A stretch of DNA of 64,000 nt, taken from contig MIAY01000013.1 of NCBI GenBank assembly GCA_001829315.1, forward strand, positions 1 through 64,000, in the 5' to 3' direction. The translations under genes were made by a program, and so were the position numbers. The notes under the pieces are model-generated. The model saw nothing but the letters and a program-made list of their open reading frames with translations, was not told where the DNA came from and did not search any database. The stretch is from Spirochaetes bacterium GWE1_32_154. Lineage in GTDB: Bacteria; Spirochaetota; GWE2-31-10. Positions 1-64,000 of the stretch are shown here, one piece after another (position 1 is the first letter of the stretch; every line of letters begins with the position of its first letter).

Positions 1-146
1 GCCCCCCCTCAGGACTCCTGTAAATTGCATTCATTGAAAACATTGAGTATAACGAAATTGCAAACATAAAAAAAACTTTTTTTAACATACCATCTCCTAC
101 TTAATTTACATTTATTACTAGTTCATTCTATAACAGTCTTATTTTA
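1..146. other. Intergenic left edge, no gene seen
   Basis: No open frame of useful length, RNA gene or strong terminator is visible here. The first 25 bases are C-rich with a short inverted repeat (AGGA-c-TCCT), unlike the A+T-rich rest, and may belong to the end of a gene outside the window. An A-run next to a T-run lies near position 70. Nothing firm can be called. Confidence 0.5.
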
Positions 147-175
147 TTGACAAGTCATTTCAAATAAATTATAAC
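147..175 (+). promoter_or_regulatory. sigma70-type promoter of the envelope operon
   Basis: A perfect -35 hexamer TTGACA (147-152) and a -10 hexamer TATAAC (170-175) are separated by exactly 17 bp. The start site should fall near 182, giving a leader of about 33 nt with a GGAG ribosome site (206-209) before the ATG at 215. It probably drives the nine-gene run that ends with hflX at 13909, since no later gap in that run exceeds about 15 bp. Confidence 0.75.
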
Positions 176-214
176 TTTTAAATAAAAAATAACACATTTA
201 ATAGTGGAGAAAAC

Positions 215-940
215 ATGAATAGACTAATATCGGCAGTAATTATACTTATTTCTTTGACGGCCGGGTCATTATTTGCAGAAAATATTTATCTATTTGGTAA
301 AACTTCCTTTACAAATGCACAATTCTGGGAAAGACAGATTTCATCTGATAATACATTAAGTAATAGAAAAGTTATGAGTAACCTAACCGGCGGTTCACTA
401 GGAGTTGGCGTAGAATGGGTTATCTGGGATATTGGTGTTAAAAGAGGTTCAAGGATATTTCTTACAAGCAGTATTGATCTCGTTTTCCTCGGTTTAAATT
501 ATATGGGCGCCACAAAGGATGATATACTGTATAATAATCCCATGACTAATTTTGATATTGGCAACGGTGCAATGTATACAGGATTTGATTTTGATGTATT
601 TGCAGGAGGGACTTTTCCAAAATTAGATTTAAAATGGGGGTTTGGTTCAAACTTCTATTTTATGTTTCCAAATTACTCGAATATATTAATGAGAGAATCA
701 GAACAATTCGCATTTTTTGCAACGCCTTCAATTTTTATTGCTTATGATATTTTTATTCCCAACAGCACTATTAAAATAACACCAATGCTAAAAACAGGAA
801 TAACAACAGTTCCTCTTATTCCCGATGACTTTCAGGCTGATATAGATAAATTCAGTATACTCCCTGAAAACTGGTATAGTGGTTTATATATAGATTTATC
901 AGTTTCAATCAGTTTTAAATCGTTTGTGTGGAAAAAATAA
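215..940 (+). CDS. Putative outer-membrane beta-barrel protein
   Basis: A 241-residue protein with a clear signal peptide (hydrophobic stretch about residues 5-18, cleavage near LFA-EN). The remainder is rich in alternating hydrophobic/polar and aromatic residues and glycine, without predicted internal membrane helices, and ends in an aromatic-rich strand; this suits a small outer-membrane barrel or a periplasmic beta protein. I do not recognise a family. The start ATG has a GGAG ribosome site six bases upstream. It is the first gene of the envelope operon and overlaps the next start by 13 nt. The context with ExbBD/TonB, TamB and BamA supports an envelope role. The specific function is unknown. 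Confidence 0.75.
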   Translation: MNRLISAVIILISLTAGSLFAENIYLFGKTSFTNAQFWERQISSDNTLSNRKVMSNLTGGSLGVGVEWVIWDIGVKRGSRIFLTSSIDLVFLGLNYMGATKDDILYNNPMTNFDIGNGAMYTGFDFDVFAGGTFPKLDLKWGFGSNFYFMFPNYSNILMRESEQFAFFATPSIFIAYDIFIPNSTIKITPMLKTGITTVPLIPDDFQADIDKFSILPENWYSGLYIDLSVSISFKSFVWKK

Positions 941-2280
941 TTTTTTATTTCTATCGTAAGATTATATGCGTTGTTATTTGTATATTTATTCAGCTAATAT
1001 TCAAAATGGATATGCTTTATTCATTAGAAATATCAGGTTCTGAGGAAATTGTAATAATCAAATATTTTGAAGACAATACAGCCGATTTTATGCCTTCAAT
1101 TTCATTTTTTGATGAAATTGATTATTCATTTTCATCGAATGAAATATCATTTTTTTTCAACGAACACGAAAGTATTGCTACAAAACCGATATTCTTCACT
1201 TTAATAAAAACAGACAATTATGCCAACAATATTCAGATTTTAAATGCACTATTTACTCATACAAAAATACTTTTTACTGATATACCATCAATTAAAAATA
1301 CATCATTTATTGATATAAACTATTTCAGCTTAAACAGCATTATAGAAGCAAACCCGGCATATACCTATGCTGATACAACTTTTTCATTTAAACCTGCAAA
1401 GGAAATAACAATTGGTGTACCATTATTATATGCCAATCAAAAAACAACATCAGGAATCGGTTTTCAATTTAAAAAAAAATTAATTGATCTAAACCATCAA
1501 CTTCTACTGGCTTCACCTGTATCTTCATTCAAACCCCAAGTCATAACCTCATCGTATAATAGAATTGACAATTTTTACTTTAACGGTCAAATGATCATTA
1601 GTGATCAATATCTTAAAAATGAATTTGAAATCATGTACAAAAATAACTTTTTATTTACCGGAATACATAATAATACAAGCCTATATGATTATAACAAAAT
1701 CTATTCATTCTTTGCATTTTCAATATCACTCTACATAAAAAATCATACAATCTCATTATTCAGCAAAACAAGAAGTAATTTAAAATACTCATTTAATCAT
1801 AGTAGTTTATTTTTTCAAAAAAATTATTATTCCGGGATTGACTATACTATTCAATATAATTATTTTTTTATTTCCAATACAACCGGAGTAACGGGCGAAA
1901 AAAATCCGCTTGAATTAACATCAGATCAATTTAAACCGGATGTCCCCTTCATTATTCTCCAAACAAAAGGCGGATATAATAATTCATATTTTCTATTTTC
2001 AAGTGAATTTAACTTCTTATATTCGTTAAACAACACATTTGAGTATTCATTTTTAATCGCTATAAAAGACTTACATTTTTTTAATTTTACTTTTGATATT
2101 TCAAACGGACTTATTTCTAATAATTTTAATTATTTCATTAGATTTGACAATAATGTAAAAATTAGTTACCGTTTAAATTATTTTGGTATATTCTATTTTG
2201 ATGCAAACCTATCAACTGAATTTGCGCAAATTTTTTCGAATAAAATTATTTTTACAATTGGCAGTTTGTTTACATTTTAA
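928..2280 (+). CDS. Unrecognised envelope protein, likely outer membrane
   Basis: A 450-residue protein. Residues about 3-30 form a signal-peptide-like hydrophobic segment after Lys/Arg, followed by a secreted body very rich in Phe, Tyr, Ser and Asn with alternating pattern, as in beta-barrel proteins. The best start is GTG at 928, overlapping the previous gene by 13 nt; starting later, at the ATG inside KMDML, would remove the signal peptide. No conserved domain recognised. It is four bases upstream of the exbB-like gene, so it is almost certainly cotranscribed and perhaps translationally coupled. A partner or client of the Ton or Bam machinery is an inference from position only. Confidence 0.7.
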   Translation: MEKIIFYFYRKIICVVICIFIQLIFKMDMLYSLEISGSEEIVIIKYFEDNTADFMPSISFFDEIDYSFSSNEISFFFNEHESIATKPIFFTLIKTDNYANNIQILNALFTHTKILFTDIPSIKNTSFIDINYFSLNSIIEANPAYTYADTTFSFKPAKEITIGVPLLYANQKTTSGIGFQFKKKLIDLNHQLLLASPVSSFKPQVITSSYNRIDNFYFNGQMIISDQYLKNEFEIMYKNNFLFTGIHNNTSLYDYNKIYSFFAFSISLYIKNHTISLFSKTRSNLKYSFNHSSLFFQKNYYSGIDYTIQYNYFFISNTTGVTGEKNPLELTSDQFKPDVPFIILQTKGGYNNSYFLFSSEFNFLYSLNNTFEYSFLIAIKDLHFFNFTFDISNGLISNNFNYFIRFDNNVKISYRLNYFGIFYFDANLSTEFAQIFSNKIIFTIGSLFTF

Positions 2281-2283
2281 CAA

Positions 2284-2934
2284 ATGAGGAGTATCACATT
2301 GTTCGATATACATACAATAAACTCAGGTTCAATTTTGACATTTTCAATTATAGTATTACTTGCTTTTTTTTCAATTATTTCAATCTCTATAATAATTGAA
2401 AGATTTATATTTCTAAACAGATTTACAATTAATATCAATCGATATAAATCAATGTTTCCTGATAAAATAATTGATTTAAAAATTACTATTTCCGAAAAAA
2501 ATAAAAAGACTCCTTTTGAAACAATTATACTCAGTATTATTAAATCATCGGTAATAAATCGTTCTGAAATGCGGGAGAGATTAGACGCTCAATTTACTGA
2601 AATATACCTTATATACCACAAAAGAATCAACTTACTTGGTATATTTGCGAAACTGTCAACGCTTATCGGTCTTTTTGGAACAGTAACCGGTATGATAAGT
2701 TCATTTAACAGCATTGTCGAAAAAGGTATCAGTACAGCATCGATAGTCGCTTCAGGTATTTCTCAGGCACTTATCACAACAGCAGCCGGTCTGATTATCG
2801 CAATTCCTGCAACATTCTTTTATGAATATTTTAACGATCGAATTGATGGTGAAATCAGAAAAATGGAAATTATATGTTCTGAATTAATATCAACACTTAT
2901 AGATAAAAGTAAAAATTGGGGTGCTTTAAAATGA
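2284..2934 (+). CDS. exbB: ExbB/TolQ-type proton channel subunit
   Basis: A 216-residue MotA/TolQ/ExbB family inner-membrane protein. It shows one N-terminal membrane helix (about 16-40), a long cytoplasmic segment, and two C-terminal helices with the family signature around GLFGTVTGMISSF and the Ala/Gly-rich final helix. With ExbD it forms the proton-driven motor that energises TonB (or Tol). Start choice is uncertain: the ATG at 2284 has no ribosome site, whereas a TTG at 2299 follows a GGAG (2288-2291) with seven-base spacing and may be the real start. The stop overlaps the exbD start (ATGA). Whether it is ExbB or TolQ cannot be settled by sequence alone; the TonB-like gene two genes downstream favours ExbB. 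Confidence 0.88.
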   Translation: MRSITLFDIHTINSGSILTFSIIVLLAFFSIISISIIIERFIFLNRFTININRYKSMFPDKIIDLKITISEKNKKTPFETIILSIIKSSVINRSEMRERLDAQFTEIYLIYHKRINLLGIFAKLSTLIGLFGTVTGMISSFNSIVEKGISTASIVASGISQALITTAAGLIIAIPATFFYEYFNDRIDGEIRKMEIICSELISTLIDKSKNWGALK

Positions 2935-3338
2935 AGTATAAGCATTTTAGAAAACCATCTTCCGGTATTGATATGACACCGATGATGGATATTATATTTC
3001 TAGTACTTATTTTCTTTATGGTCGGAGCAACATTTGAAATGAATAGAGCGTTGAATATGAATCTGCCTCGTTCCTTTTCATCAGAAGGAACCATTTCACA
3101 AAATAGAATTCTTATAGAAATCAATAGTAAAAGCGATCTTGCCGTAAATGGCATCCGGGTTACTTTAAACGAACTTTCAAATAACATCATTTCTCATACT
3201 AATAGTACTGATACAGAAATATTTATTATGGCGGATGAAGTTGTTCCGTATAAATTAATAATAAATGTAATGGACTTAATAAAAATTCTCGGCTTTGAAA
3301 AAATCTCATTAGTTACTGATATTAAAAAGGAATTATGA
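2931..3338 (+). CDS. exbD: ExbD/TolR-type motor subunit
   Basis: A 135-residue ExbD/TolR family protein: short cytoplasmic N-terminus, a single membrane helix with the signature DMTPMMDIIFLVLIFFMV, and a periplasmic domain. The Asp in the helix (D20) corresponds to the protonatable residue that couples proton flow to TonB/TolA movement. The ATG at 2931 overlaps the exbB stop as ATGA, indicating translational coupling; an upstream TTG-started version (2916) is less likely. The tonB-like gene starts one base after its stop. Confidence 0.9.
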   Translation: MKYKHFRKPSSGIDMTPMMDIIFLVLIFFMVGATFEMNRALNMNLPRSFSSEGTISQNRILIEINSKSDLAVNGIRVTLNELSNNIISHTNSTDTEIFIMADEVVPYKLIINVMDLIKILGFEKISLVTDIKKEL

Positions 3339-3339
3339 T

Positions 3340-4005
3340 ATGGATAGAGGTTTCAGAATTTTTCTGATTATCTCTTTTTTTCTTCATATTCTTGCAGGTT
3401 GTCTATTTTATTCTTTTTATATAAAAAATAGAATCACATTCAAAAAAGAAGAAAATAAAATTATTGATATAAAAATGATTAAAAAATCTGATTTTGCTAC
3501 GCATAAAAACTCACAGATCGAGAGTACAGGAACCGGACATCAAGGATTGCAGGACATCATCACACATACGATTCAAATTGATAGTATTAATAATCAGCAA
3601 TCTAATCCAAATAATACAATTAACTATTCAATAAGCTCATACAATTCTTTACAAACCTTTAAAATTGATAAAAATGTAAATATTCTCAATAAAAATAACA
3701 TAGTTGAACCAAATTGGGATATTAATGATTATAGTGAAGGTATAAGTTTTACAAACGGTGAATATAGAAAACTAATAGCGTATGATACAACTTTACTGGA
3801 AAGTTTTGAATTTGTATCTGATAATGAAATGACATTATTATTAACGATTAATTCAGAGGGACATATTGAAAATATTGATATTACTGAATCAACCGGCGAC
3901 ATGGATAATGATCGGAAAATAAGTAACATAATAAGCACATGGCGATTTGAAAAAGGTATAAATTTACAAAGAGGTATTTTGAAGCTAAAATATTTTTTAA
4001 AATGA
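3340..4005 (+). CDS. tonB: TonB-like energy transducer
   Basis: A 221-residue protein with one N-terminal membrane anchor (about residues 7-26), a long polar Asn/Ser-rich periplasmic linker, and a C-terminal region (about 160-221) resembling the TonB C-terminal domain: LLLTINSEGHIENIDITES, then a helix and a final basic beta strand. The usual Pro/Lys-rich linker is missing, as in many non-proteobacterial TonB proteins. Family knowledge: TonB carries ExbBD-derived energy to outer-membrane receptors. No TonB-dependent receptor is in the window. Its stop overlaps the tamB start (ATGA). TolA-like function is an alternative. Confidence 0.75.
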   Translation: MDRGFRIFLIISFFLHILAGCLFYSFYIKNRITFKKEENKIIDIKMIKKSDFATHKNSQIESTGTGHQGLQDIITHTIQIDSINNQQSNPNNTINYSISSYNSLQTFKIDKNVNILNKNNIVEPNWDINDYSEGISFTNGEYRKLIAYDTTLLESFEFVSDNEMTLLLTINSEGHIENIDITESTGDMDNDRKISNIISTWRFEKGINLQRGILKLKYFLK

Positions 4006-7000
4006 GAAAATTTAATAAAAAAATAATTATTACATTCAACATCTTTATTCTTCTATTAATACTAAGCCTTAGTGTTTTTATGATTATATTTATTAATATA
4101 ACGCTACTCAAATTATTTCAAGTAAATAAACAAAAAATAATCAGCGAAATTGAAAATACAATAGGATATTCAATACATTATAAAAAAATATCACCAACAC
4201 TATTTGGAAACATAAGGATTCAGAACCTGACACTAACCGATACAATAAATTTTAAAACAATAGAAATTGGTGATATAGTAATTACATACTCGATTATTTC
4301 ATACTTACGATCAAATAACTCCCCTATAAACGGCTTAAAAAAGATTGCAATAAAACGATTAAATGCATTTCTTTCACAGCAACAGATAATTGATTTCCAG
4401 AATAAAATTAATAATAAAAGTAAACCTGACAAACCATTTCCGGTAATAAATAACTTAACAATAGAGTTTGTAAATTCTAATATTACATATACATTAGATA
4501 AAAATAAGTATATCGATTTATATTCAAATCTTATAAAAATAAATATTGTAAAAAATAAAATAAATCTGAAAACATCTGCAACGTTCAATTTCATCCAAAA
4601 TGAAAAAAAGTTATACTCTTCAACAATTGTAAGTACAGGAAAGATTGAAACGGACAATAAAACATTACGATCAGATTTTTCTATAGTTTTAAAGAATATG
4701 ACACTAAATAAGATTGAATTAGTAGACCAGAAAATTGTATTCAAATCACTCAATTCTGACTTTGAACTAAAAAGAATTAAAGATCCATTACCGATACAAT
4801 TTTCAATATCGAAAATCGATCAAATAATACATGCAAATCTTGATATAAAGAATTTAAAAACAGCAAAACTCTTTACAAAAAACCCTATAAAAAATCTTCC
4901 TGATTTCATTACAAACACACTATCATTTGAATACAACATTACAACAAAAAAAATAGATTCTAATCTGAAAGGAAATCTGATATTTAACACAATAATTTCA
5001 TTAGGCGCAACAAAGATTCTGTATGATATTTCACTATCAAAGAATACTATCAATATAAAAAACTGTTCTATTCAATCTCTCAATAATAATGGGCATCTTT
5101 TAATTTCCGGAATATATAATTTTAAACAAAATATACCGCTGATAACCATAACTGCCGATAAATTTAAAGTTTTTTCATCTGAAATATCATCAAAAATCTC
5201 TATTACCGGTGATGAGTCATTAATCAATATCCAATCGGATTCTTTTATATCAAACAATGTCAATTTAGGAACATTTCACTATCAGGTTAAAAATTTTAAT
5301 AAAACTGACACAATCATTCCATTTAACGGTTTAATAATTTCATCAGAAAATAATTCATTCAGTATTAATGCCAGATCATTTAAAATAACCCCTTTTTTAC
5401 CCCTGGGATCTAAAATAATATCAAAGGATTTTTCACTTGATTCCGATATTGAACTACTTCTTTCTAAAAATACTATACTAGCTAAAAAATTATATTTTTT
5501 ATTAAAATCAGAAAATAACAACCTATTTTCCTGTTCTGCTGCTGTTCTAAAGAAAACAATAAAAATCTATGATGTAAAGATTAAAAATAAATCTACTGAA
5601 TATAAACTATCAATTAATCAATTAAAAGAATCTCCCGGATACAGTATAGTATTATACTCTAATTCAATAACACATTATTTTGCACTCACTTTTAACAATA
5701 GTCGTATTACATTGAGCAATAACAATAATCTTTTCTTCAGCACTTTCAATGACACATTATCATTATACCTTTCAGATTTTACATTACCAATAATTAAAAA
5801 TACAATTAAAATGAGCTGCTCTATTTCTGCAAACACTAAAACAGGTAATATTGTAAAAAATAAAATAATAATTACCGGACTTCCCGGCTTTAATAATAAG
5901 AAGGCTGATTTTTCTACTTTTTTTGAAATAAAAAATAATTCACTTACATTATCCCAAATTGAATTTATTAATGCTAACAATCGAATTACGGGACAACTAT
6001 CTGGAACAATAATAAAAAATCCGGAATCAACAATTATTGAAGGTACGTCTTTATTAACTGATGAGAAACAAAACGAATCATATTCACTCAACTTTAAACT
6101 ATCCGAAGGTAATATCTCATCCCGTTTTTTTATAACAAACATGCAATTAAATAAGTTACTAGGAGCAAAAAGTTCCGGTTTCATTAACCTCCGGGTTAGT
6201 GCAAATGGTAAAATTACCAATCCGGATATTTCTATTGAAGGAGATACAAAACAGGCTGTTTTAAATAAAAGTAAAATACGGGCTTTCTTTATTGTAAAGA
6301 AAGAAAAAAATCTTTTTAAAATCGACAATTTAATTATTGAATCCGGGAATAAATTACGTTTACAATTAAATAAATCTTCTTTTCTTCTTGACAACACTCA
6401 ATTAAATAATATCAATCTTTTTGGTGATGTCTATATCAATGTTATTGATAAAAAAATTAAAAGTACATTTAAATTAGCAGGAAAAATAAATTCTATCAAC
6501 AATTATTTACTTGATTTAAATCTTGTATCAACTTCTATAGCATACATGAAAAATAGAAAAATATCTGATATTGATAAAATTGATAATTTATTATTTTCAC
6601 TTCGTGCCTCAGATGATCTTTTTACATTGCAATCGGTGAATTCGAATATCGTAACATTTTATATAAATAACAACTCAATTTCAGGTAATATTTTTATTAA
6701 TGACAAAAGAACATTATCAGTAAATCTTTCAAAAGATGAGAATAAAAATTTACTTGGAGATATTTCACTGCATGATTTTCCTATTAATATTTTTAATGTC
6801 ATAACAAAACCCTATGTTAATTTTTATAAAGGTAATATATCGGGAAAATTAACAGCATCAGGGACAATAAATAATCCTGAAATTTTTGGTCAAATTAAAT
6901 TGTATGAGGGCGAAATTACCATTCCTGATTATTTATCAAAACCAATTTCAAATATCAGTGGCATTATTAATGCTAACGGGAAAAAACTTAATGTAATAAA

Positions 7001-8171
7001 TATTACAGGAAATTCTGCAGGCGGGCTGGTTAACGGATATGGAGATATTGGTTTAAACAAAGAAAACCGGTTTGACGGTTATCATTTCACAGTGAATTCA
7101 GAAACTGTTCCTGCTCAATTTAAATATAGTGTTATTGATATCTCAGGTGAGGCTCTTGTAAACTCATTCATTTTTGAAGGAAGACCGGGACATTACGGAT
7201 TTATTGGTGATATTTTTGTCGACAAAGCAAATATCAATATTTCAAATTTTTCTAACAATGCACCATCCGTTGAAAAACCACTTGATCAAAAAAAAATACC
7301 GCTATTTGTTTTATTACAATTTACCACAGGAAAAAAGATTGAAGTAACATATCCTTTAATTAACGGTATAATTGCTAAGGGCAACAAACTAACGGTTCAG
7401 TATTCGGCAGTTGATGATCAATTAGGTTTTTTAGGTACACTTAATTTTCGAAGCGGAAAAATTAATTATCTTAATAAAATATTTAAAATAAAAGAAGCTA
7501 CTATTCGATTTGACGAAAACACTGAAGGATTAAATCCGGATGTAAATATCGTATCATCATATCAAACTCGTGATAACAATAGAAACAAGGTTGAAATATT
7601 TTTAAACATTATTGATAAGTTATTCTCTTTTAAGACTATTTTTTATTCAACACCACAATTATCAGAATTTGAACTCAATCAATTACTTGGTCTTGGATAT
7701 AACTCAACAGATAATGTAGAAGGTGAATTAGTTTCCGGAATCCGGGGTCTTGAATCAATACAAAATACAACAAATTATCTGGGAAACACATTTTTATTTA
7801 ATCCAATTGAAAATTATGTAAAAAGAGTGTTAAACTTGGACGCTTTTTCATTTAATTCATATATATTCGGTAACGTATTAACGTCAGATAAAACATTACT
7901 GGATATGCTTGATAACACAAGTCTATCAATTGGGAAGTACATAACGGATGGATTTTATTTGGAATCTTTAATGACATTTAATAAAAATAGTGGTATAAGT
8001 GGAGGAAATTTTATGCCTTTATCGGAAACTGATTATGGATTCAACCTCAAGCTCCAGGTTCTTTTGGAGTTACCGTATATTTCGTTGGGTTATTCATACA
8101 AACCAACAGATATAAATAATTTTGCAAATGCAGAACAAAAAATTTCAATTGAAACAAGTTTTAAATTTTAA
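4002..8171 (+). CDS. tamB: TamB/AsmA-like envelope bridge protein
   Basis: A 1389-residue protein with a single N-terminal membrane anchor (about residues 7-33), a very long repetitive beta-rich body typical of bridge-like lipid-transfer proteins, and a C-terminal DUF490/TamB domain (about 1000-1389) with its characteristic GxLTAxGTIxNPEIxGxIKLxxG pattern near residues 945-975. TamB-family proteins span the periplasm and are implicated in phospholipid transport and outer-membrane protein assembly. It overlaps tonB by 4 nt and lies 15 nt before bamA; this tamB-bamA pairing is common in diderm bacteria outside Proteobacteria. The size and the conserved C-terminus make the call firm. Confidence 0.88.
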   Translation: MRKFNKKIIITFNIFILLLILSLSVFMIIFINITLLKLFQVNKQKIISEIENTIGYSIHYKKISPTLFGNIRIQNLTLTDTINFKTIEIGDIVITYSIISYLRSNNSPINGLKKIAIKRLNAFLSQQQIIDFQNKINNKSKPDKPFPVINNLTIEFVNSNITYTLDKNKYIDLYSNLIKINIVKNKINLKTSATFNFIQNEKKLYSSTIVSTGKIETDNKTLRSDFSIVLKNMTLNKIELVDQKIVFKSLNSDFELKRIKDPLPIQFSISKIDQIIHANLDIKNLKTAKLFTKNPIKNLPDFITNTLSFEYNITTKKIDSNLKGNLIFNTIISLGATKILYDISLSKNTINIKNCSIQSLNNNGHLLISGIYNFKQNIPLITITADKFKVFSSEISSKISITGDESLINIQSDSFISNNVNLGTFHYQVKNFNKTDTIIPFNGLIISSENNSFSINARSFKITPFLPLGSKIISKDFSLDSDIELLLSKNTILAKKLYFLLKSENNNLFSCSAAVLKKTIKIYDVKIKNKSTEYKLSINQLKESPGYSIVLYSNSITHYFALTFNNSRITLSNNNNLFFSTFNDTLSLYLSDFTLPIIKNTIKMSCSISANTKTGNIVKNKIIITGLPGFNNKKADFSTFFEIKNNSLTLSQIEFINANNRITGQLSGTIIKNPESTIIEGTSLLTDEKQNESYSLNFKLSEGNISSRFFITNMQLNKLLGAKSSGFINLRVSANGKITNPDISIEGDTKQAVLNKSKIRAFFIVKKEKNLFKIDNLIIESGNKLRLQLNKSSFLLDNTQLNNINLFGDVYINVIDKKIKSTFKLAGKINSINNYLLDLNLVSTSIAYMKNRKISDIDKIDNLLFSLRASDDLFTLQSVNSNIVTFYINNNSISGNIFINDKRTLSVNLSKDENKNLLGDISLHDFPINIFNVITKPYVNFYKGNISGKLTASGTINNPEIFGQIKLYEGEITIPDYLSKPISNISGIINANGKKLNVINITGNSAGGLVNGYGDIGLNKENRFDGYHFTVNSETVPAQFKYSVIDISGEALVNSFIFEGRPGHYGFIGDIFVDKANINISNFSNNAPSVEKPLDQKKIPLFVLLQFTTGKKIEVTYPLINGIIAKGNKLTVQYSAVDDQLGFLGTLNFRSGKINYLNKIFKIKEATIRFDENTEGLNPDVNIVSSYQTRDNNRNKVEIFLNIIDKLFSFKTIFYSTPQLSEFELNQLLGLGYNSTDNVEGELVSGIRGLESIQNTTNYLGNTFLFNPIENYVKRVLNLDAFSFNSYIFGNVLTSDKTLLDMLDNTSLSIGKYITDGFYLESLMTFNKNSGISGGNFMPLSETDYGFNLKLQVLLELPYISLGYSYKPTDINNFANAEQKISIETSFKF

Positions 8172-8186
8172 GAGGGGCTATTAATA

Positions 8187-11003
8187 ATGAAAAAAATAAT
8201 AATTTTTATTTTTCTATCAATGATTGTATATTCTTATTCTCAAGAGATTGACACCACTGATGATAAGGGCGATATAGAATTAACTACTAATTCTATAGAA
8301 AATAAAGTAATAAATAAAATTATTTTGAAAGGTAATAAAAAGGCTAAAAAAAAGGAAATTGATACTCTAATGATTATAAAAGAGGGTATGAATTTAAATT
8401 TATCTCTGGTTGAACAGGATTATCTCAAATTAATGGAACTTAATTATTTTGAAGATATTATTATATCAACTTCTGATGTATTCGATGAAAACGGTATTTT
8501 AGTTTCAGATAAAATCGATTTAGTTCTTGAGTTTCAGGAAAAACCTACTATTTCAAGAATACTCTTTAAAGGGAATAAAAATATTGGCGTTGGCTTTTTA
8601 CTCGGTGACATAACGGTTAAAAATGGTGATATTGTTGATAAAGGTGCAATTGTAACTGACCTTTTAGCAATTGAAAAGAAATACAAAGAAAAAGGTTTTA
8701 ATTACGCTAAAGTTGACTATGAAATTTATCAGAATGAACTGTTAAATGAAAAAAAACAAGTCCAGTTAATTTTTAATATCACTGAAGGTCCTGAGACTTT
8801 TGTTTCAGAAATTGAGATTTTAGGTAATGATCGCTTTACTGATTCTACTCTAAAGACTAAAATGAAAACAAAAGAACGAAAATACTTTGGTATTCAAAAA
8901 GGTGCATTTCAGGAAAATTTATTTTATGAAGATATAGATATGATTTTAGCATTTTATAGAGACCAGGGATATATAAAAGCAGATATTGAAAAACCGGAAA
9001 TCAATCGGTTTACAATTGAAGAAAACAACACAAAAAAAGAATCAATTAAAATAACATTACTCCTCACTGAAGGAAAGCAATACATTTACGGCGGTATAGA
9101 ACTCTCAGGAAATAAAATATTTACTGATGAAGACTTAACTTATGCATTAAAATTAAGAAAAGATCAGACATTTAACTTTACAAAATTTCAGATTGATTTA
9201 TACGCTCTAAACCTTAAATATCGAAATGCGGGGTATATTGAAACCAGAATTACTGAAATACCGTATTTTGATGAAGAAAATAATACAATTACATACAAAA
9301 TTAATATCATAGAATCAAAAAGAAGTTATATTGAGTCTGTATTTTTTAGAGGTAATGAAAAAACAAGAACCTACGTTTTAGAGCGTTCGGTTTTTACTAA
9401 AGTCGGTGATATTCTTGAGCAATCTAATCTTGAAGCATCAAGAATAGGTTTAATGAACCTCGGTTTCTTCGGTAATGTTACCTACGAAATTCAACAGGGT
9501 TCAAAACAGGGACTATTAAGGGTTATTTATATATTAGAAGAAAGACTAACAGCCGACTTTAAATTCGGTCTTCAGGTAACAACAAGTCAAATACCGCCGG
9601 ATGTAACACTTTTTGGTGAGATATCAGAAAAGAATTTTCTTGGCCGAGAACTTTCAATGAGTGGTAAATTGGATTTATCTATATTTAAACAGGGTGTTGA
9701 TTTTAAACTTGATGATCCGTGGTTTCTAAACTCACCAATAAATCTCGGTGGAACAGTCAAAGTGTATCACAATTGGACACAAAAAGTTTTAAGAAAATTG
9801 ACACCAGATGATTATATTGAGTATTCAGGTAATGTAGCAAACCCGACAGAAAATGATTTAAGAGATTCTTATGATGAATCTGCAGGAACCAATGTTCATT
9901 TTAATGAAAATTATATTGGTGCAGAAGGTGATGGTTCATGGGGAAATATGGGTTTACATGACATTAACTTTGAAATTGGCGCACGAGCAGGTTACAGATT
10001 CTTAAATTATTTCTCAGTTTCTGCAAACTATTCATTGTCACCCATTTATACTTTCTTACCGACAGTTTCAAGTTTATCGACGGAAGAATATGCAACAAAA
10101 GTGAATGAAATTGATAGTGAATCATATAGAGCATTATTATTAAACAATGACGGCTGGTCAGTTAAATCACGAATTGGAACAACATTCTCAATTTCAACAA
10201 CAAAAAGAAGAATTAATCCTTATGATGGTTTCAGATTTTCATTAACAACAGCATATACATGGGGGCATTTTGATTCAATTTCAATTTCGTCTTATTTTAC
10301 CTACTATTTAAAACTAATGGAAATTGATTTTAATAACTGGATATTTAATAATGTCGTTGTATTTAATGCAGGTGCATCATTCTTATTTCCGGGTTTAAGA
10401 AATCTTGGCGGACAACTTAACGGAAAAGATACAGCCGGAAAAGGACCGATATTATATCCCTCTGACTCACTGTATGTCGATGGTTTTTTTATAGGTAGAG
10501 GATGGGGTGCATCAATAGGAACTACATCCGGTTATGAAGGAAAATTAACAAATAAAACAGGGTATGCCCGATTTGACGGATCTATTGAATATAGAATTCC
10601 TATTCACGAACAATTTATCTGGATTGCAGCTTTTATCGATATCGTTAATCTTATCGAAGGGCCAAAAAGAAAATATATACTTACCGATGAAAAAACTGGA
10701 GATACAATAACTGTTGATGGAGAAGTCTTATATGGTTATGACAGTTCTAATTCATGGATGTGGTGGGAGCAAAAACAATCTAATTCATTCTATGATAATA
10801 CAATGACTGACTGGTATGGTCTTGAAAATTGGTATGGTTCTGTAGGCCTTGGTATTCAATTAACAATTCCTCAATTACCACTTAGTTTTTATGTGGTAAA
10901 AAGATTTCAAGTTAATTATAACGGTGGTTTTGAATGGGTTGGAAACACTCCTAACTCACCTAATCTTGATTTTGTTCTTTCTATGGTTGGTATATATTTT
11001 TAA
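8187..11003 (+). CDS. bamA: BamA outer-membrane protein assembly factor
   Basis: A 938-residue Omp85 protein: signal peptide (about 1-18), five POTRA domains between about residues 38 and 450 (each starting with a motif such as ILFKGNKNIG, IEILGNDRFT, IELSGNKIFT or VFFRGNEKTR), then a 16-strand-type barrel to the C-terminal strand ending in Phe. The conserved L6 loop motif is seen as IGRGWG at about residue 768 (family form V/IRGF or GRG). Family role: it inserts beta-barrel proteins into the outer membrane. The start has a GAGGGG ribosome site. It is longer than the E. coli protein (810 aa), mainly from extra barrel loops around 540-590. Essential housekeeping gene. Confidence 0.95.
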   Translation: MKKIIIFIFLSMIVYSYSQEIDTTDDKGDIELTTNSIENKVINKIILKGNKKAKKKEIDTLMIIKEGMNLNLSLVEQDYLKLMELNYFEDIIISTSDVFDENGILVSDKIDLVLEFQEKPTISRILFKGNKNIGVGFLLGDITVKNGDIVDKGAIVTDLLAIEKKYKEKGFNYAKVDYEIYQNELLNEKKQVQLIFNITEGPETFVSEIEILGNDRFTDSTLKTKMKTKERKYFGIQKGAFQENLFYEDIDMILAFYRDQGYIKADIEKPEINRFTIEENNTKKESIKITLLLTEGKQYIYGGIELSGNKIFTDEDLTYALKLRKDQTFNFTKFQIDLYALNLKYRNAGYIETRITEIPYFDEENNTITYKINIIESKRSYIESVFFRGNEKTRTYVLERSVFTKVGDILEQSNLEASRIGLMNLGFFGNVTYEIQQGSKQGLLRVIYILEERLTADFKFGLQVTTSQIPPDVTLFGEISEKNFLGRELSMSGKLDLSIFKQGVDFKLDDPWFLNSPINLGGTVKVYHNWTQKVLRKLTPDDYIEYSGNVANPTENDLRDSYDESAGTNVHFNENYIGAEGDGSWGNMGLHDINFEIGARAGYRFLNYFSVSANYSLSPIYTFLPTVSSLSTEEYATKVNEIDSESYRALLLNNDGWSVKSRIGTTFSISTTKRRINPYDGFRFSLTTAYTWGHFDSISISSYFTYYLKLMEIDFNNWIFNNVVVFNAGASFLFPGLRNLGGQLNGKDTAGKGPILYPSDSLYVDGFFIGRGWGASIGTTSGYEGKLTNKTGYARFDGSIEYRIPIHEQFIWIAAFIDIVNLIEGPKRKYILTDEKTGDTITVDGEVLYGYDSSNSWMWWEQKQSNSFYDNTMTDWYGLENWYGSVGLGIQLTIPQLPLSFYVVKRFQVNYNGGFEWVGNTPNSPNLDFVLSMVGIYF

Positions 11004-11016
11004 ATTGGAGAAATAA

Positions 11017-12804
11017 ATGAAAAAAATTATTGTTTTACTATCAATACTTACAACAGCTCTTATTCATGCAGAGATTTTGAATTTTTCAAACACTGACACA
11101 AAGGATGAAAAGACTTCAGTTGAAAAAGATATTGAAATATTAAAAAGAGAAATCGAGGAATTAAAATCAAAAACCTCATTTTTAGACTTCAAATTATCCG
11201 GAGGAACAAAAATAACATGGGGAATCAATTTTAATGACAATCCTTTTGGCTTCCTCGGCAATGCAGCAAGTACAAAACAGCCGATACACGGATTTGATTT
11301 TGAAAACAATATCAAACTTGATTTAAATCTTAATAATAATGTTGTTACAAAAAAAAATAGTGATTATGACTTTTCAGAGGTAGTCTTTAAGTTTAAAATG
11401 AAAACGATCCGTCCTGTCCCTTATGATTATGCACCGCTCGATGGTGATTACTATGTGGTTGAAGCTAAAGATCAGGATGGAAACCCAAAGGAAATATATT
11501 TCCCGAAAAATGATGAAGGCGGTAATGACCTTGTTGTGGGTAACTTTAAATTTGTTCTTGAACAAGCTCGATTGTCGAATCTTCTCGGAACCGGTTTTTT
11601 TATAAATTATGCTGATGTAACAAATGTTAACACCTATTATGGTATTGAACCGATTATTGATGTCCTTAAACTTAATCATGATTATTTTAATAATAAGTTT
11701 TATGGCAAAAACAATCTATGGTACTCATTTGATTATTCAGATTACGAACCGGAAGCCTATACTGCAGAAGCAGTAGAGTTCTGGTCATCAAATGAACTAT
11801 CTCCTACACAATCTCCTCATGGTTTTTCTTTAGGAATGGATAACAGTATAACAAACCAGTTTGATTTCTTTATAGAAGCAGGGATTGCATCAAAAGATAA
11901 TTTTGATCCGATAGAAAATACTGACAATATCATTGATTATGGTTTTTTCTTAAAATGTGAACCTACCTTTAAAACTGAACAAATAGTATTAGCCCCGAAA
12001 ATTCATTTTGGCTTTGCATTTCAAACACAAACAGTAAATGATATCGGCGCGGACTGGTCTTCATTAAACCTGGCAGTTTCACTACCGGCTAAACTTCAAA
12101 TCAATGATATGGATTACGCATCTATTGAATTAAATACTAATTATAAAAGACATATTGCTTTAGCCGATAACGCATTTATGATTTCATTAAACCCTAAACT
12201 TTCTATTTTAAAAAATTCATTATTTATCAATATACCTATCCAATACTGGTATAAAGATGGTCAGGGTGGTTTGCAGGAAATTAAAAACTTTAGTGGTGTT
12301 ACCTATACACAAATACAGGAAGAACATATTTTTAATGTTGCATTTATTACCGGTTACAAATCAAATAACTTCTTTTCTGATAATTTTGAATATAAAATAA
12401 CAAATAATACATACCTCACAACAATATATGATAATGAAGCAGAATTTTTTATGCACAATATATTAAAAAATGAATTTTATTTTTATAATGTTCCATTCCT
12501 TGGTTCGTATGTTACAATGGAATCATTTGTTTTATATACAGATATTGGTTATGCTTTTGCAAAAGACGCACGATATGAAAAATTTGTTCAAATTGATAAT
12601 TCAAATGTTCGGGTTGTTTCTACTGAGAAATTAGCACAATCAAATGTATTATTTGGTGAGTTTGGATTTATGATGAATTTTACTCCAAATATGACAGCCG
12701 GTTTTTCTGTTAACTCTCCTAAAATCAATCTTGATATGAATGATACTATTGGTAATCAAAATACTTTTACAACACTAAAAATATGGTCGGAGATTAAATT
12801 ATAA
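11017..12804 (+). CDS. Putative outer-membrane beta-barrel with coiled-coil
   Basis: A 595-residue protein with a signal peptide (about 1-18), a short coiled-coil (about 34-55, VEKDIEILKREIEELKSK) and a long beta-rich body with regularly spaced aromatic residues that ends in a short hydrophobic strand. The layout (signal, short coiled coil, barrel) resembles porin-like proteins that are tethered or trimeric at the N-terminus, but I cannot name a family. It follows bamA by 13 nt with a GGAG ribosome site, so it belongs to the same operon and is a plausible direct client of BamA. Function unknown. Confidence 0.75.
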   Translation: MKKIIVLLSILTTALIHAEILNFSNTDTKDEKTSVEKDIEILKREIEELKSKTSFLDFKLSGGTKITWGINFNDNPFGFLGNAASTKQPIHGFDFENNIKLDLNLNNNVVTKKNSDYDFSEVVFKFKMKTIRPVPYDYAPLDGDYYVVEAKDQDGNPKEIYFPKNDEGGNDLVVGNFKFVLEQARLSNLLGTGFFINYADVTNVNTYYGIEPIIDVLKLNHDYFNNKFYGKNNLWYSFDYSDYEPEAYTAEAVEFWSSNELSPTQSPHGFSLGMDNSITNQFDFFIEAGIASKDNFDPIENTDNIIDYGFFLKCEPTFKTEQIVLAPKIHFGFAFQTQTVNDIGADWSSLNLAVSLPAKLQINDMDYASIELNTNYKRHIALADNAFMISLNPKLSILKNSLFINIPIQYWYKDGQGGLQEIKNFSGVTYTQIQEEHIFNVAFITGYKSNNFFSDNFEYKITNNTYLTTIYDNEAEFFMHNILKNEFYFYNVPFLGSYVTMESFVLYTDIGYAFAKDARYEKFVQIDNSNVRVVSTEKLAQSNVLFGEFGFMMNFTPNMTAGFSVNSPKINLDMNDTIGNQNTFTTLKIWSEIKL

Positions 12805-12805
12805 T

Positions 12806-13909
12806 ATGTTTGAAACTCCTTTAAATTTTGATTTACAAAATCTCACCGGAGTAATCGTTGCACTTAAAAAGCCCCTTGTTACAATAACAGAGGTTACTCA
12901 TTCAGTTGATGAAATCAGACAACTGTCAACAACGTTAGGAATAAAAATTATCAATATTTTTATTCAACAAAAAAGTATTATTGACTCTGCATATTTTATT
13001 GGTAAAGGAAAATTAGAGGAAATATCACAATTTGTAAATGAAAATAAAATTGATGTTGTGATATTTGATAATGATTTATCAGGTATTCAGGAAAGAAATT
13101 TAGAAAAATACCTTACTAAAAAGATATTAGACCGGACAAGTATCATACTGCAAATATTCAATAAAAGAGCACGCTCTAATGAAGCTAAACTTCAAGTCGA
13201 ATTGGCTGCCATGGAATACATGGCACCTCGTTTAAAACATTTATGGACACATTTCTCACGATCTGAAGGTATTGTTGGAATACGAGGCGGAGAAGGTGAA
13301 AAACAGCTTGAATTAGATAAAAGAATTATTAAATTAAGAATAATAAGCATAAAAGAAAAACTGAAAAAAATTGATGTTCAAGCAAAAACAAGAAGAAAAA
13401 GCAGAGAAGAAAGTTATACCGTTAGTTTAGTAGGGTATACAAATGCCGGAAAAACAAGCCTTATGAATTTATTATCAAAAAAAAATCTCATTGCTGAAGA
13501 CATGATGTTTTCAACAATTGATTCAACAATTAGAAAAGTTTTTATAGATGATGAATTAACCATTTTATTAAATGATACTGTAGGATTTATCAATAAGCTC
13601 CCCCACTCACTTGTAGCGTCGTTTAAATCGACACTTGATGAAATCAAAAATTCAAAATTAATCCTGCATGTTATTGATAGTTCTAGTGATCGAATTGTAA
13701 CTCACATAGAATCTGTTGAAAAGGTATTAAAAGAAATTGGAGTAGAAAACATACCAATTATAAAAATATTTAATAAAATAGATTTGTTACCCGGGAAAAT
13801 TACAGGAATAGGTGTTTCCACAAAGCCGGAAGATGTTCTAATTTCAACTATCACAAAAGAAGGCATTCCGGCATTAAAAGAGGCAATAAAGAAGTTTTTT
13901 ATTGCCTGA
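12806..13909 (+). CDS. hflX: GTPase HflX
   Basis: A 367-residue Obg/HflX-family GTPase. The N-terminal HflX domain carries the glycine-rich segment GIRGGEGEKQLELDKR (about residues 156-171), followed by a helix and the G domain: G1 GYTNAGKT (about 210-217), G3 DTVGFINKLP, G4 NKID. HflX binds the 50S subunit and splits stalled or idle ribosomes under stress. It begins one base after the preceding gene and closes the envelope operon. A perfect 10-bp hairpin covers its last codons and stop. The protein is shorter than the E. coli one (426 aa), lacking the extended C-terminus, which is common. Confidence 0.93.
   Translation: MFETPLNFDLQNLTGVIVALKKPLVTITEVTHSVDEIRQLSTTLGIKIINIFIQQKSIIDSAYFIGKGKLEEISQFVNENKIDVVIFDNDLSGIQERNLEKYLTKKILDRTSIILQIFNKRARSNEAKLQVELAAMEYMAPRLKHLWTHFSRSEGIVGIRGGEGEKQLELDKRIIKLRIISIKEKLKKIDVQAKTRRKSREESYTVSLVGYTNAGKTSLMNLLSKKNLIAEDMMFSTIDSTIRKVFIDDELTILLNDTVGFINKLPHSLVASFKSTLDEIKNSKLILHVIDSSSDRIVTHIESVEKVLKEIGVENIPIIKIFNKIDLLPGKITGIGVSTKPEDVLISTITKEGIPALKEAIKKFFIA
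13881..13907 (+). terminator. Hairpin over the hflX stop codon
   Basis: A 10-bp perfect stem (AGGCAATAAA, 13881-13890, with TTTATTGCCT, 13898-13907) with a 7-nt loop ends inside the stop codon of hflX. Only a broken T-rich tract follows, so it may be a weak terminator or a 3'-end stabiliser at the meeting point of two convergent operons. Confidence 0.35.
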
Positions 13910-13923
13910 AATATGTTTTATTT

Positions 13924-13952
13924 AGAGCCTCTTGCAAAAATACTCTTTATTT
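13924..13952 (-). repeat. Dispersed repeat copy A (one terminus only)
   Basis: Partial copy of the intergenic element family. Read on the - strand it is the right-hand end of the element: AAAGAGTATTTTTGCAAGAG followed by GCTCT. It overlaps the stop codon of the kinase gene (13947-13949) and fills the gap between two convergent operons. No internal hairpins are present. Confidence 0.7.
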
Positions 13953-15782
13953 AATTATTACAAAAATATCTTTTTCATTATCAACAGAGAATTGAATATT
14001 AATATCATTATAGGTATTAATTTTCAATTCTTTCTTCAGTGTAATATTCTTTTTTTTATTATAAAACTCAAATTGATAAACACCCGGTCGTAAATACAAT
14101 GTCTTAATACTTTCTTTAATTCTAAGATTTGTTGTTTTGGTGAAATTTTTATCATCATACACCAATGAGAAAGCATTAATCTTTAATTGAAATTCAATTG
14201 GTGGTACATTAATAGTAATTAAAGCAGCTTTAGGAGTTAATGAAAAATTTAGAATTAAATTATGTTGAAATCTTGAAACTTCAACTTTATGCAAATAAGC
14301 AGTATTATATCCATTAGAAACTGTGTAAAAATCATAAAAATAATCATTTTCCAATGTAAGTGATTCAGTTAATAATATCCATTTCTCAGTACCTGAAATA
14401 CGATAATATGTCCGGTAATTTTTAATAGACTTTCTTGTTTCTATATCAAAAACATTAATAAAATAATTGATCTCATCTTGTGGAGGAGCAACAATTTTAA
14501 GTGGTATTTTATTGTTTCTAATAATAGAGTATGGTTTAATAGTTATATTTTTTGTATAAACGGTATTATTAAAATATATATGAAGAGAGTATAAATCTGA
14601 CACAAAGATTTTATTACGTTGAAGAAACGTAGAAAGTAAATTATTTGATTTGATTTTATAACTTTTTTTAGTGGTATCAGATACAATATAGATTTCCAGT
14701 AAACCCGGATATTTTGGTTTTTCAACTTCAAAATTAACTATACCATACGAATGTGAAGGTAAAAATAAAAAGAATAAATCGGGAATTAATAATTTTATAA
14801 AATTAAACAAAAAAAAGAATATACATAATACTATAAAAATTTTAATAGACCAGTCACCCATCAAACGTGAAGTTGGATAATTTAAAATATACAAATCATC
14901 ATCTTTATACGTATCATTTACTATTGATGCTAATGTTGTTTGAATAATAGATGTGTCAGGAAAACTATACTTAATGAATTTGTTGATTGCTTCTATGAAC
15001 TCTAGCGCACTTTTAAATCGTTTTGATTTATCATGATGCATCAATTTTTTTATAATCTTAATAAGAGCGTCAGGTACATTTTTATTATATTTCGAAATTT
15101 TATCATACTTTCCCTTAGAAATCACCCTCAAATTTTCAATGGTAAATTCATTTGCAAACGGTCTTTTACCGGAAAGCATTTCATAAAACAAAACACCGAG
15201 TGAATATAAATCAGATTTTACATCAACATCTTTTGAAGATTTAATTTGTTCCGGTGACATATAAGCGGGTGTGCCTAAAACAGTACCTGTTTTAGTCATA
15301 TTATCATCAGTATGACTATCGGTTTTAAATGCAATACCAAAATCAGTCAATTTAACATTCCCTTCGATTGAAATCAAAACATTACCGGGTTTTATATCAC
15401 GATGAATCACACCCTTTTTATGAGCATAATCTAATCCTTTTGCAATTTCAAGGGCAATATATGATGCCATAAATATGGGTAATTTCCCGATTTTCTTAAC
15501 TATTTCAGATAAATTATACCCTGCTATATATTCCATAGCAATATAAGAGGAACCGGTATCCTTAAAATAATCATACATATGCACAATATTCGGATGTGAA
15601 ATATCCATCATTATTGTAGCTTCCCGCTTAAATCTGTCGTAAAATGAGGAAGGTGCTTTAGCTGCAAGTTTTTTTAGAATAACTTCTTTACCGAGACCTA
15701 AATGAACGGCTTTGTAAACTTCACCCATTCCCCCTTTAGCTATTTTACCCAAAACAGAATACCCTTTGATTTCTGATCCCAT
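13947..15782 (-). CDS. Membrane-anchored Ser/Thr protein kinase
   Basis: A 611-residue Hanks-type kinase. Kinase domain about residues 8-270: glycine loop GKIAKGGMGEVYKA, Lys37, catalytic HRDIKPGN (D129), DFG (147-149), and the activation/APE region GTPAYMSPEQ. One membrane helix (about 312-341) follows, then a 270-residue extracytoplasmic region with beta-rich, weakly PEGA-like segments at the end. All catalytic residues are present, so it should be active. It follows a PPP-type phosphatase by 6 nt and is the last gene of the operon. The stop codon lies in a dispersed repeat. The sensed signal and the substrates are unknown. Confidence 0.92.
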   Translation of the reverse strand: MGSEIKGYSVLGKIAKGGMGEVYKAVHLGLGKEVILKKLAAKAPSSFYDRFKREATIMMDISHPNIVHMYDYFKDTGSSYIAMEYIAGYNLSEIVKKIGKLPIFMASYIALEIAKGLDYAHKKGVIHRDIKPGNVLISIEGNVKLTDFGIAFKTDSHTDDNMTKTGTVLGTPAYMSPEQIKSSKDVDVKSDLYSLGVLFYEMLSGKRPFANEFTIENLRVISKGKYDKISKYNKNVPDALIKIIKKLMHHDKSKRFKSALEFIEAINKFIKYSFPDTSIIQTTLASIVNDTYKDDDLYILNYPTSRLMGDWSIKIFIVLCIFFFLFNFIKLLIPDLFFLFLPSHSYGIVNFEVEKPKYPGLLEIYIVSDTTKKSYKIKSNNLLSTFLQRNKIFVSDLYSLHIYFNNTVYTKNITIKPYSIIRNNKIPLKIVAPPQDEINYFINVFDIETRKSIKNYRTYYRISGTEKWILLTESLTLENDYFYDFYTVSNGYNTAYLHKVEVSRFQHNLILNFSLTPKAALITINVPPIEFQLKINAFSLVYDDKNFTKTTNLRIKESIKTLYLRPGVYQFEFYNKKKNITLKKELKINTYNDINIQFSVDNEKDIFVIIK

Positions 15783-15788
15783 ATTTTA

Positions 15789-16907
15789 TCACTCATCCTT
15801 ACTAAAATGTTCTGAAAAATCTATTGCATTTGAATTATCATCAAAAATTGTTGAAATTTCAGTTTGATCATTTTCCTGTGGAACTTCAACGATATCATTT
15901 TCTAAAATAATTTCGCTATCTTTTGAAATTGTAACAGCAATCCATTTATAAGGATTATGTATTTGAACAAACCGGTCATTATTAATTTGATTGTAAAACC
16001 CTTTTATTGGTCTGTGACCACCAAAATAAAAACAATTGTGGCAGTTATCTAAGAACGTTTCAAATAATGCATCAATACAACCTTTTTCAGATGAAAAGTT
16101 TTCAGTCCACGTTAATCCTTCTATAAGTTGCGAATCATTATGATAGTTTATAATTCTTTCCCGGTCAAACTTGAAATACGGTTCTGCGTGACTTGCTAAA
16201 AAATGAGATCCAACGACAAATAAGGGTAATTTTTTTTCAAATGCAGCATAAGATTTTATTATATCATTACCATAGAATTTTTTAAAATAATCAATAACCA
16301 TCGCCCCTTCATTTGCAAATTTTGCAAATGAAAAGTTTCCATTTCCTGTTTCATTCAGGATATTTTCATGGTTTCCTTTTAAAAAGTTAAATCGTGATTT
16401 ATATCTTATTTTCATACTCATAATGACAATCATCAAATTGAATGAATCACTAATTTCTTCATCCATTATCGTATGTTTCTTATATCCGTTTAAAAATTCT
16501 TTATACGACAAAACCCATCTTTTTGCAAGATCTCCTTCTGCATGAACTCCATCACCAAGACACAAAAGAGTACAATCACCGTTCTCTAATAAATCAAGAA
16601 GAGTTTTATTATTATCAAGACGCCAGAATAAAAGAGATTTGAAAAAATCTCTACGTGCATGTAAATCAGGTATTATTATTGTTTTGTTAAAAGAACGTAA
16701 ATCAATTAAACCACCCGGTAAATTATTTTTTGCCGTAGGTCGTAATTCACAATCTTCATTATCTAAAACGTGATTAACCTGATCTATTATATTCTTAAAA
16801 AAAACTTTTTCCGGAGGTGATTTTGTATTGAGAACTGTATGAATAAAATTTTCATACTGTTTTTGAGTACAAGATTCTAAATCATTTACTTTTATATTAT
16901 TATTCAT
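15789..16907 (-). CDS. PPP-family calcineurin-like phosphoesterase
   Basis: A 372-residue metallophosphoesterase. Visible metal-site motifs in order: PDLH (D81, H83), GDG (D119), GNHE (N179, H180), SHAEP and GGHR. This is the PPP-type order; the second motif lacks the usual DRG tail (GDGVHAEG instead of GDxxDRG). It probably hydrolyses phosphoprotein or nucleotide phosphate esters. The start has an AAGGAA ribosome site. The kinase gene begins 6 nt after its stop, which suggests a kinase-phosphatase pair acting on the same proteins; that link is an inference. The acidic 30-residue C-terminus is atypical. Confidence 0.85.
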   Translation of the reverse strand: MNNNIKVNDLESCTQKQYENFIHTVLNTKSPPEKVFFKNIIDQVNHVLDNEDCELRPTAKNNLPGGLIDLRSFNKTIIIPDLHARRDFFKSLLFWRLDNNKTLLDLLENGDCTLLCLGDGVHAEGDLAKRWVLSYKEFLNGYKKHTIMDEEISDSFNLMIVIMSMKIRYKSRFNFLKGNHENILNETGNGNFSFAKFANEGAMVIDYFKKFYGNDIIKSYAAFEKKLPLFVVGSHFLASHAEPYFKFDRERIINYHNDSQLIEGLTWTENFSSEKGCIDALFETFLDNCHNCFYFGGHRPIKGFYNQINNDRFVQIHNPYKWIAVTISKDSEIILENDIVEVPQENDQTEISTIFDDNSNAIDFSEHFSKDE

Positions 16908-16961
16908 AATATTCCTTAAAATAGTATTATATCTTATTACTTGGTTAATGCAAGAAATTAT

Positions 16962-17987
16962 TTACAAAATTAGCATTGCATCACCATAACTAAAAAAACG
17001 ATACTTATTTTCTATTGCGTGTTTATATATTCTTATAAAATTATCATACCCGATAATTGAAGCAACCAATACTGCTAATGATGATTTTGGTGTATGAAAA
17101 TTAGTGAATAGACCAGATGCGACTTTTAGTTGATATCCTGGAGTTATATAGAGTTTTGTTTTCGCTACACCAGGAAATATACCATCACTGGTATATGCTG
17201 ATTCAATCGTTCTTAAAGAAGTAGTTCCAATCGGTATTATTTTTTTTTTATTGAAAATTGCCTGATTTAGCGCATCTGACTGTTCTCTATCAATTTCGTA
17301 CTCTTCTTCATGTATTTGATGATTTTCAATATCATCAGAATAGATTGGTTGGAATGTCCCTAAACCGACATGAAGAGAAACAAAGGATACATCAATTTTT
17401 TTATCATTGAGAATAGTGAATATTTTCTCATCAAAATGTAAACCGGCAGTTGGCGCTGCAGCTGAACCATATTTTTTACTGAATGTAGTTTGATACCGTT
17501 CATTATCATAACTGTCTGGTATTTTTTTTATATACGGTGGTAATGGAATTGAGCCATACGTATTAAAATAATCAACATCAAATACAGGTTTATCAGATAC
17601 AATAACTTTGGATATATCATCTATATTTGCTTTGAAAATAGCCATAGTCCCATCAGGCAATACGATCCTCTGTCCTATTTTATATTTTTTATTACTATCA
17701 GTTAATGAATGAATGGTTGTATTATCAACAATTTTTAAAACTAATAACTCACCTTCTCTATTAGAATCAACTTTTTTTATTTTCATACGACATGGAATAA
17801 CTTTTGAATTATTAAAAACTAAATGGTATGTATCATCAATAAAATCTGTAATATTTAAAACTTTGGAATCAACAATCTCTCCGGTATTTCTATAATACAC
17901 AAGAAGTCTTGCATCAGATCGAATATCAGCAGGTTTTTGAGCAATTAATTCATCCGGTAATTCAAAATCAAAATTATCTGTTTTCAT
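16962..17987 (-). CDS. queA: S-adenosylmethionine:tRNA ribosyltransferase-isomerase QueA
   Basis: A 341-residue QueA, the usual length. It transfers and rearranges the ribosyl part of S-adenosylmethionine onto preQ1-modified tRNA, making epoxyqueuosine at position 34. Recognised by the N-terminal FDFELPDELIAQKPADIR, the central YQTTFSKKYGSAAAPTAGLH and the C-terminal NFHTPKSSLAVLVAS motif. A GGA-containing ribosome site precedes the ATG. It lies 50 nt after spoIID and 54 nt before the phosphatase, all on the same strand, so cotranscription is likely. A ruv-queA neighbourhood is common in bacteria. Confidence 0.96.
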   Translation of the reverse strand: MKTDNFDFELPDELIAQKPADIRSDARLLVYYRNTGEIVDSKVLNITDFIDDTYHLVFNNSKVIPCRMKIKKVDSNREGELLVLKIVDNTTIHSLTDSNKKYKIGQRIVLPDGTMAIFKANIDDISKVIVSDKPVFDVDYFNTYGSIPLPPYIKKIPDSYDNERYQTTFSKKYGSAAAPTAGLHFDEKIFTILNDKKIDVSFVSLHVGLGTFQPIYSDDIENHQIHEEEYEIDREQSDALNQAIFNKKKIIPIGTTSLRTIESAYTSDGIFPGVAKTKLYITPGYQLKVASGLFTNFHTPKSSLAVLVASIIGYDNFIRIYKHAIENKYRFFSYGDAMLIL

Positions 17988-18037
17988 AGTAATCCTTATT
18001 TAAATATCATATTGAACTTTGATATTGTATTATGGTT

Positions 18038-19237
18038 TTAATATAATACAATAGTAGTTTGCGGATAATAAAAGTCTATAATTTGTTTATAAGTAAACTT
18101 TTGCATCCCCATATTCTGTGCCCCCCATTGACTCATACCAACACCATGACCAAAACCATATCCAATAAATAAAATAGTATTATCATCTTTTATTTCATAG
18201 GTAAATTTTTCACTTTTAATATTTTTATAATTATATAAGCGTCTGATCATCTTTGGAGTATATTTTTTTTCGTTAAAGACTAAAGAATCAATAAGCCCAT
18301 ATACAGTGCGATTAACAATAATATTGTCACTATTCAAATCAATTCCTGATATTTCTAAAAACTCTTCTTTTGTTGTTGCAAATTCCCATTTATAACCTTT
18401 CATATCAACTGAATATTGATCAACTTTATTAACTAAATAAGGAAAGTTTGACCCCTCACCAAAATAATCAAGACCGGATGTTAAATACCCCCCTGAATTA
18501 GCATGAAAATAAGCAATAATTGGAGCGGAATCAAATACAACAACTTCCCCTTCAGTTGATCTAATGGCTTCTAATATATTTTTCAAATTGGGACTTGCCA
18601 CAATATCAGAAAACCCGTTATATACTTGAAATGCGGTTGTATTATCAACATCGTACGATCGATTAACTGTAGAACGACTGATAAAATAATATGAATAGGT
18701 CCTTGCAACCACAGCTTGTGCCTTAAGAGCTTCAATTTCAAAAAATGAAGGCATTTCAGATGGTAATACTGAAACTAAATATACTTCTAACGGTACAATA
18801 TTTATTACATCAAAACCATTTTCTTTCGGATAAATTCGTATCTCACCATAATACATTTGATTATTAATATACAAAGGAAAAAAATCATCTGTTTTAATTA
18901 CCAATGGAGATGTAAAGACCATATCATTATAATAACACAGTTTATCTTTAGACAATATTGTAATCATTTTATCACGAAATGAACTTACTTGCTTACCGGA
19001 TATAAAATCTATAGTATTTAATACAAAATCACTTCGAAGGCACACCTCATTAGTTGTTATTATTTTAACTTTTATTGAATAGGTATTAAATAAATCATTA
19101 AATAAAGGTATTAAATCAGATTGTATAGGATTTTTGTCGACTGCTTTTTCTTGAGTTTTCTCAAATGCAACTTCAGGAACTGTTTTACATGAATAAAACA
19201 ATAACAAAACACTAAGAAGTAAAAAGAGATATTTCAT
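18038..19237 (-). CDS. SpoIID/LytB-domain lipoprotein
   Basis: A 399-residue protein starting at the ATG at 19237, which has GGAGG eight bases upstream; longer versions reading further into ruvB would bury the signal peptide. A lipobox (LLLFYSC) anchors it in the envelope. The SpoIID domain occupies about residues 130-390: PLEVYLVSVLPSEMP, LKAQAVVARTY and the C-terminal GHGVGMSQWGAQNMG. SpoIID-like enzymes are lytic transglycosylases that cut denuded peptidoglycan glycan strands, in non-sporulating bacteria usually in division or wall remodelling. It overlaps the ruvB 3' end by 26 nt, so translational coupling is likely. Confidence 0.9.
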   Translation of the reverse strand: MKYLFLLLSVLLLFYSCKTVPEVAFEKTQEKAVDKNPIQSDLIPLFNDLFNTYSIKVKIITTNEVCLRSDFVLNTIDFISGKQVSSFRDKMITILSKDKLCYYNDMVFTSPLVIKTDDFFPLYINNQMYYGEIRIYPKENGFDVINIVPLEVYLVSVLPSEMPSFFEIEALKAQAVVARTYSYYFISRSTVNRSYDVDNTTAFQVYNGFSDIVASPNLKNILEAIRSTEGEVVVFDSAPIIAYFHANSGGYLTSGLDYFGEGSNFPYLVNKVDQYSVDMKGYKWEFATTKEEFLEISGIDLNSDNIIVNRTVYGLIDSLVFNEKKYTPKMIRRLYNYKNIKSEKFTYEIKDDNTILFIGYGFGHGVGMSQWGAQNMGMQKFTYKQIIDFYYPQTTIVLY

Positions 19238-20228
19238 TATCATTTCCTCCGGTATAAACACGACCGATATGTTCATATCCTTTTTGAGTAACAACCCGAC
19301 CTCGCGGGGTTCTTTTAATAAAACCAATTTGAATTAAATACGGTTCATACACATCCTCGATGGTATCAACCTCTTCACCTAAACTTATCGCGATAGTCTT
19401 ACACCCGACAGGCCCGCCGTCATAATGGTCTATTACTATTTCAAGAAGTTTAATATCATTTTTATTTAAACCTAAATGATCAATTTTTAATCTCTTGAGG
19501 GAATCTTTTGCAATTTCTTCATCAATTTCTTTAACACCTTTCATTTGAGCAAAATCACGAACTCTTCTTAACAACCGGTTTGCTATTCGTGGTGTTCCAC
19601 GTGAAGAAGCAGCAACAATGTGAGCTGCCTTATCAGTAATACCAAATTTCAGTATCGATGCGGATCTTTTTAAAATCGTGATAATTTCTTCTTTATTATA
19701 AAACTCGAGTTTTTCATTAATGCCGAATCTTGCAAGTAATGGTGAGGATAAAAGACCTGAACGGGTTGTTGCACCAACTAATGTAAATGGTTCAATATCA
19801 ATCTTTAATGTTTTTGCAGCAACGCCCTGCCCTATTATAATATCTAACGTATAATCTTCCATCGCTGAATACAACACTTCTTCAACACTTTTATTTAACC
19901 GGTGAATTTCATCAATAAAGAAAACATCACCTTTTTTTATGTCAGTTAAAACAGCAGCTAAATCACCAACTTTTGTTAAAACAGGTGCACTTGTTGATTT
20001 AAAATCAACGCCCATTTCTCTTGAAACGATGTTGGATAATGTTGTTTTTCCAAGTCCGGGTGGCCCTGATAAAAGAATATGATCTAATGGTTCATTTCGT
20101 TGTTTTGCAGCATTGATATACACTTTAAGGTTTTCAACAAAATGTTTTTGACCTATAAAATCACTGAGAGTTTTAGGGCGAAGTGTAATATCTAAATCAT
20201 CATCACTATTATTTTGATTAACAGACAT
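19212..20228 (-). CDS. ruvB: Holliday junction branch-migration ATPase RuvB
   Basis: A 338-residue RuvB of typical length. Walker A GPPGLGKT (about 55-62), Walker B DEIHRL (D106), sensor region GATTRSGLLSSPL, arginine finger region RFG, and the C-terminal winged helix with RTPRGRVVT. With RuvA it drives branch migration of Holliday junctions. It starts one base after ruvA ends. Confidence 0.98.
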   Translation of the reverse strand: MSVNQNNSDDDLDITLRPKTLSDFIGQKHFVENLKVYINAAKQRNEPLDHILLSGPPGLGKTTLSNIVSREMGVDFKSTSAPVLTKVGDLAAVLTDIKKGDVFFIDEIHRLNKSVEEVLYSAMEDYTLDIIIGQGVAAKTLKIDIEPFTLVGATTRSGLLSSPLLARFGINEKLEFYNKEEIITILKRSASILKFGITDKAAHIVAASSRGTPRIANRLLRRVRDFAQMKGVKEIDEEIAKDSLKRLKIDHLGLNKNDIKLLEIVIDHYDGGPVGCKTIAISLGEEVDTIEDVYEPYLIQIGFIKRTPRGRVVTQKGYEHIGRVYTGGNDNEISLFTS

Positions 20229-20229
20229 T

Positions 20230-20796
20230 CTATACCATCAACTTTAATAATTTTTTTATATCATCAGAAAACACACCTGAAAATGGCTTACCTTTTTCAT
20301 ATATTTTCAAAACATCATTTTTATTATACCCCATCGAAATCATAGCAGAAACTAAATCACTGTCAGATTGATTTAAATTATTAATGGTCAGTAAGTTAAT
20401 TGTTCCTTTCAGGTCTAAAATCATTTTCTTAGCCGTTTTCTCACCAATCCCCGGAGTCTTTTTTAAAACATCAACTGATTCATTCTCAATTGACTGATAA
20501 ATAACGCCAATATCATGGCGTGATAACATTGCAAGAGCAGTTTTAGGACCGACACCGTCAACTTTGATTAAAGTTCTAAACCCGTCCCTTGATTCTTCTT
20601 TAATAAAACCATACAACGTTACATTATCTTCCTTATGAATATAATGAGTAAATAACTTGATTTCAGTTCCGATCATTTCTGATAATTCTGCACTATCATT
20701 TAAAGGTAAATATAAAATATAGCCGATTCCAAATGTTGACAGTATAACTGTATTATCTTTAACTCTATCAATTTTCCCTTGTATATGATCGTACAT
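20230..20796 (-). CDS. ruvA: Holliday junction DNA-binding protein RuvA
   Basis: A 188-residue RuvA: N-terminal OB domain (IQGKIDRVKDNTVILSTFGI), two helix-hairpin-helix motifs (VDGVGPKTALAML and TPGIGEKTAKKMILDLK) and a short C-terminal RuvB-contacting domain (about 145-188). It binds the four-way junction and recruits RuvB. It lies one base after ruvC and one before ruvB. Confidence 0.97.
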   Translation of the reverse strand: MYDHIQGKIDRVKDNTVILSTFGIGYILYLPLNDSAELSEMIGTEIKLFTHYIHKEDNVTLYGFIKEESRDGFRTLIKVDGVGPKTALAMLSRHDIGVIYQSIENESVDVLKKTPGIGEKTAKKMILDLKGTINLLTINNLNQSDSDLVSAMISMGYNKNDVLKIYEKGKPFSGVFSDDIKKLLKLMV

Positions 20797-20797
20797 A

Positions 20798-21289
20798 TTA
20801 TCCTTTTATTTTTTCATAAATTCTATTTGTATTTATATGTGTTATTGCAAGTGCAATACCATCAGCCACGTCGTCCTGCAAAATTGCCACCTCATCACCA
20901 ATAATCATGCGTAACATACGTTGCATCATTCCTTTATCTGCACGACCATATCCTGACAAAGCCTGTTTTACTTGCAAAGGGGTATATTCATATACTGGAA
21001 TTAACGATTTCTCTAATGCCAGCAAAATTACCCCGCGGGCTTGTGCAACATTAATAACTGTTTTAACATTTTTAGCAAAAAAAATCTCTTCAACAGAAGC
21101 ATATGCAATGGTATAACTACCAAGCATTTCAATTAATTCATCATAAATAATTTGCAATCTTTTCCCGACAGAATCTTTTGATGATGTTTTTATCAATTTA
21201 GAATCTAAAAGTTTCAATCGTGAATCCCGATATTGAACGACTCCGATTCCGACCCGTTCAATTCCGGGATCAATGCCTATGGTTATCAT
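20798..21289 (-). CDS. ruvC: Holliday junction resolvase RuvC
   Basis: A 163-residue RuvC endonuclease with the expected acidic catalytic set: D7 (GIDPGIERVG), E67 (VEEIFFAKN), and D140/D143 (QDDVADGIALA). It resolves junctions after RuvAB branch migration. Directly abuts yebC upstream and ruvA downstream; the three-gene order ruvC-ruvA-ruvB after yebC is widespread. Confidence 0.97.
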   Translation of the reverse strand: MITIGIDPGIERVGIGVVQYRDSRLKLLDSKLIKTSSKDSVGKRLQIIYDELIEMLGSYTIAYASVEEIFFAKNVKTVINVAQARGVILLALEKSLIPVYEYTPLQVKQALSGYGRADKGMMQRMLRMIIGDEVAILQDDVADGIALAITHINTNRIYEKIKG

Positions 21290-22027
21290 CTAACCGTTAT
21301 AATCATCAGGAATTTTAAGATTAGTATATACAGCTTGAATATCATCAAGATCTTCTAATTTATCAATAAGTGCGATTACTTTATCAACTTTATCTGCAGA
21401 CACAACCTGATATGTATCAGGTACCATGGTAATTTCAGCTGAAATATGAGCAATGTTATTATCGTCAAAGGCTTTAAGAACTGCTTCAAAATTTTCCTGA
21501 TTAGTATAAACTATAATATTATCATCCTCAGTAACAACATCATCAGCACCGGAATCAATACCTATTTCGAATGCCTTTTCTTCAGAAATAACTGCGATAT
21601 CAAATAAAATAACACCTTTTTTATGGAATATATATGAAACACAACCATTAGCACCAAGATTACCGCCATTTTTTGCGAGAGATGATTTAACATCAGACGA
21701 TGTTCTATTTTTATTATCAGTCATTATTTCCATATAAATTGCTACACCATCAGGCCCATATCCTTCATACGTGAATTCATCATAATGAGATGATTCCAAC
21801 TCACCGGCTCCCTTCTTTATAGCTTTTTCCATCGTATCTTTAGGCATATTAGCTTCTTTTGCCTTTAAAATAGCAGCTCTGAGTCTTGGATTTGACTCTG
21901 CACTACTTCCGCCAATTTTTGCAGCAACACTTAATTCTCTTATTATCTTCGTAAATATTGAAGCTCTTTTTTTATCATTGGCACCCTTCTTATGCTGAAT
22001 ATTTGCCCATTTACTATGTCCTGACAA
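21290..22027 (-). CDS. yebC: YebC/PmpR-family protein
   Basis: A 245-residue YebC/TACO1-family protein, recognisable by the N-terminal SGHSKWANIQHKKG and FTKIIRELSVAAK and by YEGYGPDGVAI. Members were described as DNA-binding regulators; recent work points to relief of ribosome stalling at proline-rich stretches. It is the first gene of the ruv-queA-phosphatase-kinase operon. A strong promoter lies just upstream (22084-22112). The ATG follows an AAGGAG ribosome site. Confidence 0.95.
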   Translation of the reverse strand: MSGHSKWANIQHKKGANDKKRASIFTKIIRELSVAAKIGGSSAESNPRLRAAILKAKEANMPKDTMEKAIKKGAGELESSHYDEFTYEGYGPDGVAIYMEIMTDNKNRTSSDVKSSLAKNGGNLGANGCVSYIFHKKGVILFDIAVISEEKAFEIGIDSGADDVVTEDDNIIVYTNQENFEAVLKAFDDNNIAHISAEITMVPDTYQVVSADKVDKVIALIDKLEDLDDIQAVYTNLKIPDDYNG

Positions 22028-22083
22028 GATATGCTCCTTACAATACTATTATTTAAAATAAAAAACGATTTTACAGCAAAAAT

Positions 22084-22112
22084 AATATATAAAAAAAACT
22101 CTTTAATGTCAA
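22084..22112 (-). promoter_or_regulatory. sigma70-type promoter of the yebC-ruv operon
   Basis: On the - strand, TTGACA (22107-22112) and TATATT (22084-22089) are spaced by 17 bp, partly a T-run. Transcription should begin near 22077 and enter yebC, whose ATG is at 22027. It is the only strong promoter seen upstream of the seven same-strand genes. Confidence 0.7.
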
Positions 22113-22117
22113 TTTCA

Positions 22118-22137
22118 TTCATATAAATCTATATGAA
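22118..22137. other. Short A+T inverted repeat
   Basis: An 8-bp perfect stem TTCATATA/TATATGAA with the loop AATC lies between the flaA terminator and the yebC promoter. It could be a regulator-binding site or chance in A+T-rich DNA. Confidence 0.3.
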
Positions 22138-22165
22138 TAAAAAAACGGGGTTTCCCCCGTTTTTA
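22138..22165 (-). terminator. Intrinsic terminator of flaA
   Basis: A stem AAAACGGGG/CCCCGTTTT with a 3-4 nt loop begins at the flaA stop codon and is followed on the - strand by a run of seven T. GC-rich core plus T tract is textbook; its A-run also makes it usable from the other side, though no + strand transcript is expected. Confidence 0.85.
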
Positions 22166-23092
22166 ATAACCAGTAGTTGAACTATGCATTCTCTGACTTT
22201 CCAGCCACTGTAAATATACTGTTTTATTAACACGTTCCATTTCAAAACGCGCCCTTTTCAAAAGTTCTTCTTTATAAATCCCGAAAATATCTTCCTGGAG
22301 ATACTCATAATTATCCAATCGTAAAAAATGCTCATCAAAGTCTGCTGTAATTTCTTTAATCATAGTTGTAAAATTACCCGTTCGTTCTGTCTTATCCCTT
22401 TGTATTATGATACCGATAAATTTTAAATATGGATACTCATCAGGATAATAAGGTATTTTAGATCTTGTTTTATCTCGATTCTTTTTTTCTGTTTCATAAT
22501 TAGGATTAATCCATGTTAATGTTCTCCAACCGAGAAAATTAAGCGTTCCCATGTATATATCCCGTTCTTCTCCACTATTATTTTTTACCCGTACATATAA
22601 CCCGAAATTAAAGTTATTTCCAAGTATCCTGATTGATAACTTTCTCATAACACCGACATTTCTAATAACACCCTTATTTAAAAAATAAGTTCCCATACCA
22701 TCCGGATTAGCCGGATCATCATAGTACGCCGGTATTTCAAAAGGAGGATAAATTTCAACATCAGAATGTGCATTTCTTTCAGGGAAATAGGACCGAACGG
22801 CCAAAACCGTACTACCTGAGTAATTAATCGAATTTGTAACATTTAAAACATATGTTTTATTGACTGCTACCGGGATTTGTGAAGATTTTCGTACCTTAGC
22901 ACTCCAATTTGAAGGATCAAGACTTGCTATCATCTCTCCTTGAGCATCATTCATGCCCCATCCATTATCAACATCTTTACTAAAGTCAACCGTAGTATCA
23001 TTAAGACTACTAAAATCAATAAGTACTTCTTCCCTGGAAAACAAACTTACTAGTAACAAAATAAAAACCGAAGAAATAACCAATCTCTTCAT
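22163..23092 (-). CDS. flaA: Periplasmic flagellar filament sheath protein FlaA
   Basis: A 309-residue secreted protein with a signal peptide (about 1-18) and the spirochaetal FlaA pattern: an early LIDFSSL segment, NGWGMNDAQGEM, SYFPERNAHSDVEIYPPFEIPAYY, and a C-terminal region with IQRDKTERTGNFTTMIKEI. FlaA forms the sheath or basal coat of the endoflagella in the spirochaete periplasm, unlike unrelated proteins called FlaA elsewhere. It stands alone with its own terminator and a weak sigma28-like upstream element. This is the strongest taxonomic marker in the window. It is not a flagellin core (FlaB) gene; no other flagellar gene is present. Confidence 0.88.
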   Translation of the reverse strand: MKRLVISSVFILLLVSLFSREEVLIDFSSLNDTTVDFSKDVDNGWGMNDAQGEMIASLDPSNWSAKVRKSSQIPVAVNKTYVLNVTNSINYSGSTVLAVRSYFPERNAHSDVEIYPPFEIPAYYDDPANPDGMGTYFLNKGVIRNVGVMRKLSIRILGNNFNFGLYVRVKNNSGEERDIYMGTLNFLGWRTLTWINPNYETEKKNRDKTRSKIPYYPDEYPYLKFIGIIIQRDKTERTGNFTTMIKEITADFDEHFLRLDNYEYLQEDIFGIYKEELLKRARFEMERVNKTVYLQWLESQRMHSSTTGY

Positions 23093-23163
23093 ATTAAACC
23101 ACCATATTCCATTTTTTTTGTATAAAACTCTGTACAGTAATTGAGTTTAATCATACATTTAAA

Positions 23164-23189
23164 ATATCGGTTTATTATTTTTTTCATTA
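23164..23189 (-). promoter_or_regulatory. Possible sigma28-like promoter of flaA
   Basis: On the - strand, ACCGATAT (23164-23171) resembles the flagellar -10 core (GCCGATAA) and TAAT (23186-23189) lies 14 bp upstream in the -35 position (consensus TAAA, spacing 15). Two mismatches and short spacing make this weak; it would give a leader of about 64 nt. Confidence 0.3.
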
Positions 23190-23212
23190 AGAAAAATTAT
23201 ATAAAATAATTA

Positions 23213-23244
23213 AGAAAAGAAATGTATTTTTGCGAGAGGCTCTA
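23213..23244 (+). repeat. Dispersed repeat copy B (one terminus only)
   Basis: Right-hand end of the element in + orientation: GTATTTTTGCGAGAGGCTCT preceded by an A/G-rich tract. Its final CTA is the stop codon (TAG) of lptA read on the - strand, so the element ends exactly at the 3' end of the phoH-to-lptA operon. One change (TGCGAG for TGCAAG) from the family core. Confidence 0.65.
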
Positions 23245-23931
23245 CTTATCTGAGTTAATTATTTCAGCATCAAGATCGCCTTGAAGTATAAATGTATTAT
23301 TTTCTACATCAACAATAATCTTTCGTGCTGAATATTCCGACCCCTGATTACGGACTTTAGGGAATCCGCTGATAGACATGAGCTTATCTTTTTTTGTATA
23401 CTTTACAAAAGCTCCTGTAGCTAAAATGTCTTTTTGATAAATTCTTGTATTACCTTGTATTATTGTAATACTCTCATCTTCATAATTATAAATTGTATCA
23501 CCAAACACTGCAACTTCTTCTTTTGCATCGGTATAAAAAGCATTTTCTCTGATTACAAATTTCTTCTCATCTCTATAATAATCAGCCGCTTCTCCACCGA
23601 TTTGAACCTCATCTTTTTCGTTAAATATTCGTACATTTTTAATAAATTTTGCTCTATCGATTTTGTCTTCATTTTTTTCATCTTTATAAAAATAAATTTC
23701 AATATCTGTACAATATATTTTATTATCATCAATTTCTAAATATGAATTCCCCTGACCAAGAAACATATTCCCCCCGCGCACTTCACGATAGGTAGCAAGA
23801 TCAGCTTTAAATATAACTACTTTTTTAACATCATCTTTTTTTTTTGCTGGTTCTGCAGCATAAAGAATTGAAAATGAAAAAATTAATAGCAAACAATAAT
23901 ATTTCACTCTATTATTTCTCCTCATCTTCAT
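23242..23931 (-). CDS. lptA: LptA/OstA-like periplasmic protein
   Basis: A 229-residue OstA-fold protein: signal peptide (about 9-26), then repeating beta segments alternating polar/hydrophobic with the family phrase patterns YLEIDDNKIYCTDIEIYF, GEAADYYRDEKKFVI and ATGAFVKYTKKDKLMSISG. LptA polymers carry lipopolysaccharide or related glycolipids across the periplasm. It overlaps the lptC-like gene upstream by 20 nt. Spirochaetes differ in whether they make LPS, so the cargo is not certain. An internal ATG two codons later is an equally good start. Confidence 0.75.
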   Translation of the reverse strand: MKMRRNNRVKYYCLLLIFSFSILYAAEPAKKKDDVKKVVIFKADLATYREVRGGNMFLGQGNSYLEIDDNKIYCTDIEIYFYKDEKNEDKIDRAKFIKNVRIFNEKDEVQIGGEAADYYRDEKKFVIRENAFYTDAKEEVAVFGDTIYNYEDESITIIQGNTRIYQKDILATGAFVKYTKKDKLMSISGFPKVRNQGSEYSARKIIVDVENNTFILQGDLDAEIINSDK

Positions 23932-24454
23932 AAAAATAATTTAAATCCATAGTAGTAAATGTTGTAATTTGATTAGTTAAATCTGATTGCATTGAATCGG
24001 CAATTAAAATAGAACCATCTTCTTTTGTAATTAAAACTTTTGTTTTGGAATCCATCGTATTATTTTTATAATTTAATGCTAAACTATCAGTTTCTAATTT
24101 TATTTTATCATCAAGTTTCTCAATAACAACATTTTCAGAAAAAATCAATTCACTATTATTTGAGTTAATAATACCTTTATCAGATTTTATTAAAGTAGTA
24201 ATCTCAGCTTTAGAATTATATACCTTTGCTGAAATAACAACACACTCTATTTCTTTCTTTTTTTCAAAAGTTTTTCCTGTATCTATGTGAGCTTCAAGAA
24301 ATAATCTGCCACTTTTATATATATAATGTGTATAATCTGTTTGAACAACATCAGGATATTCAACTACCACTTCAGCAACTTTTTTTTTAACAGAAACACA
24401 ACTTAGTATATTAATACTCACAATTACACATACTATACTTTTTAAATACCTCAC
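23912..24454 (-). CDS. lptC: LptC-like lipoprotein
   Basis: A 180-residue protein with a lipoprotein signal (lipobox NILSC, Cys19) and an OstA/LptC-type beta region: an early variable part, then LIKSDKGIINSNNSELIF, LETDSLALNYKNNTMDSKT, IADSMQSDLTNQITTF. LptC links the inner-membrane LptBFG pump to LptA; most LptC proteins use a membrane helix rather than a lipid anchor, and a lipidated version is known outside Proteobacteria. It lies three bases after pyrG and overlaps lptA. No lptB, lptF or lptG gene is in the window. Confidence 0.7.
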   Translation of the reverse strand: MRYLKSIVCVIVSINILSCVSVKKKVAEVVVEYPDVVQTDYTHYIYKSGRLFLEAHIDTGKTFEKKKEIECVVISAKVYNSKAEITTLIKSDKGIINSNNSELIFSENVVIEKLDDKIKLETDSLALNYKNNTMDSKTKVLITKEDGSILIADSMQSDLTNQITTFTTMDLNYFYEDEEK

Positions 24455-24457
24455 AAA

Positions 24458-26071
24458 TTAAACCTTACCCCGTTTATTAATCGAAGCACATATAAAATCA
24501 CGAAAAATCGGGTGTGCATCAAAGGGATTTGATTTAAATTCCGGATGAAACTGAACACCAATGCTAAATGGATGTTGAGGCCATTCAACTGCTTCAACTA
24601 ACTTTTCACCTTCTGTGGTACATGAAATAATTAAACCTTTACTCTCAAACTCTTTTCGATATTTCCCATTAAATTCATATCGATGTCTATGTCTTTCACT
24701 AAGCGAATCAGATTTATAGGCGGCAAACATTCTCGTATTTGGCACTATAACAGACTGATATGCACCAAGACGCATAGTACCACCTTTATCATCAACGTAT
24801 TCCTGTTCTTCTAAAAGATTAACAACAGGATATTCGGTATCAGGATCAAACTCTTTTGAATTTGCATTATTAAAGCCTAATACATTTCGTGCGTACTCGA
24901 TAACCATTATCTGCATACCTAGGCATATACCAAAATATGGAATTTTATTTTCTCTGGCATATTTTGCAGCAATTATCTTACCTTCAACACCTCTTTCACC
25001 GAAACCACCTGGAATAAGCACACCATCAACATCACCTAATAAGGTGATTACCGATTCATTCGTTATATCTTCACTGTCAAGTTTAACAATTTTCAATTTA
25101 GCATGATTATAATATCCTGCATGATTTAACGCTTCATATATTGATTTATAAGAATCCTGAAGTTTTATATATTTTCCGATAACAGCAATTCTAACTTCAG
25201 TTTCAGGATTTTTCAAGATTTTAATCAGCTTATTCCATCGCGTTAAATCAGTCACTTTATCTTTATGTAATTGAAGTTTTTTTATTATTACATCAGTTAA
25301 CCCTTTATTTTCATAATCAACCGGTATTTCATAAATTGAATCTTTTATATCAACTGCAGAAATAATTGCACTTGATTCAACATTGGTAAATAATGAAATT
25401 TTCTTTTTCATATCCGATGACATTTCCTGATCTATTCTACACATTAAAATATCAGGCTGAATACCAATTTCCCTTAATTTCTGAACAGAATGTTGTGTAG
25501 GTTTTGTTTTCAATTCACCTGCAGCTGTTATTGTAGGAATAAGCGTTAAATGAACAAATAAAACATTCTCCCGACCGATATCAATAATAAATTGTCGTGC
25601 TGCTTCAAGAAAAGGAACCGACTCAATGTCCCCTACTGTTCCTCCAATTTCAATTATAACTATATCAACATCTTTTGCAACTAACTTGATTCTTCTTTTA
25701 ATTTCATCAGTGATATGTGGAATAACCTGAACACATTTACCTAGATAATGACCTTTTCGCTCTCTTTCAATAACTTCCTTGTATACCTGACCGGTTGTTA
25801 TTGAGTTAAGTTTTGTTATTTTTGTTGATGTAAATCTTTCGTAATTACCTAAATCAAGATCTGTTTCAGCCCCATCATCAGTTACATACACTTCTCCATG
25901 TTGAAATGGACTCATAGTTCCAGCATCAATATTCAGATACGGATCTACTTTAAGCATTTGAATTTTATATCCTCGTGATTCTAATAAAGCACCAATTGAT
26001 GAAGCGGCAATTCCTTTACCCAAAGAAGAACAAACGCCACCTGACACAAAAATATATTTTACACTATCCAT
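24458..26071 (-). CDS. pyrG: CTP synthase PyrG
   Basis: A 537-residue CTP synthase, normal length, if started at the ATG at 26071 ([12 protein letters not shown]); an upstream in-frame start at 26089 adds six residues of no family likeness. Synthetase domain: [14 protein letters not shown]-loop, [10 protein letters not shown]. Glutaminase domain: FGICLGMQ nucleophile Cys and QFHPEF His/Glu. It makes CTP from UTP, glutamine and ATP. It lies 26 nt after the TPR gene and three bases before lptC in the same operon. Confidence 0.97.
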
Positions 26072-26097
26072 AATGAATCGCCCCTTCAAATAATTTT

Positions 26098-27984
26098 TTA
26101 TTTTTTTATCAACACAATATAATCACCAACATCAATATCTTTATAGGAATCAATATCTTTATACTTTATTTCACTAATATTTTCATCAATTTTTACAAGA
26201 ATTCCTGTACCTTTAATATCAGATTTATCAATAAGAAAATCTGTTTTACTCTGTTCAAGACTGTATGTTTTATTTTTAATAATATAAACACCATCACGAA
26301 GTTTAACACCATGCTTTCTTCCTGCACTGATTAATGCAGTATTCCCTGATAATTTTATAATTTTTGCCCGTAATGGAATAACTGAGTCAATTTTTCTTAA
26401 AATTGTTGCACTTGTAATAACCATTTTATCATTTCCAAACTGATACGTTCCAAATGAATGAATCAAATCAGAATTTGTTGTATTATGCAATTTTAAATCG
26501 ACCTCAACTATTGTATCGATTTCTTTTACAAACAAATCAATGTAAAAGTATGCCTCTTTCCCTTGAGAAATACTCATTTTCTCATTTCTCGAGTATTCCT
26601 TATCAATAAATGGTAAAAGTTCATACTTATATTTTCCATAGCTCAAATTCTCAAGTAACAATGCATACATAGATTCTACCTGATAATGATAATTTTCAAT
26701 ATTATAATTAATAAAAACAGGAATTGTATAAGTCTCACTATCAATATTATATTGATTTACTTGCCAATCGACACCTAAACGATATACTAAATTCCGTCCC
26801 TGCATCTCGATCATATCTTTAATATCTTTTGATTTTGTAATTTCATAAATAAGCTTTAATTCTTTAAAATATCTTTCGGGGAAATTAATGCTCTTATAAT
26901 AATCAGCTAATTCACTTCTTGAATCAGCATTTTCAGGATTAAGCATAATTGATTTTCGTAAATTAAATAAATACAAATCAAAATTAGCAGTTCGCTTGGC
27001 TTCTAATGATTTCTGATTATAATATAATGATCTTGATATTCTTAAAGAAGCGGATAAAGGAAATTTTTCTAAAAGAATAGAATCAAGAAAGAAAGCAGCA
27101 ATCTCATCATCCGGTCGTAATGATATTGATTTATTTAAACTGGAAACAGTATTATTAATATCAGATACTTTATTATATCCATGTGATAAATTATAATAAA
27201 TACTATTATCAGTTGATTTTTTATTTAAAACATCTTTATAAACCGCTAAAGCCTCATCAGGATTATTTATATAAAGCAAATATTTTGCTTTATATATTTT
27301 ATATTCTAAAGAATCTTTAATTTCCAAAGCAATATTAATCATATCTAATGCATCTCTAATTAATCTTTGCTTAAATTTGAATTTTGAATATTGAAAATAC
27401 AAATCATTATATAATGAATTGTATCGTAAATTTGTTTGATAATATTGTTCAGCTTTTACAATGTCAATATCTTCATAATATTGAGAAAGTTTGAGTAAAG
27501 CATGCACATTTTTCTGATCTGATTTTAAAATTGATAACAAAGTATCTTTCGCAAGAATTTCCCTTTCAGTTAAAAAATAAACATTTGCCAATCCGTTAAA
27601 AGCATCCATATTTAACGGATCACTTGCAATAATACTTTTATACTTACTCTCAGCAATATTAAATCGTTTTAATTTTGTTTCAATATCTGCTGAAAAAATA
27701 ATTAAATCTGAACGTTGAGGTGCTAAGGTAAGTGCTTTACTTATATATGTAAAAGCATATTCAAAACTACCTGATTCATAATACACTCTGGAAATCAATT
27801 CGATTGCATCAATATAATGTGGATTTACCTGCAATGAATCTTTCAATACATCAATAGCTTTATTATAATCTTGATTAAAAAAGTGTAACCGGGCCTGTTC
27901 ATATAAATCGATAGGATTATTTGAAAAAATCAAGTGTGAAATGTTAATTATTAAGAGAAACAGGAAAAACTTTTTATTTATCAT
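26098..27984 (-). CDS. Secreted TPR-repeat protein
   Basis: A 628-residue protein with a signal peptide (about 1-22) and TPR-type helical repeats from about residue 25 to 390, for example the units beginning LYEQARLHFFNQDYNKAIDV and NAFNGLANVYFLTEREIL. The C-terminal 230 residues are beta-rich with a segment NTALISAGRKHGVKLRDG that resembles small beta-barrel folds in envelope proteins. A periplasmic protein-interaction role is likely, but no specific function is recognised. It overlaps the CorC-like gene by 4 nt. No obvious frameshift. Confidence 0.75.
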   Translation of the reverse strand: MINKKFFLFLLIINISHLIFSNNPIDLYEQARLHFFNQDYNKAIDVLKDSLQVNPHYIDAIELISRVYYESGSFEYAFTYISKALTLAPQRSDLIIFSADIETKLKRFNIAESKYKSIIASDPLNMDAFNGLANVYFLTEREILAKDTLLSILKSDQKNVHALLKLSQYYEDIDIVKAEQYYQTNLRYNSLYNDLYFQYSKFKFKQRLIRDALDMINIALEIKDSLEYKIYKAKYLLYINNPDEALAVYKDVLNKKSTDNSIYYNLSHGYNKVSDINNTVSSLNKSISLRPDDEIAAFFLDSILLEKFPLSASLRISRSLYYNQKSLEAKRTANFDLYLFNLRKSIMLNPENADSRSELADYYKSINFPERYFKELKLIYEITKSKDIKDMIEMQGRNLVYRLGVDWQVNQYNIDSETYTIPVFINYNIENYHYQVESMYALLLENLSYGKYKYELLPFIDKEYSRNEKMSISQGKEAYFYIDLFVKEIDTIVEVDLKLHNTTNSDLIHSFGTYQFGNDKMVITSATILRKIDSVIPLRAKIIKLSGNTALISAGRKHGVKLRDGVYIIKNKTYSLEQSKTDFLIDKSDIKGTGILVKIDENISEIKYKDIDSYKDIDVGDYIVLIKK

Positions 27985-28790
27985 TTTGTAACCTGAACGG
28001 AATCAATTTCTTTTTCAATTCTAACTAACTTTATCTTTCTACCAGAAATAGCTGCAATTGTAAATATATAATTTTGATACCTGACAACTTCATTTTGTTT
28101 CGGTATTCTACCAAGAATCATATAAATCAAACCGCCAACAGTATCTATGTCATCTTCTTCAAAATCAGTTCCAATAGCTTCATTTAAATCATCAATATTT
28201 ATTCTTCCATTAACCAGATAACTTTTTTCATCAATTTGAATGATATTACTTCCTTCTTTATCAAATTCATCTTTAATATCACCAACAATTCTTTCAATTA
28301 TATCTTCAAGACAAACAATACCGGAAATACCGCCATACTCATCAACAACTATTGATAAATGAATTTTATTTTCTCTAAATTCAACCAATAAATCATTTAT
28401 TGGTTTTATTTCAGGAACAAAATAAGGCTCCCGTAATATCTCATTAATGAGAAACTGTTCTTTATTAAAAACATACTTCATCAGATCCTTTGCATGAAGA
28501 ATTCCGATTACATTATCATACTCTTCATCAAAAACAGGAATTCGGGAAACTCCTTTTTCCTGTATCATAGCAACAACTTCTTCAATCGACGCTTTTATAT
28601 CAATTGAATGTAAATCTACCCGAGGAACCATTATATCCCGAACAGAAATATTACTTAATTTTATTATATTCAAAATCATATTTTCTTCATACGCAGAAAG
28701 TATTTTACCGCCTTCTTTCATTTCTTCTATAATTTTTTCTATAAGAATATTCTTTTTTGAATCACCAAACTTAATATCACCTATTTTCAT
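27981..28790 (-). CDS. CorC/HlyC-like CBS-domain protein
   Basis: A 269-residue soluble protein: two CBS domains (about 55-180; IMVPRVDLHSIDIKASIEE and VVDEYGGISGIVCLEDIIE) and a C-terminal CorC/HlyC domain (about 195-265). There is no DUF21 membrane domain, so it matches the short CorC/YbeX type linked to Mg/Co handling and, with its neighbour YbeY, to ribosome metabolism. It abuts ybeY. The ybeY-ybeX-like pairing is conserved in many bacteria and supports the call. Confidence 0.88.
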   Translation of the reverse strand: MKIGDIKFGDSKKNILIEKIIEEMKEGGKILSAYEENMILNIIKLSNISVRDIMVPRVDLHSIDIKASIEEVVAMIQEKGVSRIPVFDEEYDNVIGILHAKDLMKYVFNKEQFLINEILREPYFVPEIKPINDLLVEFRENKIHLSIVVDEYGGISGIVCLEDIIERIVGDIKDEFDKEGSNIIQIDEKSYLVNGRINIDDLNEAIGTDFEEDDIDTVGGLIYMILGRIPKQNEVVRYQNYIFTIAAISGRKIKLVRIEKEIDSVQVTK

Positions 28791-29246
28791 TTATTCTATT
28801 ATATCTCCGGTTAACTCGTTATAAATTTTTTTCTCCAGCATACTCATTTCTCCTTCTTCATTTTCATCATGATCATAGCCAAGTAAATGAAGAATTCCAT
28901 GCAATATAAGATATTTTACTTCAGTAAATAAATCATGCCCCAATTCTTTAGCCTGGTTTTCTGTATATGGCACGGCAATAACAACATCGCCAAGAAATTT
29001 GTTTTCAAAACCAAAATCATCACCTTCAATTTGAGAAAACGATAAAACATCTGTTTCATTATTTTTACCACGAAACTCTTTATTAATCTCTCTAATTCTA
29101 TCATTATCAGTAAAAACAACCGATAAAAAGTAATCACTTTTATCTAATTTTTTAAGCACAGAATCAACCCATGCAACCACATCTTTTTGAGGTATATTTT
29201 TTTTATATTCCTTATCATCATATTCAATCATATATTCAGTTTTCAT
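28791..29246 (-). CDS. ybeY: Endoribonuclease / rRNA maturation factor YbeY
   Basis: A 151-residue YbeY with the metal-binding triad HGILHLLGYDH (H116, H120, H126) and the upstream NKEFRGKNNETDVLSF motif. It takes part in 16S rRNA 3'-end maturation and ribosome quality control. It overlaps the HD-phosphohydrolase gene by 4 nt; the phoH-pgpH-ybeY-corC order is conserved in many bacteria. Confidence 0.95.
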   Translation of the reverse strand: MKTEYMIEYDDKEYKKNIPQKDVVAWVDSVLKKLDKSDYFLSVVFTDNDRIREINKEFRGKNNETDVLSFSQIEGDDFGFENKFLGDVVIAVPYTENQAKELGHDLFTEVKYLILHGILHLLGYDHDENEEGEMSMLEKKIYNELTGDIIE

Positions 29247-31444
29247 TTCTTAATTACCTCATTGTTTTCTTTATTTATTTCAGGATACTCAATTCTTGAA
29301 TGATACATCCCGGTTAACGTTCTTATAAAAACTCTTTTTATATTCGTAATATCATTAAATGTCAATCCTGAATCATCAAGAATCCCATCTTTGAATTTCT
29401 CATCAACAACAGCATTTACCAGAGAAGTAAAGCTCTCAACACTATAATCTGAAAGAACCCTGGAAATTGCCTCTATTTGGTCTGCTAACATTACAACAGC
29501 TGATTCGGGAAATGCAGGATTTTCTGATTTATACTGAAAATCTTCTATAGATACGACATTCCCTTCTTTTCTTTCCTCAAGTGCTCTATTATAGAAATAT
29601 TTAATTACACTTTTACCATGATGCTGACTTACTATATCAATTACTTTCTTTGGTAATTTAGCTGAAATAGCTTCTTCAACCCCAACTTTTACATGAGACC
29701 TTATAATATTAACACTTACAAAAGGGTTCATTTCATCATGAACATTATTTTTTCCCTGATTTTCTATAAAATGCTCGGCATTTTTTGCCTTACCAATATC
29801 ATGATACAGCCCGCCGACTTTTGCAAGTAACCCATTTGCTTTAATTTCATTTGCAGCTACTTCAGCAAGATTAGCCACATTTATTGAATGATTATAAGTA
29901 CCGATTGCTGTATCAAAAAGCTTTTTTAACAAGGGAGATGAAGTATCTGTTAACTCCTGCAATCTAAACACCGTTGGTATATTAAGAATAAATTCACCGA
30001 AAGCAATTAAACCAACACTGAAAAAACCTGAAACGATTCCGTTGATCCCGGCATATAACGTAAAATTCAAAACATCAGCAAAAGAAAGCCCATCGTAATA
30101 TGCTATTGAAAAACCTATAATACAATTAATTATTGCAATATAAAAACCTGCAACTAACAACTCAACCCTTCTTCTGATTTCAGGTTTAATAGTAAAAATT
30201 GAACACAATCCAGACAATAAAATGAATAGAAATGAAGATGAATTATAACCGGATAATAAATAAAAAATTATTGAAAAAACAATAGTAATTGATATAGATG
30301 TAATCTTTGAATATAAAAAAATAAATGTCACTGATATAGTTGAGATTGGCACCATAATTCCAAGATAATAACTCGTTTTATCAAAATTAAATGGCAATGA
30401 TAGATAAATAATATATAAAAAATAAACTGCAGAAATAAAAATAAGATTTCTCACATCAAAAAAGAATGTAACATCATAGACTCGTATAAAAAAGAAGGTA
30501 AAAACGATTAATAAGAAATTTATTAGCAAAAAAGAAATAATAGTCTGATAATTTATTTTATTATGTTTATAATTAAGAACTGCTACAATCTTGGATATAT
30601 TATCTTTATCAATAAGATCACCTTTTCGAGCAACAATCTGACCTTTTAACATTTTCCTGTATACATTCCGTTCTGATTTCAATTTATTCTTTAATATAGT
30701 TTCAGTTTTTTCTTTATCAATTATTATATTTGGAATAAAAAAATTAATCAGAAAATTCTCAAAAACTTTTTTATCAAAATCACTATATTTACTTAATGAA
30801 ACATTAACAATACTCCGTATATCATTTACATTAATAGTAAATAATGAAAATTCATTAATAGAATAAAAACTCTCCACCATTTCAAAATTAACTGAACTTG
30901 CCAAAATTATCCCGGAAACCTCATACCCGGACAATTGAATTTGATCAATTTTAGACACACCTCGCTTATATAAATCTGAAACAAATGCAACAATTCTATC
31001 CATATCTTTCGAACTCTGATTTAAAATTGTATTAAGTAATTTATATTCATTGATAGTTAAAGAAAAATCGTTTTCTTCGGCATATTTTTTTATTTCTTCA
31101 TAAGTAATCTCTGATGCAATATTTATTAAAATAGTCTTTAGCAAAGAAATTCTTTTTTCAGTAATCTTATTATCAAAATAAAAATAAGTTGGAGTTGTCA
31201 TTTTTATAATTTCTTCATTTCTTGATGATGCATCTTCATCGACATATTGGATTTCATCTTCAGCGATAATATCACGGGTTAATACATCATTTATTTTTAA
31301 TTTGACATCACCTTTATATGTATCGATAAAAATCACAAATGAACTGACAATAAATAGAAAAAAAACAATCAGAATTTTTAATATAAAAAAATTCTGATTT
31401 AAGAATAATTTTTTAAAAATGGATCTATTTTTATTAGTTGCCAT
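29243..31444 (-). CDS. Membrane HD phosphohydrolase, PgpH type
   Basis: A 733-residue 7TMR-HD protein starting at the ATG at 31444 (a GTG at 31459 would add five residues). One N-terminal membrane helix (about 17-38), a 250-residue extracytoplasmic domain, about seven membrane helices (about 285-480), and a cytoplasmic HD domain with LYHDIGKAKN and the distal histidines of an HD hydrolase (FIENQG, NIIRSHV, QHHGK). Family knowledge: PgpH hydrolyses cyclic di-AMP. It begins inside the phoH 3' end. No di-AMP cyclase is in the window to confirm the substrate. Confidence 0.88.
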   Translation of the reverse strand: MATNKNRSIFKKLFLNQNFFILKILIVFFLFIVSSFVIFIDTYKGDVKLKINDVLTRDIIAEDEIQYVDEDASSRNEEIIKMTTPTYFYFDNKITEKRISLLKTILINIASEITYEEIKKYAEENDFSLTINEYKLLNTILNQSSKDMDRIVAFVSDLYKRGVSKIDQIQLSGYEVSGIILASSVNFEMVESFYSINEFSLFTINVNDIRSIVNVSLSKYSDFDKKVFENFLINFFIPNIIIDKEKTETILKNKLKSERNVYRKMLKGQIVARKGDLIDKDNISKIVAVLNYKHNKINYQTIISFLLINFLLIVFTFFFIRVYDVTFFFDVRNLIFISAVYFLYIIYLSLPFNFDKTSYYLGIMVPISTISVTFIFLYSKITSISITIVFSIIFYLLSGYNSSSFLFILLSGLCSIFTIKPEIRRRVELLVAGFYIAIINCIIGFSIAYYDGLSFADVLNFTLYAGINGIVSGFFSVGLIAFGEFILNIPTVFRLQELTDTSSPLLKKLFDTAIGTYNHSINVANLAEVAANEIKANGLLAKVGGLYHDIGKAKNAEHFIENQGKNNVHDEMNPFVSVNIIRSHVKVGVEEAISAKLPKKVIDIVSQHHGKSVIKYFYNRALEERKEGNVVSIEDFQYKSENPAFPESAVVMLADQIEAISRVLSDYSVESFTSLVNAVVDEKFKDGILDDSGLTFNDITNIKRVFIRTLTGMYHSRIEYPEINKENNEVIKK

Positions 31445-32390
31445 TTTTATTGTAAGCACTAATTATTTTCTTGACAATCGGATGCCGGACAACATCCTTT
31501 TCACTAAATTCCATAAAACCGATCTCCTCTATGCCTCGTAGCACTGAAAGTGCATCAACCATACCCGATTTAACCCGATAGGGCAAATCTATCTGAGTAA
31601 TATCGCCATTTATTATTAATTTTGCACCATTTCCAAGACGTGTTAAAAACATTTTCATCTGACTGCATGTTGTATTCTGAGCTTCATCCAGTATTACAAT
31701 CGCATTTTCAAATGTTCTACCACGCATATATGCTAATGGAGCAATCTCAATAGCGTTTTTAGCCGTTAATTTTAAATACATTTCCTGTGATACTATCTGA
31801 TTCAATGAATCAAAAAGCGGAATTAAATAAGGATTTATTTTTTGGATATAATCACCTGGTAAAAAACCTAAACTTTCCCCGGCTTCTACAATTGGCCTGG
31901 TAATTACAATTTTTTCAACTTCTTTATTTAATAATTGATTAACAGCATAACAGATACTTAAAAAAGTTTTACCGGTACCAGCAGGACCATAGGCTAAAAC
32001 AACATCTTTCTTATTAAGAAGATTAATATATTGTCCCTGAGCAACAGTCCGGGGATTAAAAACTTTATTTGCTTTTACAATATTTATCGAGGAATTAATC
32101 ATATCATTAAAATTAGTTGATGAATCATGTTTTAACTCACTAACCATTAAATCAATAAGATTTGTATAGATCATCCCATTATTTTTTGAAATATCGATAA
32201 GATTATTTATTAATAACTCAACCAATTCAAAATCATTACCGGATAAAATAATTTCTTCACCTGATGCTTCTATTGCAATATCAGTCAGACTTTCAATCCG
32301 TCGTATATTACGATTATTGACTCCGCACACATCAAGCATTGTTTTATTGTCATTAATTAATATTGAAGTTTGTACAATCATATCAGTCAT
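31434..32390 (-). CDS. phoH: PhoH-like ATPase
   Basis: A 318-residue PhoH/YbeZ-type protein. N-terminal KH-like region (about 1-110), then the PhoH ATPase: Walker A AYGPAGTGKT (to 142), TRPIVEAGESLGFLPGD, Walker B ILDEAQNTT and LIINGDITQIDLP. Thought to act as an RNA helicase-like partner of YbeY in rRNA processing. First gene of the operon. Two start codons (32390 and 32381) are possible; the promoter position leaves almost no leader, and the second would be leaderless. Confidence 0.93.
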   Translation of the reverse strand: MTDMIVQTSILINDNKTMLDVCGVNNRNIRRIESLTDIAIEASGEEIILSGNDFELVELLINNLIDISKNNGMIYTNLIDLMVSELKHDSSTNFNDMINSSINIVKANKVFNPRTVAQGQYINLLNKKDVVLAYGPAGTGKTFLSICYAVNQLLNKEVEKIVITRPIVEAGESLGFLPGDYIQKINPYLIPLFDSLNQIVSQEMYLKLTAKNAIEIAPLAYMRGRTFENAIVILDEAQNTTCSQMKMFLTRLGNGAKLIINGDITQIDLPYRVKSGMVDALSVLRGIEEIGFMEFSEKDVVRHPIVKKIISAYNKNGN

Positions 32391-32417
32391 GTTAACTTAT
32401 GTTTGAATTATTGTCAA
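32389..32417 (-). promoter_or_regulatory. sigma70-type promoter of the phoH operon
   Basis: On the - strand, TTGACA (32412-32417), 17 bp, TAACAT (32389-32394). The -10 overlaps the first ATG of phoH; seven bases further the second ATG (32381) would be the +1 itself. No Shine-Dalgarno sequence precedes either ATG, which fits a leaderless transcript. Confidence 0.45.
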
Positions 32418-32448
32418 GTCAGCCATTTAGTAAATAAAACTATCCGCC

Positions 32449-32614
32449 AGAGCCTCTTGCAAAAATACCCTTATAATCTCGAATTTTTGCATGAGGCTTC
32501 CTATAACGCAATTAAATTGCGTAACGGCGGAAGCATAAAAAAAGTACTCTTTTTTTCATCAAGTGGGAATATTTGGCACTCTAAATTTCCGTCTTGATTT
32601 TTGCAAGAGCCTCA
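32449..32614 (-). repeat. Dispersed repeat copy C (full, expanded)
   Basis: Longest copy (166 bp), - orientation. Both termini are present: TGAGGCTCTTGCAAAAATCA at the left (32614 downward) and GTATTTTTGCAAGAGGCTCT at the right (32468 to 32449). Hairpin 2 is perfect (ACGCAAT/ATTGCGT, 32506-32522); hairpin 3 (arms near 32462 and 32490) is AAAATTCGAG-bounded as in other copies. About 40 extra bases sit after the left terminus compared with copies D, F and H. The left terminus encodes the last ten or so residues and stop of lacI. Confidence 0.85.
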
Positions 32615-33564
32615 CCATTTCTGATAATTAAAACAGGCTCAATTTTTTCCGTTTCATTACTCCATTGTCCTGAAGTGCTATTACGTATCAGATATTCTGC
32701 TGCTTTTTTACCGGTTTCAGATGCCGGCTGATGTATTGTAGTAAGATTTACATATTTAGAAACATCCAAATCATCATACCCGACTAATTCAACATCAGAT
32801 GCTAATTCTTTTTTTGCCCGTAACCCTCCATAAGCAAAGCTATCACAAAAATATAAGACACCATTAACGCTGCCAGATTCAATATACTGCTTAGTCAACA
32901 TATATGACTCGTCTTCACTAAACGGTATATACTCCTCAAAAACCAGTGAAATATGATGTTTCTCCAGTGCTTTTCTTACGCCACACACTCTTTCTTTCTG
33001 CTGAATACTTCCCGAATTCTCACCAATATAACCAATTGCAGTTATTCCCTTTGAAATAAGATATTCCGCTGCAATATACCCGCCTTTGGTATTGTCAGTA
33101 TAAAAAGAAGTCACATCATCTTCATGATGATCCACATATACAAACCGTGTATTACTTAATGACAATATTTTTTTTTCGATCTGACTAATTTGTTTTGCTA
33201 TAACAATTATACCGGATAGAGACTCACCGGCAATATGCTTAAATAAATCTTCTTCATCCCGGCCAACATTAAAAATCAGCAGATTAAACCCGACTGTCTG
33301 AAGAAATTGATATATTCCTTTAATAATTTCCATATAAAACGGGTGAATAATAACAGGAACCACAACACCGATTGTGGTTCGGGCATAGTTTTTTTTTGGA
33401 AGATTTCGTGCTGATTTATTCGGGATATAATGTAATTTTCTGATTGCAGCTTCAATTTTTACCATAGTTTCAGAACTTACATTTTTGCCGCCATTAATTG
33501 CCCTTGAAACAGTACCAACCCCGACTGACGCTTCTTTTGCAATATCGACAATTGTAATCATCAT
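32581..33564 (-). CDS. LacI-family transcriptional regulator
   Basis: A 327-residue LacI/GalR-type repressor: N-terminal helix-turn-helix and hinge (VDIAKEASVGVGTVSRAI, then IPNKSARNL) and a periplasmic-binding-protein-like sugar domain (about 60-315). It lies 11 nt after the GH53 galactanase gene, so it probably controls galactan or galactooligosaccharide use. The last residues (GEALAKIKTEI) are encoded by a dispersed repeat, so the native C-terminus has been replaced or lengthened. The second Met (33561) is an equally good start. Operator unknown; a TACAT-GG-ATGTA inverted repeat lies in the tatD leader. Confidence 0.9.
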   Translation of the reverse strand: MMITIVDIAKEASVGVGTVSRAINGGKNVSSETMVKIEAAIRKLHYIPNKSARNLPKKNYARTTIGVVVPVIIHPFYMEIIKGIYQFLQTVGFNLLIFNVGRDEEDLFKHIAGESLSGIIVIAKQISQIEKKILSLSNTRFVYVDHHEDDVTSFYTDNTKGGYIAAEYLISKGITAIGYIGENSGSIQQKERVCGVRKALEKHHISLVFEEYIPFSEDESYMLTKQYIESGSVNGVLYFCDSFAYGGLRAKKELASDVELVGYDDLDVSKYVNLTTIHQPASETGKKAAEYLIRNSTSGQWSNETEKIEPVLIIRNGEALAKIKTEI

Positions 33565-33575
33565 ATCTCCCGGCT

Positions 33576-34610
33576 TTATTTCTTAAAAGCTTCAATTGGT
33601 TTTTCAGGTACACCATCGTTTCCCCAGCAACTTAAACGATATTTACTCCAGATTGCAGCACCTTGAGGCTCCCAATAGAGTACACCAAGTCCTTTTTCAT
33701 CAGGTATATTTCTAACTAATGTGATAAGATCAGAAACCATTGCGTATGTTTCATCAGGTTCACTGTCAAGTCCGCCTGTTTCTACAATCACAACTTTTTT
33801 GTCATATCGTGAAATCATGTCATACATATTATTTTTTAGCCTGTTTATAGTTTCTGTATATTTCTTTTTATCCCAGTATGGATAATATGAAAAACCAATA
33901 ACATCATACTTTGTAGAATATCGGGTTAAACCGTCAAAAAACCAGCGAAATAAACCATTATCAGTACCGCTTGCTAAATGAATAATCACAAGAGAATCAG
34001 GAAAAACTTCTTTAACTCCATTGTACGCACTATTAATCAATTGAGAAAGGTTTGACATATTTTGTGAACTGCCATCAGGTAACAACATACCCGGATTAAT
34101 TTCATTACCGACTTGAACCCACTCAGGATACACATCCGCATTTTTTAACTCTATAAGTACTTCTTTTGTATAACGATGAATTTGTTCAGTTAACTGAATA
34201 AAATCTAAAGACTCCCATGAGGCAGGTTTTACCTGTTGGCCGGGGTCTGCCCAGGTATCACTATAATGAAAATCAACCATAACCCGAAAGCCTTTGCTTT
34301 TTGCACGCACAGCCATGAAAACTAATTCTTTAGAACTACAATGACCATTTACCGGATCATCTGAAGGACCAACCCATGTTCTAAGCCTGACAGTATTAAT
34401 CCCGTTCGAATGAAGAGTAGTAAGACAATCTTCTTCTTTACCAGATAAATTGTAAAATTTAAACCCGGAAGCTTCCATTTGTGGCAACCATGAAATATCA
34501 GCACCTTTTACAAAACGATTATTAATAGAATCTTTCGTTTCACTACTGCCTGAAACACAACTTATAAGAACACAATTAATGAGTACAAAATAAATAATAT
34601 TCTTTATCAT
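33576..34610 (-). CDS. GH53 endo-beta-1,4-galactanase lipoprotein
   Basis: A 344-residue glycoside hydrolase family 53 enzyme with a lipoprotein signal (lipobox LISC, Cys18). It shows the family pattern GADISWLPQME, RLRTWVGP, VDFHYSDTWADPG, acid/base E170 in VQVGNE and nucleophile E277 in VIVETGG. It should cut beta-1,4-galactan or arabinogalactan (plant pectin side chains), attached to the cell surface or periplasm. The start overlaps the dusB stop by 4 nt. No transporter or beta-galactosidase gene is adjacent. Confidence 0.9.
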   Translation of the reverse strand: MIKNIIYFVLINCVLISCVSGSSETKDSINNRFVKGADISWLPQMEASGFKFYNLSGKEEDCLTTLHSNGINTVRLRTWVGPSDDPVNGHCSSKELVFMAVRAKSKGFRVMVDFHYSDTWADPGQQVKPASWESLDFIQLTEQIHRYTKEVLIELKNADVYPEWVQVGNEINPGMLLPDGSSQNMSNLSQLINSAYNGVKEVFPDSLVIIHLASGTDNGLFRWFFDGLTRYSTKYDVIGFSYYPYWDKKKYTETINRLKNNMYDMISRYDKKVVIVETGGLDSEPDETYAMVSDLITLVRNIPDEKGLGVLYWEPQGAAIWSKYRLSCWGNDGVPEKPIEAFKK

Positions 34611-35605
34611 TCCTTTTCAACCTCCTCTTTTTCACTATATTCCAGATATTGAGCGATTAAACTGACAAACTGACTGTAACTGACTGTTTGATTAACCGCC
34701 TGACGAAGATGAGTAATGCCCTTGCCGCCTTTTGCATAGCCTTTAAAAAACTTTCGAAACTCAACCATTGCCTTAACTTCATCACCGGTATAGTCAATTA
34801 ATGCTTTGCAATGAAGAGTTGCACTATAGAGTCTGTTTTTAAGAGTCCGCGGGATATAAAGCCGGTTTTCAAGCCTTGCTATAATTTCTTCAACTAAAAA
34901 AGGATTTTCCATCACTCCACGGGCAAGCATGATACCATCACATTGTGTCTGATTAAACATGGCAACAGCATCATCGGCCGTGAAAATATCACCATTACCG
35001 ATTACAGGAATTGTGCTAATCTTTTTAAGTTCGGTAATATGAGACCAGTCTGCCTTACCGTCAAATAACATTGTTTTCGTTCGCGGATGTAATGTTATCA
35101 AAGCTGCACCGGCAGATTCTGCTGCATAATACATGTCTTTATAATTAATTGAATTATGGTCCCATCCGCTTCTGATTTTTAACGTTACCGGTTTATCAGT
35201 TAACTCTTTAAGACCTTTAATGATCTTATATACTTCATCGGGGGTTTTCAATAAAGAAGCGCCGGAGCCTGAATTGATTATTTTCTTTACCGAACACCCG
35301 CAATTTATATCAACAACATCGAACTTTTCGTTTTTTATTACTTCAAATGCACGGACTATTGTTTCGCGTGATGAACCAAATAACTGAATACCAAGCGGAG
35401 AATCATTCTCACCACTGTCTATTAATGTAACTGATTTATTAAAGTTATAATGTAAACCCTGGGCAGAAACCATTTCAGCATATGCAATACCGGCTCCCTG
35501 CTCACGGTATACCAGCCTTGTTGGAAGATTGGTATAACCGGCAAGCGGAGCTATGAATATATTGCATTTTAATTGTAGTTTACCTATAGAAAGAGGCTTT
35601 AACAT
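34607..35605 (-). CDS. dusB: tRNA-dihydrouridine synthase (DusB type)
   Basis: A 332-residue Dus flavoprotein: N-terminal APLAGYTNLPTR, catalytic Cys104 in DINCGCSVKKI (the usual motif is NxGCPxxK, so Pro is replaced by Ser), SGSGASLL, TLKIRSGWD, HPRTKTMLFDGKADW and the FMN-binding GNGDI segment. It reduces uridines in tRNA. It follows tatD by three bases and its stop overlaps the galactanase start. Confidence 0.92.
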   Translation of the reverse strand: MLKPLSIGKLQLKCNIFIAPLAGYTNLPTRLVYREQGAGIAYAEMVSAQGLHYNFNKSVTLIDSGENDSPLGIQLFGSSRETIVRAFEVIKNEKFDVVDINCGCSVKKIINSGSGASLLKTPDEVYKIIKGLKELTDKPVTLKIRSGWDHNSINYKDMYYAAESAGAALITLHPRTKTMLFDGKADWSHITELKKISTIPVIGNGDIFTADDAVAMFNQTQCDGIMLARGVMENPFLVEEIIARLENRLYIPRTLKNRLYSATLHCKALIDYTGDEVKAMVEFRKFFKGYAKGGKGITHLRQAVNQTVSYSQFVSLIAQYLEYSEKEEVEKE

Positions 35606-35608
35606 GAC

Positions 35609-36394
35609 TTAGGAAATTTCATACGACTTGATTTTATATGCTTTTAAACTGTTCTCAAAAAGAATTGTAGCCAATTCTTCTTCAGGAATCCCTTTTAACT
35701 GAGCTAAATATCTGAATGTTTCAAGAATAAAAACAGGTTTATTTCGTTTACCTCTGTACGCATGAGGAGTTAAAAACGGACTGTCAGTTTCAATAAGGAT
35801 ATTTTCAATCGGAACCGCTCGTGCAACATCATGAAGATTTTTAGCATTTCTGAATGTAAGATTACCTGCAAATGAAATGTATAAACCAAGATCAATAATC
35901 TTAAATGCAAAATCGGTATCTTCACTGAAACAATGCAGTACACCGCCTGATGAAGGAACCTTTGATTTCAAAATATCAAGCATATCGGAACCGGCTTGTC
36001 TGTTATGAAGAACAACAGGTTTATTAAACTTGTCTGCGATTTCAAGCTGTCTGATAAAGAACTCAATCTGTGAATTTCTATCACCATATTTATGGAAATA
36101 ATCAAGCCCGATTTCACCAACACCGATTACATTAGGATATGTTAATGCTTCTTCAATTTTTTCTTCCCAGTCTTTAATCGGATTAATTACTTCCGAAGGA
36201 CTTAAACCAACTGTATGGAAAACATTAGGAACATTTTTAGTGTTTTTATAACAAGTGAAAAAATCATAAAGATTAGTAGCTATATTTGCAATTGCAACGA
36301 CCCCTTCTCTTTTTGCTTCATCAATTGCTCGTATCTGACTTACCGGATCTTCATAAAGTAAAGCTAAATGGCAATGTGTGTCAAAAATTCTCAT
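35609..36394 (-). CDS. tatD: TatD-family metal-dependent deoxyribonuclease
   Basis: A 261-residue TatD hydrolase: metal site DTHCHL at the N-terminus, VGEIGLDYF, VLHNRQAGSDM, VLHCFSE and ETDSPFLTP. TatD proteins are 3'-5' DNA/RNA exonucleases; D-aminoacyl-tRNA deacylase activity has also been reported for the family. First gene of the tatD-dusB-GH53-lacI run with a good promoter upstream. Confidence 0.93.
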   Translation of the reverse strand: MRIFDTHCHLALLYEDPVSQIRAIDEAKREGVVAIANIATNLYDFFTCYKNTKNVPNVFHTVGLSPSEVINPIKDWEEKIEEALTYPNVIGVGEIGLDYFHKYGDRNSQIEFFIRQLEIADKFNKPVVLHNRQAGSDMLDILKSKVPSSGGVLHCFSEDTDFAFKIIDLGLYISFAGNLTFRNAKNLHDVARAVPIENILIETDSPFLTPHAYRGKRNKPVFILETFRYLAQLKGIPEEELATILFENSLKAYKIKSYEIS

Positions 36395-36475
36395 ACGAAT
36401 ACCTCAATATTATTATTAAATGATTATTATAAACTACATGGATGTAAATGAACCAATAGATATAAACGATTCTTG

Positions 36476-36504
36476 AATATAAAACAAAATAATCTAAAAG
36501 TCAA
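36476..36504 (-). promoter_or_regulatory. sigma70-type promoter of the tatD operon
   Basis: On the - strand, TTGACT (36499-36504), 17 bp, TATATT (36476-36481). The start site near 36469 gives a leader of about 75 nt that includes an inverted repeat TACAT-GG-ATGTA (36435-36446), a possible regulator site. Confidence 0.6.
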
Positions 36505-36545
36505 CTAACTTAAAGATATTTTGGAATGATTACAAATAGAATAAA

Positions 36546-39500
36546 TTACCGTTTTTTAGCATCAAAAAATGTATATATAACAGGAACTAAAATAAGAGAA
36601 ACTGATATACTATACAATAATCCGCCAATGACAGCAATTGCAAGAGGCGCTAACGCTTCACCACCGCCACCAATATTCAACGCCAGAAATAACATACCAA
36701 GTATTGTTGTTAATGTTGTCATCATAACAGGTCTGTACCGTTTAGTTCCAGCTTCGATAATTGAATCTGATAAGGTTTTATCATCGGATCGATTATTAAC
36801 TATAAAATCAATGAGAATTATACCGTTATTAACAACGATACCGGCTAACATTATAATACCTAGAAAAGAAGGAAGATTCAGCTGTGAATTAGTGAGTAAT
36901 AATGCCAGAAAAGCACCGGGCATTGAAAATGGAATTGAAACTATAATTACAAATGGCAGTTTTATACTGTTAAATTGTATACCCATAACCATAAAAACCA
37001 GCATAATTCCAATAAGTAATGCGATACCGAGCGTTTTGAAACTTTCAGCAATTGCCCTTGATGAACCTTTTTTAGTTATACGATACCCTTCCGGTAAATT
37101 GAATGAAGACACAACCTTATTAACTTCACTTTCGATATCTTTTTTTGAATAATTTTTATCCATGTCACCGGTAATATTAACAGCCCGTACCCGATCAATT
37201 CTTTTAATTTCAGCAGGAGCAATGCCTTCAACAAACCGGCCTAACACCTTTAAAGGGATAACCCCGGATTTTGTAACGACAGGCATATTTTCAAGGTCCC
37301 GTAATGAAATGAGTTGAGCATTTTTAAGTTGAATATTGATATCAATATCATAACCGTTCCATTTATAACTACTGACAACCTGACCGCTTTTTGCATTTCT
37401 AATCAGTTGTGCCAGATCAAAAACAGATAATCCCGTTGCAGCAATCATTTTTTTATCAGGCATAAAAATGTAAGCAGGAATTCCTTTTGCAAGCCCTGAT
37501 TTCATATTGATAACACCACTGACTTTTGATACGACATCAAGAAACCGGTCTGATTGTTCACGAAGTACTTCAAGATCATTTCCCGATATATCATATTCAA
37601 TATCATTTCCCCTGATACCCGCTGTGGCATCAATAATTCTTATAGAAAAAGACAGACCCGGCACTTTTGACAGATATTGCCTGATATCAGAAATAACTTC
37701 CCTTGTTGGTTTAGCTAATGTTGTAAATACATTGATTGTTGCAGAATAAGGTTGAAGTGATCCGAATAATACATCCTCACCAACGATACTGTTAACAGTT
37801 TTAATATCTTTCATTTGTAATAATGACTGTTCAATCTGAGTTACTCCCTGATTGGTATATTCTACAGTAACTCCACGAGAATATGATATTGAAATTTGAA
37901 ATTCGCCCTGATCTGAATCAGGAAGCATCCCTGTATCTATAAAACTCACTAATGAACACCCGGCTATCATTATCCCGGTAAAAACTGTCATTGTAATAAC
38001 ACGATACTTTAGAGATAACTTTAAAATATCCAAATAGATTTGTTTGATACCGTCAAGAAATTTATTAAAAAGTACTGATGGATAGGAAGGTTTATAATCT
38101 GTTGTTAATAATATAAAACTTAACACAGGAATAATCGTTACCGAAACCAGTATCGAAGTCAGGAGTGCAAAAACAATAACAAGTGATAACTCGCCAAGCA
38201 AAACTTTTGCAAGTCCCGATGTAAAAGCTAAAGGAAGAAAAACCACAACGGTTGTCAGAACTGATGCTGAAATCGGTAATGCAACCTCTGCTGAGGCCTT
38301 AGCAATCAGTTTGTATTTTGAAGTACCATTTTTATTTTCTTCAAGATAGCGATAGGCGTTTTCCATAACAACGACGGCCGAATCAACTACCATCCCCGTT
38401 GCCATACCAAGTCCGCCAAGTGAAACGGTATTAATACTTAAATTAAATATTTTCATAAACAAAAATGAGATTATGATAGAAACAGGTATCGATACAATTA
38501 TTACCAGTGTATTTTTAAAATTGCCAAGTATTAAATAAATGATAATTGCTGCAAGCAAAGCTCCTAAAAGCAAAGAATTTATAACATTCTGTATTGCTTT
38601 TTTTATTACAATTGATTCATCTTTCAGTATTTCTATTTTTACATCTGAAGGAAATCTGTTTTTATTCTGTGAAAGCCAGGCATTAACATTATTTGAAATA
38701 TCAATGGTATTGCCCCCCTGAGGTTTTCGTATCGAAATAGAAACGACCGGATTTTCATTAACCCTTGAAAATCGTGTCTGAGTTTTTTCAATGATTGAAA
38801 TATCTGCAATATCTTTTAAAAAAATAGTTTTATTACCCGAATACACGATAATTACATTGCCAATATCTTCAACTGTTTTAAACTTCCCTTCAAGACGCAG
38901 TGAGAATGCTTGTGCGTCACCTTTAATATCCCCGATCGGGAAATCAGTATTTGAAAAATTAATCGCCAGTGCAATCTGACTGATTGATATACCGGTTTCA
39001 ATAAGCAGTTCAGGATTTATTTCAACACGGACAATGGTATCCAAACCTCCATTGACTATTATATTTCCACATGCCGGTAATTTAGATAACTCAGGTGCAA
39101 TAGCTTTTTCGGCAATAAGTTTTAACTCCCCCTCACTTCGTCGATCTGAATAGATAATAAGTGAAACAGGTGATGCAACAAAATCGTTTATCGTAACTAT
39201 TTCAGGCACCCCGGTTCCCTGGGGCAATGTACTTTTAATCGTATCAATTTCTTTTTGAATCTCATCAGTTTTTTCTTTAATATCAACACCGTAATCAAAA
39301 CTTATTTGAACAAGTGAAAAACTCTCCTGACTTGTTGAAGTCACAGACTCCAAACCGGAAACAGAACTGATTGAATCTTCAATAACCCGCGTAACGTCCT
39401 GCTCAACAGATTGCGGATCAGCTCCGGGAAACGGTGTATTAATAAAAATTGCAGGAACAGTGAAATCGGGGTAATATGATACCGGTAAATTATTTGATGA

Positions 39501-39581
39501 AATCACACCGGTAATAATAAGAACAGAAAGTATTAAAAAAACACCAACCGGTTTCTTTATAAGAAGTATAAAAAAATTCAT
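36546..39581 (-). CDS. RND-type multidrug efflux transporter
   Basis: A 1011-residue HAE1-type RND pump of standard layout: membrane helix 1, periplasmic loop, helices 2-6, helix 7, second large loop, helices 8-12. The helix-4 proton-relay Asp is present in GMATGMVVDSAVVVMENA. It exports drugs or lipid-like compounds from the periplasm using proton flow. It follows the adaptor gene by 12 nt with a GGAG ribosome site. No TolC-like outer-membrane channel gene is adjacent. The substrate cannot be predicted. Confidence 0.93.
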   Translation of the reverse strand: MNFFILLIKKPVGVFLILSVLIITGVISSNNLPVSYYPDFTVPAIFINTPFPGADPQSVEQDVTRVIEDSISSVSGLESVTSTSQESFSLVQISFDYGVDIKEKTDEIQKEIDTIKSTLPQGTGVPEIVTINDFVASPVSLIIYSDRRSEGELKLIAEKAIAPELSKLPACGNIIVNGGLDTIVRVEINPELLIETGISISQIALAINFSNTDFPIGDIKGDAQAFSLRLEGKFKTVEDIGNVIIVYSGNKTIFLKDIADISIIEKTQTRFSRVNENPVVSISIRKPQGGNTIDISNNVNAWLSQNKNRFPSDVKIEILKDESIVIKKAIQNVINSLLLGALLAAIIIYLILGNFKNTLVIIVSIPVSIIISFLFMKIFNLSINTVSLGGLGMATGMVVDSAVVVMENAYRYLEENKNGTSKYKLIAKASAEVALPISASVLTTVVVFLPLAFTSGLAKVLLGELSLVIVFALLTSILVSVTIIPVLSFILLTTDYKPSYPSVLFNKFLDGIKQIYLDILKLSLKYRVITMTVFTGIMIAGCSLVSFIDTGMLPDSDQGEFQISISYSRGVTVEYTNQGVTQIEQSLLQMKDIKTVNSIVGEDVLFGSLQPYSATINVFTTLAKPTREVISDIRQYLSKVPGLSFSIRIIDATAGIRGNDIEYDISGNDLEVLREQSDRFLDVVSKVSGVINMKSGLAKGIPAYIFMPDKKMIAATGLSVFDLAQLIRNAKSGQVVSSYKWNGYDIDINIQLKNAQLISLRDLENMPVVTKSGVIPLKVLGRFVEGIAPAEIKRIDRVRAVNITGDMDKNYSKKDIESEVNKVVSSFNLPEGYRITKKGSSRAIAESFKTLGIALLIGIMLVFMVMGIQFNSIKLPFVIIVSIPFSMPGAFLALLLTNSQLNLPSFLGIIMLAGIVVNNGIILIDFIVNNRSDDKTLSDSIIEAGTKRYRPVMMTTLTTILGMLFLALNIGGGGEALAPLAIAVIGGLLYSISVSLILVPVIYTFFDAKKR

Positions 39582-39593
39582 AGTTTATCTCCA

Positions 39594-40460
39594 TTAATCA
39601 ATTACGAGAACTTTTGTACCATCTGATATAAAACCACTTCCTTCAGTCACAATAAAATCACCTTCATTTAAACCTTTTACAGCAATTCTATTTTCACTCT
39701 TCTGAATAACGGTAACTTTATTAAAATGTGCACAACTCTCTTTATCAATGGTAAAAACACCGGTTCCCCGTTTATTTAAAGTTACAAGAGATAGAGGTGG
39801 TATCAGTATTTCTTCACTGCTTTCAATTACAATATTCCCGTTGATTGTCTGACCTGCAAAAACCGGTCTGTTATCAACAAAACAAATTTCGGCTTCAATA
39901 GTTAATCCTCCGGTAATTGCATCAACTACGGGCGATATTTTATTAATAACCAATGATAAATTATTTTTATTGTCAGTATCATATAAATGAACAATCTGAC
40001 CTGTTTTAACTTTATTTCTGTCAGAACCGAATACCTGTCCTCTGAAAATCAAACAACGTAATGAACCTACATCAAATAAAACCGTTTGAGGTGTAACACT
40101 CATACCCGTTTCAATATTATTTCGTAAAACAGTTCCGTCAATTGGGGATACTACTTTAAACGCTGCGAATTCCTGTCCGGGTATCTCCTGAATCACTTCA
40201 GCGAGTAACTGATCTTTTTGTATTGAGTCACCATCTTTAACATATATTTTTTTTACTCTACCCGGTATTTTAGAAAAAACCATCACCTGGTTTTCCGGTG
40301 AAAAACGGCCGAAAATGTCAATAGTAGTATTGATTTTTTCTTTTTGAACCTTAAACAGTCGTACAGGAACCGGTTTTTCATCTGATTGTGAAGTTTTTTC
40401 ACCACCTTTACATGATAAAATCATTAAACATACTATTAAAAGAGATAGTTTTAGTTTCAT
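39594..40460 (-). CDS. RND membrane-fusion adaptor, hairpin-less lipoprotein
   Basis: A 288-residue HlyD/MFP-family adaptor with a lipoprotein signal (lipobox LILSC, Cys17). The two half-lipoyl segments (GRVKKIYVKDGDSIQKDQLL and VVSPIDGTVLRNNIETGMSV) are joined by only about 20 residues, so the long alpha-helical hairpin that normally reaches TolC is absent. A beta-barrel and membrane-proximal domain follow. The Borrelia adaptor BesA is known to lack this hairpin, so this fits a spirochaete. A good promoter precedes it and it is cotranscribed with the pump. Confidence 0.88.
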   Translation of the reverse strand: MKLKLSLLIVCLMILSCKGGEKTSQSDEKPVPVRLFKVQKEKINTTIDIFGRFSPENQVMVFSKIPGRVKKIYVKDGDSIQKDQLLAEVIQEIPGQEFAAFKVVSPIDGTVLRNNIETGMSVTPQTVLFDVGSLRCLIFRGQVFGSDRNKVKTGQIVHLYDTDNKNNLSLVINKISPVVDAITGGLTIEAEICFVDNRPVFAGQTINGNIVIESSEEILIPPLSLVTLNKRGTGVFTIDKESCAHFNKVTVIQKSENRIAVKGLNEGDFIVTEGSGFISDGTKVLVID

Positions 40461-40486
40461 ACAATATTCCTTTTCAATTTAATTTT

Positions 40487-40515
40487 ATTTTAATTGATAT
40501 TTTTTCAAAAATCAA
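40487..40515 (-). promoter_or_regulatory. Promoter of the RND efflux operon
   Basis: On the - strand, TTGATT (40510-40515), 17 bp, TAAAAT (40487-40492), with an AAGGAA ribosome site before the ATG at 40460. The -35 hexamer lies 11 bp from the end of dispersed repeat copy D. Confidence 0.5.
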
Positions 40516-40526
40516 ATAATTATGTA

Positions 40527-40631
40527 TGAGGCTCTTGCAAAAATCAAGATTACTTGATTTCGCTTCCGCCACATGCGATATAATCGCATTATAGGTAGCT
40601 TCTTGCAAAAATTCGAGATAAAAAGAGTAAT
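40527..40631 (+). repeat. Dispersed repeat copy D (right end truncated)
   Basis: A 105-bp copy in + orientation: terminus TGAGGCTCTTGCAAAAATCA, hairpin 1 ATCAAG-atta-CTTGAT, CGCTTCCGCC, hairpin 2 TGCGAT-ATA-ATCGCA (40574-40588), then AGCTTCTTGCAAAAATTCGA and a short A-rich tail. The right arm of hairpin 3 is missing. It lies between the divergent adaptor and TPR-CHAT genes. Confidence 0.85.
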
Positions 40632-40683
40632 TATAGATATTTGTTGAATAATTGAAATACAAAGTACATCAACTGGAAAAAAT

Positions 40684-43452
40684 ATGAAAAACTATATGTC
40701 CGGGTTATTACAAATAAGCCTTATTGGTATAATGACACTACTACCTTTTTCACATGTATTCCCGGTATCAAATGAAGATATTCAAAAGCTTATTACCAAG
40801 GGAACTTCAGAGTTACAAAGTCAGAACCTTGATGATGCAGAGAAAACCTTTCTTTCCGCCGATAATTTACTAAATAAAACAGCCGACACGACGAATGATC
40901 TCTCATGGACAATATCGAATATGCTTGGAAGTGTTTATCTCTACAAACAGAACTTACAAAAAAGCAGGGTTTATTATGAAAAAGCACTACAAAATTCTGA
41001 AAATCTCAATTCTATTTATTATAAAGCTGAATCACTTAATAATCTGGCAATATGCAGTTATCATCAGGGGCTATTTTTAGAAGCTAAGGATTACTTCAAA
41101 TCAGCAGGAGATACATATATTTTATCGGGGTATCATGACAAAGCAGGTTTTAGCTACTTCTATGAAGGTTTATCATACTATGCACTGAGAGATTATTCAA
41201 CTTCAAGTAAAGTATTAATTAAAACAGTTGAAACATTAAAAAATAGTAAATCAGACTCTGCGTTTCTTACTCAGGTATTTTATTATACAGCAGTGAGTCT
41301 TCAGCAGAATTTTCAGTATAATGAAGCAATGAAATATTACGATATGGTAGAAAGTGCATCAGATTCAAAGAGTATTGATTTATATATTGGTTTACTTATC
41401 GGTCGTGGTGATATTTATCAAATATGGGGTGATTATAATCGGGCATTGGGTTTTTATCTGAATGCAAAAAATGTTTCAGAAGAATATCAATATTACAATT
41501 ATTATATGAAAGTACTACTTGATATCGGGAACCTCTACATAATCGAAAAAAACTATACTGATGCACTTACCTATATACACCACATATATGAATCTGCTGA
41601 AAAAACCGGTCAGACTGAATATATAATTAGTGCATTAAACAGTCTCGGGATTATATATTTATATCAAAAAGACTATGAAAAGTCTCTCAACTATTATAAA
41701 CAAGCGTATACAATTGCAGTAAAGACAATTAATCATTTCTGGATACATCGACTTTCTGTTCATTTAGCCGGCGTCTATGAAAGACTAAATAAAACTAATA
41801 TTGCTTTAGAATACTATAAAAAAGCGGATGCCGGCCTTAAGGCTTCCGGTCAAATTGCAGACAGGGCTGTTTGTCTATCAAATATGGGGAATCTATACAC
41901 CGGAAAAAAACAATATAATAAAGCAATACACTATCTTGAAGAATCAATTGCATTAAAAGAATCAATACGGAGAACTGCAAATAACTCATCCAAAAGGGAC
42001 TTCATAGCTGCAGAAATGAAAACGTATCAAATGTTAGTTAATGCGTATGGTTTTTCCGGAAAATATAAGCAAGCTGTCGAGTGTCTTGAAAAATCCCGGG
42101 TTCTTTCTATGAAAGAGGAAATGGGTGTCGACATCACTATAACGGCAGAAAGTCTTAAAGGTTATCAGAAAACACTTTCACCTGATGAAGCAGTACTTTA
42201 TTTTAATAATGTAAAATATGAAAATCCAATTATATATTATATAGATAAAAATAACATTACAGGTATATTACTTAATCATTATAAACTGCTTACTGATATA
42301 CAAAAGTCCATTGGAGTAATTACAAATAAAAATAGAGAAGAAACGAGAAGTCTTAAACTGAAATCAGATAACGAAAAAATAATACCTATAGTTGCCGACC
42401 TTTCAAATCTCATTTCTTATTACAGAACACTCCTTACACAACCCGACGCATCAGATGCTGATAGCATCCGTTTAAAACAGATTTCACGAAAGATGTATGA
42501 TTTTTACCTTAGACCTCTTTCCCTATATCTGACAGGTAAGAAAAAAATCCATATCATCCCGGATGGCAGTCTTTCATTTTTACCTTTTGAAACACTTATG
42601 GACAGGTCTGAAAAGTATCTGTGTGAAAAAATTGAGGTTTCATACATTCATTCACTTTCTATTCAGACTTATTTAAATAACCGGAACTACACTAATAACA
42701 ATAAAAAAATACTTGCTTTCGGTAATGCGGATTATACAACATCAAATCCTAATGCAGACTCTGACAGGAAAGATTCAGAAATACTCAGTAATTATTATAC
42801 TCACTATTTCTATGATTATATTGATGAGAATAAAGATCTCACACCGGTATATTATATGCACGGTATTGAACAATGGACAGCCTTACCCGGGACATTGGAT
42901 GAAGTAAACCGTATTAAATCAATCGAAGTGCAAGCTGATATTATAACCGGCAAAAATGCAACTGAAACAACTATTAAAAATATGTCCGATTCATTGGAAC
43001 TTCAGAAATACCGGATCATTCATTTTGCTACTCACGGCGTCACTATCGACTCTCTTCCCGATCTTTCTGCGATCGTTATGTCACAGAATCAGAGTTCAGA
43101 ACCGGATGAAGATGGTTATTTGACCGTTAAGGAAATTAAAAAACTTAACATTGCATCTGATTTTATTAATTTATCCGCTTGTGATACCGGTCTTGGCAAA
43201 GATTATGGTAATGAGGGTATTAGCGGTTTAACCCAGGCGTTTCTTGTAGCAGGTTCAAATAGTGTTGCCGTATCATTGTGGAAAGTTTCCGACAAAGCAA
43301 CCGGTGAGTTCATGTCTGATTTTTATAACTATATATTCAATGAAAAATATACCTATAAAGCAGCATTACAAAAGGTAAAAATCAATATGATACATAGCAC
43401 ACAATACTCTCATCCATATTACTGGGCACCATTTGTTTATTACGGAAAATGA
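40684..43452 (+). CDS. Secreted TPR-CHAT domain putative cysteine protease
   Basis: A 922-residue protein: signal peptide (about 1-28), at least ten TPR units (about 35-480; for example SLGIIYLYQKDYEKSLNYYK and NMGNLYTGKKQYNKAIHYLE), and a C-terminal CHAT domain (about 600-922). The caspase-like dyad is intact: His784 in HFATHG and Cys833 in NLSACDTG, followed by GLTQAFLVAGSNSVAVSLW. CHAT proteins are caspase relatives; in bacteria with TPR partners they are proteases in several defence or signalling systems (for example TPR-CHAT/Craspase). A secreted form next to an efflux pump and nucleotide cyclases is unlikely to be CRISPR-linked. The substrate is unknown. Confidence 0.87.
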   Translation: MKNYMSGLLQISLIGIMTLLPFSHVFPVSNEDIQKLITKGTSELQSQNLDDAEKTFLSADNLLNKTADTTNDLSWTISNMLGSVYLYKQNLQKSRVYYEKALQNSENLNSIYYKAESLNNLAICSYHQGLFLEAKDYFKSAGDTYILSGYHDKAGFSYFYEGLSYYALRDYSTSSKVLIKTVETLKNSKSDSAFLTQVFYYTAVSLQQNFQYNEAMKYYDMVESASDSKSIDLYIGLLIGRGDIYQIWGDYNRALGFYLNAKNVSEEYQYYNYYMKVLLDIGNLYIIEKNYTDALTYIHHIYESAEKTGQTEYIISALNSLGIIYLYQKDYEKSLNYYKQAYTIAVKTINHFWIHRLSVHLAGVYERLNKTNIALEYYKKADAGLKASGQIADRAVCLSNMGNLYTGKKQYNKAIHYLEESIALKESIRRTANNSSKRDFIAAEMKTYQMLVNAYGFSGKYKQAVECLEKSRVLSMKEEMGVDITITAESLKGYQKTLSPDEAVLYFNNVKYENPIIYYIDKNNITGILLNHYKLLTDIQKSIGVITNKNREETRSLKLKSDNEKIIPIVADLSNLISYYRTLLTQPDASDADSIRLKQISRKMYDFYLRPLSLYLTGKKKIHIIPDGSLSFLPFETLMDRSEKYLCEKIEVSYIHSLSIQTYLNNRNYTNNNKKILAFGNADYTTSNPNADSDRKDSEILSNYYTHYFYDYIDENKDLTPVYYMHGIEQWTALPGTLDEVNRIKSIEVQADIITGKNATETTIKNMSDSLELQKYRIIHFATHGVTIDSLPDLSAIVMSQNQSSEPDEDGYLTVKEIKKLNIASDFINLSACDTGLGKDYGNEGISGLTQAFLVAGSNSVAVSLWKVSDKATGEFMSDFYNYIFNEKYTYKAALQKVKINMIHSTQYSHPYYWAPFVYYGK

Positions 43453-43524
43453 AAAAAGTTACTGTTCATTCGAGAATTTCAAGATTTTAAAAGTATTTTT
43501 TGATGGTATTTTAAAAAGACTCAT

Positions 43525-46368
43525 TTATTTCACATTAAAGACAGTAACTCCATTCCAGTCTTTTGGTGTACCTGTCTCTAAAAACTTTCTGCATCTTTGT
43601 TTCATAAGAATCGAAGCACCATCTCCCGGAGCTGTTGTTATAATTTCCTGAAATAAATCTTGAGCTTCAATAAATCGACCTTCCTCATACAATGAAAATG
43701 CTCTCGTATAGTGTGGTATCAAATGTATTTTAGATTTATATTCAGGGTCCATTGGTGTAATTAATTCATAAATTGAAGTAGCATTATTCTTTCCCTTCAC
43801 TTTTACTTTATCAATCAATCTTATATGAAAATGATCTTTTTTTGACAAACCTTTAATTGTTTCTTCACCGATTAAAACACTTACTCCATAATAAACGGTT
43901 AAACTTTCAAGACGACTTGATAGATTTACTGTATCTGATAAAACAGTTCCTTCATATCTTTCAGATTCTCCAATAATACCAAGCATACAACGACCGGTAT
44001 TTATTCCCGCTCCAATTTGAACAGGAAATAGTCCATTATGTTTTCTTTTCTCATTCATTTTAGCTAATAAATGAGTCATATCAAGAACTGCCAGAAGAGC
44101 GTCATCAGGCTCTCCGGGAAATAAAGCCATTATAGCATCACCAATATATTTATCAATGAACCCGTTTCTTTTTCTAACAACCGGTCCCATTAAAGCAAGA
44201 TATTCATTAATAAATGCAAATATTTCAACAGGAGACATTTGCTCTGAAATAGTAGTAAAAGACCTTATATCAGTAAATAAAACGGTCATAGACTCTTCAA
44301 TCTGATCTCCGAGTTTAACATATTCAATAGATTTTTTACCAAGATGATTTATAAATACATTGGGAACAAATCTACTATTCATTTTGTTTAACATAAGTAT
44401 TCTTTCAAGATTTAACCTAAGATCATCAGACATTTTATTGAAATTAGTCCCAAGTATTTCCATTTCATCATGAGAATTAATTGAAACAATAGTATCAAAT
44501 TCTCCTTTTGCAATTTTCGTTGTCCCAAGCTGCAACACTCGAACTGATTTTAATAAAAGATAATTAAAAAAACCTAAAACCAATAGAATTAAAACAATCA
44601 TCAAAATTAATATGAATGAAATATTTCTTATAAAAATAATTTCCCCTTCATCAAGAATTGAGGCACTTGTTGTTATTTCAAATAAACCTGTAATATTTCC
44701 AGATTCATCCTGTATGGGACTGAAACTTGATAACCATGAACCAAATACATCATCATATCGGGTAAAAATGATTTTATTTTCATGTAATACTTTATAAAAT
44801 GATTGCTTTGGATATGGATAAAGCTCTGTATAATCATAACTTCCAATTATCCACCAGTCAATACCGTCAAATCTATAGATATAAGCATTGAGATCCATAT
44901 TCCACGAATCCTCATTATCATTAACAATTGAAGCTAATAATTTAGATATCTTCCGGTAACCTTCTGATTCAAGGATAGTTGCAAGTGGTTGATTTTCAAA
45001 TTGTAAAGATTCAAAATCTTTTGAATCCAGTTGTTTCATTCCAACCTGGGATAATAATGATAAACGTTTTTCAATTTCAATTTCCAATTGATCTTTATTA
45101 TTATTAAAAACAACAACAGCCCCTGCAATTGTTAAAATAATTAATAAAGGAGCTATAATCATTATTTGTTTAATCAGCAATGGAGTCATTGTTTTTAAAA
45201 TTCTATAATATAATGTAATAACCGCAAAAATAATCAATAGTATTCCCAAATAATACAAACATGTCAGAATATACTCTTTGAATTTTAATAGTAATCCGGA
45301 ATTTGCAATATTAATTAATCTTATTTTACCGGTTTTGGTTAAAATAATTAAAGAACCATCATATTCATTAACAATATTAATTGAATTATCAAATCCTGAT
45401 TGAATCGCCGGAATTGACAATCTGACATTAGTTTCATTTTTCAGATTTTTATATATTTTCTCATCAAAAATTATTTCCCTTGAAATACGATCCTTACTCT
45501 TTGTAATTTTGATAATTCTTTTTTTAGCGTCATTTATTAAAACAATATTATCGCTTATTAAAAGCATTCCATTCGGCATAAAAATATTATTATCAGCATT
45601 ATCAAACCAGGTTTCTTCAATATTATTTATAAGATCGAATGTAGTAATATTACCATTAGCATTAAGAGCAAATAATATATTATTGGATGTTACACTAACT
45701 GATTGAAATGAATATGGATCAAATTTATTCGGTAGTAGATAAAATGTCCCGTTTTCTGAACCTGATAATCCCTTAAGATCCTTATTGATAGTTGTATTTT
45801 GATTTTTTATTTCATAAATTGGAATTCTGAATAACAACCAGCCTTTTTCAGGAATTTTTCTAAAAAAAACCAAATCGTTATTAGATATTCTCGGGAAAGT
45901 GACATGAGATTCCCAATTTGAACTAAGTTCCTCAGGATAATCAATTGTTACAATATTTCGTATTATGGCACCATCTGGTTTTAATAAAATAACTTTCGAT
46001 TTGACCGGTAATCCGGATTTTAAATCCGGAATAGTATCTAAGAGTAGAGTTTTCCCATCCGGTAGAGTTCCAATAATTGATCCGCTATACCAGGAATGTC
46101 GATTTTTTCCATTGTTTATAAATTTTATTATTCCATTATTGTTAATATGTAATAATCTGCTATCGCCATTATCTGTTAACAAAAATGAATCATCGCCTGT
46201 TCTACATATTCCTGAAGGGAAAAGAAGTCCCTGATACGGATCTTGTATTTTAAAAGATCTTTTACCGGGAATTAGAAAAAAAGGTAAAATTAATATAAAT
46301 GATAAAGCAAACAAAAACAATATTCTTTTATATGAAAAAATATTCAGTAAGGATGATTTTTCTATCAT
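43525..46368 (-). CDS. Multidomain class III adenylate cyclase
   Basis: A 947-residue membrane protein: N-terminal helix (about 15-35), a 330-residue extracytoplasmic domain with NHL/propeller-like repeats (GLLFPSGICRTGDDSFLLTD, MLLISDNIVLINDAKKRI), two helices (about 365-430), a second sensor-like domain (about 430-600), a helix, HAMP, and a class III cyclase domain (about 690-870). Metal-binding D700 (FTDIRSF) and the Asp of IGDAIMA, substrate Lys in DKYIGD and Asp in LSDTVNLSSR indicate adenylate, not guanylate, cyclase. A TPR-like tail follows. It is convergent with the CHAT gene and 52 nt after the other cyclase. Confidence 0.87.
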   Translation of the reverse strand: MIEKSSLLNIFSYKRILFLFALSFILILPFFLIPGKRSFKIQDPYQGLLFPSGICRTGDDSFLLTDNGDSRLLHINNNGIIKFINNGKNRHSWYSGSIIGTLPDGKTLLLDTIPDLKSGLPVKSKVILLKPDGAIIRNIVTIDYPEELSSNWESHVTFPRISNNDLVFFRKIPEKGWLLFRIPIYEIKNQNTTINKDLKGLSGSENGTFYLLPNKFDPYSFQSVSVTSNNILFALNANGNITTFDLINNIEETWFDNADNNIFMPNGMLLISDNIVLINDAKKRIIKITKSKDRISREIIFDEKIYKNLKNETNVRLSIPAIQSGFDNSINIVNEYDGSLIILTKTGKIRLINIANSGLLLKFKEYILTCLYYLGILLIIFAVITLYYRILKTMTPLLIKQIMIIAPLLIILTIAGAVVVFNNNKDQLEIEIEKRLSLLSQVGMKQLDSKDFESLQFENQPLATILESEGYRKISKLLASIVNDNEDSWNMDLNAYIYRFDGIDWWIIGSYDYTELYPYPKQSFYKVLHENKIIFTRYDDVFGSWLSSFSPIQDESGNITGLFEITTSASILDEGEIIFIRNISFILILMIVLILLVLGFFNYLLLKSVRVLQLGTTKIAKGEFDTIVSINSHDEMEILGTNFNKMSDDLRLNLERILMLNKMNSRFVPNVFINHLGKKSIEYVKLGDQIEESMTVLFTDIRSFTTISEQMSPVEIFAFINEYLALMGPVVRKRNGFIDKYIGDAIMALFPGEPDDALLAVLDMTHLLAKMNEKRKHNGLFPVQIGAGINTGRCMLGIIGESERYEGTVLSDTVNLSSRLESLTVYYGVSVLIGEETIKGLSKKDHFHIRLIDKVKVKGKNNATSIYELITPMDPEYKSKIHLIPHYTRAFSLYEEGRFIEAQDLFQEIITTAPGDGASILMKQRCRKFLETGTPKDWNGVTVFNVK

Positions 46369-46395
46369 TTAAACCTCTTAAATTATTTATACTAT

Positions 46396-46414
46396 AGCTT
46401 CTTGCAAGAAGCTC
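46396..46414. repeat. Dispersed repeat copy E (collapsed hairpin)
   Basis: A perfect 16-bp palindrome GCTTCTTGCAAGAAGC (46397-46412) flanked by A and TC. It equals the two outer arms of hairpin 3 of the family joined without the AAAAATTCGAG loop region, as if the loop had been deleted. It lies between the two cyclase genes, seven bases from the stop of the upstream one. Confidence 0.6.
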
Positions 46415-46420
46415 ACTAAA

Positions 46421-48262
46421 TTAATTTATTTTATATAAATTAATTCGTTCATCTTTACCGCGAATTGGAACATTGCCTATTTTTTCCAGACTGAGAATTG
46501 ATTTTAAATTTTCATTCAATAAATTATACGTCATTTCACTTAATAATAATGATGTAGAATGTTCTTTTGTCAATTTTTCAATCCTTGAGGCAATATTTAC
46601 AGTATCACCAATTACTGTATATTCAAGTTTTTTAAAATTACCAATATTTCCGGCTATTAATTTACCAGTGTGTAAACCGATTCCAATTCTAATTGGAATA
46701 TGTCCGTTTAACTCGCGTTCTGCATTCAGCTTGATTAAGGCATTATTCATCGCAATTGCTGCATTTACAGCCTGCCCTGCATGTTTATCAGATCGAATCG
46801 GAACACCAAATATTGCTAATATTCCGTCACCGATAAATTTATCAATTATTCCATTATTTTCCAGAATCACATCAATCATACGGTCAAGATAAGCATTCAA
46901 AAAAGAAAACACTTCAGCAGGTGTGATTTTTTCTGACATTGCAGTAAAATCTCTTATATCACAAAACATTACCGTTGCATCATATAATTCACCACTTAAA
47001 TTAACGTTACCTTTTAGTATCTCATCCGATATTTCCTTTGTTAAATACTGCCCGAATAGATTTTTAATTTTTTCTCTTTCCTGCAAACCGGTTAACATTG
47101 TATTATAACCTTCGCTTAATTCACCTATTTCATCATTTGACCTTACAATAGTGAAACTTTGTAAGTCACCATTTCTTGTTTTATTTATATTATTTAATAG
47201 ATCTTTTATTGGTATAAGAATATCCAATGCAGTCCATCTGACAAATAAAAACACATAGATTAATGAAATTATTACACCGATAATAATACCTGTTAACATT
47301 TGAAGTGAATCAAAACTATTGACATATATCATTTTAAAATGTTTGAAAACGCCGGATGTTCCATTTCTGATATCACTAAAAATAATATCAGTTATTCCTA
47401 AGGTATCAAATACTCCTGTTACATTTCCAATAAGGAGTCTTAATTGATCATTGTTCATATTTTTAACTGTGTCAACAGTACTAAAACTTAAAATAACATA
47501 AAAAAGAACAGAAGCTAAAGGAAAAACGGTTGTCATTAAACTTGAAATAATAAATCTTGCTGATATCGATATATTTAATTTACTCTTATTTCTTACTTTA
47601 AGTTCTTCAGAGGTAAAAATATGATCAATATATAATCTCTGGACTCTGCTCCTTTGCCAGAAAAAAGCAAAAAGGAGCCACAAATCTCCTGCAATAACTG
47701 ATATTGAAATTAACTGAAAATAAAAAGAACGGTACATTTCTTCAATGCCACTTGCTCTTAATAAAATAAATGATTGAGATAAATAAATAAAAAGTAATGA
47801 TATAAAAATAATGGCAGTATTTATTATTGGGGTTTTTAAAATGATTTTATTAACATACTTAAAAAGATTATCAGGTATTTCTTTATGCTTTCTTTTTAAT
47901 ATAAAAAATTTCCTAATTGGATAATTGATAATTAATGTAACGATAAACCCGATAAATAAAATAATTAAAGTAACAGTGTCACTTAAAGATCCTGAATGAA
48001 ATATACTTAAATGAAAATTATTTAATGTATTATTGCTTTTTAAAAGTGAAGGGATTAACAAGTGAACATCTCCGCTATAACCCCGCTCTTGAAAGCGCTC
48101 CTTAACATCTGAAGAAACCGAAGCTGAAATTGAAGAAATTATTGCAGGTGTATTTTTAATAATTACAAAAAATATAACTGATAAAATCATGAACATAAAC
48201 ATTGTTAAACCTATAAAATATATTCGTGTTATATAATAGGATGGTATTGTCTTATCTTTCAT
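46421..48262 (-). CDS. HAMP-class III adenylate cyclase
   Basis: A 613-residue protein from the ATG at 48262, which has GGAG seven bases upstream; a TTG at 48301 would take 13 residues from the adjoining repeat and is unlikely. Several membrane helices (about 13-35, 90-110, 145-165, 180-205, 235-260, 325-345) with an extracytoplasmic sensor, a HAMP domain (about 345-400), and a cyclase domain (about 425-600). D435 (FCDIRDF), IGDGILAIF, Lys of DKFIGD and Asp of IGDTVNIASR predict ATP as substrate. It probably forms an operon with the other cyclase. Confidence 0.9.
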   Translation of the reverse strand: MKDKTIPSYYITRIYFIGLTMFMFMILSVIFFVIIKNTPAIISSISASVSSDVKERFQERGYSGDVHLLIPSLLKSNNTLNNFHLSIFHSGSLSDTVTLIILFIGFIVTLIINYPIRKFFILKRKHKEIPDNLFKYVNKIILKTPIINTAIIFISLLFIYLSQSFILLRASGIEEMYRSFYFQLISISVIAGDLWLLFAFFWQRSRVQRLYIDHIFTSEELKVRNKSKLNISISARFIISSLMTTVFPLASVLFYVILSFSTVDTVKNMNNDQLRLLIGNVTGVFDTLGITDIIFSDIRNGTSGVFKHFKMIYVNSFDSLQMLTGIIIGVIISLIYVFLFVRWTALDILIPIKDLLNNINKTRNGDLQSFTIVRSNDEIGELSEGYNTMLTGLQEREKIKNLFGQYLTKEISDEILKGNVNLSGELYDATVMFCDIRDFTAMSEKITPAEVFSFLNAYLDRMIDVILENNGIIDKFIGDGILAIFGVPIRSDKHAGQAVNAAIAMNNALIKLNAERELNGHIPIRIGIGLHTGKLIAGNIGNFKKLEYTVIGDTVNIASRIEKLTKEHSTSLLLSEMTYNLLNENLKSILSLEKIGNVPIRGKDERINLYKIN

Positions 48263-48287
48263 AATTAAACTCCAATGTTTATTATGT

Positions 48288-48409
48288 TGAGGCTTTTGCA
48301 AAAATCAAGAGTACTTGATTTTGCGTTCGCCGTTACGCACTAAAATTGCGTTTTAAAGTAGATTCATGCAAAAATTCGAGATAAATAAGGGCTTTTTGCA
48401 AGAAGCTCT
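48288..48409 (+). repeat. Dispersed repeat copy F (full length)
   Basis: The most complete copy at normal length (122 bp): terminus TGAGGCTTTTGCAAAAATCA, hairpin 1 ATCAAG-agta-CTTGAT, GCGTTCGCCG, hairpin 2 ACGCA/TGCGT, then ATTCATGCAAAAATTCGAGA and the right terminus CTTTTTGCAAGAAGCTCT. It sits in the likely 5' leader of the HAMP-cyclase gene. Confidence 0.85.
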
Positions 48410-48450
48410 GTTGTGATTACTTCTATATGGTTCAGAAATTGAATATTATT

Positions 48451-48479
48451 ATACTACCAGTTTTATTGATAGTATTCAA
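48451..48479 (-). promoter_or_regulatory. Possible promoter of the HAMP-cyclase gene
   Basis: On the - strand, TTGAAT (48474-48479), 17 bp, TAGTAT (48451-48456). If used, transcription from about 48444 would carry the whole repeat copy F in a leader of about 180 nt. Confidence 0.35.
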
Positions 48480-48569
48480 ACATTTTAATTAATAATTATT
48501 CCCGATTGTTTTATTAGCAAAACATTTAAAATTCCATTCGTCTTTATATTCATTAAATTCATAATCATA

Positions 48570-48621
48570 AGAGGCACTTGCAAAAATTCGAGATAAAAAA
48601 AGTTTTTTTGCAAGAAGCTCA
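48570..48621 (+). repeat. Dispersed repeat copy G (hairpin 3 only)
   Basis: A 52-bp copy: AGAGGCACTTGCAAAAATTC, GAGATAAAAAAAG, then TTTTTTTGCAAGAAGCTC. The arms pair over CTTGCAAAAA/TTTTTGCAAG. Left terminus and hairpins 1 and 2 are absent. Short copy formed by internal deletion or by independent insertion. Confidence 0.75.
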
Positions 48622-48734
48622 ATGGAAAATCATATAAAATAAAAAATGAAGCTCGTTTGATTGTGATATTTCTTGCTTTTAAATACTATAATTGCTAAAG
48701 ATTTATTAAACATTTAACAAATTAAGAGAGAAAA

Positions 48735-49307
48735 ATGGAAAAACAGAAATTTGAATTTATTGATAAAAAAAGACCGGCTTATGATGAATTAAACAAGTTA
48801 ACAGAAACATTAGACCCCCAAAAACCGGAACAGGGATTATCGAAACTTGAACAACTTATCAAAAAAGATGCTGATTACCTTGAAACGTATTTATTTATTG
48901 CAGATTTTTATGTTACTATGGATGAAATAGATAAATGGGAACAGTATATTGATAAGGCTTATAATAAAGCAATCCAGATGATTACCGAAAAATCACCCGA
49001 TGGATTATGGCCGGATGTGTTATCATGGAATCACGAAGAAAACAGACATATAATTAGTGCGTTAATAGAAAAAGCACTTTTTTTCTGGATGGTTGAAGAG
49101 AATGATTCAGCGATAAAACTGCTTCACCAATTATTACAATCTGAAACGGAAGATCAATGCGGTATAAGTTTTTATTTACTTGCCGTCCTCGAAAATATGG
49201 ATTACGAAGTCTTTCATGAAAAATTTGATGATGAAGGTGATTTTAATGATAGTGTTTATGAATGGTTTGATATCAATTCTGTAAAATACAATACATATTT
49301 CACATAG
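48735..49307 (+). CDS. Small TPR-like cytoplasmic protein
   Basis: A 190-residue soluble, acidic protein. The arrangement LSKLEQLIKKDADYLETYLFIADFY, then a WPDVLSWNHEENRHIISALI segment and SAIKLLHQLL resembles degenerate TPR proteins in which the central WGxLxxxPYMRAL-like part is conserved, but I cannot name the family with confidence. AAGAGAGAA ahead of the ATG is a fair ribosome site. It stands alone between repeat-rich gaps. Function unknown. Confidence 0.75.
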   Translation: MEKQKFEFIDKKRPAYDELNKLTETLDPQKPEQGLSKLEQLIKKDADYLETYLFIADFYVTMDEIDKWEQYIDKAYNKAIQMITEKSPDGLWPDVLSWNHEENRHIISALIEKALFFWMVEENDSAIKLLHQLLQSETEDQCGISFYLLAVLENMDYEVFHEKFDDEGDFNDSVYEWFDINSVKYNTYFT

Positions 49308-49324
49308 TCACATATCTAAAGGAT

Positions 49325-49442
49325 ACTCAAGCAAAAATCAAAAGTACTTTTTTTATGCATCTGCCATATACAATATAATCGCATTAGAGGTAGCTTCTTG
49401 CAAAAATTCGAAATAAAAGAAGTATTTTTGCAAGAAGTTCTA
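49325..49442 (+). repeat. Dispersed repeat copy H (full, diverged)
   Basis: A 118-bp copy in + orientation: diverged left terminus ACTCAAGCAAAAATCA, decayed hairpin 1 (AAAAGTACTTTT), ATGCATCTGCC, decayed hairpin 2 (TACAAT-ATA-ATCGCA), perfect hairpin 3 (CTTCTTGCAAAAAT with ATTTTTGCAAGAAG, loop TCGAAATAAAAGAAGT) and terminus GAAGTTCTA. It is 17 bp after the TPR-like gene. Confidence 0.85.
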
Positions 49443-49585
49443 AATATTTTTCAAAAGAGACTTATACTAATAAAGATTAGCGAAATAATCATAAAAAAAA
49501 ATCTTTATTGAAAAATGTTGCATTTATTGTATGTGTTATAGTATGCTTATTAAATAAAAACTTAATAAGTATTTGAGGTATATAT

Positions 49586-51589
49586 ATGAAATCATTTTCA
49601 AGAAAACTATTAAATTTCCTTTACATGTCAACTTTTTTATATACGATAACGGTTTTTTTCTTTTTTTATCCATTTTATGGTCTTGCATTTGATCTTGTTG
49701 TAAAAGGAATGGCACCTGCTGTTGTTGTTGTAATACTCATTGTTTTTGGTGTTGCAACTTATATAAAAAAAATTTCAAAACCAATCGATTCCCTTAAAGA
49801 AGGTAACCAGAAAGATATTGATACTTTATTTTCAATTGAGAAAAAATTAAAAAAATTTTTTAATTACTTATATTTTGTATGTTTTCCATTGATATCAATT
49901 ACTGCAATTATCGTAACACTGGCAGCTGATGGTTTTTTACGATATTCAACAATACGACTAATTATAATAAGTATGTTTGTAGCACCGATTCTCGGTATCA
50001 TTCAACTTACTGCTCTTAGCTTCTGGTTTAAAGATTTAAAGGTTAAAGCTAATACTTTTGAGTTTTCGCATAAAAAAACGGGCATGTCATTAAAACAATC
50101 AATCATTGTATCATTCATTGTATTCGGATTTACCCTTTCTATGAGTATATTATTTTTAACAATAAGCAGGGAAGAAAAAATTGCCGGAATATCAAATGTC
50201 ATGTTCAAAATCAGAAAAGTTAACCCTGAAAATGCAAGTGGTTATTTTTCAACACTTCTTGAATTATCACAAAAATCGTCCGATTCTGAAGTTAAAAATG
50301 AAGCTGAAAGACTGATAAAGGCATGGCCGCAACAGTCTCTTCGCAATATATATAATCATTTTATTTTCTGGATTGTCAGTTTTTTATTTTACTCAATCCT
50401 TGTATATTTATATGCAAACACTTTATCAAGCCACATAAAAACAGTTATTGAAAAATTAAACAATATGATAAGTAAAGAAGGAGACCTTACTTCTTTTGTT
50501 GTTAAAACAAAAGAAGATGAAATTGGAGAGATTCAGGTTTGTATTAATCAATTAATCTCAAACTTAAATAAAACATTTTCTACTACTTTTCAAACTGCTA
50601 AAGAAATAATCGAAGTTACCAATAACAAACAAGCAAACATCAATTATCTCATGAATTCAACCAACGAATTACAACAAATGAGTAATACCCTTACAGAATT
50701 AATCTGGAACCAGCAGAGAGTTTCAAAGGTATCGGGTGAAACAGTTAACGACTTTCTCAAAAGTATAACAGCAAATTCATCAGTTATCTCAGATCAATCC
50801 GCCATGATTGAAGAATCAAGTGCATCAATAAATGAAATGCATGCATCAATTAAATCAGTAACCGAAGCAACAGATAAAGCACAAAAAATTGGAAATAAAT
50901 TAGCAGTAACCTCAGACAGTTCATATAGAATAATTGATGAAATGAATCAGATTATTAAAGACATATCCTTAAAAGGTAAAAATATTAATGAAGTTGCATT
51001 AACGATTACAAAAATTGCATACCAGACTAATTTACTTGCAATGAATGCGGCTATTGAAGCAGCTCATGCCGGTGATGCCGGAAGAGGATTTGCCGTTGTT
51101 GCTGATGAAATAAGAAACCTGGCTGAAACTACTGCAAATTCGACAAAAGAAATAGGTGTAATATTAAAATCAACTGAAGAAAGTATATCAAAAGCAGTAT
51201 CAAAATCAAATGAAGTATTAAATTCTATTACTGAAATAAAAGATGATGTGGCTCAAACAAAAAGAATTACCGAAGAAGTAAATCAGGCATCAAAGGAACA
51301 ATTAATAGGTGCTAATGAAAACCTTGTTGCAATGAATAGATTAGTTGAAATAACACAAGTTGTTATGAAAAACCTTGATAAACAGACTAATGCTACGACA
51401 CAACTTTCAGAATCGGCACAAATTCTTGGGAAGTCATCAGAACAATTAAGTACAATTGGTTCAAAACAAAGTGAATTTAATGGAACACTTATTACTAATT
51501 TAGACGAGTTTAAAGCATACTTTACAGAAATTAATGTTAAACTTAACAATCTGAAAGAACAATTCAGTTCAATTAAACTTCAAAAATAA
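49586..51589 (+). CDS. Methyl-accepting chemotaxis protein, multi-helix sensor
   Basis: A 667-residue chemoreceptor. The N-terminal 300 residues hold about six membrane helices (about 12-30, 37-58, 92-113, 125-148, 172-195, 258-280) with only short loops instead of one large periplasmic domain. A HAMP-like linker follows, and the signalling hairpin tip is intact (LLAMNAAIEAAHAGDAGRGF then AVVADEIRNLAE, about 480-515). It should act on CheA/CheW to steer motility. The membrane-embedded sensor suggests a hydrophobic or membrane-state signal. A GAGG ribosome site precedes the ATG and a strong terminator follows. No che gene is nearby. Confidence 0.92.
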   Translation: MKSFSRKLLNFLYMSTFLYTITVFFFFYPFYGLAFDLVVKGMAPAVVVVILIVFGVATYIKKISKPIDSLKEGNQKDIDTLFSIEKKLKKFFNYLYFVCFPLISITAIIVTLAADGFLRYSTIRLIIISMFVAPILGIIQLTALSFWFKDLKVKANTFEFSHKKTGMSLKQSIIVSFIVFGFTLSMSILFLTISREEKIAGISNVMFKIRKVNPENASGYFSTLLELSQKSSDSEVKNEAERLIKAWPQQSLRNIYNHFIFWIVSFLFYSILVYLYANTLSSHIKTVIEKLNNMISKEGDLTSFVVKTKEDEIGEIQVCINQLISNLNKTFSTTFQTAKEIIEVTNNKQANINYLMNSTNELQQMSNTLTELIWNQQRVSKVSGETVNDFLKSITANSSVISDQSAMIEESSASINEMHASIKSVTEATDKAQKIGNKLAVTSDSSYRIIDEMNQIIKDISLKGKNINEVALTITKIAYQTNLLAMNAAIEAAHAGDAGRGFAVVADEIRNLAETTANSTKEIGVILKSTEESISKAVSKSNEVLNSITEIKDDVAQTKRITEEVNQASKEQLIGANENLVAMNRLVEITQVVMKNLDKQTNATTQLSESAQILGKSSEQLSTIGSKQSEFNGTLITNLDEFKAYFTEINVKLNNLKEQFSSIKLQK

Positions 51590-51616
51590 AAAAAGTGCCT
51601 TAAAGGCACTTTTTTT
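51588..51616. terminator. Bidirectional intrinsic terminator
   Basis: Stem AAAGTGCCT-taa-AGGCACTTT flanked by an A-run and a T-run of six or more, between the convergent chemoreceptor and aminotransferase genes. It has a T tract when read on either strand. Confidence 0.88.
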
Positions 51617-51619
51617 ACA

Positions 51620-52834
51620 TTACATTTCCTTAATCATAGCAGTAATAGTGTCACCAATAATTTTAATTCCTTTCTTTATTTCATCATCTGATGAATTGGA
51701 AAAAGACAATCGTATATGCTGATCTCCCGTTACAGGGTCAGTATGAAATGGCTCTCCGGTAACAAAAGCAACATTTTCCTTAATAGTTCTTAAAAATAAA
51801 GCATTACCGCTTATTCCATCAGGAAGTTTAGCATAAATAAAAAAACCGCCTTTAGCATTGGTAACTTTCACAGATTCAGGAAAATATTGAGTTATCATTT
51901 CCATCATTACATTTTTCTTTTTGCTATACACCGCTCTCATTTTCGTAAGATAATCATCAATTTTACCGAGTTTTAAATAATCTGAAGCAATTACCTGACC
52001 AAATGATGAAGAACATGCATCAATAGACTGTTTTGCCAATGCAGCTTTATCAATAATAATATCATCTGCATATATCCATCCCAGACGAAATCCGGGACTT
52101 AACACTTTTGAAAATGACCCGATATAAATTATCGGTGCATCATTTCCCAATGATTTTACCGGTAAATAATCCTCTGATGTGCCGGTATAAAATAAATCAC
52201 CATAGGGATCATCTTCGATAATCACAAGATTATGTTTTTTTGACAATTCATATAACTTTTTTCTTTTTCCTAAAGACATTGTAGAGCCTTTCGGATTTTG
52301 AAAATTTGGAATAGTATAAAAAAACTTAACGTTCTTTCCGGCTTTCTTCAATGATAAAAATGTAGTTTCCAATTCATCAACATTAACTCCATCATCCTCT
52401 AAACTTACCCCAACCACCTGGGCCTGACATGAAAGAAAAGATGCCATACCACCGATAAATGTCGGATCTTCAACTAATATAACATCACCCGGATCTAAAA
52501 ATATTTTAGCGACAAGATATAACCCCTGCTGTCCGCCGGTTGTAACAACAACTCCCTGCCCTTCAGGGTTAATGTGTTTAACTGTTGTCATTCTTTTGAT
52601 TATATCTTCAACAAGAGCACCATATCCGTTTGTAGTTCCATACTGCATTGCAATCTTTGACGATTTTACATCCCAATTATTAATAATACTTTTTACATCA
52701 TCAAACGGAAAATTATCAGGATCAGGCATTCCACCGGCAAAAGAAATAACACCGGGCATTGAAGCATACTTCATAAGTTCTCTAATCTTGGAACTTTTCA
52801 TTTTACTTGATACAAGAGAAAAATCATAAGCCAT
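51620..52834 (-). CDS. Class I/II PLP aminotransferase (MocR/LysN-like)
   Basis: A 404-residue PLP-dependent aminotransferase of the 2-aminoadipate/multi-substrate type, starting at the ATG at 52834 with AGGTGG upstream (a GTG at 52843 adds three residues). Key segments: YGTTNGYGALVEDI, TTGGQQGLYL, YTIPNFQNPKGST, EDDPYGDLFY, and the PLP-binding Lys in GSFSKVLSPGFRLGW. There is no DNA-binding domain. The substrate is probably an aromatic, branched-chain or alpha-aminoadipate amino acid; the branched-chain amino acid importer next door fits that range without proving it. Confidence 0.88.
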   Translation of the reverse strand: MAYDFSLVSSKMKSSKIRELMKYASMPGVISFAGGMPDPDNFPFDDVKSIINNWDVKSSKIAMQYGTTNGYGALVEDIIKRMTTVKHINPEGQGVVVTTGGQQGLYLVAKIFLDPGDVILVEDPTFIGGMASFLSCQAQVVGVSLEDDGVNVDELETTFLSLKKAGKNVKFFYTIPNFQNPKGSTMSLGKRKKLYELSKKHNLVIIEDDPYGDLFYTGTSEDYLPVKSLGNDAPIIYIGSFSKVLSPGFRLGWIYADDIIIDKAALAKQSIDACSSSFGQVIASDYLKLGKIDDYLTKMRAVYSKKKNVMMEMITQYFPESVKVTNAKGGFFIYAKLPDGISGNALFLRTIKENVAFVTGEPFHTDPVTGDQHIRLSFSNSSDDEIKKGIKIIGDTITAMIKEM

Positions 52835-52924
52835 ATTTACCACCTGTTTGTATAGTATACCAAAAACTTCTGCATCACTTCAAATACTGAACGATATTTT
52901 TACAAGTTACTTAAGTTTTAGTAT

Positions 52925-53027
52925 TTAAAATCCGATTTTATTATTGTCAGCAAATTTCCCCTCCCACAAAGAAATTAACTGATAAGTCTAAAGACTTGTG
53001 ACTCCGTTTTTTACGGAGTCTTTTTTT
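52925..53027 (+). ncRNA. Candidate small RNA with C-rich motif
   Basis: The gap between the aminotransferase start and livF end holds a + strand structure that ends like an sRNA. It has a C-rich single-stranded stretch CCCCTCCC (52958-52965), a small hairpin AAGTC-taaa-GACTT, then a terminator GACTCCG-ttttta-CGGAGTC with seven T (53000-53027). The T tract is on the + strand only, yet both neighbouring genes are on the - strand, so a + transcript must start in this gap. The start is not clear (possible TAAAAT -10 at 52926-52931). Confidence 0.4.
53000..53027 (+). terminator. Intrinsic terminator, + strand
   Basis: A 7-bp stem GACTCCG/CGGAGTC with a T-rich loop is followed by seven T on the + strand. 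On the - strand it is preceded by A and followed by ACAAG, so it is a poor terminator for livF. The + strand reading implies an unannotated transcript. Confidence 0.7.
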
Positions 53028-53760
53028 ATTCCCCGAGATATGCAGCTTTTACTTGAGGATTTTCTATTAAATTAGCACTTAAATCAGATAAGACAATAAC
53101 GCCGGTTTCCATAACAAAACCTTTATTAGAATTTTTTAAAGCAAGTTTAGCGTTTTGTTCAACTATAAAAATTGTTGTTTTATATTCATCATTTATTGAC
53201 CTGATAACTTCAAAAATTCCCTTAATAATTAATGGAGCTAACCCCAACCCCGGTTCATCAAGCAGTAATACTTCGGGAGAACTCATCAGAGCTCGACCGA
53301 TTGCGAGCATTTGTTGTTCCCCACCTGATAAAGAACCTGATTTCTGATCTTTTCTATCTTTCAAGATTGGAAACATTGCATATATTTCAAGGAGTTTTTT
53401 ACTGATTATCGCTTTATCCCTTACAAGAAAAGCCCCCATTTCAAGATTTTCCAATACCGTCATTTGAGAAAAAACACCCCGGCCTTCGGGCACAAGTGCA
53501 ATACCCATAGATGATATTATATCAGGTCGTAACCTTTTTGACGATTGGTATGAGTTAATTATTTGATTATTATATTCAATTGTCCCCTGCGTTATCGGCT
53601 CAAGACCTGAAACAGCTTTGAGGAGTGATGATTTTCCAGCACCATTAGCACCAATTAATGAGACAATATCACCTTTTTGAACGGTGAGACTAACCGAATT
53701 TAACGCTTTGATATTACCATATTGAACATGTATATTTTTTATTTCAAGTATATTATTCAT
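53026..53760 (-). CDS. livF: Branched-chain amino acid ABC ATPase LivF
   Basis: A 244-residue ABC ATPase: Walker A GANGAGKSSLL (about 36-46), signature SGGEQQMLAIGRAL, Walker B VLLLDEPGLGLAP and the switch His region. The short length and ALVPEGRGVFSQMTV segment are typical of LivF. It energises uptake with LivG. Overlaps livG by 8 nt; last gene of the liv operon. Confidence 0.94.
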   Translation of the reverse strand: MNNILEIKNIHVQYGNIKALNSVSLTVQKGDIVSLIGANGAGKSSLLKAVSGLEPITQGTIEYNNQIINSYQSSKRLRPDIISSMGIALVPEGRGVFSQMTVLENLEMGAFLVRDKAIISKKLLEIYAMFPILKDRKDQKSGSLSGGEQQMLAIGRALMSSPEVLLLDEPGLGLAPLIIKGIFEVIRSINDEYKTTIFIVEQNAKLALKNSNKGFVMETGVIVLSDLSANLIENPQVKAAYLGE

Positions 53761-54535
53761 CGTCTTTTCCTAAATATGCTTCAATTACTTCCGGATTTCC
53801 CTGAATGTGAGAAGGAGTACCTTCAGCTATTTTTCGCCCGTAATTTAAAACAGTAATATGTTCACATATATTCATAACAAGTTTCATGTCATGCTCAATA
53901 AGAACTACAGTAACACCAAGTGTTCTGATTTTCTGTATTGTTTGCATTAATGCTTCAGTTTCAGAAGGATTCATACCGGCAGCCGGTTCATCAAGAAATA
54001 ATATATCGGGTTCAGTTGCTAATGAGCGGGCAATTTCAAGCTCTCTTTGTTTCCCATAAGGCAGATTTTTTGCCAATTCAGACTTCACACCCGCCATATT
54101 AAAAAAAGATAGCCATTTCATAGCATTCTGATATATATCCAATTCTTCTTTTTTCTGAAAAATAAGTCCTAAAAAAGCATTATAATAACTGTTTTTTGAA
54201 AAATACGGATGGGCACCTTTAAAGTGCCTTCCAATCATTACATTTTCCAATACCGTCATTTCTTTAAAAAGCCTGATATTCTGAAATGTCCGTGCAATAC
54301 CAATTCGGGCAATTGTATGAGGTTTAGTATTTAGTATTGATTTTCCTTTATAAAATAAATCACCTGATGTTGGTGAATCCAACCCTGTAATAATATTAAA
54401 CAATGTAGTTTTACCGGCTCCATTCGGGCCAATCAACCCGGTTATTGAATTTTCCTGTACTGAAAAATCAACATCATTGACTGCAACAACGCCTCCAAAG
54501 GTTTTTCGTAATGATTTAGTATATAATAAACTCAC
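53753..54535 (-). CDS. livG: Branched-chain amino acid ABC ATPase LivG
   Basis: A 260-residue ABC ATPase with Walker A GPNGAGKTTLFN, the LivG-typical insert after IARTFQNIRLFKEMTVLENV, degenerate signature NLPYGKQRELEIARSLA, Walker B ILFLDEPAAGMNP and IEHDMKLVM. It pairs with LivF. Overlaps livM by 4 nt. Confidence 0.94.
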   Translation of the reverse strand: MSLLYTKSLRKTFGGVVAVNDVDFSVQENSITGLIGPNGAGKTTLFNIITGLDSPTSGDLFYKGKSILNTKPHTIARIGIARTFQNIRLFKEMTVLENVMIGRHFKGAHPYFSKNSYYNAFLGLIFQKKEELDIYQNAMKWLSFFNMAGVKSELAKNLPYGKQRELEIARSLATEPDILFLDEPAAGMNPSETEALMQTIQKIRTLGVTVVLIEHDMKLVMNICEHITVLNYGRKIAEGTPSHIQGNPEVIEAYLGKDDE

Positions 54536-55455
54536 CTGGATACCTCCTTTTTTAATGAAGCACCAATAAGTTTTTCGAAATCCGGTTTTTTCCTGCCCAC
54601 TATACCGTCGGGTTTATAAATCATCATAATAACAAGTATTAAGCCAAATATAATCTGATTAAACTGAGGTGAAATAATCGAGGAAAAACCGAGTATTTGC
54701 GGTAACATTGAAGCTATATAAATAATGGAAGCACCTATTAACGCACCAATATGATTACCCATACCGCCTAATACAACCATACATAAAATCGTAACAGATA
54801 ACATAAAATCAAACCCGCCCGGTACAACAACCGGAATAAAAACGGCAAAAATACTGCCTGCTATGCCGGCAAAAAAAGCCCCGATACTGAATGAAACAAC
54901 TTTATATTTTGTTGTATTTATCCCCATGCTTGAAGCAGCAATTTCATCCTCGCGTATTGCTTCTAATGCACGTCCGAATCGTGACTCCATTATTCGTTTT
55001 AAAACAAAAAAAGTTATTGCCACAAAAAACCATACCAGAATTAAATAATTAACTTTCTTCAAGGGGTCTAATGTATAACCAAATAGTACCGGTGGTTTAA
55101 TACCGCTGATACCCCGGGGACCGCCTGTTAATGAATCCCAGTTGGTAAGCACATTTCTTACAATTTCAGCAAACCCTAATGTTGCGATTGCAAGGTAATC
55201 ACCCTTTAAACGCAAGGTTGGCAAACCTATTAAAACACCGGAAACAGCTGCAACTAAACCGGAAATTGGAAGTAAAAGCCAGAAACTTAAACCGGTATGA
55301 ACAGAGAGTATTGCTGTAGTATATGCACCTATTCCATAAAATGCAGCGTGACACAACGACAATAAACCGGTATACCCGGCAATAAGATTTAAACTTAACG
55401 ATAGAATAATATAAAGTCCTAAAAGGATCATCACTAATAATAAAAGATTCAGCAT
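54532..55455 (-). CDS. livM: Branched-chain amino acid permease LivM
   Basis: A 307-residue permease with eight to ten membrane helices and the LivM/LivH EAA-like segment EAIREDEIAASSMGIN, preceded by LSLCHAAFYGIGAYT and GGPRGISGI. It forms the membrane channel with LivH. Eight bases follow livH. Confidence 0.93.
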   Translation of the reverse strand: MLNLLLLVMILLGLYIILSLSLNLIAGYTGLLSLCHAAFYGIGAYTTAILSVHTGLSFWLLLPISGLVAAVSGVLIGLPTLRLKGDYLAIATLGFAEIVRNVLTNWDSLTGGPRGISGIKPPVLFGYTLDPLKKVNYLILVWFFVAITFFVLKRIMESRFGRALEAIREDEIAASSMGINTTKYKVVSFSIGAFFAGIAGSIFAVFIPVVVPGGFDFMLSVTILCMVVLGGMGNHIGALIGASIIYIASMLPQILGFSSIISPQFNQIIFGLILVIMMIYKPDGIVGRKKPDFEKLIGASLKKEVSR

Positions 55456-55463
55456 CTTTCCCC

Positions 55464-56411
55464 CTACACTTTTTCTTTGATGTTTTTTCCTAATATCCCA
55501 TCGGGTTTAAGTAATAGAATAAGTATTAAAACGCCAAATGCAATTGTATCTTTATATCCAACAGGAATTCCCAGTACCGCAGTACCAAATGTTTCAAGTA
55601 TGCCTAATAAAATACCACCGAGCATGGCACCCGAAATATTACCGACACCGCCAACAACAGCAGCAATAAACGCCTTTAAACCGGTCATTGTTCCCATTGT
55701 CGGAGACACTTTATATTCCAGAGCATACAAAACACCGGCAGTCACAGCTAGCGCCGAGCCTATGGCAAACGTGATACTTATTATTTTATTTACATTGACT
55801 CCCATTAACGAGGCAACATTCTGATTTTCACTTGAAGCTCTCATTGCCCGCCCTATTCTTGTTTTATCCACAAAATATTTTAAGCCAAGCATAAGAAAAA
55901 AACAGACAAATATAGTGAGTAACTGGACAGGTGTAATTGACAAACCAAAAAAATTAAATGGTTTATTATCAAGCGGATAGGTAAATTTTCTTGAACGGGT
56001 TCCAAAAAAATATGCTGCTGAATTTGACAGTATAATTGAAACCCCGATAGCACTCAATAAAGGAGCAAGCCGTGATGCCTTTCGTAAGGGCTTATACGCA
56101 ATAATTTCTATAACAACTCCAAGTAAAGCACTTATAGCCATTCCAAATAATAAAGCAAGTATAAATAAAATAAAAAGCACAGCTCCGGTTTTGCCACCGG
56201 TAATTAATGTATTAAAAAGAAACAACGAAAAATAGGTACCAACCATTAATATTTCACCATGGGCAAAATTAATAAATTTTAATATCCCGTATACCATTGT
56301 ATAACCAAGGGCAATTAAAGCATAAATCCCGCCAAGTGTCAGCCCATTAATTAAATGCTGAAAAATAGTTACAATATCAATCTGAAATAAAGAAAAAGTT
56401 GTGCTATCCAT
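55464..56411 (-). CDS. livH: Branched-chain amino acid permease LivH
   Basis: A 315-residue permease. Family pieces: NGLTLGGIYALIALGYTMVY, FAHGEILMVG, the ATPase-contact segment RAMRASSENQNVASLMGVN and the C-terminal GGVGNISGAMLGG. Second membrane subunit of the importer. It is separated from livJ by 273 bp of repeat-containing DNA. Confidence 0.94.
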   Translation of the reverse strand: MDSTTFSLFQIDIVTIFQHLINGLTLGGIYALIALGYTMVYGILKFINFAHGEILMVGTYFSLFLFNTLITGGKTGAVLFILFILALLFGMAISALLGVVIEIIAYKPLRKASRLAPLLSAIGVSIILSNSAAYFFGTRSRKFTYPLDNKPFNFFGLSITPVQLLTIFVCFFLMLGLKYFVDKTRIGRAMRASSENQNVASLMGVNVNKIISITFAIGSALAVTAGVLYALEYKVSPTMGTMTGLKAFIAAVVGGVGNISGAMLGGILLGILETFGTAVLGIPVGYKDTIAFGVLILILLLKPDGILGKNIKEKV

Positions 56412-56433
56412 ATGGTACTCCGAAGAAAATAAT

Positions 56434-56565
56434 AAACAAAAACTTGAACCTCACTCCTACTCATCTTCGTGCTTTTCGTGACCTTCGTGGTTAAATTCTT
56501 AAGAATTTCCACCACCCGTTCGGATTACCTCACTGAAGGACACGAAGGGCTCGAAGTTTTTGTTT
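56434..56565. repeat. CACGAAG-type inverted repeat element
   Basis: A 132-bp imperfect hairpin. Outer arms AAACAAAAACTT (56434-56445) and AAGTTTTTGTTT (56554-56565); inner arms CTTCGTGCTTTTCGTGACCT (from 56464) and the inverted GAAGGACACGAAGGGCTCGA (from 56535), 18 of 22 positions pairing across the full arms; centre is a perfect 16-bp palindrome AAATTCTTAAGAATTT (56493-56508). Lies in the liv operon between livH and livJ. Confidence 0.75.
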
Positions 56566-56586
56566 TTCGACTTTATGCCACATTAT

Positions 56587-56617
56587 CCTACTCATCTTCG
56601 TGTTTTCGTGGTTAAAA
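56587..56617. repeat. Direct repeat of the CACGAAG unit
   Basis: CCTACTCATCTTCGTG followed by TTTTCGTGGTTAAAA repeats the segment at 56456-56495 with one roughly nine-base unit (CTTTTCGTGAC region) missing. Together with the adjacent inverted element it gives three copies of the unit in 160 bp. Confidence 0.7.
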
Positions 56618-56654
56618 TCCTGACTCTTTAAAGGTAAATACATCACAAAACTTA

Positions 56655-56677
56655 CACCCCGCAATCAATGCAGGGTG
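56655..56677 (-). terminator. Hairpin downstream of livJ
   Basis: CACCC-c-GCA with TGC-a-GGGTG around the loop ATCAA, eight bases after the livJ stop. On the - strand it is followed by TAAGTTTTGTG rather than a clean T run, so it may only partly terminate and may set a higher livJ level than livHMGF. Confidence 0.45.
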
Positions 56678-56684
56678 ATTGTAA

Positions 56685-57878
56685 TTATTTTATTTCTTCA
56701 AGTTCATTATTGGTAATTCTGTATGATTCGATTTGCTTAAACTCATATTGAGTACCATTCTTTACTGACATAAATACACCGACATTTTTAGAAGCATCAC
56801 CATTTTCAAGAAATGATATTGTACCTGAAACGCCCTGATAGTCAGATGTTGCATGAAAAACAGACCGTATTTTCTCTCTATCAAGTAATAAAGATGCTTT
56901 TTCACTATCTGATGATTGATTATACACATTTTCTATTGCATTTATCATTAAAACAGCAATATCATACGAATTTAAACTGAAAGCATCCGGTGGAATACTA
57001 TACAAATCAGAATATTTTTTTACAAAAACATCTTTTGCATTATCTTTTGCAATATCTTCTGTACTATTTGAAAAAAGAACATCAACCGCATTATCCCCGG
57101 CTAATTCAAATATTTCAGGATTTGAAAAACCATCAGCGCTTAATACTTTCATATTCAGGCCTAGTTGAGTCTTTTGTTCAAGTATTTGTGCCATCTCAGC
57201 AACATAATTTGGAATATATAAGGCTTGCGCACCTGATGTTTTTATTTTTGTTAATTGTGTTTTAAAATCTTTATCCTGTGGAAGACCTGATTCAGATGCT
57301 ACAATAGAACCGCCTATTTTCTCAAACTCATTTTTAAAGTCATCAGCAAGCCCCTGACTATAATCATTTTTAATATACAAAATAGCTACTTTATTTAATT
57401 TTAAAATATTTTTTGTATATTTTGCAAATACAATTGCCTGTAATTGATCACTCAATACATTTCTGAATATAAAATTACCCTTTGATGTTAAATCTTTGTG
57501 AGTAGCAGAAGGTGAACACATCAGTATTTTTTCCGCCTGAGCCCTCGGAGCAACAGCGAGAGATTCACTTGAAAAAACACCGCCTATTAAACCGTATATC
57601 TTATCAATACTTGATAATTTTTCGATAGCATTATTGGCCTTTTCTATTTTTCCTTCAGAATCTTCTGCGATTAATACTATTTTTTTGCCATCGATACCGC
57701 CTGTTGCATTCTTTTCATCAACTGCAATTTTTACAGCATCTGACATCATTACACCATAACTTGCATAATCACCGGTAAGCGGACCGATAAAACCCAATTT
57801 TACCGTATCACTATTTTTCTTACAGCCGGTAATAGAAAACAATACCATTAGTACAATTAAAAAATATCCCTTTTTCAT
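56685..57878 (-). CDS. livJ: Branched-chain amino acid-binding lipoprotein LivJ/K
   Basis: A 397-residue type I periplasmic-binding protein with a lipoprotein signal (lipobox SITGC, Cys19). Family pieces: KLGFIGPLTGDYASYGVMM, LIAEDSEGKIEKA, SPSATHKDLTSKGNFIFRN. It captures leucine-type amino acids (possibly others) and feeds the LivHMGF transporter encoded downstream. In a diderm it is probably anchored to the inner membrane facing the periplasm. A GGAG ribosome site precedes the ATG. No clean promoter could be picked out in the 95-bp upstream gap. Confidence 0.92.
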   Translation of the reverse strand: MKKGYFLIVLMVLFSITGCKKNSDTVKLGFIGPLTGDYASYGVMMSDAVKIAVDEKNATGGIDGKKIVLIAEDSEGKIEKANNAIEKLSSIDKIYGLIGGVFSSESLAVAPRAQAEKILMCSPSATHKDLTSKGNFIFRNVLSDQLQAIVFAKYTKNILKLNKVAILYIKNDYSQGLADDFKNEFEKIGGSIVASESGLPQDKDFKTQLTKIKTSGAQALYIPNYVAEMAQILEQKTQLGLNMKVLSADGFSNPEIFELAGDNAVDVLFSNSTEDIAKDNAKDVFVKKYSDLYSIPPDAFSLNSYDIAVLMINAIENVYNQSSDSEKASLLLDREKIRSVFHATSDYQGVSGTISFLENGDASKNVGVFMSVKNGTQYEFKQIESYRITNNELEEIK

Positions 57879-57974
57879 AATGAACTCCTAAAAAATAAGA
57901 TCAAATATATAGTGTCTCTATACCATATATATTTATATTAATTCCATAGCAAGTCAAGAGTGACAAATAAAAAA

Positions 57975-60900
57975 CTATTCATTTTGACTATAACAACCTT
58001 TTCCTGCTCCCTTTGCTTTATATAATGCTTTATCTGCTTTTAATACTAAAGAATTAATATCATCACCATTACAATATGATGAAATACCAATTGAAGCAGT
58101 TAAATGTTTCAAATCAGGAATAGTGACATCAACCATTGAATTCTGATGTAATAAGTCGATAAAATTATTTTTATTTATTACACCTTCAATTATTCTCGAA
58201 GCAACAATCTCTGCAACTTTACTTTCAGTATCCGGTAAAATGATAATAAACTCATCCCCACCATATCTTGAAATAAAATCAATGCTTCTAACCGATTTTC
58301 TCATAATCATTGAAAATTCTATAAGAATTTTATCGCCGATAGAGTGTCCAAATGTATCATTATAAAATTTAAAATTATCAAGATCAATAAATAAAACGGA
58401 TAATTTTTCCAATCCATTACGCTTCATTCGATCTTCTTCTTCCTCTATCTTTTTGTATAGAGCCTGTCTATTATATAAGCCGGTTAACTTATCAGTTGTT
58501 GCTGCAATAAGGAGTTTTTTATTATTCTCTTCAAGTTCTGTATTTTTATGTAAAATTTCATGTTCCCATATTTTCCTTTCTAAAGCTATTGATAACTGAT
58601 TCATAATTATTGAAATAACTTTTAAATCATTACCGGATAATTCGGTTAAATTATCATCCCCTGAGGTAAAAATAAAACATCCGTAATAATCATTTAAAAC
58701 AGTTATTGGAGTTATTACATACGACGTAAAAACTTCCATCTCTTTAAATGTATTATTCCGCTTTGTAATGATTCTTCCGGATAACTCTTCAATCAATAGA
58801 GGTAACTTCTCTGATATTTCAATAGTATCAGGACTGTTTGAATAATGCAGTAACCAGCCGGTATTCATTTTTTTATAATAGAATATATTTTCAGAACTTA
58901 GATTATCATTAAGTACCCTAATAATTTTTGATATAATTTCATCGGGATTGTTTGATGAAACAAAATATTCCTGTATTCTGTTTAATACATTGATTTCATT
59001 AATTCTCTTATGAAGAACTAATAAATTATTTTCCAGTTTTGCAGACTGAGTCCAATAGACTAAATCAAACCCCTTATCACGTAACACTAATAATTTTTTC
59101 TCAGTTTCAATATTGAGTTTTTTACTGAATAATAATTCATAGAATTGATTTGCTGTTTTTTTTGCATATTCCAAACCTTTATAAAGTGTTTCTATATATA
59201 ATTCATTATCATTAAATTCCTGATAAAAAGTTGATAACTCAAAAAAATATCGTGGAGAAAAATAGGTAATCACATCATTTGTTCTATTTAAATAATATTG
59301 TGCTTTTTTAAAATGCTGCAATGACTCGCGACTGTTTTTTTCTTTCTTTGAAATCAATGCCAGCAAAAGCTCATACATGAAAAATTCTTCATTTTTTTTC
59401 GGATACGGTTTTAATTTTTTTGACTGAATAAGGGCATACGACTGATATGCACGAACAAGATCGCCACTTAAAAGCGAAACGACACCGTATAATGACCGGA
59501 TTCCAAATTCTGAATGGTATGCAATATTTTTATAATCCATCGAATTCATAAGTGAAAGCATATTATCGAGATATTTAAGAGACAAAGCGTCTTCAAACCC
59601 CATAAAAAAGCATAATGCAATATTAAAAAGTGTCATTGATACTTCGTGATAATCATTAAACTGTCTAATATATTGCAAGGCTTTAAAATAACAATCTAAT
59701 GACTCATGGTAACTGCCGGTCAGATAAAAGTAAAAACCCATCCCATTATATATATAAGAAAGACCTTTATAATCTTTTAAAACTTTATAATAATTTCTCG
59801 ATATTTTATAATATTTAAAAACATTTTTATAATCACCCTGAACAGCATACGCCATTCCTCTTGTATGATATGCACGAGCTAACCTGTATGTATCATTTCG
59901 CTTTTTAGCAAGTTTTATTCCCTGAATATGGTAAGATTTTATTTCTTCAGTATAATTTGAATACATTCCAAAAGGATTGGTATAACAGAAAATCAATGTA
60001 TTTATCATATTCAATTCTTTTGCCAGTGTAGTCAACCTGTAAAAAACTTCCATCCATTTATTCATATCAAGATGCCGGCTCCTGTCTTCCGACATAAAAA
60101 AATACAACAAACCCTTTAAAAGAATTGATTTATCATCTAACTCTTCAGACATTGTTATAGCCCGTTGCGCAAACTTAACCGAAGATTCATAATCACCTTT
60201 CTTAAATGAACTGTAACTTAATTTTAAATTACAGTATGCAATCAACTCATTATCATTTTTATTTATTGCAAGATCCATCGCTGTATTATACTGAATGATA
60301 GCAATATCGTGATTATCAAGCATTGTATATACATCACCCTGTAGCACATGAAAAGAAAATATTTCTTTTGCACTGACATTTCTATCTGTATTCGTATAAA
60401 AATTATTTTCAATTTCACTAATTAGTTCTTTACAGTCTTCATATGCCAATAAAGTGTACGAATTTTTTAAAACCTGTAATGCAGTCTTAGAGTCAATTGA
60501 ATATTCAGTAACAGTTCTTACATAATTTGATGGTTTTGGTTCATTAAAAAAAATATCAATACATCGATTTTTATTTTCTGAAATCTTGATAAAATTGATT
60601 ATTTCATTTGAACGATTAAATGTATCATCACGGTCAACAATTGCACAAATAAAAACTTTTCCTGAGAATTTTGAAGATTCAGCTATTTTAGTTAAAACAC
60701 TCATTGTCGAATGAGGAAGCTGGTTAACATTATCAAGCAATAAAACGACCGTCTTATTCTGATATAAACTAAAAAAAACAGTGAGTATTGAATAACAAAT
60801 AGCACTCTTTTCATACTCAAGTTCATCTTCTAAAATATCTTCCTTTCTTAACGCATTCCCGTGAATTATATATGAATAAAGAAGTTCTCTATGGTTATAA

Positions 60901-61178
60901 AAAATATTTAAATCTTTTATTTTTGTTTGTAACTGCTTCTTTTCAAGATGTGAATATCCTTGTTTTATCAGATCAAGAAAAGGGAAATATGATGAATGTA
61001 AATTTTTAAACATATCTGATGAAATGACAATCTCTTTCTCAGCACCGGAACAATACTGCTTCAAAAATCTTGATAACACATCTGATCTGTCGGTACGAAA
61101 AAGAGCAAATGTCGGTATTGATAAATCAGCGTTATAAATTAATTGTTCAACAATTTTTTCATAATAATTTTTAAGCAC
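57975..61178 (-). CDS. ATPase-like/TPR/GAF diguanylate cyclase
   Basis: A 1067-residue cytoplasmic protein. N-terminal region (about 1-235) has a Walker-B-like VVLLLDNVNQLP as in AAA/STAND signalling ATPases, but the expected P-loop is missing (TFALFRTDRSDVLSRF near residue 25). TPR-like helices fill about 275-710, then a GAF-like domain (about 745-885), a coiled coil, and a GGDEF domain (about 905-1067) with intact RYGGDEF (G973) and an inhibitory I-site RxxD five residues before it. It should make c-di-GMP under product feedback. The GTG start follows GGGGG. The first gene of the pair encodes a 97-residue protein 51 nt upstream. Confidence 0.88.
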   Translation of the reverse strand: MLKNYYEKIVEQLIYNADLSIPTFALFRTDRSDVLSRFLKQYCSGAEKEIVISSDMFKNLHSSYFPFLDLIKQGYSHLEKKQLQTKIKDLNIFYNHRELLYSYIIHGNALRKEDILEDELEYEKSAICYSILTVFFSLYQNKTVVLLLDNVNQLPHSTMSVLTKIAESSKFSGKVFICAIVDRDDTFNRSNEIINFIKISENKNRCIDIFFNEPKPSNYVRTVTEYSIDSKTALQVLKNSYTLLAYEDCKELISEIENNFYTNTDRNVSAKEIFSFHVLQGDVYTMLDNHDIAIIQYNTAMDLAINKNDNELIAYCNLKLSYSSFKKGDYESSVKFAQRAITMSEELDDKSILLKGLLYFFMSEDRSRHLDMNKWMEVFYRLTTLAKELNMINTLIFCYTNPFGMYSNYTEEIKSYHIQGIKLAKKRNDTYRLARAYHTRGMAYAVQGDYKNVFKYYKISRNYYKVLKDYKGLSYIYNGMGFYFYLTGSYHESLDCYFKALQYIRQFNDYHEVSMTLFNIALCFFMGFEDALSLKYLDNMLSLMNSMDYKNIAYHSEFGIRSLYGVVSLLSGDLVRAYQSYALIQSKKLKPYPKKNEEFFMYELLLALISKKEKNSRESLQHFKKAQYYLNRTNDVITYFSPRYFFELSTFYQEFNDNELYIETLYKGLEYAKKTANQFYELLFSKKLNIETEKKLLVLRDKGFDLVYWTQSAKLENNLLVLHKRINEINVLNRIQEYFVSSNNPDEIISKIIRVLNDNLSSENIFYYKKMNTGWLLHYSNSPDTIEISEKLPLLIEELSGRIITKRNNTFKEMEVFTSYVITPITVLNDYYGCFIFTSGDDNLTELSGNDLKVISIIMNQLSIALERKIWEHEILHKNTELEENNKKLLIAATTDKLTGLYNRQALYKKIEEEEDRMKRNGLEKLSVLFIDLDNFKFYNDTFGHSIGDKILIEFSMIMRKSVRSIDFISRYGGDEFIIILPDTESKVAEIVASRIIEGVINKNNFIDLLHQNSMVDVTIPDLKHLTASIGISSYCNGDDINSLVLKADKALYKAKGAGKGCYSQNE

Positions 61179-61229
61179 TTTTCCCCCGCATACCCAATAA
61201 AAAGATTGTAAAGGAATTGTTTAAAAAAT

Positions 61230-61523
61230 TCAAGCTGATTGATTAACTTTATTCACAATATCATTTAAAACGCTATGAGATGATTTTAAAGAAATTAATC
61301 GTATATCATTACTATTGATTTGATTATAAGGAACGAAACATCCAATCAATAATTCAAATAATATTTTATTCTTATTAACAAAGGTTCTGCAATATTTATC
61401 AAAAAAGATTTCCCAATCCTCGTCACATAAACTTTTTCTTCTTTCAGATAACATCTCCAGATCTTCATCAACAATTTTGTTGCGATACTTTTGAATTTCT
61501 TTATTTAAATCGTTGTATAACAT
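61230..61523 (-). CDS. Small unrecognised protein upstream of GGDEF gene
   Basis: A 97-residue soluble protein, charged and helical in its first half (IQKYRNKIVDEDLEMLSERR), then a more hydrophobic segment (KILFELLIGCFVPYNQI). No family recognised. The ATG has an AGGTAGGG-like ribosome site. It lies 51 nt upstream of the diguanylate cyclase gene on the same strand; an operon and a partner role are inferences. Confidence 0.6.
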   Translation of the reverse strand: MLYNDLNKEIQKYRNKIVDEDLEMLSERRKSLCDEDWEIFFDKYCRTFVNKNKILFELLIGCFVPYNQINSNDIRLISLKSSHSVLNDIVNKVNQSA

Positions 61524-61677
61524 AGTATTACCCTACCTTTTTATACACCTTGAACAAAAAAAACATCACAAGTGTTTCTTTTACGGAACAAACATTATAT
61601 TGAATTTACTACAATAATTGATAAAGTCAACTTTTTCATTGATTATTTTATTAAATTATACAATATTATTACTATTA

Positions 61678-61727
61678 AGCATCATGCAAAAATAGTCTCT
61701 AATTCTCGTTTTTTGCATGATGCTCTA
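61678..61727 (-). repeat. Dispersed repeat copy I (hairpin 3 only)
   Basis: A 50-bp hairpin: GCATCATGCAAAAA (61679-61692) and TTTTTTGCATGATGC (61709-61723) form a perfect stem, loop containing CTCTAATTCTCG. Compared with copies G and H (GCTTCTTGCAAAAA) both arms carry the same two changes, so pairing is kept. It lies just upstream of nadE. Confidence 0.8.
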
Positions 61728-61748
61728 TTTTAAATAATGAGGATTACT

Positions 61749-63653
61749 ATGCAACACTACGGTTTTATAAAAACTGCTCTTGGAATTCCTTTCTCAAATC
61801 CGGGAGATTTACATACAAATACTGAAAAAATTATAGCCTTATCGATAGAGGCTTTTAATAATGGTTCTTCAATAATACTATTTCCTGAATTATCAATTAC
61901 CGGATATACCTGTCAGGATTTATTTTCAAATTCAATTATCATACAAAAAACGATTGAATCAATCATAACAATTAAAAATAAAACAAAATTCACAGACATT
62001 ATAATTACTGTCGGAGCACCGTTAATCTGGAATAATGGTTTATACAATTGTGCGGTTGTTATTCAATCAGGGAAAATACTTGGAATTGTGCCGAAAATAT
62101 TCCTTGCTCAATATCGTGAATTTTATGAAGCGAGGTGGTTTAAATCAGGTCTTGGTATAAAAAACCAGCACATTCCTATCGACGGGGAAATGATCTGTTT
62201 TGGAACCGAAACTCTTTTTAGAAACAGTAAAAATCCGGCGATGGTTATAGGCATAGAAATTTGTGAGGATGTATGGACTTCTTCACCTCCAAGCGGTACA
62301 TTGGCTGAAAACGGTGCAACAATTATATTAAACCTCTCAGCAAGTAATATTATAATCGGAAAGGATTTATACCGTAGAAAACTCATAGAAATGCAATCAG
62401 CACGACTTATTGCTGCATATCTGTATTGCAATACTTCAGCTGCCGAATCAACAACAGACTTAGTATTCGACGGGGATGGTCTAATCTATGAAAACGGCAT
62501 ACTACTCTCACAATCAGAACGATTCCTTAGAAAAGATCAACTCTTATATGCTGATATTGATTTAGAATTACTCACGCATGAACGGACGAAAATTACATCA
62601 TTTCCATCTTCTTCTGATAATTTTAATAGTATTGATTTCAGCCAGCAACGAAAAACATTTGAATTGACACGCTTATATGCTAAACATCCATTTGTTCCTG
62701 CAAATAATGATTTATTGCATAACCGGTGTAAGGAAATATTTACAATTCAAGCAACAGGTCTTGCAAAAAGACTTGAAACAACACAATGTAAGGCCGTAAT
62801 CGGTTTATCAGGGGGGCTTGATTCAACCCTTGCTCTGCTTGTTACAATTAAAGCAATGAAATTACTGAATAAAAATCCGCAAACAGAGATAATACCGATT
62901 ACCATGCCCGGTTTTGGCACAACCACTATGACACGAAATGCCGTTGAAAAACTCTGTGATGAATTAGCAATACCCCTTTTGCAATATCCAATACACGATA
63001 TTTCAAATACAATGTTTGATACAATTGAACATCCACGGGACACTCATGATATAACCTATGAAAACATTCAGGCACGCTCTAGAACCTATATCCTTATGAG
63101 TATAGCCAATAAACATAATGGTATAGTTATCGGAACAGGGGATCTATCAGAACTTGCTCTGGGGTGGTCTACATACAATGGAGATCATATCAGTATGTAT
63201 AATGTAAATAGCAGTATACCTAAGACACTGGTAAAATACTTAATTAACGAAATATCACAAACTGAGTTTGATGGCCACGCACGTGAGATTTTATCAGACA
63301 TCCTTACATTTCCTATTTCACCCGAATTATTACCGACAAGCGGTAATACTGTGGTACAGAAAACAGAAGATGTTATAGGACCTTACGAATTACATGACTT
63401 TTTCTTGTATTATTTTGTTCGCTGGGGTTTTACACCGGAAAAAATAAAATGTATCACAAACAAAACTTTTTCAGATATCTATAGCGAAGATGAAATATCA
63501 CAATGGCTTACAGTTTTTATTAAAAGATTTTTTACCAGTCAATGGAAAAGAGATTGTGTTCCTGCCGGACCGAAAGTCGGTTCAATTGACCTGTCCCCAC
63601 GCGGTTCATGGAGAATGAGTGCAGAAATGTCAATTAATGATTTTTTATTCTAA
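61749..63653 (+). CDS. nadE: Glutamine-dependent NAD+ synthetase
   Basis: A 634-residue two-domain enzyme from the ATG at 61749, which follows a GAGG ribosome site; an ATG at 61737 has none. N-terminal nitrilase-like glutaminase domain with Glu47 (FPELSITGY), Lys116 (VPKIFLAQYREFYE) and Cys172 (IEICEDVWT). C-terminal synthetase with the pyrophosphatase motif LSGGLDSTLA (Ser354) and the GTGDLSELALGWSTY segment. It converts nicotinate adenine dinucleotide to NAD+ using glutamine. The long form, about 630-680 aa, is normal for this class. Single gene, repeat copy I upstream. Confidence 0.95.
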   Translation: MQHYGFIKTALGIPFSNPGDLHTNTEKIIALSIEAFNNGSSIILFPELSITGYTCQDLFSNSIIIQKTIESIITIKNKTKFTDIIITVGAPLIWNNGLYNCAVVIQSGKILGIVPKIFLAQYREFYEARWFKSGLGIKNQHIPIDGEMICFGTETLFRNSKNPAMVIGIEICEDVWTSSPPSGTLAENGATIILNLSASNIIIGKDLYRRKLIEMQSARLIAAYLYCNTSAAESTTDLVFDGDGLIYENGILLSQSERFLRKDQLLYADIDLELLTHERTKITSFPSSSDNFNSIDFSQQRKTFELTRLYAKHPFVPANNDLLHNRCKEIFTIQATGLAKRLETTQCKAVIGLSGGLDSTLALLVTIKAMKLLNKNPQTEIIPITMPGFGTTTMTRNAVEKLCDELAIPLLQYPIHDISNTMFDTIEHPRDTHDITYENIQARSRTYILMSIANKHNGIVIGTGDLSELALGWSTYNGDHISMYNVNSSIPKTLVKYLINEISQTEFDGHAREILSDILTFPISPELLPTSGNTVVQKTEDVIGPYELHDFFLYYFVRWGFTPEKIKCITNKTFSDIYSEDEISQWLTVFIKRFFTSQWKRDCVPAGPKVGSIDLSPRGSWRMSAEMSINDFLF

Positions 63654-63673
63654 AAAGCATTTCTAAAAAAACC

Positions 63674-64000
63674 TTAGTTGAAAAAATCCACTTCGATTCC
63701 ATTAATTAATCGTGTCGTTATAGTTATTTTATCAGAATCTGTATTTATAACTGATTCTGATATATAATTGTTATTATCCGAATTAAGATATGAAGCCGGC
63801 ATTGAATCGGTATTATCAGAAAAAGTTTCTTCATTATTTATATTTCTAATGTCATCATTAGTATAATTATCATCAAAAATATCATCGATACTACCAAAAT
63901 TATCTACAGGTTCACTAGTACTAACCGGTTCATTGATGGACAACTCCGGTACTTCAAAACTCTCATCTTCATCAAGTACAGTTACATCATCACCCGGCTT
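63674..64000 (-). CDS. Partial acidic protein, C-terminus only
   Basis: An open frame ends at 63674 and stays open through the right edge of the window, so only the last 108 residues are seen. They are strongly acidic and Asn/Ser-rich (for example SIDDIFDDNYTNDDIRNINN) and end in TTRLINGIEVDFFN. No domain is recognisable; such stretches are usually disordered linkers or tails. The real start lies beyond position 64000. It is convergent with nadE. Confidence 0.6.
   Translation of the reverse strand, partial: KPGDDVTVLDEDESFEVPELSINEPVSTSEPVDNFGSIDDIFDDNYTNDDIRNINNEETFSDNTDSMPASYLNSDNNNYISESVINTDSDKITITTRLINGIEVDFFN

Follow-up and report, generated by a model that had tools for sequence, protein, structure and literature searches.

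The window analyzed here, a 64,000-nucleotide stretch of a spirochaete genome, begins with a run of nine genes on the + strand (215-13909; open reading frames and Pfam matches), in the order U1, U2, ExbB, ExbD, TonB-like, TamB, BamA, U8 and HflX (Table 1). The original prediction described nine genes within 13.7 kb, with gaps or overlaps of at most 15 bp, and the reading-frame coordinates bear this out: the successive junctions measure -13, 3, -4, 1, -4, 15, 13 and 1 bp, and the gene after HflX starts at 13947 on the opposite strand. From this spacing we infer that the nine genes are transcribed as one unit. A scan for terminator-like sequences gave one weak + strand match within the run, and because the scan total (5, for a chance mean of 4.3) is at chance level, the case for single transcription is built on the spacing. 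The last gene, HflX, encodes a GTPase rather than an envelope protein. It had also been stated that no TonB-dependent receptor is present; this holds for the genes of the run, but four Plug proteins are encoded elsewhere in the genome.

Table 1. Genes and sequence features of the run at the start of the window
Feature	Coordinates	Strand	Basis
U1, small protein of outer-membrane type with a predicted eight-stranded beta-barrel (fold class OprF/OmpA/OmpW-like)	215..940	+	AlphaFold2, VIA-align
U2, barrel-like, signal peptide (by eye), TonB-box-like N-terminal region; candidate motor client	928..2280	+	
Candidate TonB-box-like peptide of U2, residues 39-50, EEIVIIKYFEDN	1042..1077	+	
ExbB/TolQ-family proton channel subunit	2284..2934	+	PF01618, E 2.6e-27
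ExbD/TolR-family subunit	2931..3338	+	PF02472, E 1.5e-27; ATG inside listed ORF 2916-3338
TonB-like protein, N-terminal transmembrane segment with invariant SxxxH, TonB_C-like C-terminal domain	3340..4005	+	Alignment
TamB, bridge-like envelope protein	4002..8171	+	PF04357, E 5.1e-19
BamA, Omp85 insertase, five POTRA stretches	8187..11003	+	Pfam, TIGR03303
U8, barrel-like envelope protein, N-terminal coiled-coil-like stretch (by eye)	11017..12804	+	
HflX GTPase, end of the run	12806..13909	+	Pfam GTP-bdg_N, GTP-bdg_M, MMR_HSR1

The motor genes comprise adjacent ExbB and ExbD family members (PF01618 and PF02472), followed by a TonB-like protein. The latter matches TonB_C with an E value of 0.047 and 14.6 bits, under the curated cut-off of 24.6, and TIGR01352 with 22.7 bits for a cut-off of 27.1. 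When the TonB-like alignment is considered, TonB_C is found at E<=1 in six of the seven rows (lowest E 1.6e-6), the top matches of its profile in the PDB are TonB (E 0.0015), and Ser12 and His16 of the transmembrane segment are invariant (7/7 rows). The TonB transmembrane motif is given, in the accessible part of PMC12905483, as Ser-3X-His-6X-Leu-3X-Ser; in the window protein the Leu and second Ser of this SHLS motif are off the stated spacing, as judged by eye. ExbB, ExbD and a TonB-like protein with a transmembrane Ser-3X-His are shared with the sets that serve TonB-dependent transporters, as that part of the paper describes them. In the ExbB tree, the six rows from the taxonomic order of the window genome form a single clade (support 100/100). 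The window genome holds two more ExbBD-TonB sets, one of which adjoins a plug-type receptor: an ExbB-ExbD-ExbD-TonB set on contig C39, beside a Plug protein. The receptor-barrel model PF00593 misses all four Plug proteins of this genome, and is thus insensitive here.

Downstream of the motor genes, TamB carries the PF04357 C-terminal domain and an N-terminal hydrophobic stretch (by eye), while BamA matches POTRA in five stretches (2.4e-42), Omp85 (4.3e-15) and the full-length model TIGR03303 (355 bits, over a cut-off of 297). U8 has no Pfam or NCBIfam family match; its alternating-hydrophobicity z is 2.7, and an orthologue lies behind BamA in another context (L026). A spirochaete TamB-BamA operon and a hybrid BAM-TAM complex are described in the accessible portions of PMC4494059 and PMC13382580. 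The succession of TamB and of a BamA with five POTRA domains is the same there, whereas here TamB comes after two barrel-like proteins and a proton-driven ExbB-ExbD-TonB set in one and the same run; searches of the text available for these two papers returned 0 occurrences of TonB and ExbB. Among the literature matches listed, in which subscription papers are thinly covered, we recognized no work that joins TonB, ExbB or ExbD with TamB in one system, and we do not claim its absence from print.

U1 has no Pfam family match. Its AlphaFold2 model (pLDDT 70.7) has eight long strands, and the top VIA-align row is the OprF N-domain (4rlc; Z 11.3, rmsd 2.8, 126 residues aligned), with CarO, NspA, OmpA and OmpW scoring within 1 Z of it; the fold thus belongs to a common class of small barrels, from which no function follows. 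U1 is present in 8 of 296 genomes, every one in the order of the window genome, and lies directly upstream of U2 in all seven genomes where both were seen. U2 has the same restricted distribution: it was found in eight genomes, which are 8 of the 9 of this order, and a profile search of the 296 genomes gave no U2 outside it. It sits directly upstream of exbB in 6/8 of them, and wherever it adjoins an ExbB, in these six genomes, that ExbB is of the type found in the run.

The U2 proteins are 450 to 500 amino acids long and, apart from an N-terminal block, only about 20% identical among orthologues. The eight orthologues gave one Pfam match, at chance level, and none matches Plug (PF07715) at E<=1. 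Conservation peaks in a 12-residue block from residue 47, FEDNTADFMPSI (FEDN...), which ranks 1/566 with four alignment rows and 1/555 with six; the candidate peptide EEIVIIKYFEDN ranks 3rd/566 and 7th/555, respectively, and its EEIVIIKY segment alone 44/570 and 74/559. EEIVIIKY is a hydrophobic stretch that lies soon after the signal peptide and just before FEDN, and by eye it resembles the boxes of the window-genome plug proteins (DELVIERE, KELIIEGK, EELVIVQT and TPLVIYGV). TonB boxes in general are short, degenerate motifs. A TonB-box pattern written after U2 had been seen occurs in 5 of 165 non-U2 open reading frames, three of them TonB proteins, and the same post-hoc pattern fits 6/8 U2 proteins. 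The two that it does not fit, from genomes G006 and G007, were missed by the first profile and located only through their position beside U1; they have an alignable version of the N-terminal region. That U2 is a barrel is something we infer. The C-terminal residue is F or W in each of the eight proteins, and the alternating-hydrophobicity z is 1.3 to 4.4 in six orthologues and at most 1.2 in five non-barrels. This signal does not single out barrels, however: TamB reaches 2.7, and the U2 of G005 scores just 1.3 compared to 1.2 for a kinase. AlphaFold2, run from five diverged U2 sequences, gave a pLDDT of 30.5.

To assess how widespread the arrangement is, we read the tamB contexts of 74 genomes from 29 families of the phylum. 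These were chosen, mostly one or a few per genus, from the 172 of 296 genomes with a Pfam match, plus some found otherwise; 80 of the 124 genomes without a Pfam tamB match were searched a second time. Three genomes with less than 2 kb upstream (G002, G064 and G103) and one with a tamB fragment (G008, L032) were left out. An exbD gene lies a short distance upstream of tamB, in the same orientation, in 11/74 genomes and 7/29 families (10/73 and 6/28 when excluding G146, which was fetched after an ExbD had been sighted near its TamB), and a TonB gene sits between the two in 9 of the 11. The nine genomes that our script reports with TonB beside TamB omit G095, which is beyond its distance cut and whose linkage is visible in the contexts. 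Conservation of the order, on which the original prediction turned, extends beyond a single species, with TamB-linked ExbD recurring in seven families, and the run is not an accident of one species. As a control, 80 unrelated ExbB loci gave no TamB or BamA match at E<=1e-5, with profiles that were built from this phylum and may miss distant relatives, and with many loci extending less than 10 kb per side.

The arrangement varies within the order. The entire run is kept in G000 and G003, and the part from U2 to BamA in G001. G006 has TonB-TamB-BamA, while its U1 and U2 are elsewhere, and its ExbD is of another type in the tree, where its tandem pair is not among the rows; in G006 and G007, U2 does not adjoin ExbBD. 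G004, which is 77% complete, has U1-TamB-BamA, and no U2 was found in it. In G005 and G008, a U1-U2-ExbB-ExbD-TonB unit is kept apart from TamB-BamA. Outside the order, families f10, f13, f15, f27 and f43 have runs in which no outer-membrane partner was seen except TamB-BamA. TamB-linked ExbDs are not united in the ExbD tree, where the f1/f3 and f38 rows are apart from those of f10, f13, f27 and f43, which hints that the linkage may have arisen repeatedly.

Our preferred explanation, to which we give a probability of about 0.44, is that the run encodes a third, dedicated ExbB-ExbD-TonB motor and its putative outer-membrane client, U2, expressed with the TamB-BamA pair. ExbB and ExbD would draw on the proton gradient, and TonB would cross the periplasm and grip the EEIVIIKYFEDN stretch of U2 by strand addition, in the way it takes hold of TonB boxes in ordinary receptors. 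The pull would then shift the approximately 100 residues ahead of the predicted barrel strands, so that U2 opens or resets, with U1 as a small barrel travelling with it. Binding of the U2 peptide to TonB is suggested by its sequence, and the system would serve the building of the outer membrane rather than nutrient uptake; as a guess, its cargo is a lipid or glycolipid, which fits TamB best. Among the roles originally proposed for the motor, action on an upstream unknown protein is the best supported, by the conserved TonB-box-like region of U2 and its place beside exbB; its conservation peak, however, lies after the box. Compared to the TonB-dependent transporters of PMC12905483, as the accessible text presents them, U2 likewise has a candidate peptide near its mature N-terminus, but it is small and has no recognizable Plug. 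An outer-membrane-protein-like gene of about 550 amino acids also directly precedes exbB in TPR-OMP-ExbB-ExbD-TonB sets of other families (L147 and L148; TPR and OMP recognized by eye); these sets are absent from the tamB loci read in the same genomes (L059 and L097), their ExbD is placed elsewhere in the tree, and the U2 profile gives no match in them.

The motor could instead act directly on TamB, BamA or both, with TonB pulling TamB or an assembly intermediate and so powering lipid transfer or protein insertion. The recurrence of exbD and TonB upstream of tamB, its hinted repeated origin, the runs of f10, f13, f27 and f43 in which no other outer-membrane protein gene was seen and the G006 arrangement, where TonB stays with TamB-BamA and U1 and U2 are away, all point this way. 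It is however rather unlikely, given that 22/29 families show no ExbD upstream in the tamB contexts read, that U1-U2-ExbBD-TonB is a unit separate from TamB in G005 and G008, and that the search for TonB-box-like motifs, which yielded the U2 candidate, revealed no such stretch by eye in the N-termini of linked BamA proteins. Energizing of outer-membrane assembly or lipid transport, as originally suggested, is argued for only by the recurrent gene neighborhood.

Two further explanations do without such a role. In one, which we consider doubtful, this is a housekeeping TonB for ordinary plug-type receptors encoded elsewhere, and its position reflects co-regulation of envelope genes. That the window genome encodes four Plug proteins is compatible with this, and the role may hold in G146 and G015, which belong to two other families, because their sole ExbD found is TamB-linked while plug-type receptors are present (three and two Plug proteins, respectively). 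A clear link between the ExbBD of the run and receptors elsewhere would have spoken against the original prediction; the receptor-adjacent set proved to be the separate one on contig C39. Moreover, in the six genomes where U2 adjoins an ExbB, it is the ExbB of this run, and G095 (99% complete), whose sole ExbD is TamB-linked, has no match to PF07715 or to PF00593, the latter being insensitive here. G285, a genus mate of G095, has one Plug. The other explanation, a Tol-like device tethering or constricting the outer membrane, with U1 and U2 replacing TolB and Pal, is very improbable. The run shares with Tol-Pal the TolQ/TolR-family channel proteins, which score higher with TolQ (88.6 bits versus 65.4 for ExbB) and TolR (68.2 versus 54.8 for ExbD), all under the cut-offs, and a TonB/TolA-like transducer. 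However, none of the nine genes encodes TolB or Pal, and the models matching the transducer's C-terminal domain are of the TonB family, with no TolA model among them. The scores themselves say nothing specific, because the set beside the Plug protein on contig C39 has the same TolQ/TolR preference, and a Tol-like identity derived from them was rejected.

The outer membrane has no ATP or ion gradient, and how proteins and lipids move into it is an open question. A motor repeatedly encoded beside TamB is a concrete, testable candidate for its energy source. On a bolder reading, which we regard as distinctly unlikely, the proton-driven TonB motor would power the passage of lipid, or of other envelope components, down TamB and through U2 as a small plug-less gate. 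In this order, outer-membrane building, usually regarded as having no energy source, would then be driven from the inner membrane, and related arrangements would do the same in other families. If U2 is the client of the motor, it would be a TonB client without the usual plug, and would widen what TonB is thought to pull.

The nine plus-strand genes predicted at 215-13909 (U1, U2, exbB, exbD, a tonB-like gene, tamB, bamA, U8 and hflX) were confirmed as a run on a single strand, with junctions of -13, 3, -4, 1, -4, 15, 13 and 1 bp. Domain searches of the run proteins upheld ExbB, ExbD, TamB, BamA and HflX, and the Pfam search gave no match for the envelope proteins U1, U2 and U8. Judged from sequence, the TonB assignment is weak for the window protein by itself (TonB_C, 14.6 bits versus a cut-off of 24.6) but stands up for the family: TonB_C matches 6 of the 7 aligned members, all 7 have an invariant Ser-3X-His in the transmembrane segment, and solved TonB proteins are the top matches of the family profile (E 0.0015). 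A convergent gene lies directly downstream; by eye, the minus strand at 13947-16907 carries protein kinase-like and phosphoesterase-like genes. Since the window begins at a contig end, no sequence is visible upstream of base 1.

Conservation of the gene order, raised in the original prediction, extends to more than one genome. Among the nine genomes of the window's order (window genome included), G003 carries the whole U1-to-HflX run in identical order. G001 has U2 through BamA, U1 falling past the contig end, and in G002 contig ends break the pieces between TonB and TamB. In G005 and G008, U1-U2-ExbB-ExbD-TonB is intact but separate from TamB-BamA; G006 has TonB-TamB-BamA together and U1-U2 at another place; G007 has ExbB-ExbD-TonB, U1-U2 and TamB at three separate places. 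In G004 (77% complete), U1 ends 3 bp upstream of TamB and the U2 profile is unmatched. The simplest history would be an ancestral U1-U2-ExbB-ExbD-TonB-TamB-BamA run, broken up later. U1 is present in 8 of these 9 genomes and unmatched in the other 287 of the 296 genomes searched across the phylum; its eight-stranded model, of moderate confidence (pLDDT 70.7), resembles small barrels (OprF N-domain, Z 11.3; CarO, NspA, OmpA and OmpW within 1 Z).

Contig C13, which the window opens, belongs to a genome of 4.03 Mb and 43 contigs that holds four ExbD copies: one in the run, one on contig C1 and a tandem two on contig C39. The C39 set, ExbB-ExbD-ExbD-TonB, adjoins one of the genome's four proteins with a receptor plug domain (Plug, PF07715); the C13 set is therefore an additional one. 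A genome-wide TonB_C search matched C39 and C1 and missed the C13 TonB, which is under the search threshold. The C1 set (ExbB-ExbD-TonB; L025, G000:C1:543000-560000) has no evident client and follows AMP-binding and ketoacyl-synthase domain genes, before CheB-like and NDK genes.

A review describes TonB and TolA as gripping a partner's N-terminal stretch by strand addition and then pulling (PMC12905483, as far as the text available). In the reading we favour, at a probability of about 0.44, the motor has U2 as its client and is encoded with TamB-BamA; U2 would be an outer-membrane partner pulled by TonB through its N-terminal peptide, a role that it could fill by position and peptide. A search of 296 genomes for U2 yielded 8 with the protein, every one from the window's order, the orthologues being about 20% identical to the window protein. 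Its most conserved 12-residue block, FEDNTADFMPSI (residues 47-58, shortly past the signal peptide), ranks 1 of 566 with 4 rows and 1 of 555 with 6; the block EEIVIIKYFEDN ranks 3rd and 7th, and the hydrophobic octet EEIVIIKY by itself 44th of 570 and 74th of 559.

N-terminal stretches of the eight U2 proteins
Genome	Stretch
Window	SEEIVIIKYFEDN
G003	VEEVIVIEKFEDN
G002	VEEIIVIEKFEDN
G005	IEDINIIFDIEDN
G008	IEDINIIIDIEDN
G001	LDPFIIKISKEDN
G006	TPYIFIIEFEEN
G007	ETDYTFYLRFDDD

By eye, DELVIERE, KELIIEGK, EELVIVQT and TPLVIYGV lie ahead of the plug region in the window genome's Plug proteins. The search for TonB-box-like motifs, proposed with the original prediction, gave a candidate stretch in U2, but the pattern, composed after U2 had been seen, occurs near the N-terminus of 9 of 170 ORFs (at least 150 aa, loci of the order), four being U2 and three of the remaining five TonB proteins. 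Because it also fits non-U2 ORFs and 6 of the 8 U2 proteins, the match to a TonB box is only suggestive, and much of the argument for U2 as client is carried by position and company. The barrel-like character predicted for U2 comes from the last residue, F or W in all 8 proteins, and from alternating hydrophobicity, whose z is 1.3 to 4.4 among 6 proteins, compared with 2.9 for the BamA barrel, 4.3 for a receptor and up to 1.2 for five non-barrels, but 2.7 for TamB. Elsewhere, loci L147 and L148 (G050, G292) show by eye a TPR-like protein, a roughly 550-aa OMP-like protein (another possible TonB client family) and then ExbB-ExbD-TonB.

Across the phylum, assumed to be Spirochaetota, we analyzed 75 tamB contexts with at least 2 kb upstream, from 74 genomes and 29 families. 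A same-strand ExbD lies within 2.5 kb upstream of tamB in 11 of the 74 genomes (f1, f10, f13, f15, f27, f38 and f43), where chance would give far below one (a rough estimate that assumes 2-3 ExbD genes in a genome of 3 Mb); TonB sits between the two in 9 of the 11, and ExbB is also present in 5 (f1, f38). TonB adjoins TamB in 10 genomes (9 by script, plus G095), f3 being among the families, and a same-strand BamA follows TamB in 67 of 74 genomes (25 of 29 families). Both f38 genomes have the complete ExbB-ExbD-TonB-TamB-BamA order, the exbB start being overlapped by a few bases by the gene for a barrel-like protein (339 and 372 aa) whose N-terminus is conserved between them (LRTFVFLGEGTGF and VRTIDILSEGTGF). 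The exbB gene of G015 lies some 4.7 kb upstream, beyond genes that look CorC-like and RNase R-like (by eye). In a control set of 80 unrelated ExbB loci from named genomes, none had a TamB or BamA match. The ExbD tree sets the f1/f3 rows, joined by f38 and the C39 pair, apart from the f10/f13/f27/f43 rows (98/96); since the tree is built from 143 columns and has long branches, repeated linkage of ExbD to TamB is likely, not proven.

Other arrangements were also seen. At locus L053 (G020), ExbD (188 aa ORF) directly precedes a TamB of unusual length, 1966 aa, with no TonB between them. In f16, f26 and f33, a lipoprotein-like gene (496-560 aa, shared motifs; by eye) precedes tamB at L037, L054, L056, L062, L063, L071, L101 and L106, occupying TonB's place in other families. 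The Pfam model and our own profile gave no TamB match in 66 of 80 genomes, some more than 95% complete.

Direct action of the motor on TamB-BamA would account for the families without U2; we hold it to be unlikely. Similarly improbable is a housekeeping TonB role for ordinary receptors, which would account for G146 and G015, where a single TamB-linked ExbD accompanies three and two Plug proteins. G095 (99% complete), whose sole ExbD belongs to the TamB-linked set, and G020 (85% complete) have no PF07715 or PF00593 (receptor barrel) match, PF00593 being insensitive here, as it misses the window genome despite its four Plug proteins. On the other side, G285, a genus mate of G095, has one Plug; given G146, G015 and G285, the motor may serve ordinary receptors in some families. 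Since G013, G032 and G064 have a single unlinked ExbD and no Plug match, a receptor-less ExbD is not special to TamB linkage. A Tol-like role for the motor seems very improbable.

TamB-BamA in one operon was already described in spirochaetes (PMC4494059, in the part available), and a hybrid BAM-TAM complex in Borrelia (PMC13382580), whose main text has no occurrence of TonB, ExbB, energy, proton, operon or lipid transport. The pair is known; here ExbBD-TonB is joined to TamB, a junction for which the literature searched, as far as accessible, holds no recognisable description. With U2 as client, we would guess from the co-occurrence that pulling helps TamB-BamA to move lipids or proteins.
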